DNA of 64,000 nt. It comes from Candidatus Methanoplasma cognatum. Its GTDB lineage: Archaea > Thermoplasmatota > Thermoplasmata > Methanomassiliicoccales > Methanomethylophilaceae. The stretch spans positions 372,001 through 436,000 of the forward strand of contig WRLM01000001.1 of the NCBI GenBank assembly GCA_009777615.1, written 5' to 3'. Under the pieces are notes generated by a model, which was not told the DNA's origin, ran no database searches, and saw nothing but the letters and a program-made list of their open reading frames with translations. Made by a program: the position numbers and the translations under genes. Below are positions 1 through 64,000 of the stretch, in pieces; the first letter of the stretch is position 1; the number at the start of each line of letters is the position of its first letter.

Positions 1-1053
1 GCGAACGGCGGAACACCGCAGCAGCAGGTGATCCCCAACATAGCGGCGGGAACGATGCTGGGCGCGGTCCCGGCAACGGAGCCTACCCGCAGCGGTATGT
101 TCTTTGCAGGATGGTATGACGGCAGCACGAAATATTCCTTCACGAATAAGCTGTACCAAGACACCACGCTGACGGCAATGTGGCAGTCCACTCCGCCGGA
201 GGTGTATGTGATATTCGCTACCGCTTACAGCAATGCTTTCATATCCCCTCAGGGCATGATCAGAGTAATGGCCGGAGACAGTGTCACGTTCGACTTCTAT
301 GCTTCGGTAGGGAACAATCCTAAAGTGCTGATAGACGGCAGAGAGGTCAATGTGACGTCGCCCTACACATTCGCCAATGTGAGGGGCAACCACAGTATCG
401 AGATCTCGGCGGACGGGACATTGAGGGACATTACGGGCTTACTTACCGTTAACGTCAACGGCCACGGCGACGTGCTCTACAGCACGGACGGCGGGATCCA
501 TTTTGCGTTCTACGACTCGCCTCTTCCGCTGTTCAGCGGCGCGGAGTATGTCCTGAAGGCTGTGCCGGGTCAGTCCAGTCAGTTCGTTAACTGGAGCGGG
601 GACGCTTCGGGAAGCGATCCGCAGATAACGATCGTCTCGGACGGAACGTCTGACCTGTATGTCAACGCGAACTTTGAGAACCAGTCGGGAATCGGTTCGG
701 GTTTCTTCGGGACTCACAGCGGCGGCGGGCTTTCCATAGCCAACCTCATATGCATGATACTGGCAGTCGCGATAGGCATTGTCGCGCTTACCGTTGCGAA
801 TAACAGGAACTATGAAGGGACCGGGACTGGCAAAGGACTCAGGCTGGGCGCCGTGATTATAGCCCTGATATCGGTGGCCCTCTTCTTCCTGACCCAGGGA
901 TTCAACGGAACATTTGTTCCGACGGATGAGTGGACCATTGTCATGGCGATACTTACCCTCGTGACGGCGGCGCTGGCGCTGATCAGCTTAAGATATGATT
1001 ACGCAAAAGAGGAGGATGCCGGAAGCGGCAGTTCCAAAGGAATGGCCGAATGA
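1..1053 (+). CDS. Surface/adhesin-like protein, C-terminal part (5' end off the window)
   Basis: The reading frame is open from base 1, so only the C-terminal 350 residues or so are present. The first part resembles a Listeria-Bacteroides type (InlB B-repeat) module (GMFFAGWYDGSTKYSFTNKL). Next comes a module starting YVIFATAYSNAFISPQG, then one with a DVLYSTDGGIHF core, and the C-terminus holds about three hydrophobic helices that would anchor it in the membrane. The ISPQG and STDGG modules also occur at the end of the 1638-residue adhesin at 58171-63087, so the two proteins are related. No substrate can be inferred. It is followed by a strong hairpin terminator. Confidence 0.8.
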   Translation, partial: ANGGTPQQQVIPNIAAGTMLGAVPATEPTRSGMFFAGWYDGSTKYSFTNKLYQDTTLTAMWQSTPPEVYVIFATAYSNAFISPQGMIRVMAGDSVTFDFYASVGNNPKVLIDGREVNVTSPYTFANVRGNHSIEISADGTLRDITGLLTVNVNGHGDVLYSTDGGIHFAFYDSPLPLFSGAEYVLKAVPGQSSQFVNWSGDASGSDPQITIVSDGTSDLYVNANFENQSGIGSGFFGTHSGGGLSIANLICMILAVAIGIVALTVANNRNYEGTGTGKGLRLGAVIIALISVALFFLTQGFNGTFVPTDEWTIVMAILTLVTAALALISLRYDYAKEEDAGSGSSKGMAE

Positions 1054-1060
1054 TGAAACA

Positions 1061-1083
1061 GGGGGCGCCGCCCCCAATTTTTT
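1061..1083 (+). terminator. Hairpin terminator after the surface-protein gene
   Basis: A 6-bp GGGGGC/GCCCCC stem with a 3-nt loop is followed by a run of eight T, 8 nt after the stop codon. Confidence 0.75.
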
Positions 1084-1090
1084 TTAATTA

Positions 1091-1481
1091 TCCGGAGTTT
1101 GACACTTACGCCTGACTGATTTCTTCAGATCTCCATGGAGTTCGCGACCAGCGCGACCGCCTCCTTGGAAACGCTGTCCCCCTGATCGTGTTTCAGGGAG
1201 TCCAGGAATACGTCCAGCCCCATGGATGCGAACACTGAATCCACCAGGATCTTGTTGCCCATCCTCATCGTGGTGTTGTCGTTCGGCTTCGGTATCTTTG
1301 CTCTTATATTCTCGATTAAGGGAATGAACCCTATGTGAAAAACGGCCTTTCGGCCTGTTTTTTGTTTAGCGACAAAACTTATCGAAAGGCCGCCCTTATT
1401 CTTTTGCCCAGACATCCTGAGCCTTCGTAAAGAACACAGCACCCGCTGTCTGCTCAAGAACTGTATGTGTCAAACTCCAGA
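1091..1481 (-). mobile_element. Decayed insertion sequence / MITE-like remnant
   Basis: About 390 bp bounded by inverted ends: CCGGAGTTTGACACTTACG on the left and its near complement TGTATGTGTCAAACTCCAG on the right. On the minus strand a short frame (about 1125-1457) ends in a segment around FASMGLDVFLDSLKHDQGDS, which looks like the N-terminus of a transposase, and then stops. No catalytic domain is left, so the element is probably non-autonomous. The right-hand 53 nt are identical to the end of the remnant at 5139-5698. The IS family is not certain. Confidence 0.6.
1429..1481 (-). repeat. 53-nt IS end, identical copy at 5646-5698
   Basis: The 53 bases from AAAGAACACAGCACCCGC to GTCAAACTCCAGA are the same in both places and in the same orientation. 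They contain the inverted-repeat end of the element. The two copies bracket the importer operon at 1636-4900. Confidence 0.8.
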
Positions 1482-1635
1482 TTTAATCTAAGAACACCAT
1501 GATGCGTGCGCCTGTGCTGAATGCGGTGTTCGTGAAAGGGTATGCCGAAATGCGCGGCCGTCAGTTAACGATCGCCTTTATGCTGCCTCTGAGGCTGTCT
1601 GTATCTATCTCTATTTCTGACTCGATGGGCATACT

Positions 1636-2442
1636 TCACTGCAAATGGAGGGTTTCTATTTCCTCATCTGAAAGAGGATCGCCTAAGATGACATGGGGCC
1701 TCCCGTTATCATTGATGACAGTGCAGTTCATCCCGTAAACGCATCTTATGTTATCTTCAGTGATCACATCTTCAGGCCGCCCCATGCTGTATATGATGCC
1801 TGGATCAGACATCATTATGACTCTGTCTGCATATCTTGAAGCAATGTTCAGATCGTGGCTGATCATTATCACAATCATCTCTTTCTCTTGGGCTAATGCG
1901 TGGAGAAGATTTATTACTTGCACTTGGTGCCTGATGTCCAGGTTCGCGGTCGGTTCGTCCAATATGAATATCCTTGGCTGCTGCGCCAATCCTCTCGCGA
2001 TAGATACCTTCTGACGCTGGCCTGCGCTGAGCTCATTGTAATTCCGCATCGCAAGTTGGGTTATGTTCAGTTGTTTCATGACCTCGTACACAATATGCAT
2101 GTCTTCTTTTTCTGAACCTATCTTTTGAAAAGGATGTCTTCCCATAAGGATCGTATCTATGACCGTCATCGAGAAATTATTCGATGACGATGCAGGAACG
2201 AAACCCATTATCTTCGACAGTTCTTTGAGAGTATACTCGCTTATGTCCCTCTCATCGAGGAAGACCTCCCCATCTGTTGGGGTCAGCAGTTTGTTCATGC
2301 ATCTGACAAGTGTAGATTTGCCTACACCGTTTGGACCGAGGATGCATATCAGCCCGGGCTTGTTGAAAGTAAGGCCGATGTCAAAGATCACCGGCCCTTT
2401 AGAGTTATATCCAAAACTAATGTCGTCTGAACGCAGTTCCAT
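1636..2442 (-). CDS. ABC importer ATPase, FecE/BtuD type
   Basis: This 268-residue protein would power uptake of an iron-chelate, heme or corrinoid type ligand. Walker A (GPNGVGKST) is at residues 36-44, the signature LSAGQRQ at 138-144 and Walker B (IFILDEP) at 158-164. Its length is normal for the family. It is the last gene of a three-gene minus-strand operon (binding protein, permease, ATPase), and the permease stop directly precedes its ATG. The operator at 4936 upstream of the first gene places the operon with the tetrapyrrole-type island further right. Family assignment is firm; the ligand is not known. Confidence 0.9.
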   Translation of the reverse strand: MELRSDDISFGYNSKGPVIFDIGLTFNKPGLICILGPNGVGKSTLVRCMNKLLTPTDGEVFLDERDISEYTLKELSKIMGFVPASSSNNFSMTVIDTILMGRHPFQKIGSEKEDMHIVYEVMKQLNITQLAMRNYNELSAGQRQKVSIARGLAQQPRIFILDEPTANLDIRHQVQVINLLHALAQEKEMIVIMISHDLNIASRYADRVIMMSDPGIIYSMGRPEDVITEDNIRCVYGMNCTVINDNGRPHVILGDPLSDEEIETLHLQ

Positions 2443-3540
2443 TTACCAGACCTCCTTTTTTTGCCTTATGAGAAGGTATAACAGAACGGGGCCGCCGATG
2501 AACGCAGTGATCACTCCCACCTGCAATACGGTAGGGGCTATGACCGTCCTCCCCACAAGGTCTGCTATGATCAGGAACACTGCTCCGAACGCCGCAGAGG
2601 ACGGTAGCAGGAATTTATTGTCCGATCCGACGAACATTCTGCATATGTGCGGACATACTAACCCAACAAATCCGATTATTCCTGTAAAACTGACGATCGT
2701 CGCCGCTATCAGAGATACTATCAGCAGGCTTATCAGCCTTAATCGGTCGGCATTTATCCCGAGAGACCTGGCGCTTTCGTCCCCTGACGTAAGCACATTG
2801 ATCTTGCTTGACAGCAGTTGTAACGCGATTCCCCCTATGAGGGCTACAGTGAACATGAACGGGATCGAGTTCCATTTTGCCAGACCCAGCGTTCCAATCT
2901 GCCATGTAAAGGCCTCTGCCAACGAATTGGGATTGGCCATGAGCATCATCACCGTGGTCATTGCATTGAATAGGTACATGACCGCCAGGCCGGAAAGGAT
3001 TATCGTCGTAGGCGATGCCCGCCTTACAGTAGAGATCAGCAAGATCACTGCCATCGGTATAAGAGAGAAAAAGAACGCGTTCACTACTATTGCAAAGTTG
3101 CCTCCGATGACAGAAAGCCCCAGTACAATGGACAGGGTGGCACCGAACGCCGCGCCCGCAGATATCCCAGTCGTATAGGGGTCCGCAAGAGGATTCTTTA
3201 TCGTGCTCTGCATCGTGGCTCCTGCTATAGCCAGCCCCGAACCGGCAATGATGCCCGCAAGTATCCTGGGGAGACGCACGTTCCATATTACGTAGTCTTT
3301 ATTCGCGTCCTGAATATTTCCGGTTATGTGGTCGATTATTATCCGGAACGACTCAAAAAAGCCGATATCATACGGCCCTATCGTAGTAGCGAACCCTGCG
3401 ACAATTACAGCCCCAACTATGCATATGGTAATGAAAAGATATTTTCTGTAAATGAAGGTTCCATATTCCTTCATCAGCTTTTCTTCTTCATCCGAACTCG
3501 CATCAGCCCGACCGTGATATTTATTCCAAGGCAGATCCAA
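2443..3540 (-). CDS. ABC importer permease, FecCD/BtuC family
   Basis: A 365-residue, very hydrophobic protein with about nine to ten membrane helices and the family motifs VWNVRLPRILAGIIAGSGLA and DPYTTGISAGAAFGA. It would form the homodimeric channel of a metal-chelate or cobalamin importer. I chose the TTG at 3540 as start because GGGAGAG lies at ribosome-binding distance. The first in-frame ATG (3474) has no such site but would remove only a polar N-terminal tail of 22 residues. It lies between its binding protein (61-nt gap) and its ATPase (no gap). Confidence 0.9.
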   Translation of the reverse strand: MDLPWNKYHGRADASSDEEEKLMKEYGTFIYRKYLFITICIVGAVIVAGFATTIGPYDIGFFESFRIIIDHITGNIQDANKDYVIWNVRLPRILAGIIAGSGLAIAGATMQSTIKNPLADPYTTGISAGAAFGATLSIVLGLSVIGGNFAIVVNAFFFSLIPMAVILLISTVRRASPTTIILSGLAVMYLFNAMTTVMMLMANPNSLAEAFTWQIGTLGLAKWNSIPFMFTVALIGGIALQLLSSKINVLTSGDESARSLGINADRLRLISLLIVSLIAATIVSFTGIIGFVGLVCPHICRMFVGSDNKFLLPSSAAFGAVFLIIADLVGRTVIAPTVLQVGVITAFIGGPVLLYLLIRQKKEVW

Positions 3541-3601
3541 TTAATCTCTCCCGTTTCTGAATTGATAGATAGATTGTAAGAAGGGAGCTGGGCCCCTGGT
3601 T

Positions 3602-4900
3602 TCATTTATTCGGATAGTATACAAAGTTATACATCTGGAACTCGTATCCGTTCGTTTCGCAGAACTTGTTCACGTAGTCCCTGAGTATATCCTCCACCTC
3701 ACCAGTGCTGAAAGTTCCTGGGAAGAATATCGAGCTCCCGATAAGAGTATGGATACAGAACGGCAGATCGTAGTTGATCATGTAAATCTCGTTATTCTTA
3801 TATCCGTCCGTAATGGCGAAACTGCTGAAGTCCGTGCTTTCATATATCGCTTTAAGTTCGGCCTCAGACTGGTGGGTGTAGATATACCTTCCAGCGACTA
3901 TATACTGCGGATTACTTGCCAGAATACTCTCCAAGTAGGTGGGTACAGACCCGCCTGCTGAACTTGGTGTTGTTACTATTGTATTTCCGACATTGGTGGC
4001 TCCGGAAAGAGACAGTGCTGTAGACACTCCGTCCGATTGGGCATACATGTAGGTCGGTGTCCCGATGTAGAACTTTGTGGCGCTTCTGTTCGAGATCTTG
4101 TCCAATCTTTCGTTGATCTTGTTGTTCAGGTCGTCCATCCACTTGACATACTCCTGAGCTTCTTTGCTGTTCCCTGTGAAGAAACCAAGCATGAGCGCCC
4201 CCTCAGCAAGTCTTCCGTTCTCCCATGTTGTCAGGCGGACCACTTGCTTGGTGCCGACGGTCGAGCCGTCTATGTTCACACCATATGTCGATTTGGTACC
4301 GCTGTAAACTGTATCGGCATCTATCTTCAGGATCTCTTCAATACTGGGTTCTCTTCTGTCTCCCACCGAAGGAAGGCCTCCGTAGTTTTTGAAGAGATTA
4401 TTGTCCCAATATTGCTGTATGAAGTCGTTGATCCCCACAACTCTGTCCGCTGCGCCTATCGCGATCGCAAGGCTGAGGGACCTTTGCGTGTTCAAAACGA
4501 TCATCTTGAAAATAGGTATCTTAGCAGAAGCCACGGTGCCGTCAACGGTGATGTAATTTATCGTCATGGATTTTTTCTGGCTGTCTGACTTCCCGTCATT
4601 ATACTTTATCAGCTCGATAATGGCGTTCACCATATCGATGTCCTTCTGATCGACCACACCGTCGTTGTTGGCATCTGCGAGCAGTGAGTATTCACCGTTC
4701 TCGATCAAGCTCTCGAGTTTGGCCACGTCCTCGCCGTCCAAATAATCATCCTCATTCGCATTACCAAGAACGGCCAGTCTTCCGTCTGTATTTGTCGATC
4801 TGTAGCCCGTATCTTTGTTGTTCAGTATAACGAAGATACCTATCGCAGCGACAACAATAATGACAACGACCGCTACGGCGTATATCTGTTTACTTTTCAT
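3602..4900 (-). CDS. Dockerin-bearing substrate-binding protein of FecB/BtuF type
   Basis: A 432-residue protein with an N-terminal membrane helix (about residues 7-26). Two calcium-loop motifs of dockerin type follow (residues 47-64 and 77-95, DANNDGVVDQKDIDMVNAI), then a periplasmic-binding domain of the PF01497 class (IGAADRVVGINDFIQQYW onward). It would sit on the outer face of the membrane and feed the permease encoded downstream. A lipobox is absent, so the helix is the anchor. The dockerin pair between anchor and binding domain is unusual for this family and is missing from the six paralogues at 29.7-34.5 and 46.3-48.8 kb. ATG at 4900 is preceded by GAGAGGA. Confidence 0.85.
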   Translation of the reverse strand: MKSKQIYAVAVVVIIVVAAIGIFVILNNKDTGYRSTNTDGRLAVLGNANEDDYLDGEDVAKLESLIENGEYSLLADANNDGVVDQKDIDMVNAIIELIKYNDGKSDSQKKSMTINYITVDGTVASAKIPIFKMIVLNTQRSLSLAIAIGAADRVVGINDFIQQYWDNNLFKNYGGLPSVGDRREPSIEEILKIDADTVYSGTKSTYGVNIDGSTVGTKQVVRLTTWENGRLAEGALMLGFFTGNSKEAQEYVKWMDDLNNKINERLDKISNRSATKFYIGTPTYMYAQSDGVSTALSLSGATNVGNTIVTTPSSAGGSVPTYLESILASNPQYIVAGRYIYTHQSEAELKAIYESTDFSSFAITDGYKNNEIYMINYDLPFCIHTLIGSSIFFPGTFSTGEVEDILRDYVNKFCETNGYEFQMYNFVYYPNK

Positions 4901-4935
4901 AATATCCTCTCATTTATAAAAGTTAGATTACATTG

Positions 4936-4952
4936 TTGGATGTATATTCCAA
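4936..4952. promoter_or_regulatory. Shared 17-bp operator, site 1 (importer operon)
   Basis: TTGGATGTATATTCCAA, 35 bp upstream of the binding-protein ATG. On the minus strand a TATA-like TATTATATAC lies about 20 bp further upstream (4964-4973), so the repeat would cover the transcription start. Confidence 0.8.
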
Positions 4953-5138
4953 TACTTTTGAGCGTATATAATAGATTCTATTTGATAGCCCTTCCAGAAA
5001 GAACATCGGGATTCCTCTGAAATTAAGGAAAAGATAAAATCTCTCTATCTTGATGCAAGAGGCCATAGGGGAAGTTCCAGATAAATCTGGGCTTTCAGGA
5101 AATCATCACCACCTTGAGTCCGGTCTGAGTTCTGACAG

Positions 5139-5637
5139 TCAGCGGCTGTTCACTGTGTCCCCCATCTTGCGTTTGACCATCGAATTAACAGTTTCTACCA
5201 GAGCTCTTTTGTTATATGTATCCTGATCGAAGAAGAACTTCATCCTTCCGCGGTTGAATCCCCTCGTCCTTACTCTGGATGGTTCCTACCTTGGCCTGTT
5301 CCTACTTCCTTATCGGTATCATCGCATCGGCGCCCAGCCTTTCATGGATATCCCTGTGGACATACTCGGCATCATATCCTTTGTCTGCGACCACACACCT
5401 TATGCCGAACCCTCCCCTGACAAGACTGGTCACCGTATATTCCATTCTCTTTATGTCATGGCTGTGCTTGTCCGTACAATCGCAGGACAGTATCATCTTC
5501 GTATCCGTATCCACTGCGAAAGTCGTCTTGACGAAATCCTTCTTTTCGCGCCTGACCCCGAACTCCCTTACTCGCTTCTCCATGTGCCCGGATATGTTGG
5601 TCAGCGAGAAACCTGTGGAATCTATCGCGACCACCAT
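5139..5637 (-). pseudogene. Broken IS transposase (DDE type)
   Basis: The minus-strand frame 5302-5637 encodes VVAIDSTGFSLTNISGHMEK and RCVVADKGYDAEYVHRDIHE, typical of the catalytic core of IS5/IS4-like DDE transposases. A stop at 5302 interrupts it, and in another frame the usual C-terminus continues (MKFFFDQDTYNKRALVETVN, then KRKMGDTVNSR and a stop at 5139). The N-terminal part is missing: the core is fused almost directly to the 53-nt IS end at 5646-5698. This is an inactive remnant with at least one deletion and one frameshift. The rest of the 4953-5138 stretch shows no gene. Confidence 0.75.
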
Positions 5638-5645
5638 GTCTTCGG

Positions 5646-5698
5646 AAAGAACACAGCACCCGCTGTCTGCTCAAGAACTGTATGTGTCAAACTCCAGA
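5646..5698 (-). repeat. 53-nt IS end, identical to 1429-1481
   Basis: Same sequence and orientation as the block at 1429-1481, ending in GTGTCAAACTCCAGA. It marks the transposase-proximal end of the second remnant. Confidence 0.8.
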
Positions 5699-5812
5699 AT
5701 TATATCCATTAAACAATGCATAATGAATGCCGTTATGGAAAAGGGTCCATGAAGCCGAACGGGAGCATCTCGGCAACGGGGCGTCCCCCTGCGGCCTGTT
5801 CCATACGCAATG

Positions 5813-5820
5813 TTATATAT
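5813..5820 (+). promoter_or_regulatory. TATA box of a probably leaderless gene
   Basis: TTATATAT is centred about 25 bp before the ATG at 5841, with no ribosome-binding site between. This spacing suggests that transcription starts at or near the start codon. Confidence 0.5.
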
Positions 5821-5840
5821 CCTTATTAATTCCGTTTTTC

Positions 5841-6485
5841 ATGGCTGTCCATCAGATCAATTCCGGCATGACTCCAGATTCGAACATGTATCTCGTAATC
5901 GGCAGCAGAACGGTATTGATCGACGCAGGCACGGGCATCGAAAGCCGCAGAAACATCGCAAAGATAAAGGACATATTGAAAGAGAGGAGGCTTGATATGA
6001 TAATACTCACACACTTCCATTTTGATCATGTCGGCGGTCTTGCGGATCTGCTGGATGAGTTCGGGTCCGAGGCGTTTGCGGGCGCCGGTGATGCTCCCTT
6101 CATAGCAAACGGAGATCCGGAGTACATCCTCCCGGGATTGTTCGGCGGGGATATAGGGCCGGCGGAAGTGACGGAGCTCATGGAAGGAGACATGATCGAT
6201 CTGGGAGAGCACAGGCTCCGTGTGATAAACACGCCCGGGCATACATGCGGAGGGATATGTCTGTATGATGAGGTCACTCACTCTTTGTTCTCGGGGGACA
6301 CTGTGTTCGGCTATGGCGTGGGAAGAACGGATTTTCCCTCAGGCTCGGCTGAGGAGCTTATACGCTCTCTGAAGAAATTAAGCGGCATTGACATAGGGAC
6401 GCTGTACCCCGGGCATATGGAAACGGCGCCGGACGGCAACAGGGCGATAAGAAGCGGCCTTATGATGATGGGGGTGTTCAATTGA
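5841..6485 (+). CDS. Metallo-beta-lactamase fold hydrolase (glyoxalase II-like)
   Basis: A 214-residue metal-dependent hydrolase. The HxHxDH zinc motif is complete (THFHFDH, His58, His60, Asp62, His63). Further metal ligands are expected in NTPGHTCG, LFSGDTVF and YPGHME. Family members cleave thioesters such as S-lactoylglutathione analogues or other substrates; the actual one cannot be read from sequence. I start at the ATG at 5841, not upstream, because the TATA box and the family's usual N-terminus both fit it. The next gene, Sua5, begins 5 nt after the stop, so the two are probably cotranscribed. Confidence 0.85.
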   Translation: MAVHQINSGMTPDSNMYLVIGSRTVLIDAGTGIESRRNIAKIKDILKERRLDMIILTHFHFDHVGGLADLLDEFGSEAFAGAGDAPFIANGDPEYILPGLFGGDIGPAEVTELMEGDMIDLGEHRLRVINTPGHTCGGICLYDEVTHSLFSGDTVFGYGVGRTDFPSGSAEELIRSLKKLSGIDIGTLYPGHMETAPDGNRAIRSGLMMMGVFN

Positions 6486-6490
6486 AAATA

Positions 6491-7120
6491 ATGAAGTGCG
6501 GTCATGAGGATGTGTCAGATCACAATTTCGGGAGCATGATGGACGAGGTCGCGAAAGAGGTCGCCGCCGGAAATCTCATCGTGTACCCCACCGAAACAGT
6601 ATACGGGATAGGCGCAGATATATTCAACGAGGTCGCGGTTAAGAATCTCTTTCTCGCAAAGAAAAGGCCGTTCGACATGGCCCTGTCGGTAAGCGTAAGC
6701 GACAGGAGGATGATGGAAAGAATAGCAGTTCTGGACGACAACGCCGAGAAGCTTGTCAAAGCGTTCCTTCCGGGACCCCTCACGATAATAATAGAAAAGA
6801 ACCCCAACGTGCCGGACCTAGTGACGGCAATGTCGAAGAAGGTCGGAATAAGGATGCCCGATCACCCCGTTTCGGCGGAGATCATAAAGAGGACCGGGCC
6901 AATAGTCGCGACCTCTGCTAACTTGCATTCGCATCCGGACGCCACCGATATAGACTCCGCCGTCAGGGACCTGGGTCAGTCGGTAAGCATATATGTGGAT
7001 TCCGGGCCGAGCAAGCTGAAGAAGCCCTCCACGATCATATGGATAATGAACGGAGAGGTGGAAATAATAAGGCAGGGCGCGATAACGATCAAAGACATAG
7101 AGGACGTACTTCAATGCTGA
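6491..7120 (+). CDS. Sua5/YrdC/TsaC family threonylcarbamoyl-AMP synthase
   Basis: A 209-residue protein that would make L-threonylcarbamoyl-AMP from threonine, bicarbonate and ATP for the t6A37 modification of ANN-decoding tRNAs. Family motifs are VYPTETVYGIGADI near the N-terminus, KRPFDMALSV, FLPGPLTII and ATSANLHSHPDATD. It has the short YrdC length, without the extra C-terminal Sua5 domain. ATG 6491 is preferred over the upstream TTG at 6482, which overlaps the previous stop. Its end overlaps the start of map by 7 nt, a sign of translational coupling. Confidence 0.9.
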   Translation: MKCGHEDVSDHNFGSMMDEVAKEVAAGNLIVYPTETVYGIGADIFNEVAVKNLFLAKKRPFDMALSVSVSDRRMMERIAVLDDNAEKLVKAFLPGPLTIIIEKNPNVPDLVTAMSKKVGIRMPDHPVSAEIIKRTGPIVATSANLHSHPDATDIDSAVRDLGQSVSIYVDSGPSKLKKPSTIIWIMNGEVEIIRQGAITIKDIEDVLQC

Positions 7121-8004
7121 CGGATGAAGAACTTTCCAAGCTCAGAAAAGCGGGGGAAACAGCCGCGGCTGCAAGGTCCATAGGCATGGACATGGTAAAG
7201 GAGGGCGTGAAGCTGTACGATGTAGCGCAGGAGGTTGAAGGTTACATCAGAAAAAAAGGGTGCGGCCTAGCATTCCCCTGCAACATAAGCATCAATGAGG
7301 TCGCCGCCCACTATACTCCCAGCGTCAACGACAAGAAGGTGTTCGAGACCGGGGACGTGGTCAAAGTGGACTGCGGCGCCCATTTGGACGGATATGTCGG
7401 GGATACTGCCGGAACAGTGGAGGTCGGCACGAAAAGATACCGCGGCCTGATAGAAGCGTCGAAACGCGCGAGGGACACCGTGGCGGAGATCGTCGGCGCC
7501 GGGACGCCCATATGTGAGATAGGAAGGGTGGTTGAGATGTGCATGAACCAGGACGGTTTCAAACCCATCAAGAACCTGTGCGGACATCAGATAAAACCGT
7601 ACAATCTGCACGCTGGTCTTTCGATACCCAGTTTCAACAACGGCGACACCGGCAGGCTGACGCCGGGTATGCTGATCGCGATCGAGCCGTTTGCCACCAA
7701 CGGCGAGGGAGCGGTACTGAACGGCCCGCCGGGCAACATAGTGAGGGTACAAAGGGAAAGAAAACTGGCGGATCCGAAAGCCCAGGAGTTCTTTGAATAC
7801 ATCAAGGGGGAATTCAGGACGTTCCCCTTCTGTGCCAGGAGCTGCGATTTCCCAGACGCGGAGAAGTACGTGAAGGACCTCACAAGACATGGGGTGCTCT
7901 CCAGCTATGCTCAGCTGATAGAGGCGAAGAAAGGGATGGTCTCTCAACATGAGCACACCTTCTACATCACAAATGAAAGAACGGAAGTTATAACCCTCCC
8001 GTAA
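7114..8004 (+). CDS. map: Methionine aminopeptidase, type II archaeal
   Basis: A 296-residue enzyme that removes the initiator methionine from nascent proteins. Metal-ligand motifs of the pita-bread fold are visible: VDCGAHLDGYVGDTAG (two Asp), GHQIKPYNLHAG (His), AIEPFA (Glu) and QHEHTF (Glu). The N-terminal half contains LAFPCNISINEVAAHYTP, typical of archaeal type II enzymes. The ATG at 7114 lies inside the last codons of sua5. A tRNA gene follows 37 nt after the stop. Confidence 0.95.
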   Translation: MLTDEELSKLRKAGETAAAARSIGMDMVKEGVKLYDVAQEVEGYIRKKGCGLAFPCNISINEVAAHYTPSVNDKKVFETGDVVKVDCGAHLDGYVGDTAGTVEVGTKRYRGLIEASKRARDTVAEIVGAGTPICEIGRVVEMCMNQDGFKPIKNLCGHQIKPYNLHAGLSIPSFNNGDTGRLTPGMLIAIEPFATNGEGAVLNGPPGNIVRVQRERKLADPKAQEFFEYIKGEFRTFPFCARSCDFPDAEKYVKDLTRHGVLSSYAQLIEAKKGMVSQHEHTFYITNERTEVITLP

Positions 8005-8041
8005 AGGTTTATCTATCATTCGGCATTACACAGTAAAACAA

Positions 8042-8126
8042 GCCGATGTTGCCAAGCCTGGTCAAAGGCGATGGACTCAAGATCCATTCTCGTAGGAGTT
8101 CACCGGTTCGAATCCGGTCGTCGGCA
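8042..8126 (+). tRNA. tRNA-Leu (anticodon CAA)
   Basis: An 85-nt class II tRNA. The acceptor strands GCCGATG and CGTCGGC pair with one G-U. The anticodon stem-loop is ATGGA-CTCAAGA-TCCAT, so the anticodon is CAA. There is a long variable arm (TCTCGTAGGAG), and the T arm is ACCGG-TTCGAAT-CCGGT. The discriminator is A8126; the full CCA is not encoded. I see no intron. Confidence 0.93.
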
Positions 8127-8316
8127 CCTTCATCATTTTTGTGGGAAGAACGCTGCAAAGTGTGAAAGAGGATCGTCAGGGCCGCTGTCGAAAAAACGTT
8201 CGACGGCAAACGGTCGGTAAAAGGAAAGCAGAATATGGACATAGCTACCGAATTCCAGTTATATACAAATAGTGGTTCGTAATACAGTATATCATAAACC
8301 ACTTAATGGAGACAGT

Positions 8317-9726
8317 ATGTTCATAGGCAGAGAGAAGGAAATGGAAATACTGAACCGGCGGTATGCGAGCGGAAAGTTCGAGTTCCTGACGATCTACGGG
8401 AGAAGGCGTGTAGGGAAGACCGCTTTGATCAGAGAATTCTGTAAAGATAAGAAAACGATCTTCTTCCCGGCCATCGAGACCGATGCAAGGAACAACCTGG
8501 ATCTGTTATCTATGGCGATCTATGCCTGCACGGATCCGAACAGTACCGCCCGCCCGCCCTTTGAAAGGTTTTATCAGGCTTTCGACTACATAGCCGAGTT
8601 CGCGGAAAAAGAGAAGATAGTATTCGTAATTGATGAATTTCCTTATTTGGCCGAGTCGGAACGTTCTCTCATGTCAGTGCTTCAGCAAATGATCGACCAT
8701 AAGTTCCAGAACATGGATATGATGCTGATCCTCTGCGGATCGTCCATGAGCTTTATGGAACATCAGGTCCACGGTTACAAAAGCCCGCTGTACGGAAGAC
8801 GCACCGGACAGATCAAACTGCTTCCTTTCCGTTATAGTGATATGACAAAATGGTTCCCCTCGTATACGCCCGAAGATCTGACGCTGGTCTATGCGGCGGT
8901 CGGCGGCATACCGACATATCTCAGGGAGTTCTCTGAGGGAAAAACAGTTCGCCAGAACATATTGGATGCTTTAATGGGCAGCGATGCTTTGCTTATCGAA
9001 GAGCCGTCAAACCTGCTGAAACAGGAAATGCGCGAGCCTAAGATATATAATGCGATTATCACCGCCGTCGCCGTAGGCAGGACGAAACTGTCCGAAATAT
9101 CTGCCGCAGTGGGTATGGATACAGGCTCCGTAACTAAATACATAGACAATCTGATCTCGATAGGCATCATAAAAAAAGAGGTACCGCTGTTATCCGAGAA
9201 CAAAAAGAAAACGGTCTATCTGGTCGCAGATAACTTCTTCCGTTTTTGGTACAGGTTCGTCCCCCCGAACATGGGGCCGATACTGTCAGGCAGAATGCCG
9301 GAGGCGTTCGATGTTGCTGTGGCGCCCCGCCTTCCGGAATTCATGGGGCTTGTCTTTGAGGACATATGCAAAGAATTCCTGATGTACAACGACCATTGTA
9401 ATCCCTTTATAATTACCCGGATAGGGCAATGGTGGGGCGGGGATCCGGTTACAAAGGAACAGCGGCAGATAGACCTAGTCGCCCTGCCGCATGATGATAG
9501 GGAAGTGATAGTGGGATCCTGCAAATACCGCAATGAGCCGGCATCGCTGAGCGCCCTCGACAGACTTAAGGAGGACGCGGAAGCGATGGGAGGAAGATTC
9601 AAAAGAACCTATTATTACATATTCTCCAAAAGCGGGTTCTCTTCTTCCCTTATCGACATGGCCAGGTCCGATGGCCAGATCCGTCTGATCTCACTTGACG
9701 AGCTCTACGGAAGACACCTCAGCTGA
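8317..9726 (+). CDS. Archaeal P-loop ATPase with C-terminal DUF234/PD-(D/E)XK-like region
   Basis: A 469-residue member of the archaeal ATPase family common in Thermoplasmata and Methanosarcinales. The N-terminus reads MFIGREKEMEILNRRYASG and the Walker A motif GRRRVGKTA follows. VIDEFPYL is the Walker B region. A winged-helix segment around GMDTGSVTKYIDNLISIGII is followed by a C-terminal domain with IDLVALPHDDREVIVGSCKY, which resembles a nuclease-like fold. The cellular role of the family is not established. The ORF could open at GTG 8272, but the family start is the ATG at 8317. It stands alone downstream of the tRNA. Confidence 0.85.
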   Translation: MFIGREKEMEILNRRYASGKFEFLTIYGRRRVGKTALIREFCKDKKTIFFPAIETDARNNLDLLSMAIYACTDPNSTARPPFERFYQAFDYIAEFAEKEKIVFVIDEFPYLAESERSLMSVLQQMIDHKFQNMDMMLILCGSSMSFMEHQVHGYKSPLYGRRTGQIKLLPFRYSDMTKWFPSYTPEDLTLVYAAVGGIPTYLREFSEGKTVRQNILDALMGSDALLIEEPSNLLKQEMREPKIYNAIITAVAVGRTKLSEISAAVGMDTGSVTKYIDNLISIGIIKKEVPLLSENKKKTVYLVADNFFRFWYRFVPPNMGPILSGRMPEAFDVAVAPRLPEFMGLVFEDICKEFLMYNDHCNPFIITRIGQWWGGDPVTKEQRQIDLVALPHDDREVIVGSCKYRNEPASLSALDRLKEDAEAMGGRFKRTYYYIFSKSGFSSSLIDMARSDGQIRLISLDELYGRHLS

Positions 9727-9773
9727 AAAAGGACCGCGGGAAATAAATTAATTACTCCAGAAGATATATAGGA

Positions 9774-10100
9774 ATGAAAATGCCGCTGTTATCGCTCTTC
9801 TGGACACACGAGTATTACAAAGACAGAAAAAACGTCAAAAGGTCAAGGGAAGAAGCAAGATCAGGACCGCCGGAGACAAACAAGGCGATCGTGCAAGATC
9901 TCTACACGAACCCGTCCTTCAAGAGGATGATAGAGAGAGAAAACTTCTCAAAAGAAGGAAGAGAAAGAGAAATAATGAGAGAACTTGAACTGAGAGGATT
10001 CAATTTCAATATATCGGACATCGAACTGGTCTTTAAAAGAAGGAAATGGACAGCATACAGGATCACTGATTATATTGAGACAGAGTCAACAGACCTCTGA
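9774..10100 (+). CDS. Small charged protein, unknown function
   Basis: A 108-residue protein that I do not recognise. It is rich in Lys, Arg and Glu after a short hydrophobic start (MKMPLLSLFW). An AGATATATAGG element lies directly before the start, which may be a TATA-like sequence or chance. A second ATG is two codons later. It lies between the ATPase and the ribosomal operon, has no visible partner, and its codon use looks like that of neighbouring genes. Confidence 0.5.
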   Translation: MKMPLLSLFWTHEYYKDRKNVKRSREEARSGPPETNKAIVQDLYTNPSFKRMIERENFSKEGREREIMRELELRGFNFNISDIELVFKRRKWTAYRITDYIETESTDL

Positions 10101-10184
10101 TCTGACGCAGATGTCCAATTAACCTTTTCGGAAGAATTCATGCGGTCACCAGCATTGGTATTCACTATTTTTATCGATTTGTTA

Positions 10185-10337
10185 AACAGGGTTGCCTGTA
10201 ATAACCTTTAATAAGGAGGATACAATCCCAGCCGTAACGTAAACTCAGGACCCGTCACCGACGAACACTGAGAGCGCGTCCGGAAGGACAAGGCGCTTGA
10301 GTACATCCCCTCGGGGAACATTTACGGAGGAATCAAC
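10185..10337 (+). promoter_or_regulatory. Leader of the rps13-rps4-rps11-rpoD operon
   Basis: A TTTAATAAGG TATA-like element (about 10207-10216) is followed by more than 110 nt of untranslated sequence before the rps13 ATG. The leader is GC-rich, with the complementary strings GCGCGTCC and GGACAAGGCGC. This is long for an archaeal leader and could fold; no function can be assigned. The RBS is GGAGG at about 10329. Confidence 0.4.
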
Positions 10338-10817
10338 ATGGCGAAACCAAAAAAGGACGCGCCGGCAGCTGAAGACGAGAACTTCAACTTCATAGTCCGT
10401 ATCGCAAACAGCGATATCGACGGTCATAAGAGGACGGTCATCGGGCTTCAGAGCATCAAAGGCGTAGGAAAAAGAGTATCACAGATCATAGTCAGGAAAG
10501 CTGACGTCAGCCCCACAGTGAAAATAGGAACGCTCACCGACGAGAAGGTCAAAGAGATCGAGGCGCTTGTAACATCATATGTTGAGTATGCACCGCACTG
10601 GGCAGTCAACAGGCAGATGGATTATGAGACGGGAGCGGACATGCATCTCATAGGCAATGAGCTGGACATGATCCAGAAGGATGATGTCAACAGAATGAAG
10701 ATGATCCGCTGTTACCGCGGAATAAGGCACGAGACCAAGCACAAGGTCAGGGGCCAGAGGACCCGTTCCAACGGAAGGAAGGGGCTCACACTCGGCGTCC
10801 AGAGGAAATCATCCTGA
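10338..10817 (+). CDS. rps13: Ribosomal protein uS13 (S13p)
   Basis: A 159-residue small-subunit protein at the head of the 30S, contacting the P-site tRNA and the large-subunit bridge. The core FIVRIANSDIDGHKRTVIGL, LQSIKGVGKRVSQII and the basic tail CYRGIRHETKHKVRGQRTRS are diagnostic. It is the first gene of the conserved archaeal rps13-rps4-rps11-rpoD operon. The ATG at 10338 is preceded by ACGGAGGAATCAAC. Confidence 0.97.
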   Translation: MAKPKKDAPAAEDENFNFIVRIANSDIDGHKRTVIGLQSIKGVGKRVSQIIVRKADVSPTVKIGTLTDEKVKEIEALVTSYVEYAPHWAVNRQMDYETGADMHLIGNELDMIQKDDVNRMKMIRCYRGIRHETKHKVRGQRTRSNGRKGLTLGVQRKSS

Positions 10818-10827
10818 GGTGGTATGA

Positions 10828-11478
10828 ATGGGAGATCCAAAATTCTCACGCAGGTCGTATGACACACCGTCCCACCCTTGGCAGGGCGAGAGGATAAAGA
10901 GAGAAGTGGAGATCGTACGCGAGTACGGCCTCAAGAACAAGACCGAAGTGTGGAAGGCGCAGACCATCCTGAGGAACCTCAGGAAACAGTCCAGAGAACT
11001 GCAGGCCCGCCTCAGGGGAGGCGACGCGCAGGCCAAGGTCGAGGCCGACGCACTTATCAAGAAGTGTTCGCGCATGGGTCTGCTTCCGGTCACGGGCTCG
11101 GACCTGAACGATGTGCTGACGCTTTCGGAGAACGACATCCTTTCAAGAAGGCTTCAGACCGTCGTATACGACAAAGGCCTGGCGAATACAATAAAACAGG
11201 CAAGACAGATGATAACCCACGGCCACATACATGTAAACGGCCACAGGGTCACCGTTCCGGGGTATATTGTCATCAGGGAAGAGGAGGCATCCGTCGTTTA
11301 CAACAACGTGTCTCCTTTCACGGATGATATGCACCCGATGAGGATATCGGCGGAGCAGGCAGCGGCCAACGAGGCGTACAAAGCCGAAGCGAAAGCGAAG
11401 GCCGAGAAGGAAGCCGCGGCAAAAGCTAAGGCAGACGCGGCAGAAGCGGGAATAACACTTGAGGACGGTGAGGTCTGA
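10828..11478 (+). CDS. rps4: Ribosomal protein uS4 (S4p)
   Basis: A 216-residue protein that nucleates 30S assembly on 16S rRNA. The archaeal N-terminus [17 protein letters not shown] and the S4 RNA-binding segment [18 protein letters not shown] are clear. The C-terminus has an Ala/Lys/Glu-rich extension (about residues 180-216). It starts 10 nt after rps13 behind GAGGTGG, and its TGA shares a base with the rps11 ATG. Confidence 0.97.
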
Positions 11479-11864
11479 TGGCGGCGAAATGGGGAATAGC
11501 GAACATATACGCAAGCTACAACAACATAATGATCACCCTTACCGACATAACCGGCGCGGAGACCATAGGTAAGGTCACCGGAGGAATGGTCGTCAAACAG
11601 GCGAAGGATGAATCCTCTCCCTATGCGGCACAAAAGGCCGCTGAGAAGATCGCCGAGGTCGCCAAAGAAAGGGACATAGTCGGGATACACGTGAAGGTGC
11701 GCGCACCCGGCGGAAACAAATCGACATCGCCGGGGCCGGGCGCCCAGGCGGCGATCCGCGCCCTCGCAAGGGCCGGTCTGAAGATAGGACGCATCGAGGA
11801 CGTCACACCCATCCCCCACGATGGCACCAAGAAGAAAGGCGGTCGCAGAGGACGCAGGGTCTGA
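11478..11864 (+). CDS. rps11: Ribosomal protein uS11 (S11p)
   Basis: A 128-residue 30S platform protein. [20 protein letters not shown], the glycine-rich [16 protein letters not shown] and the basic C-terminus [14 protein letters not shown] match the family along the whole length. It overlaps the rps4 stop by one base, which implies translational coupling. Confidence 0.97.
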
Positions 11865-11876
11865 GGAGGCATTCCT

Positions 11877-12707
11877 ATGGAAATAGAGATACGCGAAATG
11901 GAGGCGACGAGGGGCAGCTTCATACTGAAAAACTCTTCTCCCACCATTGCGAACGCGATCAGAAGGACCATGCTTACCGAGATCCCGAAAATGGCCATCG
12001 ACAAAGTGGAGTTCCATCTCGGACCCATAATGGTGGATGATAAGGAGTATGAGAGCGTGACCCCTCTCTTCGACGAGATCGTGGCCCACAGGCTCGGGAT
12101 GGTTCCCGTGCCAACGGACCATCAGCTGTTCACCTTTCAGGAGAACTGCGTCTGCGGAGGAGAGGGATGTCCCAGCTGCACGATAATGTACAGCCTTAAC
12201 AAAATAGGGCCGTGCACGGTCCTGTCCGGAGACATGATGCCCCTCGGGAACCCCGATCTTGCGGTCAAGGACCAGTTCATACCGATCGTGGAGCTCACCG
12301 ACGGACAGGCTGTCCTCATCTACGCCACGGCGGTGATGGGTAAGGCCAAAAAACATGCGAAATGGCAGGCCGCTTTCGGCGTAGGATACAAGTACTTCCC
12401 CATAGTGAACATCGATGAGAGTAAGGCCGGAGATCCCGCCGTGCTCAGCTGCGCCGAGATATGTCCCAAAGGCGTGTTCGAGATCAAAGGCGGCAAGCTC
12501 AAGGTCAAAGATGCGCTGTGCTGCGGCATGTGCAGGGAATGCGAGGACGTATCCAGAGGAGCGGTGTCTGTCGATGTGGATGACACCAACTTCTTCTTCA
12601 GGTATGAGACCGACGGCTCCCTGACGGCAAAACAGATCCTGGACAAGGCGCTGGAGATACTTTCCAAACAACCGGAAGAAGCACTAGCCAAACTCGGAGA
12701 GATCTGA
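11877..12707 (+). CDS. rpoD: RNA polymerase subunit D (Rpo3) with ferredoxin-like Fe-S domain
   Basis: A 276-residue alpha-like subunit that dimerises with subunit L and starts polymerase assembly. The N-terminal RNAP-D domain shows SPTIANAIRRTMLTEIPKMA and LFDEIVAHRLGMVPVPTD. A cysteine-rich insertion includes CAEICPKGVF and CCGMCRECEDVS, so it can hold at least one [4Fe-4S] cluster, as described for several methanogen and Sulfolobus D subunits. A second Cys group, CVCGGEGCPSC, lies in the D domain. It is the last gene of the operon; a hairpin terminator follows. Confidence 0.96.
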   Translation: MEIEIREMEATRGSFILKNSSPTIANAIRRTMLTEIPKMAIDKVEFHLGPIMVDDKEYESVTPLFDEIVAHRLGMVPVPTDHQLFTFQENCVCGGEGCPSCTIMYSLNKIGPCTVLSGDMMPLGNPDLAVKDQFIPIVELTDGQAVLIYATAVMGKAKKHAKWQAAFGVGYKYFPIVNIDESKAGDPAVLSCAEICPKGVFEIKGGKLKVKDALCCGMCRECEDVSRGAVSVDVDDTNFFFRYETDGSLTAKQILDKALEILSKQPEEALAKLGEI

Positions 12708-12717
12708 ATTTTCATAA

Positions 12718-12741
12718 GGGCGAAAGCCCGTTTTCACTTTT
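12718..12741 (+). terminator. Hairpin terminator of the ribosomal/rpoD operon
   Basis: A GGGC-GAAA-GCCC tetraloop hairpin is followed by GTTTTCACTTTTT, 11 nt after the rpoD stop and just before the convergent DP2 gene. Confidence 0.65.
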
Positions 12742-15700
12742 TAATAGAAATCAGAAAGCCTGCACTTCTTTACCTTATCGTTGTTGAAGACCGAGTTCAT
12801 GCTCATCTCAAGTATCATTATCCTTTCCTTGATGTATTCGTCAAGGTTATAAGTGACGCTGATCTCCTTCGACACTTCCAGATATTTCTTCACGCTTGCT
12901 TCGTGTACGGTGAGCGTAAGGGAGTTGGTGCATTTGCACAGGCCGGATAAAGGTATTCTTCTGTATTTCTCCCCGCATTTTGTGCATCTCACCGTCTGCG
13001 TGCTGAAGCTTCTCAGATTACCCGCCATATCAGGCAGGAAGTGCTTGTCTATGACCTTTGCCGCAACGTCCCTTTCGTCCACCGCGCGTATCTTCTTTCC
13101 CAGGTACAGCTGGGCGTCCATCTTCTCGGCCATGGTCTCCAGGGTCGTGTAGGAGGAGCTCTTCGGACCTTCGGATATATCGTCGGTGTCGTGAGTAAAG
13201 CCCAATCCCTCGTATTGCAAGGGGGTGCCGATGCGCCCCGATATCAGGTCCATGATCTTCTCCAGTTCCTTGGGGTCGCGCATCTCCATCGCCGCTTTGT
13301 AGAATTCCAGCGGGTAGCGTCTGAGGCAGTCGATATTATGGGCCTCTTTGTCTATCTCGTTGGGGTCAAGTCTTGTGGTAAGAACGAGCGGAGCATCCAT
13401 GAGTCCCCCTCTCCTCTCGGGAAGATAAAGCCTTGAGAAGTTCAGGAGACCGTCCAGCGCCAATATTACGCAGTCCTCGTCCCCGTCGCAGTTCCTTCTC
13501 TTTGCGGCATGGAAGAAGGGGTGGCCGTAGCATCCCCTTATGTCGGAATATCCGATTATCCGGCACAATATGCAGCCGGACGTGTGCGGCGCCAGTCCGA
13601 ACGTCAGGTGCCCGATGAGACCCGCCCTGTCTTTGACGCAATAGTATCTCTCAAGGCCGTACAGTTTTTCCAGTTCGTCATCGAGGAACTTGGCGATCTT
13701 TACCAGAAAGTCCCCGCAGAGCTTTGACGGGATTATGTCCTGGACCTTGAGATCGCAGATCTGATCCTCACTGGTGAGCAGTTCCCCGTTCCAGTCATGC
13801 GTGTATCCCAGCTCTTTCGCTTTCTCAACGCTTATGCCTATCTCTCTCGGCCTGAAGTGGGTCAGGGGCATGTCGGTCATATCGAACCTGATAGTGCCGT
13901 CTTTGAAAACGGACACATCGTTCTTTGACCTGAGTATCCCTTTCTCTATCACCTCGGGAGTTTTGGTCCTGGATATCAGCCCCTCAACGCATTTGAGCTC
14001 ATCAGGGGCTCTCTCGCCCAGATTGCGGAGGGCATCCTGATATTCCTCGGAAAGGTTGATGTCCATCATCGACTGCCCGCCGCCGTAGGTCCTTTTCGCG
14101 GTCGACGCGGCGGTATGTGCCAAGCATTTCCTGCACCATGTGCGGTGCGTGATACACCCGCACTGTGGACACATCCTTTTTCCCACCTCTATGCTCAGCG
14201 TCGGCCCCGCGCTCGGACCCAGGCCGACGGCCTTGGTCCTGGACGCTTTGATCGCAGAGTCAATGTCCCTGCCGTACTGTCCGTCCCTTCCGACCGGGAA
14301 CAGGGAATGCACCTTCGGCGACATCTCCCTCTCCCTCGCTTTCTCTGGACGTGCCATCCTCGTCCCGACGCGGGTCGTTGCCTTCGCGCGGATCTCTAAT
14401 CCCGCCGCCCCGCTTACCGCAGAAAGAGGATCTTTGCCTTCCAACTCTCTTAAGGACACGATCTTACCGTCTTTCACTCCGAGGCCGAGCCCGTCGATCA
14501 GAGGCATAGAGTAAAGGCGGTCCACGACCACCTCCTCTCCTGAAATGCGGTGTGTCGCGCAGAGTTCCTCCAGGATCCGCTTCGTCCCCGGCTCTTTGGG
14601 GAGTATGAGGCCGCCGTCGAATCTGCCGCCCGATAATACCTTTGTCCTGAGGTCCTTAAGCTTCTCCACGGAGACATCATACCAGAACATGTTGTATTTC
14701 GGATGCAGGGGGACCCCCAGCTGTACGCACATCTCCTTTGCCCGCTCATAGGAAGGATCCTCCCAGTCGTCCGGGAGCGCGCCCTTGGAGACGATCTCCT
14801 CCCGGTGCCATTCCAACGGATATCCGCAAGGAACGAGAGTATGGTTGTTCTCGGAGAATTCTCCGTACGGGACAAGTATCTCTCCGTTGTCCACGATCTC
14901 CGCGATCTCGTCGCGGACGGCAAGGACCTCCTCTTTCGTATTGCAATGGAGAAGGTCGCCGTTCTTAAGCAGCACAAAAGGCCCGTCCAGTTTGTCGCAC
15001 GGCGTGGCCACGCAGGCCTTGCCGGGCCTTTCTATCTTGATCTGGGTGCCGAGCGCCACGAACTCATCCATCACATACATGCTTGCGGGATTGAATGCCA
15101 GCGCAGCAAGGCCGGTGGTCCTGGCCCTTCCGTACCTTAATCTGAATCCGCCGACCGCGCAGGGGTGCCCGAAGATGGGCCTCCCGGCCACAAGGTCCTT
15201 CAGGTAGGTCTTTGACGGCTGCACCTCTTTCTTTGTGCCCTTGTCCTCGTCCGGGGTCTTATGAGCTTCGATATACTCTCCGATAAAATCCCAGCCTTGG
15301 ATCTTCAGATTGTCCACGTGCTTTTTCAGCTTGGACGCTTTTTGACACATCCCTTCGGCGATGACAAGGCAGGCGCCGCCTCTTACGCGGTTCGTCTCGA
15401 TCCTGGGCAGATCCCTGTATCCGGATATCTCTACTGTCTCCGTCCCTTCTCCGTCGATGCATATGGGACAGTTCCTCACAATAAGGTCGATCTCCTGCTG
15501 TGTCGGCAGGAACTGAAGGTGCTGGCATTGTTTGTAAAGAGGTATCTCTTCGTTGAATCTTGCTATCTCTTCCCTGGTCGGGACGTACTTCCCGATGTTC
15601 AGCGCCTGGCGCACCATATCCGCGATGAGGACGCTCATCGCCTGCGCCGTACCGCCGGCCGCCCGGATAGGTCCTGCGAACATCAGGTCGATGTATGAAG

Positions 15701-16112
15701 AGCCGTCCGTATTGGTCCTGATCTTGGTGTCCGCGATCCCCTCAAGGGGCGCCACAAGTATTCCCTCCGTCAGAACGGCGAGGCCCACCCTCACCGCCCG
15801 GTCCACGGCCATTTCGAGGCTCTCTGCCGGCTTGCCCGCGATCTCCCCCGCGATCATCAGCGCGACGATCTCCCTGTTCCCGTGTTTCTCGGTAAGCCTG
15901 CGTATGTCGTCGGCAACCCCGTCCACGTTGTAATCTTTCAGAAGCTTCTCCACGCGGGAGGCGAGGTCCTCCGCCTGAGGTATCTCAACGAATGTCTCCG
16001 GATCCAGACCCCGCTTTCTCGCGGCCTCGGCTATCCTGTAGCATTCGTCGTTCTTTTTTGAAAGAGCTTTGAAATACTCCTTCATTTCGTCGCTTGCGGC
16101 AACCTCCGCCAT
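12741..16112 (-). CDS. polC: DNA polymerase D large subunit DP2
   Basis: The 1123-residue catalytic subunit of the euryarchaeal replicative polymerase PolD, normal in length and without an intein. The N-terminal part is typical (EYFKALSKKNDECYRIAEAA). Zinc-finger cysteine clusters are visible (CPQCGCITHRTWCRKC; CTKCGEKYRR), and the catalytic region contains HTSGCILCRIIGYSDIRGCY and NCDGDEDCVILALDGLLNFS with the conserved acidic residues. The small subunit DP1 is not in the window. It is followed 2 nt upstream by the NOG1-type GTPase gene on the same strand, so they probably form one transcription unit. Confidence 0.96.
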   Translation of the reverse strand: MAEVAASDEMKEYFKALSKKNDECYRIAEAARKRGLDPETFVEIPQAEDLASRVEKLLKDYNVDGVADDIRRLTEKHGNREIVALMIAGEIAGKPAESLEMAVDRAVRVGLAVLTEGILVAPLEGIADTKIRTNTDGSSYIDLMFAGPIRAAGGTAQAMSVLIADMVRQALNIGKYVPTREEIARFNEEIPLYKQCQHLQFLPTQQEIDLIVRNCPICIDGEGTETVEISGYRDLPRIETNRVRGGACLVIAEGMCQKASKLKKHVDNLKIQGWDFIGEYIEAHKTPDEDKGTKKEVQPSKTYLKDLVAGRPIFGHPCAVGGFRLRYGRARTTGLAALAFNPASMYVMDEFVALGTQIKIERPGKACVATPCDKLDGPFVLLKNGDLLHCNTKEEVLAVRDEIAEIVDNGEILVPYGEFSENNHTLVPCGYPLEWHREEIVSKGALPDDWEDPSYERAKEMCVQLGVPLHPKYNMFWYDVSVEKLKDLRTKVLSGGRFDGGLILPKEPGTKRILEELCATHRISGEEVVVDRLYSMPLIDGLGLGVKDGKIVSLRELEGKDPLSAVSGAAGLEIRAKATTRVGTRMARPEKAREREMSPKVHSLFPVGRDGQYGRDIDSAIKASRTKAVGLGPSAGPTLSIEVGKRMCPQCGCITHRTWCRKCLAHTAASTAKRTYGGGQSMMDINLSEEYQDALRNLGERAPDELKCVEGLISRTKTPEVIEKGILRSKNDVSVFKDGTIRFDMTDMPLTHFRPREIGISVEKAKELGYTHDWNGELLTSEDQICDLKVQDIIPSKLCGDFLVKIAKFLDDELEKLYGLERYYCVKDRAGLIGHLTFGLAPHTSGCILCRIIGYSDIRGCYGHPFFHAAKRRNCDGDEDCVILALDGLLNFSRLYLPERRGGLMDAPLVLTTRLDPNEIDKEAHNIDCLRRYPLEFYKAAMEMRDPKELEKIMDLISGRIGTPLQYEGLGFTHDTDDISEGPKSSSYTTLETMAEKMDAQLYLGKKIRAVDERDVAAKVIDKHFLPDMAGNLRSFSTQTVRCTKCGEKYRRIPLSGLCKCTNSLTLTVHEASVKKYLEVSKEISVTYNLDEYIKERIMILEMSMNSVFNNDKVKKCRLSDFY

Positions 16113-16114
16113 TC

Positions 16115-17113
16115 TCAGACCTCCTCTGCTCCGGCGGCCTTCTCTCTGAACAGCGCCCTCATCGGGACCAGTATCTTCTCTCTAAGAGCATCCACCCCCT
16201 CGCCGGTCTCCGCAGAGAACCCTATGTTCTCCCCGTGCCTGTTGAGCATGTCGCTTTTACTCTCGGCCACTATTATGGGGACGCCGGGGAAGTTCTTTCT
16301 GACCGCATTCAGAAGGGCGGTCTGCCTTTCCATGTCATAGCCGCAGGCCTCAGATGGATCAAGTATGAACACCATGATGTCCGTCAGGTATCTTAGTGCG
16401 AGGACCGCCTGCTTCTCAATATCGTTCCTGTCCTCGAACTCCCTGTCGAGCAGACCGGGGGTATCGATCATCTGGAACATCCTCCAGTCATCTTTGATGT
16501 GCCCTATGACTATGCCCTTGGTGGTAAAAGGATAGGGAGCTATCTCGGGCGCAGCGGTGCTCAGCTTTGCCACCAGGCTGCTCTTGCCCACGTTAGGGAA
16601 ACCGGCCGTCACTATGGTCGGCACGTTCGGGTCGATGGCCGGAAGTTTCCTGAATTTGTTCTTTGATTCCTGCAGGAAGAGGAGGTCATCGTTTATTCTT
16701 TTTATAAGGGACGACATCCTCCCGTAGAAGCTGTTCTTGATGCCCTCTATGATCCTGGGATCCTTCGTACCCTTTATCTCTCTCAGGGAATCGTTCTTGA
16801 GCTTCTCTATCCTGCTGGAGGCCCAGTTCAAGGCGCCCAGCGCCTTTTTGTATCTGTCGATGCCGATGACCAGGTCGATCAGTTCCGGAAAGAAATCCTC
16901 TTCCTTATCGATCCTGGGAAATTTGCTGATGTATCCGTTCAGCGTTGATATGACGATATCTCCGGAGGCGGTCACCTTTGCCAAAGCAGTCTTCTTCTTG
17001 CCGTCAAGCGCATCCGACCCCTTCTTTGAGATCTTCGATGCCCTCTTGAACGACTTGTCCATAAGCTCGTCCGCGGAGAGGACGGTAGGTACTCTGAGAC
17101 TCACTCCGGCCAT
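16115..17113 (-). CDS. NOG1-type GTPase
   Basis: A 332-residue GTPase of the NOG1/OBG class, linked in eukaryotes and archaea to large-ribosomal-subunit assembly. G1 is GFPNVGKSSL, G3 is DTPGLLDRE and G4 is AESKSD, with a helical N-terminal NOG1 domain (YKKALGALNWASSRIEKLKN) before them. ATG 17113 is chosen because the 14 residues upstream are not family-like and a TATA-like TAATTATAAG lies at a promoter distance. It is upstream of DP2 on the same strand. Confidence 0.9.
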   Translation of the reverse strand: MAGVSLRVPTVLSADELMDKSFKRASKISKKGSDALDGKKKTALAKVTASGDIVISTLNGYISKFPRIDKEEDFFPELIDLVIGIDRYKKALGALNWASSRIEKLKNDSLREIKGTKDPRIIEGIKNSFYGRMSSLIKRINDDLLFLQESKNKFRKLPAIDPNVPTIVTAGFPNVGKSSLVAKLSTAAPEIAPYPFTTKGIVIGHIKDDWRMFQMIDTPGLLDREFEDRNDIEKQAVLALRYLTDIMVFILDPSEACGYDMERQTALLNAVRKNFPGVPIIVAESKSDMLNRHGENIGFSAETGEGVDALREKILVPMRALFREKAAGAEEV

Positions 17114-17244
17114 GTAAAGGTTATATGCATCACTTATAATTAAACATGGACACAATCATTTTTCTGCGGCACATTTCCGCCCTAATAGGATGGTGACGGT
17201 CTCCTTTAAAGGGCATGTTCGTAACGGCCCCCGTCGAGCGTAAG

Positions 17245-17379
17245 AACACCTCTACCGTAGAAAGAATGAACATTTCCATAAGAACGAGCTCTGCAAGGTT
17301 CAAACGTAAAACTCTGGCATTCTCCAAGGATGTGGAGATGATGAAGAGTTCGGTCGTTCTGTTGAGGGTCTTTTTTTAG
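17245..17379 (+). pseudogene. C-terminal fragment of an IS1-like transposase
   Basis: A 44-codon open stretch ending at TAG 17377-17379 encodes STVERMNISIRTSSARFKRK and TLAFSKDVEMMK, resembling the C-terminus of IS1-family transposases. No start, no catalytic core and no inverted repeats are evident. The rest of the 17114-17598 gap shows no gene. Confidence 0.5.
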
Positions 17380-17598
17380 CTTTTGTAACGATCATATAAG
17401 TCTGAACAAGATCCGGAGCAAGAATTGGATATGTAAAAGGTAACTCTGGTGATGAAAATGGGCCTGACAGATCATGTGCGGACAGTGCGTGAACTTATGG
17501 GGCCCCTTTATAGAGATCACATCAACTAATCATCGGATATCACCCAAAAACGAATGCAGAAGAACCGCGTGATATCAAAGACTGTAATAAGAAGACAG

Positions 17599-17615
17599 TT
17601 GGATTTATATGCCAA
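17599..17615. promoter_or_regulatory. Shared 17-bp operator, site 2 (chlI-chlD-cobN operon)
   Basis: TTGGATTTATATGCCAA, one base off the symmetric consensus, 26 bp before the chlI ATG. A TATA-like ACTGTAATAAG lies just upstream at 17581-17591. Confidence 0.75.
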
Positions 17616-17641
17616 CTATGCATTGCGTACTCCGTGAGCCA

Positions 17642-18679
17642 ATGAAGAAAAGAGCAGTGTACCCATTCACAGCCATAGTCGGCCAGGAAAATATGAAAGA
17701 AGCGTTGATACTGAACACCATCTATCCTTTGATAGGCGGCGTTCTGATACGCGGGGAAAAGGGAACGGCGAAATCGACAGCCGTAAGGGCCTTGGCCGAT
17801 CTCCTCCCGGAGAGACATATAGTTACGGGATGTGCGTGCGGATGCGATTTCGACGACGCGAACAGCCTATGTCCCGACTGTCAGGAGAAAAAGGAAAGGG
17901 GGGATCTGACAGGATCAATGTCTCCAATGAGGGTCGTCGAGCTTCCGCTGAGTTCGACCGAGGACCGTGTGGCGGGTACATTGGACATAGAGCATGCAAT
18001 AAAGACGGGGAAAAAGAAGTTCGAACCCGGAGTCCTTGCAAAAGCAAATGGAAACATACTTTATGTGGACGAAATCAATCTGCTTGACGACCATATCGTC
18101 GACCTGCTTCTCGACGCGGCCGCCATGGGAGTAAATTACATCGAAAGAGAGGGTATTTCATACTCGCACCCGTCCAAATTCATTTTGGTCGGGACTATGA
18201 ACCCCGAGGAAGGAGATCTCAGGCCGCAGCTTTTGGATAGGTTCGGCCTTTTGGTGGATGTCGGGTCCGAACATGATGAGACCCGCAGGATGGAGATTAT
18301 ACAAAGACGCATGGAGTTCGAGAAGGATCCCGAAGGCTTCAGAGAGGATTATTTCAAAGAACAGCAGAAGCTGAGAGATATCATAACCGAAGCCCGCTCT
18401 CTTGTAATGGGAATAGAGCCCGGGGCTGATGTTATCCGGGCTGCGGTCAAGATACCTCTGCATCTTGGGGTCGATGGTCACCGTGCCGATCTAACCCTGA
18501 TCAAAGCCGCTATTGCGTATGCTGCCATGAACAAACGGACCGCTGTCACACCGTCAGATGTTGTGCACGTATCCAAACTTGTGATGCCGCATCGTATGAG
18601 GAGAAATCCTTTCCAGGAATCCACTTTGAACACGGAGGAACTGGACTCATGGCTTCAGACAGCGTTCGGAACAAATTAA
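17642..18679 (+). CDS. Chelatase AAA+ motor subunit, ChlI/BchI family
   Basis: A 345-residue AAA+ ATPase that would drive metal insertion by a CobN/BchH-type subunit. Walker A is GEKGTAKST (residues 38-46) and the Walker B region is [18 protein letters not shown]. The Cys-rich insertion (Cys62, 64, 66, 75, 78) is common in archaeal ChlI-like proteins and may bind a metal. The sensor region [20 protein letters not shown] is conserved. ATG 17642 is used because the earlier ATG at 17609 falls inside the operator. It overlaps chlD by 31 nt and heads the chlI-chlD-cobN operon. Confidence 0.92.
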
Positions 18680-20523
18680 GGCCGGATTTCCCGTTCTCTG
18701 CCATAGTCGGCAATGACAATGTAAAGAAGGCTATCACGTGTTCCCTTACGTCCCCCGATATAACTTCGATGCTCATCTGCGGTCCAAAAGGATCCGGAAA
18801 ATCTGTCATGGCAAGGTCCATGTCCTCGATTGCCGGGGACAGGAACATAATAACGCTTCCTCTTAATGCCACTGAGGACCAGATATTCGGCGGCATGGAC
18901 ATTGAGAGGACCATGAAAGATGGGAAGAAGGTCCTGTCTGACAGCATCCTGCTCCGCTCCGACAACAACATTCTGCTTGTGGAGAATATCAACCTCATAC
19001 CGGAATATCTGCTTTATCAAATATTGAATGCAGCAGGCACCCGTTACAATACGGTTGAAAGAGAGGGCATATCCGAGACTCACAGCTGCGAGCTCTTGCT
19101 TGTAGCTACCATGGACCCCGAGGAGGGCGGGCTTTCGGAACATCTTTTGGACCGCTTTGATGTGTGCGTTTTCACCTCTAACATTGAAGAGGAAGCACTG
19201 AGAGAAGAGATCATAAAACGGAGACTTGCTTATGAGGCTGACCCAAAGGCATTCATAGAATCCTATTCCGAAATGGATGCTGAGATCTCAGCGAGCATCG
19301 ATAAAGCCCACGACAGGGCAAGATTCACAAGGGTTCCCTCCGGATACTGCAATGCAATATCCGAGGTATGCAATGAGCTGAACGTAGCTGGGCACAGAGG
19401 AGATATTTCCGTAATGAACGCGGCCTGCGCGATAGCGGCATTGGACAACCGGGACATGACGAACCTCGACGATCTGAAGGATGCTGCGGCCATATGTCTG
19501 GAACACCGGAGGAATGACCGTGATCAAGACCAGCCTCCGCCGGAACCCCCCGAGCCTCCGGAGCCGGAAGAACAGGAAGAAGAGGATCAGGAAGAAGAGG
19601 ATGAGCGAGAGGATCCCCCGGAGGATGACCAGGAGCCGCCACCGCCGCCACCTCCTCAGTCAGATGAAGACTTCCAAGAGGAGGTCTTCTCCATAGGGGA
19701 CACATTCAGGGTCATCGACTTTATGCCTAATGCCGATAAGATCCAAGATACAGGGAAGTCGGGCCGCCACAGTCAATCCAAATCCACTGACAAATCAGGA
19801 AGGTGTATAGGATACAGGATACCAAAAGGCAGGGTCAACGACATCGCCTTATGTGCCAGCATAAGGGCGGCTGCGCCTTACCAGATACTCCGCGACCACG
19901 AGGATATGGCCATCGTGCTCAAAGTGGATGACCTCCGGGAGAAGATAAGAGAAAAGAAACAGGGGAACAGCGTTCTGTTCCTTGTCGACGGGAGCGGTTC
20001 TATCGGTGCGCAGAAGCGCATGGTGGCTGTGAAAGGCGCCATATTGTCAATGCTGAAGGATGCTTACCAAAAACGTGACGAGATCGGCATGGCGGTATTC
20101 AGAATAGATAAAGCGGAAGAAATGCTGCCTCTCACAAAAAGCACATTGAAAGCTTACAACATATTGGCCGAGATACCCACAGGGGGGAAGACACCCCTGA
20201 TACACGGACTGCTGAAAGGTTACGATATCCTGAAGGACAGGATCGCGAAGAACACCAGCCCGGTCATGGTTATTTTGTCAGACGGCAGATGCAACGTATC
20301 GTATACTCCAGGCATGAGGGCCGTGGAGGAAATGCTCATGACCGCCGCATCGCTTTCTGAATCCAAAATAAGATTCATTGTCATAGATACGGAAGTAGGC
20401 AGACTGAGGTTCGGTCTTGCCTTGGAATTATGCAGAGCGCTGAACGGCACATACCTGTGCCTGGAAGATCTGAATGCAGAATATATTGAGAGTTCTGTCA
20501 GAATGGTTATGAGAGAAGTGTGA
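18649..20523 (+). CDS. Chelatase subunit ChlD/BchD family (AAA+ plus vWA)
   Basis: A 624-residue protein with three parts. An N-terminal AAA+ module retains a P-loop (GPKGSGKS, about residues 45-52). An acidic, proline-rich linker spans about residues 290-345 ([20 protein letters not shown]). The C-terminal von Willebrand A domain has an intact MIDAS start, DGSGS, at residues 447-451. In Mg- and Co-chelatases this subunit joins the ChlI ring to the large catalytic subunit. Its stop lies 5 nt before the cobN ATG. One ChlI/ChlD pair may serve both CobN proteins, as no second pair is in the window. Confidence 0.92.
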
Positions 20524-20528
20524 TTTTT

Positions 20529-23500
20529 ATGCCAGCAATATTCAAAAATAAACCCAGTGATCCTAAGAAGACGATCAATGTCGTCAACCTGAGCGTGGCG
20601 AACCAAGACAGTGTATTTTTGGGAAGAGTATGTTCTGAACTGAACGATATCCCCGTGCAGATCGAGATGTATTGCGCCGACTCCAATGACCTTGATGCGG
20701 ACGAACACGCATTCATGGATTTCTTAACAGCGGTAAGGAAAGCGGATATCGTACTTGTGCGGCTGCATGGGGACGAATCCATGTTCAAAAAATATTCTCG
20801 TATGAAGGAAGTCACGGACAAAAAGGATATTGACCTGTTATATTGGGGCGGCCTTCCTGAGTCGAACATCGAGAATAGGCATTTGTTTAAGCATTCTGAT
20901 GAAGAATACAAAAGAGCCGTTACTTTGTTCCTAATAGGTGGGGCGAACAACCACACATCTTTTGGACTCTGGCTATGTAAAGAGATAGGGGGCATCTCCG
21001 AGATCGTAGTTCCGGAACCTGTTTTCAACCGCACCGACGGCCTGTTCCTTCCCTGGCTTTCAAAGCAGCCGGACCTTGATGAATACCTTAGGGGCCTGGA
21101 CCCCTCAAAACCGACCATCGGCGTCATGTTCCATCATTCCGGCGTTATCAAAGAACGTATCGGGGCGATCGAAGACCTGGTATTGGATCTTAAAAAGAGA
21201 GATGTGAATGTCATACCCATATTTTTTGAGTCCTCCTCCAGCCCGATAACCGGAAGTCTGGGGGTCAGGAAGACAATAGAGAAATATCTGTTCCTGGACG
21301 GAAAACCTATTGTGGAATCCGTCATAATGTGCGTGGGGTTCTCGCAGATCTCCTTCGGCGGTCAAAGCAGCGACATAGAAGCATACAATTTCTTCAGAGA
21401 CCTGGACGTACCTGTCCTTCAGGGCATAACCGTGATGAGGCCCCCGGACAAATGGGATGAGGACATAATAGGTTTGACCTCAGTGGAGATCGGGGTCAAC
21501 GTCATATGGCCGGAGTTCGACGGCCAGATAATAACCGTCCCTCTTAGTTTCACGATCAGAGAAGAGGACGGCAGCTATCAAACGGTCTCGGTCCCGAACA
21601 GGATAGAGAGAATATCCACTCTTGCGATCGCGTGGGCAAAACTTCGCCGCACTCCTCCCCGGGAGAGGAAGACGGTCATACTACTGAACATGTACCCTCC
21701 CACCAACGACCGTGTGGGCGGAGCAGCAGGCCTTGACACCTTCGAGAGCATAAAGAATTGCTTGATATCTATGAAAGAGAAGGGTTACGTCATAGACCAT
21801 ATCCCGGAGAACGGCAACGAGATAGTCAATGAAGTACTCGCCGGCGTTACAAGCGATCTCGAATGGGTGCCCGAAGATGAGATAGAGCAGCGCGCGGCCG
21901 ATCTTCTCGGACTTGACCGATACATGAAATGGTTCAATTCCCTCTCCTCTAAAGCAAGGGAAGGTATCGTCAGAAGCTGGGGAGACCCGCCCGGAGAGAT
22001 ATCCGTTCACGATGGTCAGTTCATAATCCCCGGCGTCACGAACGGTAACGTGTTCATAGGCATACAGCCAAACAGGGGGCAGCACGAACAGGCTGAGACA
22101 CTCTATCACGATCCGCGCGTCGTAATGCCCCACCAATACCTTGCATATTACAGGTGGATACGTGACATCTTCAAAGCGGACTGTGTTGTCCATATGGGGA
22201 CGCACGGCACGTTAGAATGGCTTCCCGGAAAAGGCAACGGTCTTTCCAGGGACTGCTATCCAGATGTGATCCTGGACACCATGCCTAACGTCTACCCCTA
22301 CATCATTGACGACCCCGGAGAGGGGATACAGTGTAAAAGGAGGACCAACTCCGTTCTCATAAGCTATATGTGTCCTTCTATGACGCGCGCAGGCAGTTAT
22401 GACGAGCTGATGGACCTGGACGGTAGCCTCCAGCAGTATCTTTATTTCAAGGCCACTGAACAGACCGAGAAATACATACCCCTTGAGGAGAAGATATTCG
22501 AACTCGTACGCACCATGGACATGTTCAAAGAACTAGGCCTGGACAGAGACTGCTCCAGAGAGGATGTGGCAGAGAAGATGGACTTGATCTACGACTACGT
22601 ATCAGACCTCAAAGATGCGATGATAAAGGACGGTCTGCACATATTAGGCGACGTTCCTGAAGGCGAGCGGATGATAGAGATGGTGTACAGTCTCTGCCGT
22701 TTGAGGAACGGGAACATACCGTCGTTACGCGTCTCCGTGGCCGAGTTAAAAGGCCTGAATTTGGACGAGCTTCTTGATAAACCCTCAGTTTTCAACACGG
22801 AAAAAGGATGCCTCAACGGGGCCTTGGTCGATGATGTGGACAAAGACTTCAACACGCTCCTTGACCGTATGTACGGGGTTGGTTTCGATATAGAAGGATG
22901 TTTCTCAATTGCGTCCGAAATGTTCGGAATACTTACGAAGGAGATGAAAGAATCGATCTCTTACGTTTGCGAACACATCTATCCGAGCATAAACAGGATG
23001 ACCGACGAGACAGACAACTTCGTCATAGGTATATCTGGACAATATGTCCCTCCGGGACCTTCAGGTGCCCCAACGAGAGGCAACGCCCACCTTTTACCGA
23101 CCGGTACCAATTTCTATTCGATCGACCCGGATGCCATACCTTCCGAGGCAAGCTGGCGCGTTGGAAAGCAGATGGCCGAAGATATGGTCAACCGTTATGT
23201 GGAGGACAACGGCAATTACCCGGAGAATGTGGGGATAGTCGTGTGGGCTACCGATACGATGAAGACATACGGCGATGACGTCGCATACATTCTGTACTTA
23301 ATGGGAATAAAGCCGAAGTGGGGTGCCGTCGGAGGCAAGGTCCTCGGCCTTGAGGTCATACCGCTGGAAGAGCTGGGAAGGCCGAGGATTGACGTACTGT
23401 GCCGCATATCCGGCCTTTTCAGGGACTCTTTCCCAAACCTGTCTGACATGATAACGGACGCCACGAATATGGTTGCCGCTCTGGACGAGTCCGACGAAGA

Positions 23501-24320
23501 GAACTACTACAAGAAGCATCTTAACGAAGATATCAAAAAATACATCCGCGACGGGTTGTCCGACGAAGAAGCTTCGGACATGGCGAGAATAAGGATATTC
23601 GGCGATCCTCCCGGACAGCACGGCAACGGGGTCTCTGTTCTGATAGCATCCTCCAAGTGGGAAACTCTAGATCAAATCGCTGAGACGTATGCCACATGGG
23701 GCGCGTACGCTTACGGCGGAAAATGGAAGGGACAGAAGGTCACAGCCGCGTTCAAGAAACGTATCGGAGAACTTAACGTAACCGTGAAGAATCATAATGA
23801 CAGGGAGTTCGACATGCTGGACATCGACGACGACTATGACTCGCTGGGAGGCATGAATGCAGCCGTAAGGACGTTCGGAGGCCATAAGCCGTACTCAGTA
23901 ATGGGGGACAGCTCCGATGTGGATCGTCTGAAAACCCGTACTCTCGAAGAGGAGACCGCCTATGTTATGAGGAGCCGTGTCCTCAATCCTAAATGGTTTG
24001 AAGGGTTGAAGCCACATGGGTATAAGGGAGCTATGGAAGTATCCAAGCTTACTGAATACATACTCGGGTGGAGCTCAACGTCCGATAACATAGAAGATTG
24101 GATGTTCCAGGCCGTGACCGAAAAGTACATCTTCGATAAGGAGAACAGGCAATGGATCGAGGAGAACAACCCATACGCTATGAAGGAAATGATCGAAGAC
24201 ATGCTTGAGGCAATAGATCGCGATCTCTGGGATGCTCCCGAAGATGTAAAAGAAAAGCTGAGGGAACTCTATTTGGATGCGGAAGGAAAAATGGAAGAGT
24301 TGGGCTCGCTTAAAGGATGA
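20529..24320 (+). CDS. CobN/BchH-family chelatase large subunit, copy 1
   Basis: A 1263-residue protein of the class that binds the tetrapyrrole and inserts metal (Co in CobN, Mg in BchH/ChlH). Signatures are VVHMGTHGTLEWLPGKGNG near residue 555, IDDPGEGIQCKRRTNS, PPGPSGAPTRGNAHLLPTG and GIVVWATDTMKTYGDD. Length is typical. ATG 20529 is preferred to the GTG at 20520, which overlaps the chlD stop. A second copy at 48992-52768 is similar throughout but diverged, so the two probably differ in substrate or metal. The metal and the ring system cannot be told from the sequence. Confidence 0.92.
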   Translation: MPAIFKNKPSDPKKTINVVNLSVANQDSVFLGRVCSELNDIPVQIEMYCADSNDLDADEHAFMDFLTAVRKADIVLVRLHGDESMFKKYSRMKEVTDKKDIDLLYWGGLPESNIENRHLFKHSDEEYKRAVTLFLIGGANNHTSFGLWLCKEIGGISEIVVPEPVFNRTDGLFLPWLSKQPDLDEYLRGLDPSKPTIGVMFHHSGVIKERIGAIEDLVLDLKKRDVNVIPIFFESSSSPITGSLGVRKTIEKYLFLDGKPIVESVIMCVGFSQISFGGQSSDIEAYNFFRDLDVPVLQGITVMRPPDKWDEDIIGLTSVEIGVNVIWPEFDGQIITVPLSFTIREEDGSYQTVSVPNRIERISTLAIAWAKLRRTPPRERKTVILLNMYPPTNDRVGGAAGLDTFESIKNCLISMKEKGYVIDHIPENGNEIVNEVLAGVTSDLEWVPEDEIEQRAADLLGLDRYMKWFNSLSSKAREGIVRSWGDPPGEISVHDGQFIIPGVTNGNVFIGIQPNRGQHEQAETLYHDPRVVMPHQYLAYYRWIRDIFKADCVVHMGTHGTLEWLPGKGNGLSRDCYPDVILDTMPNVYPYIIDDPGEGIQCKRRTNSVLISYMCPSMTRAGSYDELMDLDGSLQQYLYFKATEQTEKYIPLEEKIFELVRTMDMFKELGLDRDCSREDVAEKMDLIYDYVSDLKDAMIKDGLHILGDVPEGERMIEMVYSLCRLRNGNIPSLRVSVAELKGLNLDELLDKPSVFNTEKGCLNGALVDDVDKDFNTLLDRMYGVGFDIEGCFSIASEMFGILTKEMKESISYVCEHIYPSINRMTDETDNFVIGISGQYVPPGPSGAPTRGNAHLLPTGTNFYSIDPDAIPSEASWRVGKQMAEDMVNRYVEDNGNYPENVGIVVWATDTMKTYGDDVAYILYLMGIKPKWGAVGGKVLGLEVIPLEELGRPRIDVLCRISGLFRDSFPNLSDMITDATNMVAALDESDEENYYKKHLNEDIKKYIRDGLSDEEASDMARIRIFGDPPGQHGNGVSVLIASSKWETLDQIAETYATWGAYAYGGKWKGQKVTAAFKKRIGELNVTVKNHNDREFDMLDIDDDYDSLGGMNAAVRTFGGHKPYSVMGDSSDVDRLKTRTLEEETAYVMRSRVLNPKWFEGLKPHGYKGAMEVSKLTEYILGWSSTSDNIEDWMFQAVTEKYIFDKENRQWIEENNPYAMKEMIEDMLEAIDRDLWDAPEDVKEKLRELYLDAEGKMEELGSLKG

Positions 24321-24466
24321 CCTCTGGCGCATAATTCGATCAAGTGAAATGTGGAGAGCATACCTCTCTGTGTTCCCGGCATTGCTGCACAGCGCAACCA
24401 GCCGGAATAAGCGATGGAAAAAAGGCCGGGTCGCTATGAGAACAGAAGATTGAGAAAAAAGAGCCC

Positions 24467-24490
24467 GGGAGGGCGAACCCTCCCTTTTTT
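24467..24490. terminator. Bidirectional hairpin terminator
   Basis: A 7-bp GGGAGGG/CCCTCCC stem with a CGAA loop has T6 on one side and A-rich sequence on the other. It lies between the convergent cobN and ABC-2 permease genes. Nothing else is seen in 24321-24521. Confidence 0.75.
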
Positions 24491-24521
24491 GTTTATTGAA
24501 TAAAGTTTGACCGTGATGTCC

Positions 24522-25328
24522 TCAGATCCTCCTGGACTTCATCAGATATATGTTAAGCAGAAGCAACGCCAACCCCATTGCGATCAATATTATCAGGAAC
24601 ACCCAAGACATCGTATCGAAAGGCACTACTCCGTCAACCCGGATCAGGGATTCCCTCATAAGGGTGCTTGAGTACGTCAGCGGAAGCACATACAAAATAG
24701 CCTGGAACCATCCGGGCATCATCGATATCACAAAGAACGTACCGCACAGGAATGTCATGGGGAGGATCACCAATGTACTGAATGTTGCCATACTCGCATG
24801 CGATTTTGCCAAGAACGCGGCGGTCTCACCCAACATGGAGAATGTGAAACAAGACACCAACAGGACGATCACGAAATGAAAACTGAACTCTAACTGCATA
24901 CCGGTAGTGCCTGTTAGGTGCGTGAACACGAAGCCTAGGATAAAGATAATTGAACAGCTCAAAAGACCGCGTATTATTCCCATCATTGCCTTTCCGATGG
25001 CGATAGAAGAGAATCTGAGGGGGCACAACATCATCTCATCGAAGCTTCGGTAGTATAATCTTTGAACATTCATCCTTCCGGATACTGAGGAGAACGGCGC
25101 GGACAGCGCTGTCAAAGCAATTATACCGGGTATAATGAAAGTAATGTATGACATGATGCCATAGTCGGTCTCAATGTCATTAACGAATGTTCCAACCCCG
25201 TAGCCAAAGGCCAGAAGATAAAGGAAAGGGGTCATCATGCTCATAAGGAAGACATTCACCCACGTGTGCCTCATGAAGCGTATGTCGGCCCATGCCACGT
25301 TGCTTATTTCTCGTACATTGTCGATCAT
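24522..25328 (-). CDS. ABC-2 type transporter permease, copy 1
   Basis: A 268-residue protein with about six membrane helices, of the ABC-2/DrrB class (VNVFLMSMMTPFLYLLAFGY; IVLLVSCFTFSMLGETAAFL). Such permeases pair with a DrrA-like ATPase and usually export lipophilic or large molecules, though some import. The ATG overlaps the ATPase stop (ATGA). The paralogous pair at 39101-40779 has the same order and is under the same operator type. Confidence 0.88.
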   Translation of the reverse strand: MIDNVREISNVAWADIRFMRHTWVNVFLMSMMTPFLYLLAFGYGVGTFVNDIETDYGIMSYITFIIPGIIALTALSAPFSSVSGRMNVQRLYYRSFDEMMLCPLRFSSIAIGKAMMGIIRGLLSCSIIFILGFVFTHLTGTTGMQLEFSFHFVIVLLVSCFTFSMLGETAAFLAKSHASMATFSTLVILPMTFLCGTFFVISMMPGWFQAILYVLPLTYSSTLMRESLIRVDGVVPFDTMSWVFLIILIAMGLALLLLNIYLMKSRRI

Positions 25329-26185
25329 TTCTGATCACCAACGGAGTCACCGGTTATCTTGACGAAACAGTCCTCGAGGTTTGTGTTCCTGATCACAACC
25401 GTATATCCGTAGCCAAGCTTGCTTGCATATTGGTTGGCCTCTTCTCTGTCGTCGAAATAAGAATAATCTGTCTTTTCCCCGTCAAAGGCTTCAACTGCCG
25501 TGGATCCGACTTTGACGCAAAGGTTCTTGGGCGTATCTGTCTCAATGATCTTCCCATTGTTAATGAATGCGACCCTGTTGCAGAGCGCTTCCGCCTCTTC
25601 TATGTAATGTGTAGTAAGGAAAATGGTGGTTCCGTCGCTGTGCAGTTTCTTTATTATGTCCCAGATGAGCCTTCTTCCGGCGATGTCCAGTCCTACCGTC
25701 GGCTCGTCCAGGAACAATACTGGGGGGTTGTGGATGAGCGCGCATGCGATGCAGACCCTTTTCTTCCAGCCTCCTGACAGTTTTGTTGTTTTATAGTCAC
25801 GGTACTCTCCTATCCCCAGATATTCGATCAGTTCATTTATTCTCTTCATCCCGACCTTTTTTGGGATCTTGTGGTACTTGGCATGGCATATCATGTTCTC
25901 GATGACCGTCAGGTCGTTGTCGAGACTGATGTGCTGCTGTATCACCCCGATACTCGTTTTTGCTTTGATCGTTTCTTTATCGATGTCATATCCGTTTATG
26001 ATCACCGTTCCGGAGTCCTTGTTCAAAAGAGTGGTTATAAGCCTTATGGCAGTGGTCTTCCCGGCACCGTTGGGCCCAAGGAAACCGAACACCTCTCCTT
26101 TCATTATTTTTAAGTCAATATTGTCTACAGCAACCTTCTTACCGAATGTCTTCGACAATCCCTCAACCGATATCACTTCCTCCAA
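25325..26185 (-). CDS. ABC-2 type transporter ATPase, copy 1
   Basis: A 286-residue ATPase of the DrrA/CcmA class. Walker A is GPNGAGKTT, the signature region KLSGGWKKRVCIACAL, Walker B LFLDEPTVGLD, and the switch TTHYIEEAE. The start is a TTG at 26185 with GGTGA four bases upstream; no in-frame ATG would give the full nucleotide-binding domain. The gene lies 11 bp from an operator (26197-26213) and is translationally coupled to the permease. Confidence 0.9.
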   Translation of the reverse strand: MEEVISVEGLSKTFGKKVAVDNIDLKIMKGEVFGFLGPNGAGKTTAIRLITTLLNKDSGTVIINGYDIDKETIKAKTSIGVIQQHISLDNDLTVIENMICHAKYHKIPKKVGMKRINELIEYLGIGEYRDYKTTKLSGGWKKRVCIACALIHNPPVLFLDEPTVGLDIAGRRLIWDIIKKLHSDGTTIFLTTHYIEEAEALCNRVAFINNGKIIETDTPKNLCVKVGSTAVEAFDGEKTDYSYFDDREEANQYASKLGYGYTVVIRNTNLEDCFVKITGDSVGDQK

Positions 26186-26196
26186 TTAATCACCTA

Positions 26197-26213
26197 TTGG
26201 AATATATGTCCAA
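26197..26213. promoter_or_regulatory. Shared 17-bp operator, site 3 (ABC-2 pair, copy 1)
   Basis: TTGGAATATATGTCCAA. It is directly upstream of the TTG-started ATPase gene, with an AT-rich GATTTATGTA about 10 bp beyond on the minus strand. Confidence 0.75.
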
Positions 26214-26384
26214 CATACATAAATCGCGAACTTATGTATAAACCTGAGGGTCAGCTAGACCCACGATCATCCATTTAGTTGTACTGTGGACGGTTGGCCT
26301 TCTCGTCAAAGATCAAGACTGTTCTAGTTTGCCGTCTGATATGCTGAATCGAGTACCCATTTGTTTCTCTGAACCGATCTGACG

Positions 26385-26401
26385 TTGGATGTATGTGCCA
26401 A
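26385..26401. promoter_or_regulatory. Shared operator, site 4 (small protein / Sel1 operon)
   Basis: TTGGATGTATGTGCCAA, with outer arms TTGG/CCAA intact and two inner changes. It lies 41 bp before the ATG at 26443. A CTATATTA element is on its downstream side here, unlike most other sites. Confidence 0.6.
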
Positions 26402-26442
26402 TCTATATTACACAGTAACCCGTTAAGAGCCCGGAATACAGC

Positions 26443-26712
26443 ATGGCCGGAAAACACTATGACATCAGCGCTGGGCCGAGGGATCCCGAATATATCACGA
26501 TCAAAGCAAAGAAGTGCATTATAGCATATCCCGTAAGGGCATTAGGGGAGAAGAGCACCGCCCTGAACATTGTCAAAGGGGCGGTGGACCTTACCGGGAG
26601 GAGGATCGAAGAACTACTCTCTAAAATGGGTCCCCACCCTTCCGTTATGGAGAGCAACTGCCGCGATGCCACCGAGAAAACGGCAACCATGGTCACCGAT
26701 AACAGGTGTTGA
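26443..26712 (+). CDS. Small protein of unknown function in the operator-controlled set
   Basis: An 89-residue protein that I do not recognise. It starts MAGKHYDISAGPRDPEY, has a central TALNIVKGAVDLTGRRIEEL helix-like stretch and ends in DNRC. It has cysteines at residues 25, 73 and 89 and no membrane segment. The operator lies 41 bp upstream and the Sel1-repeat gene begins 1 nt after its stop, so the two are very likely cotranscribed. Its function is unknown. Confidence 0.55.
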   Translation: MAGKHYDISAGPRDPEYITIKAKKCIIAYPVRALGEKSTALNIVKGAVDLTGRRIEELLSKMGPHPSVMESNCRDATEKTATMVTDNRC

Positions 26713-26713
26713 C

Positions 26714-27538
26714 ATGCTTGACAGGTTCAACGACCCTATTGAAGACATCGGGCCATCCGATCCTTTCAATCTTGCTTTGATCTCAACGAGCGAAACCGAA
26801 GCAGAAAAATTTTACAGAGAATCCGTCAGGCATGGCAACACAATGGCAATGGTCAATCTTGGAGTGATGCTTATCGACCGTGAAGGGCCGAATGAGGAGG
26901 CAGTATTGCTTTTCCGCACGGCCGCTGAGAACGGAAACGATTCAGGTATGAGGAACATGGGCTATGTGAATGCGGTCGGTATCGGCGTTCCGGTGAACAA
27001 AGAAGAAGGCGTCAGATGGTATAGGATGGCAGCGGAAAGAGGGAACATCAAAGCCCAATGCAATCTGGCGATACTTTACAGGGGCGGTAAGGGAACTCAT
27101 CAGGATTATGAGGAGGCATTGAAGTGGAATATCATGTCGGCCGAAGCAGGGTACTTCAGAGCGCAGGCCAACCTCGCCCAGCTATATATGAACGGTCAGG
27201 GAACTGAGAAAGACGTCTCTAAAGCGCTCTACTGGTATGGGAAAGCTGCAGAGAATGGTTCTCCGCGCGGGATGTACAACCTTGCGCTGATGTACCTTGA
27301 AGGAACAGGCACAGCCGCAGACAAAGAGGGAGCAACGGAACTTCTGAGAACTGCGGCCGATAAAGGATATTCAAAGGCCATGTATGTGTTGGGAGACATA
27401 CTCCGATCCGAAGGAAATGATGATGAGGCTTTTGAGCTTTTCAATTCTGGTGCGGCAAAGGGAGAACCGCGTTGTATTGATGTCCTCAGATCTGCGGGAA
27501 TGCCCATACCAGAGTATACAGGATGGAAGAGAAAGTAA
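26714..27538 (+). CDS. Sel1-like repeat protein
   Basis: A 274-residue protein built of about six Sel1-like (SLR, TPR-related) repeats of some 36 residues, for example AENGNDSGMRNMGYVNAVGI, AERGNIKAQCNLAILYRG and AENGSPRGMYNLALMYLEGT. Such repeats form alpha-solenoids that bind other proteins. No signal peptide is visible, so it is probably cytoplasmic. ATG 26714 directly follows the small protein's stop; the longer frame opening at 26570 only overlaps that gene. It may scaffold the island's enzymes, but that is a guess from position. Confidence 0.85.
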   Translation: MLDRFNDPIEDIGPSDPFNLALISTSETEAEKFYRESVRHGNTMAMVNLGVMLIDREGPNEEAVLLFRTAAENGNDSGMRNMGYVNAVGIGVPVNKEEGVRWYRMAAERGNIKAQCNLAILYRGGKGTHQDYEEALKWNIMSAEAGYFRAQANLAQLYMNGQGTEKDVSKALYWYGKAAENGSPRGMYNLALMYLEGTGTAADKEGATELLRTAADKGYSKAMYVLGDILRSEGNDDEAFELFNSGAAKGEPRCIDVLRSAGMPIPEYTGWKRK

Positions 27539-27573
27539 TTGAAAACGTTTAGTGAGGTCCTTGATTCAGACGA

Positions 27574-28503
27574 TCATATGTCTCCCAAAGCCCTCATGGC
27601 AATCGCAGACACTATATCTGCGACAAGATCATTGCTCTTTGATGCGTCTTCTGATATTGCGGCACATATTATTTTTCGGCCTATTTTATATCCTTCAGCT
27701 TTTGGTATCAGCTTCCATGAAATCTCATCGGCTATCTGAAGGACCGCCGAAACATACGAAAGCATAATCCTGTCGCCTGATATTGCGTCAAGTGCTGCAT
27801 CAAAACCATCTCCCGGCACCAGACCCACAGTGGTCAGATACTCTCTGCAGGATCTTTTTGTGACTCCGAATCTCTCCAGCCGTTTGAAGACGTCTGCCTG
27901 AGAATCCTGGGTCACACCGTTCTTTCCCATTGAAGATATAGTGGCTTCGATCACGGTATTCCCAATCAGCTCCCCGAGTTTGGAGTGCTTTCCTGCACCG
28001 TACAGCCTTCTGCCGCACCCTATGTTACTTAGAACAGAGATACAAATGGAATCGCTTCCCGAGGAGATCTCTTTTCTATCAGAGCGTCCGATCATTAATT
28101 GCTGGAATGCACATGTCACTGCTTCCGTGGATGTTATGGCCGCCCTCGCCATCGTACCAGTTGGAAGATCTGCATCTACCATTAGCACTACCGATATCCT
28201 ATGTCCTCCGGCCTTATCTCCGTTTACAGAAGGATTAGGATCAGCTATGACCAGCGCAGATACCGACGTCATGCGGTGGGATTTTGAGACCAATGAGGCC
28301 GTCTTTACATCAGGGGATGTTTTGATCGTGAATTTGCCAATTTGTGGTGTTTCATTCGTCAAGGTCAGCTGGTCAGGTGTTTCCGAATACCCTCCTTCTG
28401 AAGAGGACAGTACAGACCATCTTCCCGCAGGGTGACTTATGACTATGCTGGATGCATCTGTGCACACTATGAATCCGCCGCACACTTCCTGTCTGGTGCT
28501 CAA
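27574..28503 (-). CDS. CbiZ-like adenosylcobinamide amidohydrolase family protein, shorter copy
   Basis: A 309-residue member of the CbiZ family (PF01955), whose characterised members cleave the aminopropanol amide of adenosylcobinamide during corrinoid salvage. The similarity lies in TGTMARAAITSTEAVTCAFQ, SSGSDSICISVLSNIG and GAGKHSKLGELIGNTVIEAT. It starts at a TTG that overlaps the stop of the longer copy (TTGA). It is more diverged from the family than its neighbour, and the N-terminal NGG motif is absent, so activity on cobinamide is uncertain. It may act on a related amide. Confidence 0.7.
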   Translation of the reverse strand: MSTRQEVCGGFIVCTDASSIVISHPAGRWSVLSSSEGGYSETPDQLTLTNETPQIGKFTIKTSPDVKTASLVSKSHRMTSVSALVIADPNPSVNGDKAGGHRISVVLMVDADLPTGTMARAAITSTEAVTCAFQQLMIGRSDRKEISSGSDSICISVLSNIGCGRRLYGAGKHSKLGELIGNTVIEATISSMGKNGVTQDSQADVFKRLERFGVTKRSCREYLTTVGLVPGDGFDAALDAISGDRIMLSYVSAVLQIADEISWKLIPKAEGYKIGRKIICAAISEDASKSNDLVADIVSAIAMRALGDI

Positions 28504-29660
28504 ATTGATCCCTCCGCATCTACTTCTGCAGCTTTATCAAAAAGCATCATTGCCATTGCCAGGGTCAGCATCTCTGCGGGCGTTTCAGTCAATTCGAAAC
28601 GTTTTCTGAGAACAGGGTCTTCCATTGAGGGGCCCTCCATTGTTGCTTTGAGTATTCCTCTGCAGGCATCGGTGCCGGCCTCGGGAAGTATCAACCCCCA
28701 CTCCATTTCATCCATTACGTGTAAGACCGCGGACACTATCGCAGCCGCTGAAGCATCTTCTGAAAGTCTCCTGCGGCCTTCCTTCAGAGTCTTCATTTTG
28801 AATGGATATCTCATTTCATTATGGCAGTTGATCTCAGTTATCTTGTGCCTAGATATCATAAGGTATGGGTTGCACTCTGCTTCTGGGTTCATCATCGACT
28901 GGTCGTCCAATGCTTTTGCGAGGGTCTTCTCGACGCACTCTCTTATCGCCTTTGCCAGCTTGGAACCGTTGCTATATTCTGCGACTTTGTTCCTGCTTCC
29001 TTTGTTGCATAACACTGTGACCTGGTCTGTGCCCGATCCTGTTGCTATCCCATTAGAATACAGACTCTTTCCCATCAGTTTCAATAATGTTCTGCTCTTA
29101 GCTTCGGTGGCTGTCATCATCGCCCCCAACAATGCGCTGTCAGGGAGGTCGGCATCTATCGCCAGGATTATCACGATGGTGCCGCTCTTGTTAAGTGCTC
29201 TTTCCATCTCATCGTGGCTCGCGGGGTCTCCTGCACGGCCCCCATTACCGCGGATCCCGCCTGTTATCGCCATCGATACCTCTATCCCGCCTACTTCCGT
29301 TGAGTCGATCGCCGCATTATCCATGTGTGCTGCGGTTCCCAAGCCTAACGTAGAAGACGGGTCCAAGTCGAGAAATCTTGCATATTCCTCCGTGCGCATA
29401 TTGTGGAATTCTATCGGCTTCCCCATGTTGCTGTACTCCGCACTCCCGCCGATGCTTGTGGTATTGAATATCGCTGACGGAGAGGACATGAACCCTCCGT
29501 TGAAGTTGCCTGTGGACAGTGCCCTCCAGTCCTTTGACGGAGGTGTCACTATCAGAGATCTGTTTTGTCTGTGAACTGACACCCCGCAGGGGAACTCCCG
29601 TATCATTCTGCGCTCCTCTTTCTTCTCTGCGGACACTATATCTTTCCAGTCGCCTGCCAT
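28500..29660 (-). CDS. CbiZ-like adenosylcobinamide amidohydrolase family protein, longer copy
   Basis: A 386-residue protein with clear CbiZ features: WRALSTGNFNGGFMSSPSAI, LGLGTAAHMDNAAI, MTATEAKSRTLL and IATGSGTDQVTVLC. Known CbiZ proteins open cobinamide or pseudo-B12 to adenosylcobyric acid so that the lower ligand can be replaced. ATG 29660 sits behind GGAG, and the GTG at 29669 is a less likely start. It is longer than usual CbiZ (about 220-250 residues) because of a C-terminal extension. It lies directly after the binding-protein gene at 29723-30826, separated by a weak hairpin. Confidence 0.78.
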   Translation of the reverse strand: MAGDWKDIVSAEKKEERRMIREFPCGVSVHRQNRSLIVTPPSKDWRALSTGNFNGGFMSSPSAIFNTTSIGGSAEYSNMGKPIEFHNMRTEEYARFLDLDPSSTLGLGTAAHMDNAAIDSTEVGGIEVSMAITGGIRGNGGRAGDPASHDEMERALNKSGTIVIILAIDADLPDSALLGAMMTATEAKSRTLLKLMGKSLYSNGIATGSGTDQVTVLCNKGSRNKVAEYSNGSKLAKAIRECVEKTLAKALDDQSMMNPEAECNPYLMISRHKITEINCHNEMRYPFKMKTLKEGRRRLSEDASAAAIVSAVLHVMDEMEWGLILPEAGTDACRGILKATMEGPSMEDPVLRKRFELTETPAEMLTLAMAMMLFDKAAEVDAEGSI

Positions 29661-29679
29661 TTTGTTCACTCCTTTGTTT

Positions 29680-29715
29680 TTTCTCTAAAAATTGAGAGCG
29701 GCGCCGTTGGGCGCC
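29680..29715 (-). terminator. Hairpin between binding protein and cbiZ-like genes
   Basis: GGCGCC-CAAC-GGCGCC on the minus strand is followed by TTTTTAG in an AT-rich stretch. It may reduce rather than stop read-through into the cbiZ-like genes, which have no operator of their own. Confidence 0.5.
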
Positions 29716-29722
29716 TTGTCTC

Positions 29723-30826
29723 TTAAGCGTTTATCTGCTCCCAGAACAACTTTGAATATTCGACGTAGTTGGAGCTGTCGAACACATTCGTTATATCAAA
29801 CGTCAGATGGTCTTTGTAAATGAACATCGCATAGATCGCATATGCTCCCACGATGCCTTGCTCATAGAAAGCTGTGGGGCTCCTCGCCCCTCCGGACAGG
29901 GCGAATATCAGCTCGTTTTTCGCTGCGCCTGTATTTCCAATAATGGGGTCGGCATACAAAGATTCTATAAATTCAGCCGGGACCACAAGGTCATAGATTT
30001 CAAGACCTGTGTAGATTATTATGTCGGGATTGACGCTTGCTATCGATTCCGTTGAGACGAGGGCGGTTCGATCTACACTCTCGAATGCGTTGTCGGCGCA
30101 TAGATCCGTCAATATGTTCCCAGGTGCGGAATTCCTGCCATTGGCATATGTTGCACTTATCATGAGGGCAACACGGTATTTCTCCCCTTTCATCTCATCA
30201 GTGACTATAGATTCACACCAGTCGGTTATTTTCTTTATCGCAGATTTCATCTCGGATATCATTTTCTCGGCTGGCTGCTCCCTGTCGACCGCTTTGCCCA
30301 CAAGCTCAATGGTATCATATACCTCTTTCATGGAACCGGGGGTTTGAATTACAATGTATGTTATGCCGAGCGCGTCTAATGCAATACGTATCTCCTCGTT
30401 CGTTGATTGGCATATCACAAGGTCTGAAGGTACCGAAGCCAAAGTCTCTGCCGGCATGAGGTACATGGGCCCGAGCGCAGCTATCCTGCCGCTGCTGATA
30501 CCGTCGGTTATGGCCTTGGGGAAGTCGTCGTCGGTCAGCCCTATGACGTAGGGATCCTCGTCGTATATGCCCGTATCGATTGATACTCCGACGATGTTGG
30601 AGCTCAGTCCCAGCCCGCAAAGTATCGCTGTGGGCACGACGCCCGAGGATATTATCCTATCGGTTGAGGTAATAGTCACCTCCCTGCCGAGGGTATCGAC
30701 CACGGTGACCGGCCCGCCGCCACTTTTATTGTCGTCGCCTGTAGTAACGATTATTGCCGCTCCGGCAACAACTACTATGGCCGCCACCGCCAAGACTGCA
30801 ATTATTGTTTTATTATTCATTGCCAT
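29723..30826 (-). CDS. Membrane-anchored substrate-binding protein, FecB/BtuF type (type A)
   Basis: A 367-residue binding protein of the PF01497 class, anchored by an N-terminal helix (KTIIAVLAVAAIVVVAGAA) without a lipobox. Core motifs include DTLGREVTITSTDRI, PTAILCGLGLSSNIVGVS and VNPDIIIYTGLEI. The ATG at 30826 follows GGTGA; the frame opening at 30871 runs through the operator and is not the start. No permease or ATPase is adjacent. It groups with the copies at 46301 and 47706 by the shared ILCGLG(L/V)SSNIV segment. The cbiZ-like genes follow on the same strand. Confidence 0.88.
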   Translation of the reverse strand: MAMNNKTIIAVLAVAAIVVVAGAAIIVTTGDDNKSGGGPVTVVDTLGREVTITSTDRIISSGVVPTAILCGLGLSSNIVGVSIDTGIYDEDPYVIGLTDDDFPKAITDGISSGRIAALGPMYLMPAETLASVPSDLVICQSTNEEIRIALDALGITYIVIQTPGSMKEVYDTIELVGKAVDREQPAEKMISEMKSAIKKITDWCESIVTDEMKGEKYRVALMISATYANGRNSAPGNILTDLCADNAFESVDRTALVSTESIASVNPDIIIYTGLEIYDLVVPAEFIESLYADPIIGNTGAAKNELIFALSGGARSPTAFYEQGIVGAYAIYAMFIYKDHLTFDITNVFDSSNYVEYSKLFWEQINA

Positions 30827-30834
30827 TTCACCAA

Positions 30835-30851
30835 TTGGATATATAATCCAA
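30835..30851. promoter_or_regulatory. Shared 17-bp operator, site 5 (binding protein plus cbiZ-like genes)
   Basis: TTGGATATATAATCCAA, a fully symmetric match, 8 bp before the ATG at 30826. An ACATATTTA element lies just upstream on the minus strand. Confidence 0.85.
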
Positions 30852-30924
30852 CTAAATATGTTGTTTATCATATTTGTATTATTCCTTTCTCAGAAGCAGT
30901 GTCATGACCGAGATGACAGAGTTG

Positions 30925-30957
30925 AAAATAAAAAATAAGAGCGGTGCTTTTTGCACC
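30925..30957 (-). terminator. Terminator after a monocistronic binding-protein gene
   Basis: On the minus strand GGTGC-AAAAA-GCACC is followed by GCTCTTATTTTTTATTTTC, just after the stop codon of the gene at 30966-32045. Confidence 0.65.
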
Positions 30958-30965
30958 CATTTTTC

Positions 30966-32045
30966 TTAAGAGTTTATCTGCTCCCAGAACATCTTCAGAT
31001 AGCTTACGTAGTCGTCCCCCATGTATTGATCGATCTGAAATTCTAAGTGCTCCTCATAAATGAACATCGCCATCAACGCTACCGCATTTACAAACTCCAC
31101 GGAGGTCGAGCTGAACACGCTACTGCAAGTGTCTACAAAGCAATACATTCTATTGTCTTCCACTGCGGACAGACTCTTCAATATGGGATTCGTTTTTATT
31201 GAGTCAAAAAAGACTACGTCGCCGCCACCGGATATTATTACGTCCGGGTTAACAGTTACAATGCCTTCCTGAGAGGTCAGCTGGTAGTTCCCCGGGATGT
31301 TGAACGCATTTACTGCGCCCAGCATCTCTATCAGCACTGTTCCTTTGTAGAATTCCTCTCCGCAGGCGTATGCCCCGCTTTCCGAAAAAGATATGAACAC
31401 TCCCACTCTGGGGGAATCGTCAAAGGATTTAGTCCAATCTGCAACCTTTTTTATCGAAGATTGCATTTGATCCAGAAGAGTTTTGGCTTCTGACACTTTT
31501 CCGATCGCTTTGCCTATCAGTTCGATATTGTAATAAAAGTTCTCAATGGAAGAGTTGTCTTTGCAGAGCACAATAGGTATCCCCATATTCTCCAGCTGGG
31601 ATATCGTATCCTCACTGCTGCCATATATGTTCGCTATTATCAGGTCCGGACTGCATTGAAGGATGGACTCCGCCGATATGCGGTACATTCCTCCAAGATC
31701 AGTGATCGTCTCGTTGTTCAGCCCGTTTACCACCGACTGAGGAAACCCATCGTCAGTGACCCCCATAATATAGTCTTGGGTCCTATAGCCGCCCGTATCG
31801 ACGCTGACTCCCGCGAGTTTATCGTATCCCCCCATGCCGCAAATCATCTCCGTGGCGGAATAGTTCACAGACGCGACCCTGTCTGAAGATGTTATTGTGA
31901 CGGTCCTTCTGGCACCGTCGATGAGAGTCACGGGGCCGTTGTCTTCTTTGTTATCCGGAAATGCTGTGTAAACTGCCGCAGCGGCAACAACTACTACGGC
32001 CGCCACCGCTAAGACTGCAATTATTGTTTTATTACCTATTGCCAT
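30966..32045 (-). CDS. Membrane-anchored substrate-binding protein, FecB/BtuF type (type B, copy 1)
   Basis: A 359-residue protein with the same plan as its neighbours: an N-terminal anchor helix, then a two-lobe binding domain (GARRTVTITSSDRVASVNYS, ICGMGGYDKLAGVSVDTGGY, VNPDVIISGGGDVVFF). It differs from type A in the ICG(M/L)GGY(D/S)KLAGV segment. The ATG at 32045 has GTGATG upstream, and other ATG/GTG codons at 32051 and 32054 are possible. Own operator and own terminator make it a single-gene unit. It may serve either importer in the window. Confidence 0.87.
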   Translation of the reverse strand: MAIGNKTIIAVLAVAAVVVVAAAAVYTAFPDNKEDNGPVTLIDGARRTVTITSSDRVASVNYSATEMICGMGGYDKLAGVSVDTGGYRTQDYIMGVTDDGFPQSVVNGLNNETITDLGGMYRISAESILQCSPDLIIANIYGSSEDTISQLENMGIPIVLCKDNSSIENFYYNIELIGKAIGKVSEAKTLLDQMQSSIKKVADWTKSFDDSPRVGVFISFSESGAYACGEEFYKGTVLIEMLGAVNAFNIPGNYQLTSQEGIVTVNPDVIISGGGDVVFFDSIKTNPILKSLSAVEDNRMYCFVDTCSSVFSSTSVEFVNAVALMAMFIYEEHLEFQIDQYMGDDYVSYLKMFWEQINS

Positions 32046-32054
32046 TTTCATCAC

Positions 32055-32071
32055 TTGGATGTATAATCCAA
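32055..32071. promoter_or_regulatory. Shared 17-bp operator, site 6
   Basis: TTGGATGTATAATCCAA. A TATA-like AAATATATTTA lies about 5 bp further upstream on the minus strand, so the repeat would cover the start of transcription. Confidence 0.85.
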
Positions 32072-32144
32072 CTAAATATATTTATCATAATATTTGTACT
32101 ATTCTTTTTTAAAGGACGGCGTATGATAAAGAAACAAAGATAGA

Positions 32145-32175
32145 AATAAAAGTAAAAATGGCGCCTACTGGCACC
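32145..32175 (-). terminator. Terminator after a monocistronic binding-protein gene
   Basis: On the minus strand GGTGCC-AGTA-GGCGCC (one G-U pair) is followed by ATTTTTACTTTTATTTC. Confidence 0.6.
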
Positions 32176-32183
32176 ATGCTTCT

Positions 32184-33269
32184 TCAAACGTTGATCTGAT
32201 TCCAAAATTTATTAAGATAATCCATATAGTCATCGCCCATTTTGTGCGGGATCTCAAAGTCCAGATAATCCTCATACATGAACATTGCCACCAATGCGAT
32301 CGCGTTCACGAACTCTATTGAGGTCGATGACCACGGAGAGCTGCTTAAGCCGATAAAGGAATACACCCTTTCTGTTTGTACTGCGGTCAAGCTTTTCAAT
32401 ATCGGGTCTGTGTGAATATAATCAATAGGGCCGTAGGCAGTTCCAGAAATTATTATGTTCGGATTTACGGCAATGATCCCTTCGTGCGATGTCAGCAGGT
32501 AGTTCTCTGAAATGCTGAATGCATTCACCCCTCCGAGCATCTCTATCAGCGTTGTTCCTTTATAGAACTGATCGCCGATCGCCCACGCGCCTCCCGTTTC
32601 CGAAAAGCTGATGAACATTCCTATTTGGGGGACCTCATTTATCGATTTGGTCCAATCTGCGATCTTCCCGATTGCAGATTTCATTTGTTCGACGACAGTT
32701 GTGGCCGCTGATTCTTTCCCAATCGCTTTACCCATCAGCTCGATGTTGAAGTAAAAGTTCTCAAGGGAAGTATTGGGCCTGCACATAATAACGGTTATTC
32801 CCATGTTCTCTAGCTGAGACACTGTATCTGCGCTGCTTCCGTGGGGGGCCGCTATCACAAGGTCTGGATTTGCACTAAGTACGGTTTCAGATGTAACAGA
32901 GCCGTTCGGACCAAGATTTTTTATCGTTCCGTTGTTCATCCCGTTGACCACAGACTGAGGGAACCCGTCATCGGACATCCCTAATATGCGATCCGGGCTA
33001 GCATAAGTGTAATTATTGTTGTTAACAGTTACCCCCACAAGTTTGCTGTACCCCCCTATTGCACAGATGTTCTCTATTTGAGAATAATCTAAAGAGACGA
33101 TCCTGTCTGAAGATGTAATGGTGATTGTTCTGTCATCCCCGTCGATGAGAGTCACCGCACCGCTGCTTTCTTTGTCACTAGACGTCAATACAAAAACCGC
33201 CGCACCGGCAACAATGATCATAGCTACTAATGCCACAACCACAATGATTGTCTTCTGGCCAATTACCAT
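32184..33269 (-). CDS. Membrane-anchored substrate-binding protein, FecB/BtuF type (type B, copy 2)
   Basis: A 361-residue paralogue closest to the copy at 30966-32045, sharing TITSSDR, ICAIGGYSKLVGVTVNNNNY and FISFSETGGAWAIGDQFYKG almost in register. It has the N-terminal anchor helix and no lipobox. I use ATG 33269; the GTG at 33278 is directly against the operator. The differences from its neighbour cluster in the likely ligand-facing loops, which suggests related but distinct ligands. That is inference. Confidence 0.87.
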   Translation of the reverse strand: MVIGQKTIIVVVALVAMIIVAGAAVFVLTSSDKESSGAVTLIDGDDRTITITSSDRIVSLDYSQIENICAIGGYSKLVGVTVNNNNYTYASPDRILGMSDDGFPQSVVNGMNNGTIKNLGPNGSVTSETVLSANPDLVIAAPHGSSADTVSQLENMGITVIMCRPNTSLENFYFNIELMGKAIGKESAATTVVEQMKSAIGKIADWTKSINEVPQIGMFISFSETGGAWAIGDQFYKGTTLIEMLGGVNAFSISENYLLTSHEGIIAVNPNIIISGTAYGPIDYIHTDPILKSLTAVQTERVYSFIGLSSSPWSSTSIEFVNAIALVAMFMYEDYLDFEIPHKMGDDYMDYLNKFWNQINV

Positions 33270-33278
33270 ATTTACCAC

Positions 33279-33295
33279 TTGGATGTATAATCCAA
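33279..33295. promoter_or_regulatory. Shared 17-bp operator, site 7
   Basis: TTGGATGTATAATCCAA, 9 bp before the ATG at 33269, with a CATATAGAG element upstream. Confidence 0.85.
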
Positions 33296-33345
33296 CTCTA
33301 TATGTGCCTCATGATATTTGTACTAATCTCTTTTAAAGACCATAA

Positions 33346-33376
33346 GAAAAAAAATAAAAATGGTGTCATTTGACAC
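33346..33376 (-). terminator. Terminator after a monocistronic binding-protein gene
   Basis: On the minus strand GTGTCA-AA-TGACAC is followed by CATTTTTATTTTTTTT, 8 nt after the stop of the gene at 33385-34461. Confidence 0.65.
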
Positions 33377-33384
33377 AGTGTTTC

Positions 33385-34461
33385 TTAAGAATTGATCTGT
33401 TCCCAAAATAGCTTGAGATAGTCCGGATAATTGTTGCCCATGTAATGGTCGATCTTGAAGTCAAGATAGTCTTCATACATGAACATGGCCATGAATGCAT
33501 ATGAGTTCACGAAACCTTGAGAGCAAAGGCCGAATGACGTATTGCATGTTTCGAATGCGCCATATATCTTGTTGTTTTTGGCCGCATTTATCTCCTTTAA
33601 TAACGTGTCTGTCGTTATCGCATCCAGATCAGCTCTGCTTGGAGAACCGTTGTCGATTATGATGTCGGGGTTCGCGGTAACGATCGCTTCAGTTGAGATG
33701 GGAGTGTACATTCCGGGTATTTCTCCAGAAAATGCGTTAATACCTCCGAGTGCAGTTATCATAGGTGTACCCATTATGTATGTGTCGCCGTTTGTGTATA
33801 CATTACCATAACCGAATCCCATAGACACCATTACTCTTTGAGGAGCAGCGTCAATAGACGCGGTCCAATCGATGACCTTACCGATTGCAGATTTCATCTG
33901 GTTGATCAATGTTTGTGCTTCAGACTCTTTTCCTATTACTTTTCCTATCAGATCGATATTGAAGTAAATGTCCTCTAGTGAGTTATCGTTCCTGCAGACA
34001 ACGACAGGAATACCCATATTCTCAAGCTGAATTATTGTATCTTCATTGTTGAAGTACCCTCCCATAATAACAACATCTGGGTTTGCGGGAAGTATGGCCT
34101 CCGTTGCTATCATATACATTCCGCCCATGTTAGTCAAAGTCCCGTTGCTTAGGCCGTCATTGATTATTTTCGGATACCCGTCATCCGGCATGCCCATAAC
34201 GTATTCGTTGACAGCATAGGAACTGTCAACGGTTACGCCGGCAAGTTTCGAGTATCCTCCCAGTCCGCAAATTATCTCTGTGACAATTGAGGATGTTGCC
34301 GCTATCTTGTCAGTGGACTCCACGTTTATAGACCTTCCCAGACCGTCTTTGAGTCCTCCTTCGTCATCATCATTTGACGTCAACGCAACAGCTGCCGCAG
34401 CGACAATGACAATAGCCACCACAGCCATGACCGCTATTATTGTTTTCTGGTTCATTACCAT
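33385..34461 (-). CDS. Membrane-anchored substrate-binding protein, FecB/BtuF type (type B, copy 3)
   Basis: A 358-residue binding protein with an anchor helix, then DGLGRSINVESTDKI, ICGLGGYSKLAGVTVDSSYA and TANPDIIIDNGSPS. It is the first of four tandem binding-protein genes on this strand and the most diverged of the type B set; the FISFSE segment of the others is replaced by VSMGFGYGNVYTNGDTYIMG. ATG 34461 or the one at 34455 could start translation. It has its own operator and terminator. Confidence 0.87.
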   Translation of the reverse strand: MVMNQKTIIAVMAVVAIVIVAAAAVALTSNDDDEGGLKDGLGRSINVESTDKIAATSSIVTEIICGLGGYSKLAGVTVDSSYAVNEYVMGMPDDGYPKIINDGLSNGTLTNMGGMYMIATEAILPANPDVVIMGGYFNNEDTIIQLENMGIPVVVCRNDNSLEDIYFNIDLIGKVIGKESEAQTLINQMKSAIGKVIDWTASIDAAPQRVMVSMGFGYGNVYTNGDTYIMGTPMITALGGINAFSGEIPGMYTPISTEAIVTANPDIIIDNGSPSRADLDAITTDTLLKEINAAKNNKIYGAFETCNTSFGLCSQGFVNSYAFMAMFMYEDYLDFKIDHYMGNNYPDYLKLFWEQINS

Positions 34462-34470
34462 TTATACCAC

Positions 34471-34487
34471 TTGGATGTATAATCCAA
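34471..34487. promoter_or_regulatory. Shared 17-bp operator, site 8
   Basis: TTGGATGTATAATCCAA, 9 bp before ATG 34461. TAATATATTA lies about 15 bp further upstream on the minus strand. Confidence 0.85.
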
Positions 34488-34515
34488 CTTGATATGTTCA
34501 TCATAATATATTAAA

Positions 34516-34780
34516 TTGGAGTTTGACAATCAGGCCGGATCTCTTCTGAGCATTCACTTAAACATCGCCTTGATCGCGCGGACATCCGCGTTCGCAGTTA
34601 GCGTTTTACGTCAGCCGACATCATTCATTGATGTTTACTCGGGTGCCTTCGGCGCCAGAGTGGGTGCTTTTCTGCCTTAAATGTGCCGCATTACCGGGGT
34701 GAAGCTGTTCAATTCCGCCTTTTCCCCAGCCGCATCCATCCGTAACTGTCAACAGCCCCCGCCATTCCTTTTATCAATTA
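34516..34780 (-). mobile_element. Possible IS remnant with the same terminal repeat
   Basis: TTGGAGTTTGACA at 34516-34528 matches the ends of the remnants at 1091-1481 and 5139-5698. Inward on the minus strand the translation shows a broken transposase-like tail (NADVRAIKAMFK then stops). The rest of the 34488-34869 gap has many stops and no gene. The right boundary is not visible. Confidence 0.35.
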
Positions 34781-34869
34781 TGCTGTTCCTATCCCGAATT
34801 CTATGCGACTCGGGCATCAAAAATAAGAAACGGTATTTTTTGAATGTGCCCCGTTGATGTTTTCTCATT

Positions 34870-35466
34870 TCAACGATCTGTTACCTCACACCTCTGGTAC
34901 TCACAACCGCACATTTTGGTAGATTCGGGTACTTTTGCAGTAATGAGGTTCTCCTTGACATCATCGAGCGTGAAAGTTTTACATATCAAGTATGCAGCCT
35001 CGTTGTACTTATTTGCGGTGGCAATCGTCCCGCCGACCAGCATATACGGGCTTATGCTGTGCTCGAACGCCCCATAATATGTTCCCATAACGCAGTATTG
35101 TGTCACCATGCCCGCAAGCAGTATGCTGTCGCATCCGCATTCTTTTACGGCATCAGCAAGCTTGGTCTTTTGGAATGAGTTCATATGCTCTTTGTGGACA
35201 ATGATATCTCTTGGATCCGATATGATTCCGTGAAGATACTCGTCACCGTCGTCTTTGCTGTATGATGAGCAGTGGCACGGGCCGTCGTAATAGATGAATA
35301 TTACCGGTCTGCCGTTTTCACGGAACATCGCCGCAGCATTATTGATCGTCTCAACGCATTCTTTGCAGCTGTCCTCAGATATTGTTCCTCCTGTGAACTT
35401 TCTCTGCACATCCACAACCACCAGGGCAACTTTCCTGTCTTTTTTCTCGGGTAACTCCGTTGACAT
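34870..35466 (-). CDS. Isochorismatase-fold cysteine hydrolase
   Basis: A 198-residue member of the isochorismatase/nicotinamidase superfamily. The Asp-Lys-Cys triad is present: Asp19 in VVVDVQ, Lys in IVHKEHMNSF, and the nucleophile Cys in MVTQYCVMGT. Several extra cysteines (CHCSS; CGCEYQRC at the end) are unusual. Superfamily members hydrolyse amides, vinyl ethers or carbamates, and the substrate is not predictable. ATG 35466 is chosen because the operator ends 2 bp before it and a TATA-like AT-rich element lies about 28 bp upstream, giving a leaderless arrangement. It is divergent from the first nifH-nifD fusion. Confidence 0.85.
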   Translation of the reverse strand: MSTELPEKKDRKVALVVVDVQRKFTGGTISEDSCKECVETINNAAAMFRENGRPVIFIYYDGPCHCSSYSKDDGDEYLHGIISDPRDIIVHKEHMNSFQKTKLADAVKECGCDSILLAGMVTQYCVMGTYYGAFEHSISPYMLVGGTIATANKYNEAAYLICKTFTLDDVKENLITAKVPESTKMCGCEYQRCEVTDR

Positions 35467-35467
35467 A

Positions 35468-35484
35468 TTGGATGATACATCCAT
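35468..35484. promoter_or_regulatory. Shared operator, site 9 (hydrolase gene, variant)
   Basis: TTGGATGATACATCCAT, two changes from the site at 39083. On the minus strand TTAATAATATTA is directly upstream and the hydrolase ATG directly downstream. Confidence 0.65.
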
Positions 35485-35593
35485 ATTAGTTAATATTATT
35501 AACGATTGGTTTTCCAAAACATATGGCCGAACATCCAAGGTTTTGATGTCATTCTAACGGTTGACCGTGACCCTTTAAAGGGAACTCTTTGAG

Positions 35594-35610
35594 TTGGATT
35601 ATATATCCAA
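35594..35610. promoter_or_regulatory. Shared 17-bp operator, site 10 (first nifH-nifD fusion operon)
   Basis: TTGGATTATATATCCAA, a perfect dyad in its arms, 21 bp before the ATG at 35632. CCCTTTAAAGGG at 35571-35582 is a TATA candidate placing the transcription start inside the repeat. Confidence 0.85.
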
Positions 35611-35631
35611 TATTACATACTCTTTCTACGT

Positions 35632-37740
35632 ATGTACGCAGTATCTATCTACGGCAAAGGAGGTATCGGGAAATCCACAATTTCCTCTAACATCTCATAT
35701 GGGTTGTCTGAGAAAGGATTTAACGTGCTTCACGTTGGATGCGATCCTAAACACGATTCCACGAAATTGCTTATGAACAGTATCCAACAGAACACTTTTA
35801 TGGATTATCTGACAGACAGCGATATGGCGAATCCGATCCTGGAAGGCTCTAATGGAGTGTCATGCATCGAATGCGGAGGCGCAATACCAGGATTAGGATG
35901 TGCCGGCAAAGGCATAGTAAGAATGTTCGACTATCTCAAGGAGAACTCCTCCGGAGATTATGACATACGGATACATGACGTGCTGGGGGATGTGGTATGC
36001 GGAGGATTTTCAGTACCTATGAGAAAGGAGTTCGCAGATGCGATCGTCCTGGTAATATCTGATGAGTTCATGTCCATATATGCAGCGAACAATATATTGA
36101 TCGGCATAAGGAATCTGAACAACGGCCCGTGCATATTAGGCGCTGTCATCAACAGAAAGACACTCGACAAAGGACATTTTGCGGAGGAATTCGCCAGGGC
36201 CGCAAAACTCCCGATATTGGGCAGAGTATCTAAAAGTGATGCGTTCGCACAGGCGGAAAGGATAGGGTCTACAGTATTGGAGTCGTTCTCCGAATCAGAC
36301 TCTGCATACGAGATACGCAATATCATCGACATAATAATCGAAGCCGCTAAGGGTAGCATAGATCTGGCCCTGCCGTACCCCCTTACCGATGAGGCCATGG
36401 AAGGGATCATTTCAGGTAAATGCGTTAAAGCTGAGAAACTTCCTGATAAAGAGATAATCTTTGATTTTGACTTCTACGATCACGGGGTGGGTATGAAGTA
36501 TTTCGGTAATTATGTGACGCCTTGCTGCACTTCGCACGGCGGGGTCAAACTGCTGCAGGAGATGTCCGACGTGGGAATCGTTCTGCATGGACCAAGGAAC
36601 TGTGCTTTCCTGATGGAATACTCCAACCTCAGAAGGTCTTATAAAACACGGTCTTTGACCGATGAGCCGTCTTTATTCAATCTTTACAGCACATGTATGA
36701 GCGATGATCTTACATTCAAAGGAGATACGGAACGGATAAAGGAGACCGTAGAAAAAGTGGCGGAGAAAGGTTACGGCAATATATTCATATTACCCACTTG
36801 TGCGCCTGCGGCAATGGGTACGGATCTGAAGGGAATAGCAGATGAGATCTCCATTGAAGGAGTGAATGTTATTGCGGTCCCCGAGGACAGCCTATTCTTA
36901 AGCAGCAAGTTCGGATGTTTAGATGGCGTCCTGAGACGCATGAGCGGTATGCTGGACCGAAACTTGGAAGTAATACCTGATACGGTCAACCTCCTTACAT
37001 ATTCCATATCTGTTCTGTCGAGGCCTGAGAACATTGACGAGATCAGTGAGATACTAAATGCGGTCGGCCTCAGGCCCAACACGGTTTTCGCAAGGGGCGT
37101 TTCGATAGAGTCCATAAAGAAAATGCCCTCCGCCGAATATAACATACAGGTCGGGGTTTCCATGCTAGGTGACAAGATCACAGAGATACTGACCGAAGGG
37201 AGGGAACATATTGTCCTGAGAATGCCGCACGGCCTGTATGAAGTTAAGGCATGGATCTCAGCCTTGTCCGAGATGACGGGGAGGCATGGATCAGGCGATG
37301 CATACCTCCGCACTATCGAAAAGAACTACTATGACTCCATCAATGAGATGAGGAAGTATACTGAAGGCAAAACCGCTATGATATATGAGAGGGTGGGCAG
37401 CGATATGGACTGGTACATCGACACCCTGCTTGACATGGGAATCACCGTCAAATGCTTTGCGCATTGGAAATGCAACCTCCTGAAAGACAACGATAAAGAG
37501 ACCAGACATAAAGAGATAGAGCATATCTACGATCTCCCTCTCTGCGAGGTCAAAGGTCTCATGGACAAAATGGGCTGTGACATCTTGGTCTCCGGCGATC
37601 CCCGTGTGGGAAGGATCGGTGCGAATTGGGTGGGTTTGAACACTAATTTCACAGGGTTGAGAGGAACCCTATACTGGGCGAAGCGGGCCCGGAACGCTTT
37701 TCGTATGCCCGCATGCGACGGATGGAGGGATCCCCAATGA
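35632..37740 (+). CDS. NifH-NifD-like fusion protein, copy 1 (nitrogenase-like reductase)
   Basis: A 702-residue fusion. Residues 1 to about 245 are a NifH/BchL-type ATPase with P-loop GKGGIGKS (8-15), DPKHDST and the [4Fe-4S] ligands Cys90 (PGLGCAGKG) and Cys123 (GDVVCGGF). From about 285 on is a NifD/BchN-like domain with Cys299 (or 298), Cys324 (HGPRNCAF) and Cys390 (PTCAPA). Their 25 and 66 spacing is close to the NifD P-cluster ligands (Cys62, 88, 154 in Azotobacter). In known systems reductase and catalytic subunit are separate proteins, so the fusion is notable. Its stop overlaps the next ATG. The substrate is inferred to be a tetrapyrrole. Confidence 0.9.
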   Translation: MYAVSIYGKGGIGKSTISSNISYGLSEKGFNVLHVGCDPKHDSTKLLMNSIQQNTFMDYLTDSDMANPILEGSNGVSCIECGGAIPGLGCAGKGIVRMFDYLKENSSGDYDIRIHDVLGDVVCGGFSVPMRKEFADAIVLVISDEFMSIYAANNILIGIRNLNNGPCILGAVINRKTLDKGHFAEEFARAAKLPILGRVSKSDAFAQAERIGSTVLESFSESDSAYEIRNIIDIIIEAAKGSIDLALPYPLTDEAMEGIISGKCVKAEKLPDKEIIFDFDFYDHGVGMKYFGNYVTPCCTSHGGVKLLQEMSDVGIVLHGPRNCAFLMEYSNLRRSYKTRSLTDEPSLFNLYSTCMSDDLTFKGDTERIKETVEKVAEKGYGNIFILPTCAPAAMGTDLKGIADEISIEGVNVIAVPEDSLFLSSKFGCLDGVLRRMSGMLDRNLEVIPDTVNLLTYSISVLSRPENIDEISEILNAVGLRPNTVFARGVSIESIKKMPSAEYNIQVGVSMLGDKITEILTEGREHIVLRMPHGLYEVKAWISALSEMTGRHGSGDAYLRTIEKNYYDSINEMRKYTEGKTAMIYERVGSDMDWYIDTLLDMGITVKCFAHWKCNLLKDNDKETRHKEIEHIYDLPLCEVKGLMDKMGCDILVSGDPRVGRIGANWVGLNTNFTGLRGTLYWAKRARNAFRMPACDGWRDPQ

Positions 37741-39041
37741 ACACGGAGCCAGATGGTTTTATCGGCGCGGTCCTTGCGACAGAAGGCACATCCGACATGA
37801 GGGCTCTGATCAACGGCCCGGGAGGCTGCCGTTCCAGGGCACAGATCCTTTTGAAAGAGCTCGTTCGAGATTATATGGGGGAAGAACCGGGGTGCTGCTC
37901 GTCAAAATATTTCAGCAGGCAATCCAGACTTCCTTGCACTTATCTTAATTCCAATGACATAGTGATGGGTTCTTCGGGCAAGATCGTCGACGGGATAGGT
38001 TCACTTCTTTCCGTTACAGGATCAGACATTGTTATGATAGACACCCTTGGCGCATCTATACAAGTGACAGACAACGAAGAGGCTGTCAGAAGGTCTGGAG
38101 GGGAGGACAGGGTCATTCTTGCAAACAAATATCTCTCTAATATGTCAGTATATGAGGGATTCGACGATACGATGAAAAGGATAGTTGAACACATCTGTTC
38201 GAAGACATTGAGTACGATCCCCAATTCTGTCAACATCCTGGGCTACAATATTTCTGACGGGGGTTGGGAATATGGTAAAGAGGAGATATCACGAATGATG
38301 AGAATGCTGGGATTGGAGACAGTCTCCTTTATCGGATGCAGTTGCAAAAAAGAAGATGTGGAGCGGTCATGCGGCGCAGAACTAAACATCCTCATACACC
38401 CCGAATTCTCGATCGAGACTGCAAAATACTACTACAAAGAATTCGGCATCCCGTACCTGATACCCAGGTTGGGGTCGCCCATCGGATATCCGTCGCTGGC
38501 ATCTTTCGCGTACGATGTATCGGATAAGTTTGGGGTCGACCCGGGGGGATTATTGAACGAGATCGATTCAGAGAGATCCAGGGTCAACAAGATATTGATG
38601 AATTCCGAGAAAGCGGGAGGAAGTCTGCGCGGCAGCAGTTGCTCCGTGACCGGTATATCTTCGGATGTGCTTCCGATCATCAAATGGATGTTTGACCATC
38701 TGTCGGTCATGCCTGGATATATAAAGGTCCTTGGACCGGCAACGCTTTCTACAGAGAACCTTATGAAATATCTGCGGGATACGGACTGCATTGATTCACT
38801 TGAGGCAGACCCTTCCGGCTTCTACGACATTGCTTTCACAGACGGTATGTCTGCGGAACAGATCAGAAAAAGCAGCAGCATAACAACCTGTGTAGAGACC
38901 AGGTTCCCTTTTAGTCACGGGACTTCATTCATAAACCGGAGCCTTATCGGAACTTATGGATGCAGGTATATCCTGGATGAGATCATCAACGGCCACGGCT
39001 TATTACAATGCGGACAGCCGACAATGGCAGATTTCAGATAA
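37737..39041 (+). CDS. NifK/NifE/BchB-like partner subunit, copy 1
   Basis: A 434-residue nitrogenase-like subunit coupled to the fusion gene by an ATGA overlap, with GGAGGGA as ribosome-binding site. The motifs are INGPGGCRSR (Cys31) and RLPCTYL (Cys67) with GSSGKIVDGIG. The position 25 residues before Cys31, where NifK has its first P-cluster cysteine, is Asp6 (DGFIGA). The protochlorophyllide reductase BchB also has an Asp ligand (Asp36). The partner at 40872-42158 shares the Asp and the spacings. A DPOR-like cluster of three Cys and one Asp at the subunit interface is therefore plausible but unproven. Confidence 0.82.
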   Translation: MNTEPDGFIGAVLATEGTSDMRALINGPGGCRSRAQILLKELVRDYMGEEPGCCSSKYFSRQSRLPCTYLNSNDIVMGSSGKIVDGIGSLLSVTGSDIVMIDTLGASIQVTDNEEAVRRSGGEDRVILANKYLSNMSVYEGFDDTMKRIVEHICSKTLSTIPNSVNILGYNISDGGWEYGKEEISRMMRMLGLETVSFIGCSCKKEDVERSCGAELNILIHPEFSIETAKYYYKEFGIPYLIPRLGSPIGYPSLASFAYDVSDKFGVDPGGLLNEIDSERSRVNKILMNSEKAGGSLRGSSCSVTGISSDVLPIIKWMFDHLSVMPGYIKVLGPATLSTENLMKYLRDTDCIDSLEADPSGFYDIAFTDGMSAEQIRKSSSITTCVETRFPFSHGTSFINRSLIGTYGCRYILDEIINGHGLLQCGQPTMADFR

Positions 39042-39082
39042 TTTCCCCATTGATGCAGCATGTAAAAACCATTATTAACATA

Positions 39083-39099
39083 TTGGATTATACATCCAA
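39083..39099. promoter_or_regulatory. Shared 17-bp operator, site 11 (ABC-2 pair, copy 2)
   Basis: TTGGATTATACATCCAA. The ATPase ATG (39101) follows directly, and ATTATTAACA at 39071-39080 is about 26 bp before it, so the transcript is probably leaderless and begins at the operator edge. Confidence 0.82.
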
Positions 39100-39100
39100 T

Positions 39101-40027
39101 ATGTTGTCCCAGAACGATGATGTCCATACAGCCAGTAAAGACCTGTGCGAAGATGTTATCGATGCGGCGGGGATCGTAGTAAAGTTCGGTGATAAGACCG
39201 CAGTCGATCATGTCGACGTGAATGTCAAGCGAGGAGAGATATACGGTTTCCTCGGACCGAATGGCGCAGGCAAGACCACGACCATCCGTGTGCTCACCAC
39301 GCTTCTCCATCCATTGTCCGGCGATGTAAAGATCAACGGTTTCAGGATACCTTCGGAAAACAAAGAGATAAGGAAGCTGATCGGGTTCGTCCAGCAGATG
39401 ATCAGCCTTGATAAGGATATATCTGTGAAAGAGAACATAGTCTGCCACGGGTATCTTCAGAAGGTCCCAAAGAAAGATATACGCAAAAGGACGGAGAACA
39501 TATCCGCAGTATTGGGCCTCACTCCCTTTTTGGATTATGAGGTGGTCAAACTTTCAGGAGGATGGAAAAGAAAGACCGCGATCGCGTGTGCGCTTATGCA
39601 CGATCCGAAGATCCTTTTCCTGGATGAGCCAACAGCCGGATTGGACACTCAGTCCAGACATATGCTGTGGGACATGATCCGCCAGCTGAACAGCGCAGGG
39701 ACCACGATATTTCTGACCACCCACTACATAGAGGAGGCAGAGAACCTGTGCGACAGAGTGGCCATAATCGATAAGGGGAAGCGGGTTGCACTAGGAAGTC
39801 CAAAGGAGCTGTGTGAAAACATCGGACGTTTTGCTGTCGAATATGACGGTGAAGGCTGTGTCCGAAAGTACAAATATTTTTTAGATTGGGATGAGGCTAA
39901 GAGGTTCGTTGCAGAATTCGGCGATAACGATTCTGTCCTTTTAAGGAAGACTTCTCTTGAGGATGTGTTCCTGGAGATGACGGGAAGAGAAGTGACCGCC
40001 GATTTCGTCAAGGTCGTGAGGATATGA
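39101..40027 (+). CDS. ABC-2 type transporter ATPase, copy 2
   Basis: A 308-residue DrrA-like ATPase: Walker A GPNGAGKTT, LSGGWKRKTAIACALM, LFLDEPTAGLD and TTHYIEEAE. It closely follows the copy at 25325 (KYKYFLDWDEAKRFVAEFG corresponds to the YSYFDDREEANQYASKLG segment). ATG 39101 is used because the upstream frame from 39008 or 39053 would read through the operator and lacks family similarity. The permease start overlaps its stop by ATGA. It follows the nifK-like gene but has its own operator. Confidence 0.88.
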   Translation: MLSQNDDVHTASKDLCEDVIDAAGIVVKFGDKTAVDHVDVNVKRGEIYGFLGPNGAGKTTTIRVLTTLLHPLSGDVKINGFRIPSENKEIRKLIGFVQQMISLDKDISVKENIVCHGYLQKVPKKDIRKRTENISAVLGLTPFLDYEVVKLSGGWKRKTAIACALMHDPKILFLDEPTAGLDTQSRHMLWDMIRQLNSAGTTIFLTTHYIEEAENLCDRVAIIDKGKRVALGSPKELCENIGRFAVEYDGEGCVRKYKYFLDWDEAKRFVAEFGDNDSVLLRKTSLEDVFLEMTGREVTADFVKVVRI

Positions 40028-40779
40028 TCTTTTCTTTTTTTGATGAGACCTTCCGGGTATCTCTGCAGGACCTGTACTACTTCAAACGGAATATCCTGTC
40101 GATAATGATCACAATAATGGTCACGCCCCTTCTGTACTACGTATCGTTTTGTTATGGTCTCGGCTCTAATGTGAACAACATGGAGGGCGTTCCTTATGTT
40201 GCCTTCGTTATCCCCGGAGTCATCGCCCTTTCGACGCTTACATCCTGTTTCTCTTCTATAGCCAATAAGGTCTTGTCTCAGAGGATATATTACACATCTT
40301 TCGATGAGATAATCCTCTGCCCGATATCGCCTTCGGCTGTGATCTTCGGAAAGGCACTGATCGGTTTCATAAGAGGGATGATAGGGTGCTTCATACTGCT
40401 CGCGATCGGTCTGGTAATGACCGACGGGCTGCACATAAGCGTTATGCTGATATTGAGCATAGCTGTATCATGTGTGGCCTTCTCTCTTCTGGGAGTATTG
40501 GTGGGATTCCTTTCGAACAGCCTGACGACCATAATTATGTTCACCACTGTCCTCGTGGTTCCAATGACATTTCTTTGCGGTACGGTTTTCTCAGTATCAT
40601 CTTTGCCGACAGGGCTGCAGTATATCATAGCCGCCATGCCGCTGACGTATTCCACAGATTGCATCCGCTCAGCGGCTCTGGATTGGTCGTTCCCGATGCT
40701 GTCCCTGCTGATAGTGATCGTCTGGAGCGTTGTGTTCTTCTCAATATGCTACTATATGTTGGTAAAGGGAAAGCTCTAA
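40024..40779 (+). CDS. ABC-2 type transporter permease, copy 2
   Basis: A 251-residue, six-helix permease paralogous to the one at 24522-25328 (YYVSFCYGLGSNVNNMEGVP against the LAFGYGVGTFVNDIE segment; SFDEIILCPISPSA against SFDEMMLCPLRFSS). Coupled to its ATPase. The duplicated pair suggests that two related compounds, or one compound under two conditions, are moved across the membrane. Direction cannot be read from sequence. A convergent gene end follows, and the 40780-40871 gap shows no clear terminator. Confidence 0.87.
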   Translation: MIFSFFDETFRVSLQDLYYFKRNILSIMITIMVTPLLYYVSFCYGLGSNVNNMEGVPYVAFVIPGVIALSTLTSCFSSIANKVLSQRIYYTSFDEIILCPISPSAVIFGKALIGFIRGMIGCFILLAIGLVMTDGLHISVMLILSIAVSCVAFSLLGVLVGFLSNSLTTIIMFTTVLVVPMTFLCGTVFSVSSLPTGLQYIIAAMPLTYSTDCIRSAALDWSFPMLSLLIVIVWSVVFFSICYYMLVKGKL

Positions 40780-40871
40780 TGAGAGCGGCCTGCGTTACAT
40801 ATGGCATAAGCCGGGGTCGCTGAGGATTCCCTATGCTGGATGAAGGAGGATCCCTGACTGCAACAAAGTGA

Positions 40872-42158
40872 TTACAGACAGCTGAATATCTCATCCAAGA
40901 TATACATGGAGCCGTTTATTCCATACACCGGCCGCGGTATGAAGTTGACGCGGTAAAGAGTGGGCATTGCGATATCTATGCCTTTCCTGCAGGTTCCTAT
41001 CATCACTTGACTTTCAGCTGTGTGCCCGTCTGTGAAGACAAAATCGACCTTCTGAGCGGGATCTGAGTTCCATGCTTCCCTGAGCCCTATCTCTCTTAGG
41101 AACCCCACAATGCAGGATACCATTTTGTCGTCCTCCCCTGGATCAACAGAGATGCTTGCCGGCACCATACAGAGGTACTCGTGCAGCCATTTTGTAAGAG
41201 GGTACGCAACGGAGCTGTCCGCCATTATAGTGAACCTTGAACATTTTACACGTCTCGAATACATCGATCCTTTGATCCTTCTGAACACACGCGCCTTCGC
41301 CTGGCGGATGCGTTCCTCCACTTTTGAAGTATCGGCCCCTATGATCTTCCCGATGTTCTTTGCCCAGTGTTCGACAGCGTCGAGTCCGACCGGTGCGCCC
41401 ATTTCGGAGAATATGGTCGGTATGCCGTATTTTTTTTCATACAGCTCGGCGGTCCTTTTGCAATATTCGGAGCTTATACATACGTTGTATTCTGCGGCCG
41501 TGGACTCTTCGAGATCTGATGAACTGCATCCGGCCCCCGGAGAGGATATAACCGTTATGCCCATGTCGCTGAGCAACGAAACAAATTCAGTGATGACGTC
41601 CTGCCAGTCTATTGCGGATATAGGCACTCCCAAAATATTCACGGATCTTGGGATCGTCTCCTTTTTCTTCGGGGACTTCCACTCTAATATTGATTTTATG
41701 GTGTGGTCATAACTGGATGAGAACGGCTGAGATATCAATGATTCCTCGACCGCCATGGCCTTATCCTTGAATCCTGCTCGTTCTATCGCATCCGTTATGT
41801 TATCGCCTATGAGCGCTGCCCCCGGAGAGTTTATGAAAACATCAAAATTATCATCGATCCTGCATATGGCTGGGATGCACTCCTCAAGTTTTCCCTCGGA
41901 ACCGTTAATGTAGTTATCCTCATCTATGTACGTACATGGCATCCTTGCCTGTCCGAAGAAATACGGCTGGGAATATTTTTTGAAGTCCGCAGGCTTTGCC
42001 CGAGGGTAGCACACCGAGGTCAAAAACGTATGATAGTTTCTGCATCCTCCCGGACCGTGCAGAACCGCCCTGCCGTCGCTGAAGCTTTCCACTGCCATAA
42101 GGGCGCCGGTGAAACCGTCCATGCATATCCTGTTGACTGTCACTGTATCTTCCTCCAT
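40872..42158 (-). CDS. NifK/NifE/BchB-like partner subunit, copy 2
   Basis: A 428-residue nitrogenase-like subunit, last gene of the operon that starts at 47410. It has LHGPGGCRNY (Cys39), RMPCTYID (Cys75) and GSEGKLEECIP. As in copy 1, the residue 25 positions before the first Cys is an Asp (Asp14, MDGFTGA), and the Cys-Cys spacing is again 36. Its start overlaps the upstream fusion gene by 19 nt. The C-terminus ends YILDEIFSCL, similar to YILDEIINGH of copy 1. It should pair with the second fusion protein. Confidence 0.82.
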   Translation of the reverse strand: MEEDTVTVNRICMDGFTGALMAVESFSDGRAVLHGPGGCRNYHTFLTSVCYPRAKPADFKKYSQPYFFGQARMPCTYIDEDNYINGSEGKLEECIPAICRIDDNFDVFINSPGAALIGDNITDAIERAGFKDKAMAVEESLISQPFSSSYDHTIKSILEWKSPKKKETIPRSVNILGVPISAIDWQDVITEFVSLLSDMGITVISSPGAGCSSSDLEESTAAEYNVCISSEYCKRTAELYEKKYGIPTIFSEMGAPVGLDAVEHWAKNIGKIIGADTSKVEERIRQAKARVFRRIKGSMYSRRVKCSRFTIMADSSVAYPLTKWLHEYLCMVPASISVDPGEDDKMVSCIVGFLREIGLREAWNSDPAQKVDFVFTDGHTAESQVMIGTCRKGIDIAMPTLYRVNFIPRPVYGINGSMYILDEIFSCL

Positions 42159-44305
42159 CCCTCTGTTGCGGGTACGGATACAAGATCTCCCATCTTCCGC
42201 CCAAACCTCAGTACGCTGTTTATTCCGGGCGCGGGGCGGGAGTACATTGCACTGCGTATGCCATCCAGCTCCATGAGTCCGCTGTCCGTCAGGACTATGT
42301 CGGGTGAGAAACTTTCTACATCAGCCAACAGGTCCTCCAGCAGATAATCATGTTTTATAGGCACTCCCTTCGGAAGAGATTTCGGCTCGGCCCTTTTCTC
42401 TTTCCAGTGGTGCGTAGGTCCTATTCCGACCGCTAATACCTCCATGCCCAGATCTGATACAAGTTCGACCAGCCAATCTATGTTCTGAGTGAATCTGTCC
42501 TCTATCAGTACTTTTTTCCCCTCTAGTTTAGGTCTTATTTTGCTTATTTCTAAGCTGTATCTATTTTCCTCTTCTGCTGCGATCGCTGTCGCTTTTTCCT
42601 GCATTCCAAGCTCTTTCCCTATCTTTTCTGAGAATCTGCCGTGTTCTCTTATCCCTATGGGCAGCGGCTCCGTATCCACAGGAACGTTCAGCTTACTGCT
42701 TACTAATTTAGCTATTTTCATTGAACTTCTGTCGTTGTCTATAATGTAATTCGTTTTACCTAAGCGAAAATTACGTATCGAATCCATGGATGATTCGTAC
42801 ATGAACCTGCAGTTGATCTTTATGCCATATGGGCGGAACAGGTCATAGACCTCGTTCTCTGTGTCCTCACCCTGTCTGAAAAGATATCTTTCCGCAAGGA
42901 TGTTGACAGTATCTTCCCTTGGTTCCAGCGTATCATCTACCATGTCAAGAAGGGCGTTCGCGGATTCGGCGAACCCCACTTCCCATTCTCCAAGAATGTT
43001 CCCGTCTGCTTCGACCACCCTGAAATAAACATCCGGATTCTCGTTGCTTATGGCATTCACAACATCAATGGCATTATCTCCTATTATCCCAGATACGCAT
43101 GATGTGACGACAAAGATGCTCTTGTGCCCTTCAAGGATCATATTTCTTATCTTCTCTTCCAAAAGGCCAGCACCGCCGAAAACAGATATCGTATCGTCCA
43201 TATCGGTTGAAACGATCCTCATCGACTGCAGACCTTTCCCAGTCTTGCCGCTTCCTTTCCTGATCTCAGATATATTCCTTGAAGAGGACATTATGTGTGC
43301 GCAGCTTCGGGGGCCGTGTACTATGACAACAGAGTCGATCACAGAGGAGCAGCCATAGACCGCCCCTGCTGTTGCACAGGAGCCGACCACGTTCTTTTCA
43401 GTGGTAACTTTGACTTTAGGTGCTTTTATGCACCCTCGACATGCTGCTCCCGATCCGACTGTGTCAAATTTCTCATTTTTTTTTACTGTCTCCCCTTTTG
43501 CTATCTGCTCCATTTGGGCATCGTTCAGGGGGTTGGAATCAAAAGGTGATGATCTTCCGTCCATTATGCTGATTATGTTGTCCGATATCTTTTCCAACTC
43601 TTTGGCGACATCCGAGTCGGGAAACATTTCCATAACTGTCTTCCCCGCCGCTTCCGAATCTGCGAACAGCTTACTTCTGGGTATGCAAGCAACGAGCGGC
43701 AGTTCGACTGCGTCTGCAAATCTCTTTACCGTTTCGTACTCATTCTCTACGCCGCGGCAGTTCAGGATTATGCCCGCTACTCTGGGAACACCCTTATCGA
43801 AGTTCTTGATCCCTTTGAGGATGTTGTTCGCGGCGTAAATCGACATAAACTCTCCGGATGTCACCAAGTATACTCCGTCCGCATACTCATTTCTCAACGG
43901 AACAGCGAATCCCCCGCACACAACATCTCCCAGAACATCATAGATCTTGACATCGAACTTCATATCGTCCAATCCCAGCTTCTTCAGCGTGTCGAATGTG
44001 CTGAGTATCCCCCTTCCCGCACAACCTATTCCCGGTTCGGGCCCTCCGGCTTCTACGCATTTTATCCCCTTTACGCCGTCAAGGACTATATCCTCAAGCT
44101 TCCTGTCATAAGGGGGGGTGCTGCGTATGTAGTTAAGGACAGTCGCCTGCTCTCTGCCTTGAAGAAGTGCCCTGGTGGAGTCGTGCTTCGGGTCGCAGCC
44201 TATCTGGAGAACCTTCGTCCCCTTATCGGCCAAAGAATAGGAAATGTTCGCCGAAACCGTGGACTTCCCTATTCCGCCTTTTCCGTATATTGCTATCTGT
44301 ATCAT
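42140..44305 (-). CDS. NifH-NifD-like fusion protein, copy 2
   Basis: A 721-residue fusion with the same layout as copy 1: P-loop GKGGIGKS at residues 8-15, [4Fe-4S] cysteines 95 (PGIGCAGRG) and 130 (GDVVCGGF), then a NifD-like part with Cys310, Cys335 (HGPRSCAH) and Cys403 (VTSCVSGIIGDN). These are spaced 25 and 68, close to copy 1. It also carries ACRGC (Cys289, Cys292) in the linker region, not seen in copy 1, which may hold another metal. The gene lies between an importer ATPase and its partner subunit in one operon, linking reduction with uptake. Confidence 0.9.
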   Translation of the reverse strand: MIQIAIYGKGGIGKSTVSANISYSLADKGTKVLQIGCDPKHDSTRALLQGREQATVLNYIRSTPPYDRKLEDIVLDGVKGIKCVEAGGPEPGIGCAGRGILSTFDTLKKLGLDDMKFDVKIYDVLGDVVCGGFAVPLRNEYADGVYLVTSGEFMSIYAANNILKGIKNFDKGVPRVAGIILNCRGVENEYETVKRFADAVELPLVACIPRSKLFADSEAAGKTVMEMFPDSDVAKELEKISDNIISIMDGRSSPFDSNPLNDAQMEQIAKGETVKKNEKFDTVGSGAACRGCIKAPKVKVTTEKNVVGSCATAGAVYGCSSVIDSVVIVHGPRSCAHIMSSSRNISEIRKGSGKTGKGLQSMRIVSTDMDDTISVFGGAGLLEEKIRNMILEGHKSIFVVTSCVSGIIGDNAIDVVNAISNENPDVYFRVVEADGNILGEWEVGFAESANALLDMVDDTLEPREDTVNILAERYLFRQGEDTENEVYDLFRPYGIKINCRFMYESSMDSIRNFRLGKTNYIIDNDRSSMKIAKLVSSKLNVPVDTEPLPIGIREHGRFSEKIGKELGMQEKATAIAAEEENRYSLEISKIRPKLEGKKVLIEDRFTQNIDWLVELVSDLGMEVLAVGIGPTHHWKEKRAEPKSLPKGVPIKHDYLLEDLLADVESFSPDIVLTDSGLMELDGIRSAMYSRPAPGINSVLRFGRKMGDLVSVPATEGWRKIQ

Positions 44306-44326
44306 GTTAAAACCGCTTACTTCTTA

Positions 44327-45181
44327 TCACAGGTCCACTCTGAATTCTTTCTCGTTCTTATCTGGGGCAAGGGGGATCACATATGGAACCCCCTCATCAT
44401 GGATCACCTTGATGTCTATTCCATACACTTCTTTGATGGACTCTCTCGTTACCACTTCGTTCGGGGTGCCGAACTTTATGATCTTTCCCTCGCTCAGAAG
44501 CATGACCTTGTCGCAGTATCTTGTTACAAGGTTGATGTCATGCGATGCCATTATCACTGCGAGGCCCGATCTGGATAGACCTCTCAGCATCTCCATCACC
44601 TGCACCTTGTATTTTATGTCCAAGTGTGCGCTTGGTTCATCCACCATCATCAATTTAGGTTTCTGCACAACGCCTTTTGCTAGCAATGCGCGTGCCCGCT
44701 CCCCGCTGCTGAGCTCATGGATCTTCCTTTCTGAATATTGGAATATTCCAAAATCCCACATCGCTTTCTCTACAATGGTAAGATCCTCATCGGACTCCCA
44801 CCACCAATTGGCGACATACGGCGACCTGCCCAACATCACGAAGTCTTTGACATTGAGTGAAAAATCGGCAGGAATATCTGCCGGCACTGTCGTGCAGATG
44901 CGAGCCATATCATCTCTCTTAAGCTTTTTTATATCGTTCCCATCAATGATGACGGACCCTCCGCGGATCAGCAGTATCTTGTTTATGCAGCGCATAAGCG
45001 TGGTCTTGCCCGATCCGTTAGGTCCCATGAGGGCAATGAACTCGCTTCCGTTGGTGTTTATGTCTATTTCTTTCAGCAAATTCGCGGAAGTGTATCCGAA
45101 TGCCAACCCGCAGACATCAAGCAGCATCTCTGTCTCGGCAGCCTTCGTCTGCATCTCCAAGTCTGTTTCTTCACATTGCAT
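44327..45181 (-). CDS. ABC importer ATPase, FecE/BtuD type, second importer
   Basis: A 284-residue ATPase with GPNGSGKTT, signature ELSSGERARALLAKG and MMVDEPSAHLDI. It belongs to the second full importer of the window. Its start overlaps the permease stop by 11 nt, and the second nifH-nifD fusion starts 21 nt after its stop. The cotranscription with reductase genes is unusual for such an ATPase and suggests that the imported compound is the reductase substrate or cofactor precursor. Confidence 0.9.
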   Translation of the reverse strand: MQCEETDLEMQTKAAETEMLLDVCGLAFGYTSANLLKEIDINTNGSEFIALMGPNGSGKTTLMRCINKILLIRGGSVIIDGNDIKKLKRDDMARICTTVPADIPADFSLNVKDFVMLGRSPYVANWWWESDEDLTIVEKAMWDFGIFQYSERKIHELSSGERARALLAKGVVQKPKLMMVDEPSAHLDIKYKVQVMEMLRGLSRSGLAVIMASHDINLVTRYCDKVMLLSEGKIIKFGTPNEVVTRESIKEVYGIDIKVIHDEGVPYVIPLAPDKNEKEFRVDL

Positions 45182-46304
45182 ATCTTTTCCCCTCTTTCAT
45201 CATCAGGAATAAGAAGAACGGCACCCCGATCACCGCCACCACTGCTCCGATTGGTAATTCAGACGGTGCTGCGATGGTCTTACAGAATATGTCTGCCATC
45301 AGTAATACGAACGCTCCCAATATTGCCGAAGACGGTATCAGCAAACGATGGTCTCCTCCCACTATCATCCTGCATATGTGCGGTATTATCAGACCGATGA
45401 AACCTATGACGCCGCAGTATGCTACACAGAATGCCGCCAATACTGCAATGAGCACCATAAGCAACTTCTTCAGCAGTGCAGTATCCACGCCCAGGTATTT
45501 TGCCTGCTCCTCGCCCAGGAGCATTATATTCAGCTTTTTGGCGAAAAAGAGTGTTATTATTATGGGTATGATCGTGCCGAACACGATCACCCGAGTATTG
45601 CTCCACGGGATGTCGGCGAAGGATCCGAACATCCATTTCACAATGTGTGTGTAGTTTTCAGCGTTAAAGTATATCAAAAGGGCGATCGCCGACGAAAGCC
45701 CCGTGGATATTATCACTCCCGCAAGGACGTAGCTCATCGCTTTCCCTCCCGCGAGTTCGGCCACCGTCATTGTCAGGCCGAATGCCGCTACCGCGCCGAT
45801 TATCGCTGCGATCGGTATGGACATGCTTCCCAATATGCCGGCCAATCCTCCGAAGGTGGCAAAGACCACCATGAACGACGCCCCCGATGAGACGCCTGTT
45901 ATGTACGGATCCACAAGAGGGTTCCTGATCAGTGCCTGCATGGCAGCCCCGGCGGTCGCCAGCCCCGCTCCCACGCACAGTACCGCTATGGACCTAGGCA
46001 TCCTGAGGTAGTAGATTATCCTCTCGCTCATATCATCAAGTACAAACTCATTGCCCGGAAGCAAAGATTGGAAGAAACTAACAAGGATGTTCCAAAAACT
46101 TCCCATTGCGTCTCCGAAGGATATCGGGTATATTCCCATCGTTAAAGAAAATATGAAAAGTAAGATTATTCCGACGGTCCCTCCCACCAGTATCAGAGCC
46201 AGTTTCTCTTTGGCATGTTTTTTCTGCCATTTGCTTTTAGTTCCGTCGGGTGTTGTCGCCAGTGTTCCGTCGGCGGCTTCATTAGATACTTCTGCTTCGC
46301 TCAT
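45171..46304 (-). CDS. ABC importer permease, FecCD/BtuC family, second importer
   Basis: A 377-residue permease of about ten helices with YYLRMPRSIAVLCVGAGLA and DPYITGVSSGASF, preceded by a 35-residue charged cytoplasmic N-terminus. ATG 46304 overlaps the upstream binding-protein stop (ATGA) and is preferred over the earlier ATG at 46322. The order binding protein, permease, ATPase is the same as in the operon at 1636-4900, so the two importers are probably duplicates. Confidence 0.9.
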   Translation of the reverse strand: MSEAEVSNEAADGTLATTPDGTKSKWQKKHAKEKLALILVGGTVGIILLFIFSLTMGIYPISFGDAMGSFWNILVSFFQSLLPGNEFVLDDMSERIIYYLRMPRSIAVLCVGAGLATAGAAMQALIRNPLVDPYITGVSSGASFMVVFATFGGLAGILGSMSIPIAAIIGAVAAFGLTMTVAELAGGKAMSYVLAGVIISTGLSSAIALLIYFNAENYTHIVKWMFGSFADIPWSNTRVIVFGTIIPIIITLFFAKKLNIMLLGEEQAKYLGVDTALLKKLLMVLIAVLAAFCVAYCGVIGFIGLIIPHICRMIVGGDHRLLIPSSAILGAFVLLMADIFCKTIAAPSELPIGAVVAVIGVPFFLFLMMKEGKRYAM

Positions 46305-47410
46305 GAGTTGATCATTTCCCAAAATTGCTGTGTGTACTGTGCATAGTTGTCGCTGTCAAGGACATCTGGCACATCAAAAGTCATAAAGTCTTTGTAAATG
46401 AACATCGCATAGATTGCATATGCACGTACTATGCCCTGGCTATAATACGATGTTGAGTTCTTTGCTCCTCCGGCCGTAGCAAATATCCGCTCGTTCTCCG
46501 CGGCGCTTATATTTCCAAGAACAGGGTCAGTATATATTGAATTTACATATACTGCCACATCTGCCGGACTGGTCACGGTGCCCATTTCCAGATTTTGATA
46601 GATTATAACGTCAGGGTTAACGCTTGCAATCGATTCTTTGGAAACGGCCGCATATCTTTCTATGCTCTCAAATGCATTATAGACTGAAAGCGCTTCCAAC
46701 GTGTCCCCTCCAGTATAGTTAGGGCCTATAGCATAAGTTCCAGTCATCATGAGGGCAACGTTATACTTCTGTCCTTTCAGTTCATTATCGACAATAGATT
46801 CACACCAATCGCATATCTTTTTTATCACCGATTTCATCTCAGAAATCATTCTTTCAGCGGCTTGTTCTTTACCGAATGCCTTGCCTAGAAGTTGTATGTT
46901 ATCATATATTTCTTCCAAAGAGCTTGCACTTGATGCCACTATGTATTTTATTCCAAGCACATCCAGGGCGTCCATTATTTCCTGATTTATTCCGTAGCTG
47001 TCACACACCACAATGTCTGATTCAACTGTCGCTATAGTTTCTGCGGACATGCGGTACATCCCTCCGAGCGGAGTTATCCTGCCGCTATTCATCCCATCGG
47101 TTATGGCCTTGGGGAAGTCGTCATTGGTCAGCCCTATAACATAAGGATCCTCGGCATAAACTCCCGCATCACTCGACACCCCCACAATGTTGGAACTTAC
47201 GCCCAATCCGCACAGTATCGCCGTTGGCACTACAGATGTAGATATTATTCTCTCAGTAGAGTCTATCGTCACCTCTCTGCCGAGATAATCGGTCACAGTC
47301 ACCGACCCATCGCTGTTTTCGCTGTTGTCGGCTCCTATAATAAATATCGCCGCACCTGCGACGATTATCGCTACAACCGCAATAATCGCCATGATTTTTA
47401 TCCTTTCCAA
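46301..47410 (-). CDS. Substrate-binding protein, FecB/BtuF type (type A), second importer
   Basis: A 369-residue anchored binding protein heading the five-gene operon (binding protein, permease, ATPase, nifH-nifD fusion, nifK-like). It has TVTDYLGREVTIDSTERI, CGLGVSSNIVGVSSDAGVYA and NPDVIIYQNLEM. The likely start is a TTG at 47410 with GGTGA six bases upstream: its N-terminus then aligns with the paralogue at 47706 (MERIKIMAIIAVV against KLEKIKIIAFIAVV). An ATG at 47392 is the alternative. The operator is 14 bp upstream. Confidence 0.88.
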   Translation of the reverse strand: MERIKIMAIIAVVAIIVAGAAIFIIGADNSENSDGSVTVTDYLGREVTIDSTERIISTSVVPTAILCGLGVSSNIVGVSSDAGVYAEDPYVIGLTNDDFPKAITDGMNSGRITPLGGMYRMSAETIATVESDIVVCDSYGINQEIMDALDVLGIKYIVASSASSLEEIYDNIQLLGKAFGKEQAAERMISEMKSVIKKICDWCESIVDNELKGQKYNVALMMTGTYAIGPNYTGGDTLEALSVYNAFESIERYAAVSKESIASVNPDVIIYQNLEMGTVTSPADVAVYVNSIYTDPVLGNISAAENERIFATAGGAKNSTSYYSQGIVRAYAIYAMFIYKDFMTFDVPDVLDSDNYAQYTQQFWEMINS

Positions 47411-47423
47411 ATGAAATCACCTG

Positions 47424-47440
47424 TTGGATGTATATTCCAA
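47424..47440. promoter_or_regulatory. Shared 17-bp operator, site 12 (importer plus reductase operon)
   Basis: TTGGATGTATATTCCAA, the same sequence as site 1 in front of the other importer. ATATTTATAAC lies upstream on the minus strand at 47455-47468. Confidence 0.85.
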
Positions 47441-47705
47441 CTGCATATCACTACTATGTTATAAATATATTACTTCCGACTAACTTCCCACCAGATGAGA
47501 AAGAAATGGTCGTTTCGTTGTGTAACCTGGCATCCGCAGAAGTTCGTATTTGGTCAGCGCTTGTCATCAGAAATTAATGGAAAGTTGGACGATGCAGATA
47601 GTTCTGCCTACCTGCATCAGAGCCTTTTTTATTCTGTTCTTTTGGTCATATGCCTTTTTACTTCATGTGCCGTTGCAGGAACCCTCTGGAAGAGTCGCCC
47701 CCAGT
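47441..47705. other. Intergenic stretch without a supported gene
   Basis: Contains the promoter of the 47410 operon and the 3' flank of the gene at 47706. A 73-codon plus-strand frame at 47495-47716 has no family likeness and overlaps that gene; I do not call it. Confidence 0.4.
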
Positions 47706-48821
47706 TTATGAGCTGACCATTTCCCAGAATTGCTGTGTATATGCCGCGTAGTCGTCATCTAAAGCGTCCGGTATCTCGAATGTCAGATAATCCTTGTAAA
47801 TAAACATCGCATACAATGCATATGCGTTCACAAAGTCCTGATTTGCCTGCCCCGCAACGGCTTTCGCCCCGTCTATCGTAGTAAATATCAGCCCATTCTC
47901 AGCAGCTTTTGTCTTTCCGATAACAGGATCACTATACAATGATTTTACATATGCTACCGGGTCCGTTACTCCGTCCCCCATACCTAAGGTCTGATATATC
48001 AAGACATCTGGATCGGCATTTGCAATAGACTCTTTAGAGACCGTTGCATACGTTCCCACGCTTTCAAATACATTGTTCACGTGAAGCGCGTTCAATACAG
48101 AACCTTGAGGGTAATTCCATCCGATCGCGATGGTCGCGGTCATCATAAGGGCCACATTATACTTTTGTCCGCTCAGCTCGTTTTCGACTATTGACTCACA
48201 CCAGTCGCTTATCTTATTTATGACATTTTTCATCTGAGATATAATCCTCTCGGCCTCTGACTCTCTGCTGACTGCTTTGCCGACAATTTCTATTTTATCA
48301 TATATCCCTTCAACAACGGTGTTGCTGCTCGGAATAACAATATATGTTACGCCCAATGCATTCAATGCATCCCATGTGTCTTGGTTTTTCCCGTAGTTAT
48401 CGCTGATGATGAGGTCACAATCTACGGACACCATTGTTTCTGCCGACATTTGGTATCCGGGCCCAAGTGCTTTGATCTTCCCGCTTTCGAAGCCGTCGGT
48501 TATGACTTTAGGGAAATCGTCTTGGGTCAACCCGAATACAAAGGAATCCACGCTATATGCGGTCATATCGCTTGAAGCCGCAACGATGTTAGAGCTAAGT
48601 CCCAGCCCGCATAAAATGGCCGTAGGGGTCGAACCCGCCGAAACAATTCTTTCGGCAGATGTTATAGTTACCTCTCTGCCCAAGTAATCTGTCACAGTCA
48701 CTGTTCCGCTTTTGTTGTTTTTGCCGCCGTTATCATTGCTTATTACGAATATCGCCGATCCTGCGACAACAACCGCAACAACCGCAATAAAGGCGATTAT
48801 CTTTATTTTTTCCAACTTCAT
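47706..48821 (-). CDS. Membrane-anchored substrate-binding protein, FecB/BtuF type (type A, monocistronic)
   Basis: A 371-residue binding protein close to the ones at 46301 and 29723 (VTVTDYLGREVTITSAERIV; ILCGLGLSSNIVAASSDMTA; DPDVLIYQTLGMGDG). It is anchored by the N-terminal helix. ATG 48821 follows GGTG directly; the frame also allows upstream TTG and GTG codons. It has its own operator and is divergent from the second cobN gene. No permease lies beside it, so it probably shares a permease with another binding protein. Confidence 0.88.
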   Translation of the reverse strand: MKLEKIKIIAFIAVVAVVVAGSAIFVISNDNGGKNNKSGTVTVTDYLGREVTITSAERIVSAGSTPTAILCGLGLSSNIVAASSDMTAYSVDSFVFGLTQDDFPKVITDGFESGKIKALGPGYQMSAETMVSVDCDLIISDNYGKNQDTWDALNALGVTYIVIPSSNTVVEGIYDKIEIVGKAVSRESEAERIISQMKNVINKISDWCESIVENELSGQKYNVALMMTATIAIGWNYPQGSVLNALHVNNVFESVGTYATVSKESIANADPDVLIYQTLGMGDGVTDPVAYVKSLYSDPVIGKTKAAENGLIFTTIDGAKAVAGQANQDFVNAYALYAMFIYKDYLTFEIPDALDDDYAAYTQQFWEMVSS

Positions 48822-48827
48822 CACCAA

Positions 48828-48844
48828 TTGGATGTATAATCCAA
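48828..48844. promoter_or_regulatory. Shared 17-bp operator, site 13
   Basis: TTGGATGTATAATCCAA, 7 bp before the binding-protein ATG on the minus strand. It is 98 bp from site 14, which faces the other way. Confidence 0.85.
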
Positions 48845-48942
48845 CTATACATCATTTTGTTTCTATTTATTAGTATTGAGGGCCTTTTTTCATGTGCTAT
48901 GCGCAGCATGAATTTCTGAATCAAATAGTTTTTAAATCATAG

Positions 48943-48959
48943 TTGGATATATAATCCAA
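48943..48959. promoter_or_regulatory. Shared 17-bp operator, site 14 (second cobN)
   Basis: TTGGATATATAATCCAA, identical to site 5, 32 bp before the cobN ATG. TTTTTAAATCA at about 48929-48939 is the TATA candidate just upstream. Confidence 0.85.
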
Positions 48960-48991
48960 TATTATTCGATTCAAAAGAAAATGGTGATCAG

Positions 48992-51900
48992 ATGAGAACA
49001 TATGAAAATAACATCACACCGGGTAAAGAGCTTAAGATCGCGTATCTGACCGTCGGAGGCACCAACCTTGCACCGATCTTAGGCAACATATCCAAAGAAA
49101 CCGACGTCATTCCCGTAAAGTTCCTTACATTTGATTCCGAAGATACCATCAGAGATCCCATTGAATTCAGAGAACTGTTGAGGTCTGTAAAGAATTCCGA
49201 TCTTCTGATGATCGTAATGCACGGGGATCCTTCCACGTACAAAAAGTTCGACGAACTGAAAGCCGTTCTCATGGAAGAGAACATCAACACATTCCTGCTG
49301 TGCCAATTCGAAGAGTCCATGGCAGAGAACCGCCCGTTGTTCAAAGGCAGCGATGATGAATTCAGGATGATGAGAAAGTATATACAACTTGGAGGGGAGG
49401 CGAACTACAAAAGCCTGATACTGTACCTTCTGAAGATCATCGGCGGAACGGATGTAGAGGTCCCCGAACCGTACAGAAACCGTGCCCAAGGCATATATCA
49501 TCCAGATTTTCCGCGCGATGTTGCACTTGAACATTATCGTGCATCTTTGGACATGAACAAACCGACCGTGGGCATACTTCTGCCGCAGGGTGCGTGGGTC
49601 AGGGGAAGCCTGGAACCCTATGATCTGCTGATAAGGGAGATAGAAAAGCTGGGCGCGAACACAATACCTGTGTTCCATATACCAACGCCCAGCGAGATAA
49701 CCGGTTCTATCGGCTCAATAAAAATCGCTGAAGAATATTTTAAAAAGGATGGAAAGAGCATCATAGGGTCGCTGATCACTCCGGGCGGATTCTCACAGTT
49801 ATCCCTTGCCAATCCTACGGACGGTTCAAGGGACAGCGTGAGGTTCAATTTCTATCAGGACCTGAACGTGGTATCCCTTCAGGCAATATCGATCTTCAGG
49901 CCGCAGGATACGTGGATGAAGGACGAGATCGGCATGGAAGGCGGAGAGCTTGCCATATGCGTCGCCCTGCCGGAACTGGACGGCATGGTCACGACGGTGC
50001 CGTTCGTCTTCAACGAGAAAGATGACGAAGGAAAGGACTATCACTCCTGGCGCCAAGACAGGATAGAGCGCATTGCCGGGTTGGCAGTCGAATGGGCAAG
50101 AGTCGGAATGGTCCCGGTCAAAGACAGAAAGATCTCCATTCTCGTGAACGGTAGCGGTTCCGAACTAGGGAGTGCAGGCGGATTGGATTCGTTTGAAAGC
50201 ATCAAGAACATGATGCAGATGATGGCCGACGCCGGATATACTATCGATCGGGTTCCCCAAAGCGGTCAAGAGATCATCGACGAAATGACGGCTTCCCTGA
50301 CCAATGATCTCGAATGGAAAAACGAAGAGGATATTGAAGAGCAGGCCGTAGAATTCCTTGATAACAAAAAATATTTGGAGTGGCTGAACGCGCTGGCAAA
50401 GGTCCCAAGAGAACGTATGTGCCGCAACTGGGGTGACCCGCCGGGCCATATAATGAGCCATAAAGGCAGGTTCATTATCCCCGGAGTAATAAACGGGAAC
50501 ATATACCTCGGCATGGAGCCTATCAGGGGCAAGCATGACAAGGCCGAGGAGCTAATACACGACCCTCACATCGTCATGCCGCATCAGTATCTTGCATATT
50601 ACAAATGGATAGCGCAGGAGTTCAAAACAGACCTTCACATACACGTAGGAACCCACGGATCATGCGAATGGCTCCCTGGAAAGGGCAACGGCATGTCCGA
50701 GGAATGTTTTCCGGACATAATGATGCAGCACATGCCGCATCTTTACGTCTACGTCATTGACGATCCGTCCGAGGGAATTGTGGCCAAGAGACGGAAGAAC
50801 TGCGCCCTGATAAGCCACATGATGCCGTCTATGACGCGTGCCGGAACTTATGATAATCTCATGGAGCTGGAAGCTCACATTCACGATTACCTGTTCTGCA
50901 AAAGCACTTACCAGCATGCGAAACTTCCTGGAATAGCTGAGACAGTTTACGAACTGATCAAAGAGTTGTGTATGTGGAAGGAGCTGAAGATAGAGGAAGG
51001 CGCACCTATTGAGGATGTTATGGGCCGGATAGAGACCATATATGACTATATCTCGGATCTTAAGGACGGCTTGATAACTGACGGCTTACACATACTTGGA
51101 CATGTGCCGCAAGGCCGCCACATGGAGGAGATGGTCTACTGTCTCACAAGACTGAGGAACGGCAGCATGCCGTCCCTACGGATATCCGTTGCTGAGAGTA
51201 TGGGCTTCGATCTGGATTTCCTCATGGACAATTACTCTTCCATCAATGCCACGACCGGTGAGGTCAACGGCGGCATCGTGAACAAGGTCGACGAAAAGAC
51301 CCAGGAACTGCTATTTGCCATGCAGGAACATAATTATTCACCTAAGGACTGTCTGGATCTCGTCAAAGACTTCTGCCCCGATAACAACGAGAATGTCCTT
51401 CGGGTCACGGATTTCATCTGCAATACCGTACACCCAAGCATATTGGGAATGGTGGAAGAACTAACCAACGGACTCAATGGCATGGGGGGAGGATATGTAC
51501 CGCCCGGGCCTTCGGGTGCGCCTACCAGAGGCAACGCACACCTTCTGCCAACAGGAAAGAACTATTATTCACTGGATCCAGAGACAGTTCCCACTCAGCC
51601 CAGCTGGAAGGTAGGAGTCAAGATGGCCGATCAGATGATCGAACGCTACATAAGTGACGAAGGCACATACCCGGAAAACATAGGGATCGTCGTCTGGTCA
51701 ATTGATACAATGAAAACGGGCGGCGACGACATAGCATATATCCTTTATTTGATGGGTGTGCGCCCCATATGGGGTTCCACCGGAGGCAAGATAGTAGGGT
51801 TAGAAGTTATGTCCCATGAAGAACTGAAACGCCCTAGGATTGATGTTACAGTAAGAATAAGCAGCCTAATGCGTGACACATTCCCAAACCTGTTCCAACT

Positions 51901-52768
51901 TATAGACGAAGCCGTTGAGATGGTGGCAGAACTTGACGAGGATGAAGAGAAGAACTTCATAAAGAAACACCTTCAAAGTGACATTGTCAGGATGATCAAA
52001 GAAGGTATGACACCAGAAGACGCTAAGAGCAATGCCTTGATCCGCGTGTTCGGAGAACCTGCCGGTACGCATGGCGCCGGAGTGAACATCCTCATAGAAT
52101 CAAGAAAATGGGACAGTATAGACGATCTCGCACAGATCTACATCACCTGCGGATGCAGCGCATATGGGAGAAAGTGGAGGGGGGAGACGAAACCTGAACT
52201 GTTCAGGCATCGTCTTAATCAGTTGGATGTGGCCGTCAAGAACCAACCAGATCGTGAGATCGACCTGATTGACACGGATGACGGTTATGCGTACTTTGGC
52301 GGCATCAACGCGGTGGTGCGCAGCAGCGGAAGAGAGAAACCTTTGAACATAATCGGAGACAGCTCGGACCCCGACCGTTTGAAAATAAGAGATCTGGAGG
52401 GGGAGATCGCCTATATGATGAGATCCAGACTGCTCAATCCGAAGTGGGTGGAAGGCCTTAAAGACCATGGATTCGTCGGCGCTAACCTTATTGCCGTCAA
52501 CATCAACCACGCATACGGGTGGGATGCCACTTCCGATGTTGTCGAAGACTGGATGTATGAGTCTCTGGCAAATCATTTCCTGTTCAATGAAGATAACCGT
52601 AAATGGATAGAGGAAAATAATCCATTGGCGCTGAGATGGATACTGGAAGATCTGCTGGAAGCAATTGCCCGCGGTCTTTGGGAGACAACTCCAGAAATGG
52701 AACAGAATCTCAAAGACCTATATCTTGAAACCGAGGCGGTCCTCGAAGAGGTCAATTCGAAGAAATGA
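48992..52768 (+). CDS. CobN/BchH-family chelatase large subunit, copy 2
   Basis: A 1258-residue protein matching copy 1 from end to end: IHVGTHGSCEWLPGKGNG near residue 550, YVPPGPSGAPTRGNAHLLPT, WSIDTMKTGGDDIAYILYLM and a C-terminus with NPKWVEGLKDHGF. The ATG at 48992 follows GGTGATCAG. Unlike copy 1 it is not accompanied by chlI/chlD and would need the motor encoded at 17.6-20.5 kb. Cobaltochelatase and Mg-chelatase types cannot be separated by eye. A role in metal removal instead of insertion is also possible. Confidence 0.92.
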   Translation: MRTYENNITPGKELKIAYLTVGGTNLAPILGNISKETDVIPVKFLTFDSEDTIRDPIEFRELLRSVKNSDLLMIVMHGDPSTYKKFDELKAVLMEENINTFLLCQFEESMAENRPLFKGSDDEFRMMRKYIQLGGEANYKSLILYLLKIIGGTDVEVPEPYRNRAQGIYHPDFPRDVALEHYRASLDMNKPTVGILLPQGAWVRGSLEPYDLLIREIEKLGANTIPVFHIPTPSEITGSIGSIKIAEEYFKKDGKSIIGSLITPGGFSQLSLANPTDGSRDSVRFNFYQDLNVVSLQAISIFRPQDTWMKDEIGMEGGELAICVALPELDGMVTTVPFVFNEKDDEGKDYHSWRQDRIERIAGLAVEWARVGMVPVKDRKISILVNGSGSELGSAGGLDSFESIKNMMQMMADAGYTIDRVPQSGQEIIDEMTASLTNDLEWKNEEDIEEQAVEFLDNKKYLEWLNALAKVPRERMCRNWGDPPGHIMSHKGRFIIPGVINGNIYLGMEPIRGKHDKAEELIHDPHIVMPHQYLAYYKWIAQEFKTDLHIHVGTHGSCEWLPGKGNGMSEECFPDIMMQHMPHLYVYVIDDPSEGIVAKRRKNCALISHMMPSMTRAGTYDNLMELEAHIHDYLFCKSTYQHAKLPGIAETVYELIKELCMWKELKIEEGAPIEDVMGRIETIYDYISDLKDGLITDGLHILGHVPQGRHMEEMVYCLTRLRNGSMPSLRISVAESMGFDLDFLMDNYSSINATTGEVNGGIVNKVDEKTQELLFAMQEHNYSPKDCLDLVKDFCPDNNENVLRVTDFICNTVHPSILGMVEELTNGLNGMGGGYVPPGPSGAPTRGNAHLLPTGKNYYSLDPETVPTQPSWKVGVKMADQMIERYISDEGTYPENIGIVVWSIDTMKTGGDDIAYILYLMGVRPIWGSTGGKIVGLEVMSHEELKRPRIDVTVRISSLMRDTFPNLFQLIDEAVEMVAELDEDEEKNFIKKHLQSDIVRMIKEGMTPEDAKSNALIRVFGEPAGTHGAGVNILIESRKWDSIDDLAQIYITCGCSAYGRKWRGETKPELFRHRLNQLDVAVKNQPDREIDLIDTDDGYAYFGGINAVVRSSGREKPLNIIGDSSDPDRLKIRDLEGEIAYMMRSRLLNPKWVEGLKDHGFVGANLIAVNINHAYGWDATSDVVEDWMYESLANHFLFNEDNRKWIEENNPLALRWILEDLLEAIARGLWETTPEMEQNLKDLYLETEAVLEEVNSKK

Positions 52769-52799
52769 ATGCAAACCAAATGGCCGTTAAAACAATGAC

Positions 52800-52964
52800 A
52801 TGATGCAACTCTGCGAATACTGCGGGAGAAAATGCCAGAGGGGACAAGATATTTCGCACTTTGTCAATTCCGATGAAGGGAGGGCCGCCAGTCTCCTCCT
52901 AGGGCGGGACATTTCATCACCGGGCATCTTTGATGAGGGACGCCACCCCCTCTTACCTGCGTGA
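52800..52964 (+). CDS. Possible small protein with a CxxCxxxC motif
   Basis: A 54-codon frame 31 nt after cobN copy 2. Its start, MMQLCEYCGRKCQRGQDISH, holds Cys5, Cys8 and Cys12, compatible with a small metal site. I see no clear ribosome-binding site and no family likeness beyond the cysteines. It may be chance. The rest of 52769-53024 shows nothing. Confidence 0.3.
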   Translation: MMQLCEYCGRKCQRGQDISHFVNSDEGRAASLLLGRDISSPGIFDEGRHPLLPA

Positions 52965-53024
52965 TGTGATCGACCAAAGACGCAGTTCTTATTAAGCGAA
53001 TCGAGGGTTAAAAATCTTTTTGCG

Positions 53025-53666
53025 TTACCGCATCCGCTCTGCCCGCCTTTTATTTTTGTCCTTCTCTTCAAAAAGATATTGTTCCGGCCTCATTATCTTT
53101 GCTTTTATGCCCTCTACGTCGGTAAAATCGTCATCAAGCGTCACGAGTATAACTGAGTCGGTCATCTCCACAGAATAAAGAATCTTCAAGTCATCAAGGT
53201 CGCGCACCTTGTATTTTTTCATAAGTTCCTCGGTGGAGGGAACTGGCGATATGTCAATTATCTTCGGGGAGACATCTCTGAGTTTCATCGACATATTCTC
53301 TTTCGTAGTTCTTGATTTCCGTTTATCTGTATATCTTAAACACTCGTCAAATATTACATCGGTGAGCATCAGTCTGTCGTCGGTCACACTCTTGGTGACA
53401 ACCTTCTTGACGGTGGTATCATTGTGTTTTGATATGACATAGGATATTAGGACGCTCGAATCAAGAGTTACATTCCGTTTGGTGTCCCCTATACGTTTAT
53501 CGACGTTTTCTTTCCTGCGGAACATCCTGCTGAGCTTCGATGGCAGGTAAGCCCAAAATCCTTTCCTGCTGAGATAGGGGGAGGCCCCCCTCCTGCGGAA
53601 CGCCCCACGGATCTTCGATGGCCGGGAATCTTTGAATCTTCCATCCTTGTCTTGCTTGGCCTCCAT
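53025..53666 (-). CDS. PIN-domain protein with a basic N-terminal tail
   Basis: A 213-residue protein. The C-terminal part has the acidic residues of a PIN-type RNase: VTLDSSVLISY, IFDECLRY, VRDLDDLKILYSVE and LVTLDDDFTDVE. The first 60 residues are strongly basic (SKIRGAFRRRGASPYLSRKG) and could bind nucleic acid. ATG 53666 sits behind a GAGGGGGGAGA ribosome-binding site, which favours it over the TTG at 53684. No antitoxin-like gene is adjacent, so a VapC toxin role is possible but not supported by context. Confidence 0.7.
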   Translation of the reverse strand: MEAKQDKDGRFKDSRPSKIRGAFRRRGASPYLSRKGFWAYLPSKLSRMFRRKENVDKRIGDTKRNVTLDSSVLISYVISKHNDTTVKKVVTKSVTDDRLMLTDVIFDECLRYTDKRKSRTTKENMSMKLRDVSPKIIDISPVPSTEELMKKYKVRDLDDLKILYSVEMTDSVILVTLDDDFTDVEGIKAKIMRPEQYLFEEKDKNKRRAERMR

Positions 53667-53842
53667 GCCGGTCTCCCCCCTCAAATAGTATCCTGACTGC
53701 TTCCGGTTGGTCTACCGGTTGACCGCCAAGTCTATTATCTCCGTATCGCTGGTCATGACAGGGTCTGATAGTCCGGAGGATGTGGCTGTGTCCGGCATCA
53801 TGCGGCGTTTTCCACAGGACATCGCCGGATGTCCTCTTGGCA

Positions 53843-56800
53843 TTATGCAGATGTGAACACCGCCTTCATCAGCCAGAGGTCGGAGTCTAGATATTCATCC
53901 GCGTTCAGAACCGCAGGAAGCAACATACTCGGGCAGTCCATTATGAGCACTCCGGCGGTGACCTTCCATGTTCCCAGGTCGGATCCGACCAGTCTGCACA
54001 GTCCCGCCACGTTGGTATCCACATGGATACCGATCCTGGTCTCGGGGTAGGGGTCCAGGAACTTCAGATAGAACGGCGTGGTCAGCCCGGCGTAGAACGT
54101 CATCCCAAGATATAGGTGGTCTGCAAAGACCTCTTTCGGCGCGATGCCGTACGGATTCTCGATGTTGAGGAATATCGATTCTATCTCTCCGACCAGGTAC
54201 TTCAATCCCTCCTCTATGAAATCGGAATCGATGGACAATGCGATGCGGACCCCCGTACATACGGTGGACGTATAATCGGTGACATCCAGCGACACGAACA
54301 CCGAAGCTTCGACGACACAGGCGGCCAGCATCCCTATCCTCTCTTCGATGGCATCAGTTACCGCTGCCGTTAAGAAATCGGAAAGGTCGTCCGTGCTTTT
54401 TAGGGACCCTATGCTGTCCAGGACCTTGGTGGCCGAATCGTACAGTATGTTGAGCATGTGCACCTTCGCCGTACTCCCGCTGAATATCCCGCCACAGTTG
54501 GGCGATCCGGGGGTGCCTTTGGCGAACGTCCATTCCTTCGCGCCGTCCGCCACCCTCTGCCATGTGAAGTCATCGTTCTTGGAGTCCTTCTTGACCGGCG
54601 TCCTGTCGACCTCCTTTCCCTCAGGGGATACCAGCATCACGCATTCGCCCTCGGAGATGAGCGCGGAGCCGTCGTTGTTGAGGAAAGCCCCGGAAAGGAG
54701 TATGACCGCTCTTTCTCCCGGCGATAATGCGAGGTCCGTTATCGTGTGGACCTTTGTTTCGGGGTTGGATCCCGCGCTGATGGTGTAGCCGCTCAAGTCC
54801 ATACGGTGCGGTGTCGCGTTGTAAAGCTCCACCCATTCATTGTCCCTGTCCGTCCCTGGAGGGTTAAGCTCGAACTCGTTGATCAGTATCCCCGTTTCAT
54901 AGGGGATGCTGTACTTCAGCTCTATGCCGGCGTCGATCGACCCCTTGAGGCCCGGCACGGGGAGAGGTATGTTCGAAAGCACCGCCGCTACCGGCGGTAT
55001 GTCGCTGAGGGAGAACTCCAGGTGGTGGTACTGGACAAGGTCCGGGAGGATAATGTCGAACCTAACTCCGGACACGACCCCGTTCAATGAGATCATGTGG
55101 TCCGTCGTCTTCATGAGCGGGTCTATTTCGGCGGCGGCATACCAATCGCTGCCTCTGATCTCGGCGGCGCCAGTGAGCAGTATCTCCCCGCCGCCTGAAC
55201 CTCTCTGTTTGATTGAGACCGAACCAGATATACTGAGATTGTTGAGCGAGCACCCCATGGTCATGGTCAGAAGGGTCTTCATATCGTCCCCGGATGAGGG
55301 GAGGTTCGTTGCCAGCGATATCGTGAATCCCATGTAAGAGAAGCTGACGGAATGTTTCGCCCCCCCGAGGCTGTTATTGACTGCGTTCACCACCCCTTCC
55401 AGAACACTACCGAACAGTTTGACAAGCTGCCCCTCGACGAATTCGGCCAGAAGTCTGAGGGACTCCATCAGCACGTTGTAGAGCTTCTCCACGACGGCCG
55501 CATAATATTTTGCGAATTCGATCAGCCCGGTGCCTAAGATCAGGATGGCGTCCATGATCATTGACATCACCTTGCGCAGAGGTTCAAGGAGCGGCGCGAG
55601 AAGCCCGATGAGGGCGTTCCAGGCGTCTCCCAGAAGGGTGTTGCTGGGCGTATAGCCCTTGACCCCCGAAAGCTCCCATCCGCTTGCTACGATGATCTTC
55701 AGTTCCATACTTACTTTTGAAGAGCCTTTGAACACGGAATCGCAGATCCCCATTGCGTCCGTGACCGTCCCGGAGCTTTTCACAGTGTATTCTACGCTGT
55801 CCTCAACGGTTACCGAGAATGCGGCGGAGTATGATGCGCCGCTGTTCTCGCTGAATCCGACGTAATGCACGCAATCTTTGAGATTATCGTTCGGCCCTTT
55901 GACGCTCACACTGGGCGACGATGAGGAAGATATGGTCAATCTCTCGACGGTGGTGTTCCCGCCCGCTCCGGTGAAGGTGAAGGAGCCGGTACCGGGAAGA
56001 TCGATAGGCCCGCTGTATGCGTTGATGTTCGTGTTCTCCACAGCTTCGGAGCAAAGCATTCTGATCCTCTCCGGAACGTTCGTCGAAGTATCCATAAAAA
56101 AGATCCCCGCCTCGAATATGAGAGTGCAGATCTTTTTGACGAGACCGGGATTCCCGCCAGGTACGTCGGTCAGCGCGTTCAGGCCGTTCAGGCACCCGTC
56201 GACGGCGCTCTCGTAATCGGCTATCGCTTTTCTGACCCCGGCGGAGTCCATGAGGATCCCGGCGGCCGTGTTCATGTCGCCGTCGCCGTATTCGATCTCC
56301 GCATCCCCGAAATACTGGGCCAGAGCCGATACCACGGAGGATCTGATGTTCTCTCTGAAGGTCTCGACGCCGTATATCTCGCTGCGGTCATCGGATATCG
56401 TCTTATAGATGGCGGCGTAGAAGGGATCGGAGATCCTCTGGTATGTTATTGCGGAGGTCATTATCCTCTCCACCTCCGTATCTCCTTTGTTCAGGGCAAG
56501 GTCCACCGCTTTGTTTATTGTCTCCATGAATGCCTCGCCGTCCGCCGGATCGACTGGTATCCGTATGGTGCCGAGCGCTTTCGATTCCCCTATGCTGACA
56601 GCCGCGGAATTGATGACGTTCCTCATCCATTCCCTTATCTCGTTGGTCTCCGCCCTGTAGTGGCTTTTGAATTTCGATATCCCTTCCCACCCCATCAGGT
56701 CGACGGAGGGGTAGCCGGAAGTGATGGACAAAGAAGATATCCTGACCGTTCTGCCGCCGATAACGACGTCGGCGTCTGAGGTCATTATCGACGCCGTCCT

Positions 56801-57901
56801 TCCGGTGTAGAGGCGGCTGTACATATCGACGTCCAACCCGTTATCCCTCATAACCTGCTCAATATACGGCGCGGCCGAGAATTCATTCTTACCGGTGAAG
56901 AACCCTTTCAGAGAATCCCAAGCGTTCTTCAGGCCGTCCGCGACCCAATCCATCAGATCTATGACGCGGTTGCCGTAGAGATAGTCGAACCATTGCAGCG
57001 CCAGATCGTCTGCTATGGAAATGAGTGCCTGAGAATATACTGCGGAAAGGTCTATCTCCACGTACCCGTCCTTTGAAACCAAGATGTCCGCGAGGTCGAT
57101 CCGCTCAAGGTCCGCGTCAATGCCCTCCGAAGGGCAGCGGAACACAAGAAGCTCAAGCACCTTCATTGAACTTTCATAAGCGGACACGACGTCCGCAGAA
57201 GTTAAGATGGACATGGTCCCCATACTTCCGTATTCTGCGAGCGCGCCGTATCCGTTCAGAACTCTGTACTGAGCGAGGGCGGTCAGCTGGTGGGTCATCA
57301 TCTGCGAGAGGGCGGAGCCTTCGCCGGAGATCATTATGTCAAAAAGCGACCCCTTCTCCGCCGCTAAGGGAAGGGCGCATGTGCCGTCGGTCGATATCGC
57401 CGTGGTCTTCACCGATGTTCCGGATCCGCAGATGAACCTTGCCGTGTAGTGCCCCGTTGCTCTGAGGTAAGAGGGTATGAAACCGTCCGTGAAAGCGTCG
57501 GAGGAGACCAGCTTGAGCGGCTCCGCCTCCAGAACGAAGTCGTAACTTATGATGGTGACCGACACGCCCCTGTCAGCGCTGGGGTAGTTGGTCTTCATCC
57601 ATTCATCGGACCGTTCTTTGAACGTTTCAGCTCTCTTTTCGATGGACCCTCCGTTAAGGTCGGTGCTGATGTCGAATATCAGCTCTCCCAGCCCTCTTTC
57701 TATGGACATCCTTGTGCTTTCTATCGCCGAATCCAGAGAATCCAGCTCTGTTATGATGTTTTCCGCCGTCTCTTCGACGTCCTTCGCCTGCGAGACCATC
57801 ACCGCATAAGCGGACCCGATGATCAGCAGCACCACTCCTATCACGACGAACGGCATGTTGCCGTCCTTCGACTTTTTGATCCCTTTGATGTGTCGATCCA
57901 T
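53843..57901 (-). CDS. Large membrane-anchored surface protein with lamin-tail domain
   Basis: A 1352-residue protein beginning with a membrane helix (NMPFVVIGVVLLIIGSAYAV), followed by long helical and beta-rich regions. A central hydrophobic segment (about residue 775) reads LIGLLAPLLEPLRKVMSMIM. Near the C-terminus (about residues 1010-1120) lies a lamin-tail (LTD) domain: LINEFELNPPGTDRDNEWVE, LYNATPHRMDLSGYTI and SPGERAVILLSG. It is probably exposed outside the cell. No enzymatic motif is seen. It is divergent from the adhesin gene; the 53667-53842 gap on its downstream side holds no gene. Confidence 0.8.
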   Translation of the reverse strand: MDRHIKGIKKSKDGNMPFVVIGVVLLIIGSAYAVMVSQAKDVEETAENIITELDSLDSAIESTRMSIERGLGELIFDISTDLNGGSIEKRAETFKERSDEWMKTNYPSADRGVSVTIISYDFVLEAEPLKLVSSDAFTDGFIPSYLRATGHYTARFICGSGTSVKTTAISTDGTCALPLAAEKGSLFDIMISGEGSALSQMMTHQLTALAQYRVLNGYGALAEYGSMGTMSILTSADVVSAYESSMKVLELLVFRCPSEGIDADLERIDLADILVSKDGYVEIDLSAVYSQALISIADDLALQWFDYLYGNRVIDLMDWVADGLKNAWDSLKGFFTGKNEFSAAPYIEQVMRDNGLDVDMYSRLYTGRTASIMTSDADVVIGGRTVRISSLSITSGYPSVDLMGWEGISKFKSHYRAETNEIREWMRNVINSAAVSIGESKALGTIRIPVDPADGEAFMETINKAVDLALNKGDTEVERIMTSAITYQRISDPFYAAIYKTISDDRSEIYGVETFRENIRSSVVSALAQYFGDAEIEYGDGDMNTAAGILMDSAGVRKAIADYESAVDGCLNGLNALTDVPGGNPGLVKKICTLIFEAGIFFMDTSTNVPERIRMLCSEAVENTNINAYSGPIDLPGTGSFTFTGAGGNTTVERLTISSSSSPSVSVKGPNDNLKDCVHYVGFSENSGASYSAAFSVTVEDSVEYTVKSSGTVTDAMGICDSVFKGSSKVSMELKIIVASGWELSGVKGYTPSNTLLGDAWNALIGLLAPLLEPLRKVMSMIMDAILILGTGLIEFAKYYAAVVEKLYNVLMESLRLLAEFVEGQLVKLFGSVLEGVVNAVNNSLGGAKHSVSFSYMGFTISLATNLPSSGDDMKTLLTMTMGCSLNNLSISGSVSIKQRGSGGGEILLTGAAEIRGSDWYAAAEIDPLMKTTDHMISLNGVVSGVRFDIILPDLVQYHHLEFSLSDIPPVAAVLSNIPLPVPGLKGSIDAGIELKYSIPYETGILINEFELNPPGTDRDNEWVELYNATPHRMDLSGYTISAGSNPETKVHTITDLALSPGERAVILLSGAFLNNDGSALISEGECVMLVSPEGKEVDRTPVKKDSKNDDFTWQRVADGAKEWTFAKGTPGSPNCGGIFSGSTAKVHMLNILYDSATKVLDSIGSLKSTDDLSDFLTAAVTDAIEERIGMLAACVVEASVFVSLDVTDYTSTVCTGVRIALSIDSDFIEEGLKYLVGEIESIFLNIENPYGIAPKEVFADHLYLGMTFYAGLTTPFYLKFLDPYPETRIGIHVDTNVAGLCRLVGSDLGTWKVTAGVLIMDCPSMLLPAVLNADEYLDSDLWLMKAVFTSA

Positions 57902-57986
57902 GTTATCTGAATGAATATTTCCGGGAGCCTTGATATAAGGGGAGAATTACAGTTAGTGAGGTAATACCCCTGAGCTGCGCGGGAAT

Positions 57987-57997
57987 GGGGGGGGGGG
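57987..57997 (+). repeat. Run of 11 G between two divergent surface-protein genes
   Basis: An uninterrupted G11 tract, 86 bp upstream of the lamin-tail protein start and 174 bp upstream of the adhesin start. Such tracts can change length by slippage; whether this one does is unknown. Confidence 0.85.
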
Positions 57998-58111
57998 AAA
58001 CACAGTATGAGATGGTTCTCAAAGCATTCGGTCGTCCGACATCATGAGACTGTGACGATCAGTCCGAAAAGGTATGAGACGCGATACACAGAGCCGCCGC
58101 GGACTCCCGGA

Positions 58112-58128
58112 TGCAATATATAATCCAA
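58112..58128. promoter_or_regulatory. Degenerate operator-like half site before the adhesin gene
   Basis: TGCAATATATAATCCAA: the right arm and centre match the shared operator, the left arm has three changes. It lies 43 bp before the adhesin ATG, and its ATATATAA could simply be the TATA box. Confidence 0.3.
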
Positions 58129-58170
58129 TAAATAGATAGATGTGCTACATAGTAAAAAGAAGGCTCACCC

Positions 58171-61100
58171 ATGCAGACAAAGATAAAAACCAGAACCGCA
58201 GCGGCGGCCGGAGGAGGCCGAACCGTCACCGCGGCAGCACTGGCGCTGGCACTGTTCGCGATAACGGTGCTGGCGCTATTCCTGCCGGCTACGGATTCGG
58301 CACATCCCGAGACCGACGTTCCCTATCTAGACGAAAACGGGGAGACGAAATACCACGATGTGACCGTACTTACTTCAAGCAGCGATTTCAGCAGTATGAG
58401 TTACACTTTGTCAAGCGGCTGGTATCTTATCAGGGGCAGCATCAGCCTTACGGGCGGAAACACTGTTTACATCAATGGCGACGTACACCTGATCCTCGAG
58501 GACGGCAGTGACTTTACTACGCGCAGCGATAACAGCGGCATCAATGTCATCGGAACGAACAGCCTGACGATTTACTCCCAATCTGCGGATGACGCTACGA
58601 TGGGCAAACTCACAGCCCGATCCACCCAGTCCTCACCCGGCATCGGCGGTGTCGGTGCGGGCATCGGCGGCGGCTGGAGCGGCGCATACAACAGCGCAGG
58701 AGGCGTCGGCGAGGACTGCGGCACAGTAACCATCAACGGCGGAATTATCACGGCCACTTCCGGCAACGGCGCGGGAATCGGCGGCGGCTACGGCAGCAGC
58801 GGCAGCAGCGGCGGCGATGCCGGCAACGGCGGCATTGTCACCATCAACGGCGGCATTGTCACCGCCACAGGCGGCAACGGCGCGGGCATCGGAGGCGGCA
58901 ATGGCAACTACACCAACGGCGGTAACGGCGGCATACTCACAGTCAACGGCGGCACAGTAAATGCACAATCCGCGTACAGCGCGGGCATCGGCGGTGGGCG
59001 GCACGGCGGCAGTCTCGGCGCGGGCGCCGCCGGCGGCACGGTCACAATCAACAACGGCACAGTCATCGCCAATTCCGCTTCCGGCGTTGGCATCGGCGGC
59101 GGCGGTTACGGCGGTCAAGGCGGCCCCGGCGGCACGATCACGATCAACAACGGCACAGTCATCGCCACTTCCGATGACGGCGTAGGTATCGGAGGCGGCA
59201 GTTACGGCGGCACGATAATCGTTAATGACGGTATAATAAGAGTCGATTCCTTAGGCACAGGCGGCGGCATTCATGGTGCCGGCGGTCAAGGCGGCACGGT
59301 AACCATCAACGGCGGCACGATCGAAGCCGATTCCATTGGAGACGGCGGCACAAGCGCTTATTCATATATCAACGGCAACGGCGGCACGATCACCATCAAC
59401 GGCGGTACCGTCGAAGCCAATACCATTGGCACAGGCGGCAACAGCAGCGGCGACCGCAACGCCGGCACCGGCGGTAACGGCGGCACTGTGATCATCACCG
59501 GCGGCACCGTCGAAGCCAATTTCATCGGCACCGGCGGTAACGGCGGCGGCACCGGCCCCGGCATTGGCGGCGGTAACGGCGGTAACGGCGGCACGGTCAC
59601 CATCACCGGCGGCACCGTCGAAGCCGACTCCGTTGCAGACGGAGGTAACGGCGGCAGCGGTTACTACTACGACGGCGGCGATGCGGGCAACGGCGGCACG
59701 GTCACTATCGCCGGCGGCGTCGTCAAAACCAGATCCATCATTGCCGGAGGTAACGGCGGCCTCACCACCGTCATTCCGGGCAACGGCGGCGATGCGGGCA
59801 ACGGCGGCAATATCATGATCACCGGCGGCACCGTCGAAGCCAATTCCATCGGTCGTGGCGGCACCGGCGGCAGCGGCACTGTCCATGGCATCGACGGCAT
59901 AGCCGGCGACGCTGTGGTCACCGGCGGCAGCACCAACGCCGATATACAAGGCATACCAACGAATGATCAGTTGCCTAAAGAACCGGTCTATCTTACAACG
60001 GTCATATTGCCCACCCCGAACACCGCAGTGACCATGTGTGCGGTTACCATTCTGCCGGGCAACCTCACGTATGTTTATGGGTTCCAAGACGTCGTGACAG
60101 ACGATGATGGGAAGATATACCTCTGGTTGCCTGAGAGCGGGATCGGCGAAAGAACAAAAATAACTCTGACCGCCGGCGGAGAGACACGCAGCGGAAACCT
60201 CACCGTCAGAGATGGGGCCGGCAGTCCCAACGTGCTCAATCTGGATTATACTCTGATCAACGGCGTGCGGTATATTCTGCCGGACGGGACCCAGGGCACC
60301 CGGGACAACGTGATGGAGCTTACTGGCGCAGCTTATTTCGGGACGGATGTTTCCGGCGGTTATATGCTTGAAGACATCGGTCCGAGCGGAGGATGGTTCA
60401 TCATCACCGATGACATCGATATTGGAGCGGGCAATGCTCTGAACATTTCTGGAGACATATATCTCATCGTCGGCGCCGGCTGCACACTGAGCGTTGCCAA
60501 GGGTGTGACCGTCGGATCCGGAAGTACTTTCTGTCTCTATACAGAGGACCCAGATTTTTCGGCGACCGGCACTGTTTACGGTATACTCAGTGTCGCCGAT
60601 AACATCGGCGTAGCTTTTGCAGGAGGAACATTCACCAACACGGCCACTATAATCTCTGTTATGCGGAGCGGAGTCATTCCCACCAATACGGCCGCCATCA
60701 TCAACGGCGTCACAGGCACGATCAGAGGAGACGAGCACGGTGTCCGGCTTGACATGGGCGGCACCATCACCAACTCCGGCCTGATTGAAGGGACGAATTA
60801 TGCCGGCATCCTTTCCGTAGGCGTTGCCCACGTAACTAACAACCCCGGCGGCACGATCAGAGGAGGCAGCAAAGGCATCGAACTCAGCACAGGCGGCACG
60901 GTCACCAATGCCGCCACCGCCGTCATCACCGGCGCAGGCGGAGTGTACATCGGAGACTTTGATGGCTTCGACGGAACATCAGGCGATGTCTTTACCAACT
61001 CCGGCCTTATCGAAGGCACGTCCGGAAACGGTGTACAAATCGCAGACGGAACCGATATCTTGGTCACCAACTCCGGCGCCGGGACTATCAAAGGCACAGC

Positions 61101-63087
61101 GAATGGCATATACCTTGCCGGAGGCACAGTGGATAACTCCGGCTCCGTATATTGTGCTGCCGGCGGCGAATACGGCGTCCGCATTGACGGCCCCGCCGCA
61201 ATAACCAACGATGGTGATATCGAAGGGCCGGGCGGCATAATGGTGGGATGGCTTGACTACGGCGCCTATGAAATAACCAACACCGGTGCCGTAAAAGGCA
61301 ACACCCAGAACGGGATAGACATCACCGCCGGAGACAGGCCGTTCATCAATAACTATGGCGTCATCTATGGCGAAGTAAACGGCATTGTCTTCGAACTGTA
61401 CAGCCAGTACGCCAGGGTCGACAATTCCAACACCGGTTCCGTCAAAGGTAACACCGGCGACGGCGTCTGGTTCAAGGACGCAAACGGGGGAGGCGTCGTT
61501 AACAACTACGCCGCGGGCACAAGCATCACGGGTGCGGATACCGGCATCCGCGCCGACAGTTATGCAGAGATATCCAACAACGGCACGATAGCAGGTGCCG
61601 CAGAGTACGGCATTATCTGCGACGCAGCCTTTATCTTAAACGGATCTGCCGGCATGATCACAGGTTACATTGGTATGGTAGTCGGGTGGCTCGACGCCAC
61701 TGCCATCATCTCATCAAATCCAGCTTTGCATTGCACCATAACCAACAACGGCACGATAACCGGCACCAACGGCACCGGCATCTACGTCGATGACGGCGAC
61801 GGCGGTCTGATTGCCAACACAGGCTCGATCAGTTCTACCAACGGTAGCGGCATATTGGCCTTTGGCGGCGGAATTCGCATCTTCAATGACGGCGGCACGA
61901 TAACCTCTGATAACAACGGCATACACCTTGGCTCCTACGGCAACGTAGATAACGATAACAGCGGCAATATCGCAGGCACCGGCGATGGGATCTACCTTGC
62001 CGCTGGGGGAGAGATCCGTAACTACAGCGGAGAGATCAAAGGCGGCGCGTATGGCATACACGCTAATTCCGGAGCGGTGATTGAGAACTGGGATCTCATA
62101 ACCGGAGATGTCCTTCTCTCAAACGGTGTGAACAGAGCGGCGTTCGCCGCCGACAGCGTGATAGACGGAAACTTCACCATAGGCTCTGATGCCAACTCTG
62201 AGCTGTATTTCATAGGTTCGCCCAACCTGGTCACAATGGTTTACGCAACGGTCAACGGCGCCGCTGATATAGGCGCCGCGAAGGCGGACATCGACCCCGC
62301 CGGTCTGCCGGCGGGGCTCGTTCCCGGCGATAAGATCATCCTGATCGACGGAAGCGCAGGAACTATGTCCGGAACCCCGGCGAACCCGACGCTCGCTGTC
62401 GGCGGATACGACCTCCGGATATCGGTTGTGAGCGATCAGCTGATCGCAGAGGTGTTCATTCCGGTCGTCACGACGAACTACATCATAACAGCAACCTCTG
62501 ATTCCATGACCACGATCTCTCCTCAGGGGAAGACATCCGTACAGAGGGGGAACGATATCACGTTCGTCTTCTCTGCTAATGCCGGTTTCTATATCAACGC
62601 GGTGATAGTGGACGGCGTACACCTCTCGCAGACGGATATCCGCCGTGGGTCGTACAGCTTCTACAACGTTAACATGAACCACTCCATACAGGTCACCGGC
62701 AGTACCACGAGGGTGGGAGGGGACATGACCCTGACCATCGGGACCATAGAAGGCAAAGGCTACGCCGAATACAGCGTGGACGGAGGAGCGAGCTTCGCGA
62801 GGTATACCTCAACGGTGGTCCTCTCCGAAAACACGGACCTCATCATCAGGGCCGTCGCCGAGGGAGGATACGAGTTCAAAGAATGGAGGGAAGGGAACGA
62901 CGTCTACAAGACATCCGTAGTGACCTTCTACAACAACGGCGCCAGCGTGAACGCGGAGCTTTATTTCTCCCACGACAGGAAGACAGACAATACACTATTG
63001 ATAATCGCAGCCGCCGCAGCGCTGATAGTGTTTGTTACCCTCTTGATCGCCGTTATCGTGATACGCACCGGAGGGCACATTGGATAA
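58171..63087 (+). CDS. Giant glycine-rich repeat adhesin-like surface protein
   Basis: A 1638-residue secreted protein. After a signal/anchor helix (AAALALALFAITVLALFLP) come Gly/Asn/Thr-rich repeats (about residues 150-600, units such as GGTVTINGGTVEANS) likely to form a right-handed beta-helix. A second set (about 790-1330, units like TNSGLIEGTSGNGV) follows, and then the ISPQG and DGGASF modules shared with the protein at 1-1053. A C-terminal membrane helix (LIIAAAAALIVFVTLLIAVI) ends it. Similar proteins are linked to host or cell attachment in gut archaea. The DNA repeats are near-identical and prone to recombination or assembly error. Confidence 0.85.
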   Translation: MQTKIKTRTAAAAGGGRTVTAAALALALFAITVLALFLPATDSAHPETDVPYLDENGETKYHDVTVLTSSSDFSSMSYTLSSGWYLIRGSISLTGGNTVYINGDVHLILEDGSDFTTRSDNSGINVIGTNSLTIYSQSADDATMGKLTARSTQSSPGIGGVGAGIGGGWSGAYNSAGGVGEDCGTVTINGGIITATSGNGAGIGGGYGSSGSSGGDAGNGGIVTINGGIVTATGGNGAGIGGGNGNYTNGGNGGILTVNGGTVNAQSAYSAGIGGGRHGGSLGAGAAGGTVTINNGTVIANSASGVGIGGGGYGGQGGPGGTITINNGTVIATSDDGVGIGGGSYGGTIIVNDGIIRVDSLGTGGGIHGAGGQGGTVTINGGTIEADSIGDGGTSAYSYINGNGGTITINGGTVEANTIGTGGNSSGDRNAGTGGNGGTVIITGGTVEANFIGTGGNGGGTGPGIGGGNGGNGGTVTITGGTVEADSVADGGNGGSGYYYDGGDAGNGGTVTIAGGVVKTRSIIAGGNGGLTTVIPGNGGDAGNGGNIMITGGTVEANSIGRGGTGGSGTVHGIDGIAGDAVVTGGSTNADIQGIPTNDQLPKEPVYLTTVILPTPNTAVTMCAVTILPGNLTYVYGFQDVVTDDDGKIYLWLPESGIGERTKITLTAGGETRSGNLTVRDGAGSPNVLNLDYTLINGVRYILPDGTQGTRDNVMELTGAAYFGTDVSGGYMLEDIGPSGGWFIITDDIDIGAGNALNISGDIYLIVGAGCTLSVAKGVTVGSGSTFCLYTEDPDFSATGTVYGILSVADNIGVAFAGGTFTNTATIISVMRSGVIPTNTAAIINGVTGTIRGDEHGVRLDMGGTITNSGLIEGTNYAGILSVGVAHVTNNPGGTIRGGSKGIELSTGGTVTNAATAVITGAGGVYIGDFDGFDGTSGDVFTNSGLIEGTSGNGVQIADGTDILVTNSGAGTIKGTANGIYLAGGTVDNSGSVYCAAGGEYGVRIDGPAAITNDGDIEGPGGIMVGWLDYGAYEITNTGAVKGNTQNGIDITAGDRPFINNYGVIYGEVNGIVFELYSQYARVDNSNTGSVKGNTGDGVWFKDANGGGVVNNYAAGTSITGADTGIRADSYAEISNNGTIAGAAEYGIICDAAFILNGSAGMITGYIGMVVGWLDATAIISSNPALHCTITNNGTITGTNGTGIYVDDGDGGLIANTGSISSTNGSGILAFGGGIRIFNDGGTITSDNNGIHLGSYGNVDNDNSGNIAGTGDGIYLAAGGEIRNYSGEIKGGAYGIHANSGAVIENWDLITGDVLLSNGVNRAAFAADSVIDGNFTIGSDANSELYFIGSPNLVTMVYATVNGAADIGAAKADIDPAGLPAGLVPGDKIILIDGSAGTMSGTPANPTLAVGGYDLRISVVSDQLIAEVFIPVVTTNYIITATSDSMTTISPQGKTSVQRGNDITFVFSANAGFYINAVIVDGVHLSQTDIRRGSYSFYNVNMNHSIQVTGSTTRVGGDMTLTIGTIEGKGYAEYSVDGGASFARYTSTVVLSENTDLIIRAVAEGGYEFKEWREGNDVYKTSVVTFYNNGASVNAELYFSHDRKTDNTLLIIAAAAALIVFVTLLIAVIVIRTGGHIG

Positions 63088-63175
63088 TCCTCGAGCTAAC
63101 CCCGCTAAAACAATTTCCAATCTCTATTTTCATTTTCCGCTGATGAAAGAATCAATAATGCCGCCTTGCGCGCAA

Positions 63176-63189
63176 AGTATTATAAATAC
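63176..63189 (+). promoter_or_regulatory. TATA-type promoter of the radical SAM gene
   Basis: GTATTATAAATACT is centred about 30 bp before the ATG at 63214, with no strong ribosome-binding site between. Confidence 0.45.
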
Positions 63190-63213
63190 TAGGTAAATCT
63201 TGAGCCTGGTACA

Positions 63214-64000
63214 ATGACTTCCACTATGCAGAATTATGCGGTCAAGAAGGGACTTCCGAAAGACACAAGGTCTGTCTGTCCGGAATGCGGGAAGATACTT
63301 GACGCCTCCTTGTTCGATAAGGACGGCAAGGTATTCATGGAAAAGACCTGTCCGGAACATGGAGAGTTCTGTGACATTTATTGGTCAGACACCGAACTCT
63401 TTCTCAAAGCTGAGGAATTTGCCCACGACGGCATCGGACTCAGAAACCCGATGGACAAGAGCCTGAAGGACGGGGAGAACGTCCACGTATTCATCGATGG
63501 CGAGAGGGTGGACATGCTCACCTGCTCAGCCCTGGCGAATGTCGATCTGACGAACAGATGCAACATGAACTGCCCCATATGCTTCGCGAACGCGAACCAG
63601 CAGGGATATGTGTACGAACCCGACTACGAGACGCTGACAAGGATGCTGGACGCGCTAAGGTCGGAAGAGCCGATAAAATGCACAGCAGTGCAGTTCTCCG
63701 GCGGAGAACCCACGATACACCCGGACTTCGTTAAGATAGTGAAAGCGGCGAAGGACAGGGATTTCGCTCAGGTTCAGGCCGCTACGAACGGAATAGAATT
63801 CGCCAGGAAATATGATCTCCTTAAAGATTCGTCCGAGGCGGGACTCAACACCATCTATCTATCATTCGACGGGGTGAGCGACGACATATATCTTCAGGCA
63901 AGGGACAGAAAGATGTTCCAAGTGAAGCTCGATGTCATTGCCAACTGCAGGAAGCTGAAAGAAGAGACGGGGAAGTGCCCGTCGATCGTGCTCGTACCCA
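63214..64000 (+). CDS. Tetraether lipid synthase (Tes)-like radical SAM protein, N-terminal part
   Basis: The frame is open from ATG 63214 to the right edge (262 codons), so the C-terminus is missing. An N-terminal zinc-ribbon-like part has SVCPECGKILDA and KTCPEHGEFCD. The radical SAM cluster motif CNMNCPIC follows, then the SAM-binding GGEPT motif (FSGGEPTIHPDFVK). This matches the MJ0619/Tes family, which joins archaeal diether lipids into tetraethers by C-C coupling. A related radical SAM enzyme of the same superfamily cannot be fully excluded without the C-terminus. Confidence 0.85.
   Translation, partial: MTSTMQNYAVKKGLPKDTRSVCPECGKILDASLFDKDGKVFMEKTCPEHGEFCDIYWSDTELFLKAEEFAHDGIGLRNPMDKSLKDGENVHVFIDGERVDMLTCSALANVDLTNRCNMNCPICFANANQQGYVYEPDYETLTRMLDALRSEEPIKCTAVQFSGGEPTIHPDFVKIVKAAKDRDFAQVQAATNGIEFARKYDLLKDSSEAGLNTIYLSFDGVSDDIYLQARDRKMFQVKLDVIANCRKLKEETGKCPSIVLVP

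Follow-up and report, generated by a model that had tools for sequence, protein, structure and literature searches.

Within a 64,000-nucleotide stretch of the genome of Candidatus Methanoplasma cognatum (the window), the gene at 35632..37740 encodes a NifH-like ATPase and a NifD/NifE-like subunit as one polypeptide. Together with the NifK/N-like partner encoded beside it, this fusion is, with a probability of about 0.6, a reductase powered by ATP that serves corrinoid salvage and acts on corrinoids or on tetrapyrroles closely related to them. The fusion architecture itself is already published, from 2012 onward: NifH-NifE/D fusions are mentioned without a function in the relevant passages of Dos Santos 2012 (PMC3464626), Borrel 2014 (PMC4153887) and an archaeal fusion survey of 2024 (PMC11237513), and the 2012 survey removed them before building its trees. 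What appears to be new from this analysis is the corrinoid context, the single origin and the division into two subfamilies. The open-access literature, to which the search was directed (most subscription journals and preprints lie outside it), yielded no fusion or nitrogenase-like enzyme tied to cobalamin riboswitches or to CobN.

Two fusion genes and their partners

The window lies at 372-436 kb on a contig of 648 kb, in a genome of 1.62 Mb that is 99% complete, and holds two fusion genes, each followed by a partner gene:

35632..37740, + strand: copy 1 of the fusion, of type B; residues 1-262 NifH, then a linker predicted to be disordered (about 263-298) and the NifD/E-like part (299-702)
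37737..39041, + strand: partner of copy 1, NifK/N-like; ATGA shared by its start and the stop of the fusion gene, GGAGG upstream; Cys39 and Cys75 (ORF numbering from 37713)
40872..42143, - strand: partner of copy 2, NifK/N-like; GTGA shared by its start and the stop of the fusion gene, GGAGG upstream
42140..44305, - strand: copy 2 of the fusion, of the common type A; NifH joined to a NifD/E-like part

Copy 1 is a frame of 702 aa that runs from ATG to TGA without an internal stop, in which Pfam recognises Fer4_NifH at residues 4-260 (E 2.4e-65) and Oxidored_nitro at residues 299-654 (E 8.7e-40). The P-loop GKGGIGKST, two cluster cysteines and a NifH fold place the first half in the NifH/Fe-protein ATPase superfamily, and the Oxidored_nitro domain with three alpha-subunit cluster cysteines places the second half in the nitrogenase component 1 superfamily (PF00148). 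The sequence-only reading had proposed an unbroken passage from a NifH with both cluster cysteines into NifD, and the open frame, the two Pfam domains and C90/C123 confirm it. Copy 2 (721 aa; Fer4_NifH E 3.2e-89, Oxidored_nitro E 1.9e-52) repeats the same domain plan, so that a covalent fusion is indeed present in two loci. The further argument that an assembly artefact is not involved also holds, given the 648 kb of surrounding contig and fusion matches in about 80 further genomes belonging to the family. Apart from the four genes of the window and CfbD, the genome search detected no PF00148 genes in this genome; separate CfbC and CfbD are encoded elsewhere in it, and therefore F430 synthesis is covered outside the window.

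As read from the genes, one NifH protomer is tethered to an alpha-like subunit, while the beta-like subunit is separately encoded and, judging from the 4-base ATGA or GTGA overlap, translationally coupled to its fusion. On the basis of this overlap a fixed stoichiometry of fusion and partner is plausible.

Cluster ligands and linker

In an alignment of 59 fusions the NifH cluster residues C90/C123 and the D-half residues C299/C324/C390 are invariant. The latter line up with NifD C62/88/154, which are P-cluster ligands, and with the cluster ligands of NifE and BchN. In the partner, C39 aligns with NifK C95, NifN C44 and BchB D36; the other two P-cluster positions of NifK are replaced (C70 by Asp/Glu, C153 by Pro), and the position of Asp36, the fourth ligand in DPOR, is occupied by Cys. 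Fusion and partner thus share in the alignment the 3+1 Cys arrangement of the NifEN-type [4Fe-4S] site, and the position of the FeMoco ligand Cys275 is not conserved among fusions. Because three D-half cysteines are joined by one partner cysteine and Cys275 is not conserved, the D/K interface is predicted to hold a four-Cys [4Fe-4S] cluster, not a P-cluster or FeMoco. Copy 1 has Thr in place of one extra conserved D-half cysteine (C499 in copy 2).

AlphaFold2 models copy 1 as two confident domains separated by residues 272-296 with pLDDT < 50. In comparison with PDB folds, the NifH half folds as NifH (TM 0.87 to 8q5v) and the D half as a NifE/NifD-like subunit (TM 0.77 to 9ian_A), with NifE among its best matches. 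Across the fusions the linkers measure 25-109 residues (median 36, mostly 25-56). The conserved linker that the sequence-only reading proposed to look for is therefore absent: the segment is variable and predicted to be disordered. That reading had also taken the fusion to imply a different electron-transfer cycle, which finds no support in a disordered, variable linker combined with retention of the NifH cluster, P-loop and switch residues. Since the linker is of this kind and the cluster and nucleotide-site residues are kept, tethered docking and release would still be feasible, and the simplest reading is that the Fe protein, though tethered, docks and undocks in the ordinary cycle.

It is very unlikely that internal initiation or processing yields the two halves as separate proteins. 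Copy 1 does carry an in-frame ATG288 behind GGGGTGG in its linker, an in-frame start with a Shine-Dalgarno-like sequence occurs in the linker of 14/59 fusions, and one relative (L089) has a TAG there; against this, 30 of the 59 linkers lack an in-frame ATG and the frames stay open in 59/59. Internal initiation in the linker was rejected because the element is not conserved.

The order Methanomassiliicoccales decodes TAG as pyrrolysine. In-frame TAG codons were observed in four fusion genes, in the linker at residue 278 in L089 (G090:C84) and at residues 474, 526 and 357 in L060 (G037), L067 (G072) and L207 (G085), respectively; they could represent read-through, a regulated split or decay.

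Genomic setting and origin

Both fusion sets are enclosed by a corrinoid/tetrapyrrole island, which spans 17.6-52.8 kb of the window and contains the following additional genes:

17609..18679, + strand: ChlI-like chelatase AAA+ subunit
18649..20523, + strand: ChlD-like chelatase subunit
20520..24320, + strand: CobN, class I cobaltochelatase large subunit (942 bits, cut-off 822)
24522-26185, - strand: second DrrA/DrrB-like ABC-2 exporter pair
27574..29669, - strand: two CbiZ-family proteins (adenosylcobinamide amidohydrolase family)
29723..34461, - strand: four tandem BtuF-type substrate-binding proteins
34870..35538, - strand: isochorismatase-family hydrolase, a recurrent neighbour of fusions
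39008..40779, + strand: DrrA/DrrB-like ABC-2 exporter pair, between both fusion sets
44327..45181, - strand: BtuD/FecE-type ABC ATPase
45171..46322, - strand: BtuC/FecCD permease (best NCBIfam model the B12 permease BtuC, below cut-off)
46301..48827, - strand: two BtuF-type substrate-binding proteins (46301-47410, 47706-48827)
48992..52768, + strand: second CobN (833 bits, cut-off 822)

The locus combines CbiZ with a BtuFCD-type importer, the pairing by which membership in corrinoid salvage was judged. The six BtuF-type paralogues (29723-34461, 46301-48827) are served by a single adjacent BtuC/BtuD set and suggest a range of corrinoid or tetrapyrrole ligands. Further along the window lie two very large proteins of 1352 and 1638 aa (53843-57901 and 58171-63087), one with a lamin-tail domain and one with a weak beta-helix match, which are probably located at the cell surface.

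The same surroundings are met in other genomes. Within 7 genes of the fusions of the order (n=56), NifK was found 48 times, BtuD-type genes 31, BtuC 29, ABC-2 genes 20, CobN 10, ChlD 7 and CbiZ 6 times. Entire islands recur at L040, L047, L049, L068 and in Methanoregula (L103), where nearly all of the window island is repeated. CobN is present in 81/91 fusion-bearing genomes of the order and in 3/56 others, where fusion-bearing means a PF00148 match beyond CfbD at E <= 1e-30, a definition that misfiles a few genomes. The association has the same direction in 10/10 genera that vary, these genus contrasts being the sole control for kinship; CobN was not detected in 10 fusion-bearing genomes, several of which are incomplete. 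A role in de novo corrinoid synthesis was considered and rejected: CbiH is present in fusion-less genomes, and in about 20 that carry a fusion it is missing or was not found, and therefore the fusion is neither part of the de novo pathway nor replaced by it.

Cobalamin riboswitches precede some of the bacterial fusions. One lies 166 nt upstream of the fusion at L102; others head the operons at L099, where a protein of AP_endonuc_2 comes next (CbiR, which remodels cobamides, belongs to this superfamily), and at L101, where cobalamin adenosyltransferase, BtuC and BtuD come next. A riboswitch within 4 kb upstream was found for 3/11 bacterial fusions against 0.07 expected (P = 5e-5), the expectation being derived from all riboswitches of the 11 fusion-bearing bacterial genomes on the same strand and upstream, with the 4 kb distance chosen post hoc; 7-8 of these 11 loci have no riboswitch nearby. 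The window contains no cobalamin riboswitch, and those seen upstream of fusions are bacterial only; none was found at seven other nif-like loci that were searched. At L111 the riboswitch is weak (34.6 bits), and SLH/alpha-alpha-toroid and DUF4430 proteins are encoded directly upstream of the bacterial fusion (L111:7287-9985), a pairing that resembles the two domains of intrinsic factor/transcobalamin.

A second nitrogenase-like lineage, with split nifHDK genes, occupies the same CobN/CbiZ/BtuFCD setting in Negativicutes (L123, L125, L127, L134). In Phascolarctobacterium (L134, L127) and Sporomusa (L125) these operons stand behind cobalamin riboswitches together with CobN, CbiZ and BtuFCD-type genes, and at L127 and L134 the riboswitch is directly upstream of nifH; these loci were chosen for their context and left out of the riboswitch test. 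They were rejected as direct ancestors of the fusions, since neither their NifH nor their NifD groups with the fusions in the trees and their NifK keeps all three P-cluster cysteines; convergent recruitment to the same setting is possible, and these operons would offer a clear-cut system for experiments.

With regard to origin, a single clade (support 99) unites the NifH halves of every fusion; it includes one NifH truncated by a contig end and is sister to CfbC/group IV NifH (support 80). The D halves likewise form one clade (support 98), with some frames called NifD alone nested inside: at L068 the NifH half has been lost, L089 is the fusion frame with the linker TAG, and L086 is cut by a contig end. 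As NifH halves and D halves each form one clade, the trees indicate that all tested fusions, archaeal and bacterial, derive from one old fusion event and have spread between archaea and bacteria. Two independent fusion events are rejected by both trees. The two copies in the window, which the sequence-only reading had counted as independent, are by the same trees old paralogues. The NifD without NifH at L068:14182-15507 (genome G073) stands in an operon after CbiZ and BtuFCD, with an intact fusion in the same island, and, if functional, would need NifH in trans.

The fusion is common among relatives, as a search of other Methanomassiliicoccales genomes, suggested beforehand, has established: 91/147 genomes of the order have a PF00148 match stronger than CfbD, mostly in frames of 700-800 aa, and copy 1 has a match at E <= 1e-60 in 81/102 genomes of the family. 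Among named genomes scanned outside the order, fusions occur in the archaea Methanosarcina KYL-1 and Methanoregula, and in bacteria in Clostridium tetanomorphum DSM 4474, Clostridiales SIT11, Treponema, Peptococcaceae, Lachnospiraceae, Oscillospiraceae and Myxococcota; in sampled Clostridia the frequency is about 1% (5/391). The Myxococcota fusion (L106) has 1085 aa, about 350 residues extra.

Type B forms a clade with support 100, comprising about 22 relatives of copy 1 in the family at 36-42% identity, with the signature residues C81, K93 and C638 (copy 1 numbering). These relatives in about 22 genomes, together with the invariant cluster residues, led us to reject the view of copy 1 as a decaying orphan. 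In type B fusions (L188-L207) CAGK replaces CAGR, whose Arg is the ADP-ribosylation site in classical NifH, at the NifH docking loop, and an extra invariant Cys is present. Type B loci other than the window are accompanied by transporters (7/20) and CbiK/CbiX chelatases (5/20), and neither CobN nor CbiZ was found near these 20 loci. Because of this, the corrinoid assignment of copy 1 leans on its paralogue and its location.

Proposed function and its alternatives

In the proposed mechanism the fusion would be the NifH+alpha subunit of a low-potential, ATP-driven reductase of the nitrogenase/DPOR superfamily, serving corrinoid acquisition and remodelling. The importers would take in corrinoids, CbiZ would trim the side chain and CobN-ChlID would insert or exchange the metal, after which the fusion would reduce either the metal, taking Co(II) to Co(I), or a double bond of the macrocycle. 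Since each D subunit carries one NifH, two fusions would provide one NifH dimer per (HD)2K2 complex, which would dock on one half of the complex at a time and hydrolyse ATP. Electrons would pass from the NifH [4Fe-4S] (C90/C123) through the four-Cys [4Fe-4S] (D C299/C324/C390 and K C39) to a tetrapyrrole held between D and K. Copy 1, of type B, likely acts on a related substrate, its subfamily elsewhere adjoining CbiK/CbiX chelatases. In aerobes the flavoenzyme CobR reduces Co(II) to Co(I) after CobN, and by analogy cobalt reduction following metal insertion is attractive here; ring reduction is attractive by analogy with DPOR. ATP already drives the reduction of a tetrapyrrole-bound metal in the activation of MCR (PMC12176620), and one NifH dimer per complex would match the one-at-a-time docking of nitrogenase described with PDB 7ut9. 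For another pair, NflD/NflH, the relevant passage of the 2012 survey suggested cobalamin reduction (PMC3464626).

The nearest known systems each share part of this arrangement. Like DPOR (BchL/BchNB) with the Mg-chelatase BchHID, one island holds a chelatase and a three-part ATP-driven reductase, whose cluster would here be held by three alpha-subunit cysteines and one beta-subunit ligand; unlike DPOR, the fusion system has Cys for Asp36, NifH fused to alpha, a non-phototrophic host and a distant sequence. Operon-2 of Dehalobacter restrictus, which stands under a cobalamin riboswitch and is up 346-fold on corrinoid starvation, comprises BtuFCD-like genes, CobN, two CbiZ and Mg-chelatase subunits, but no nitrogenase-like gene is mentioned (PMC4285132).

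Among the alternatives, a haem-type reading is unlikely; here CobN would de-chelate porphyrins and the fusion would act as a ring reductase on the freed or metallated macrocycle. Its model is HmuS, a CobN-family chelatase of a haem-uptake operon that removes iron from haem independently of ATP (PMC12583661). The ligand set is DPOR-like, and the FecCD/BtuF transporters fit haem or siderophores as well, which can count against the corrinoid reading. However, fusion operons hold cobalamin riboswitches, CbiZ, a CbiR-superfamily protein and cobalamin adenosyltransferase, and whereas HmuS has no need of ATP and no nitrogenase-like partner, the ATPase subunits ChlI and ChlD are present here. Quite unlikely, too, is a NifEN-like metallocluster scaffold coupled to metal import, which the 2012 survey suggested, in the passage concerned, for nitrogenase-like genes beside ABC transporters (PMC3464626). 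The four-Cys site (three NifE cysteines and the NifN C44 position), the fold match to NifE and NifB-like genes in nearly all genomes of the order (134/147) speak for it; yet the fusion lacks a nif operon and a client cofactor enzyme such as the NifDK to which NifEN hands over, its NifH is covalently attached, and the linkage to chelatase and CbiZ would be left unexplained. NifB-like genes are also as common without the fusion as with it, and the presence of NifB was dropped as a test for an L-cluster because it does not track the fusion.

A CfbCD paralogue in the synthesis or modification of F430 is very improbable, even though CfbC/group IV provides the nearest NifH relatives and the tetrapyrrole chemistry would be shared. 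CfbD has no beta partner, whereas the fusion has an adjoining NifK and is neither the sole PF00148 subunit nor part of an F430 locus; the genome already has its own CfbC and CfbD, 56/147 genomes of this methanogen order are without the fusion, and it also occurs in non-methanogens such as Clostridium tetanomorphum and Treponema. As for a nitrogenase or methylthio-alkane-reductase-type enzyme, the common superfamily and the NifB-like gene would agree with it, but the variable Cys275 position and the replaced C70 and C153 positions of the partner make it extremely improbable, a FeMoco/L-cluster active site being largely excluded by the ligand analysis.

Returning to corrinoid reduction, it is tentatively proposed, at somewhat less than even odds, that the fusions represent a new nitrogenase-like class with a corrinoid substrate, in which the built-in Fe protein works with CobN-ChlID so that salvaged B12-type cofactors can be re-metallated, activated or repaired anaerobically, and which would explain the CobN homologues of methanogens. 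The role of archaeal CobN homologues has been stated as unclear (PMC12583661), and the corrinoid reading, if true, offers an answer to what archaea do with them. The tether is an experimental handle on the docking cycle of the Fe protein, possibly in a natural system with one Fe-protein dimer per complex. The jobs assigned to nitrogenase-like enzymes are few (N2, protochlorophyllide, chlorophyllide, the F430 precursor, methylthio-alkanes and a sulfonate route); if the corrinoid reading is true, the superfamily would gain one more and be tied to the B12 economy of gut methanogens that live on corrinoid methyltransferases.
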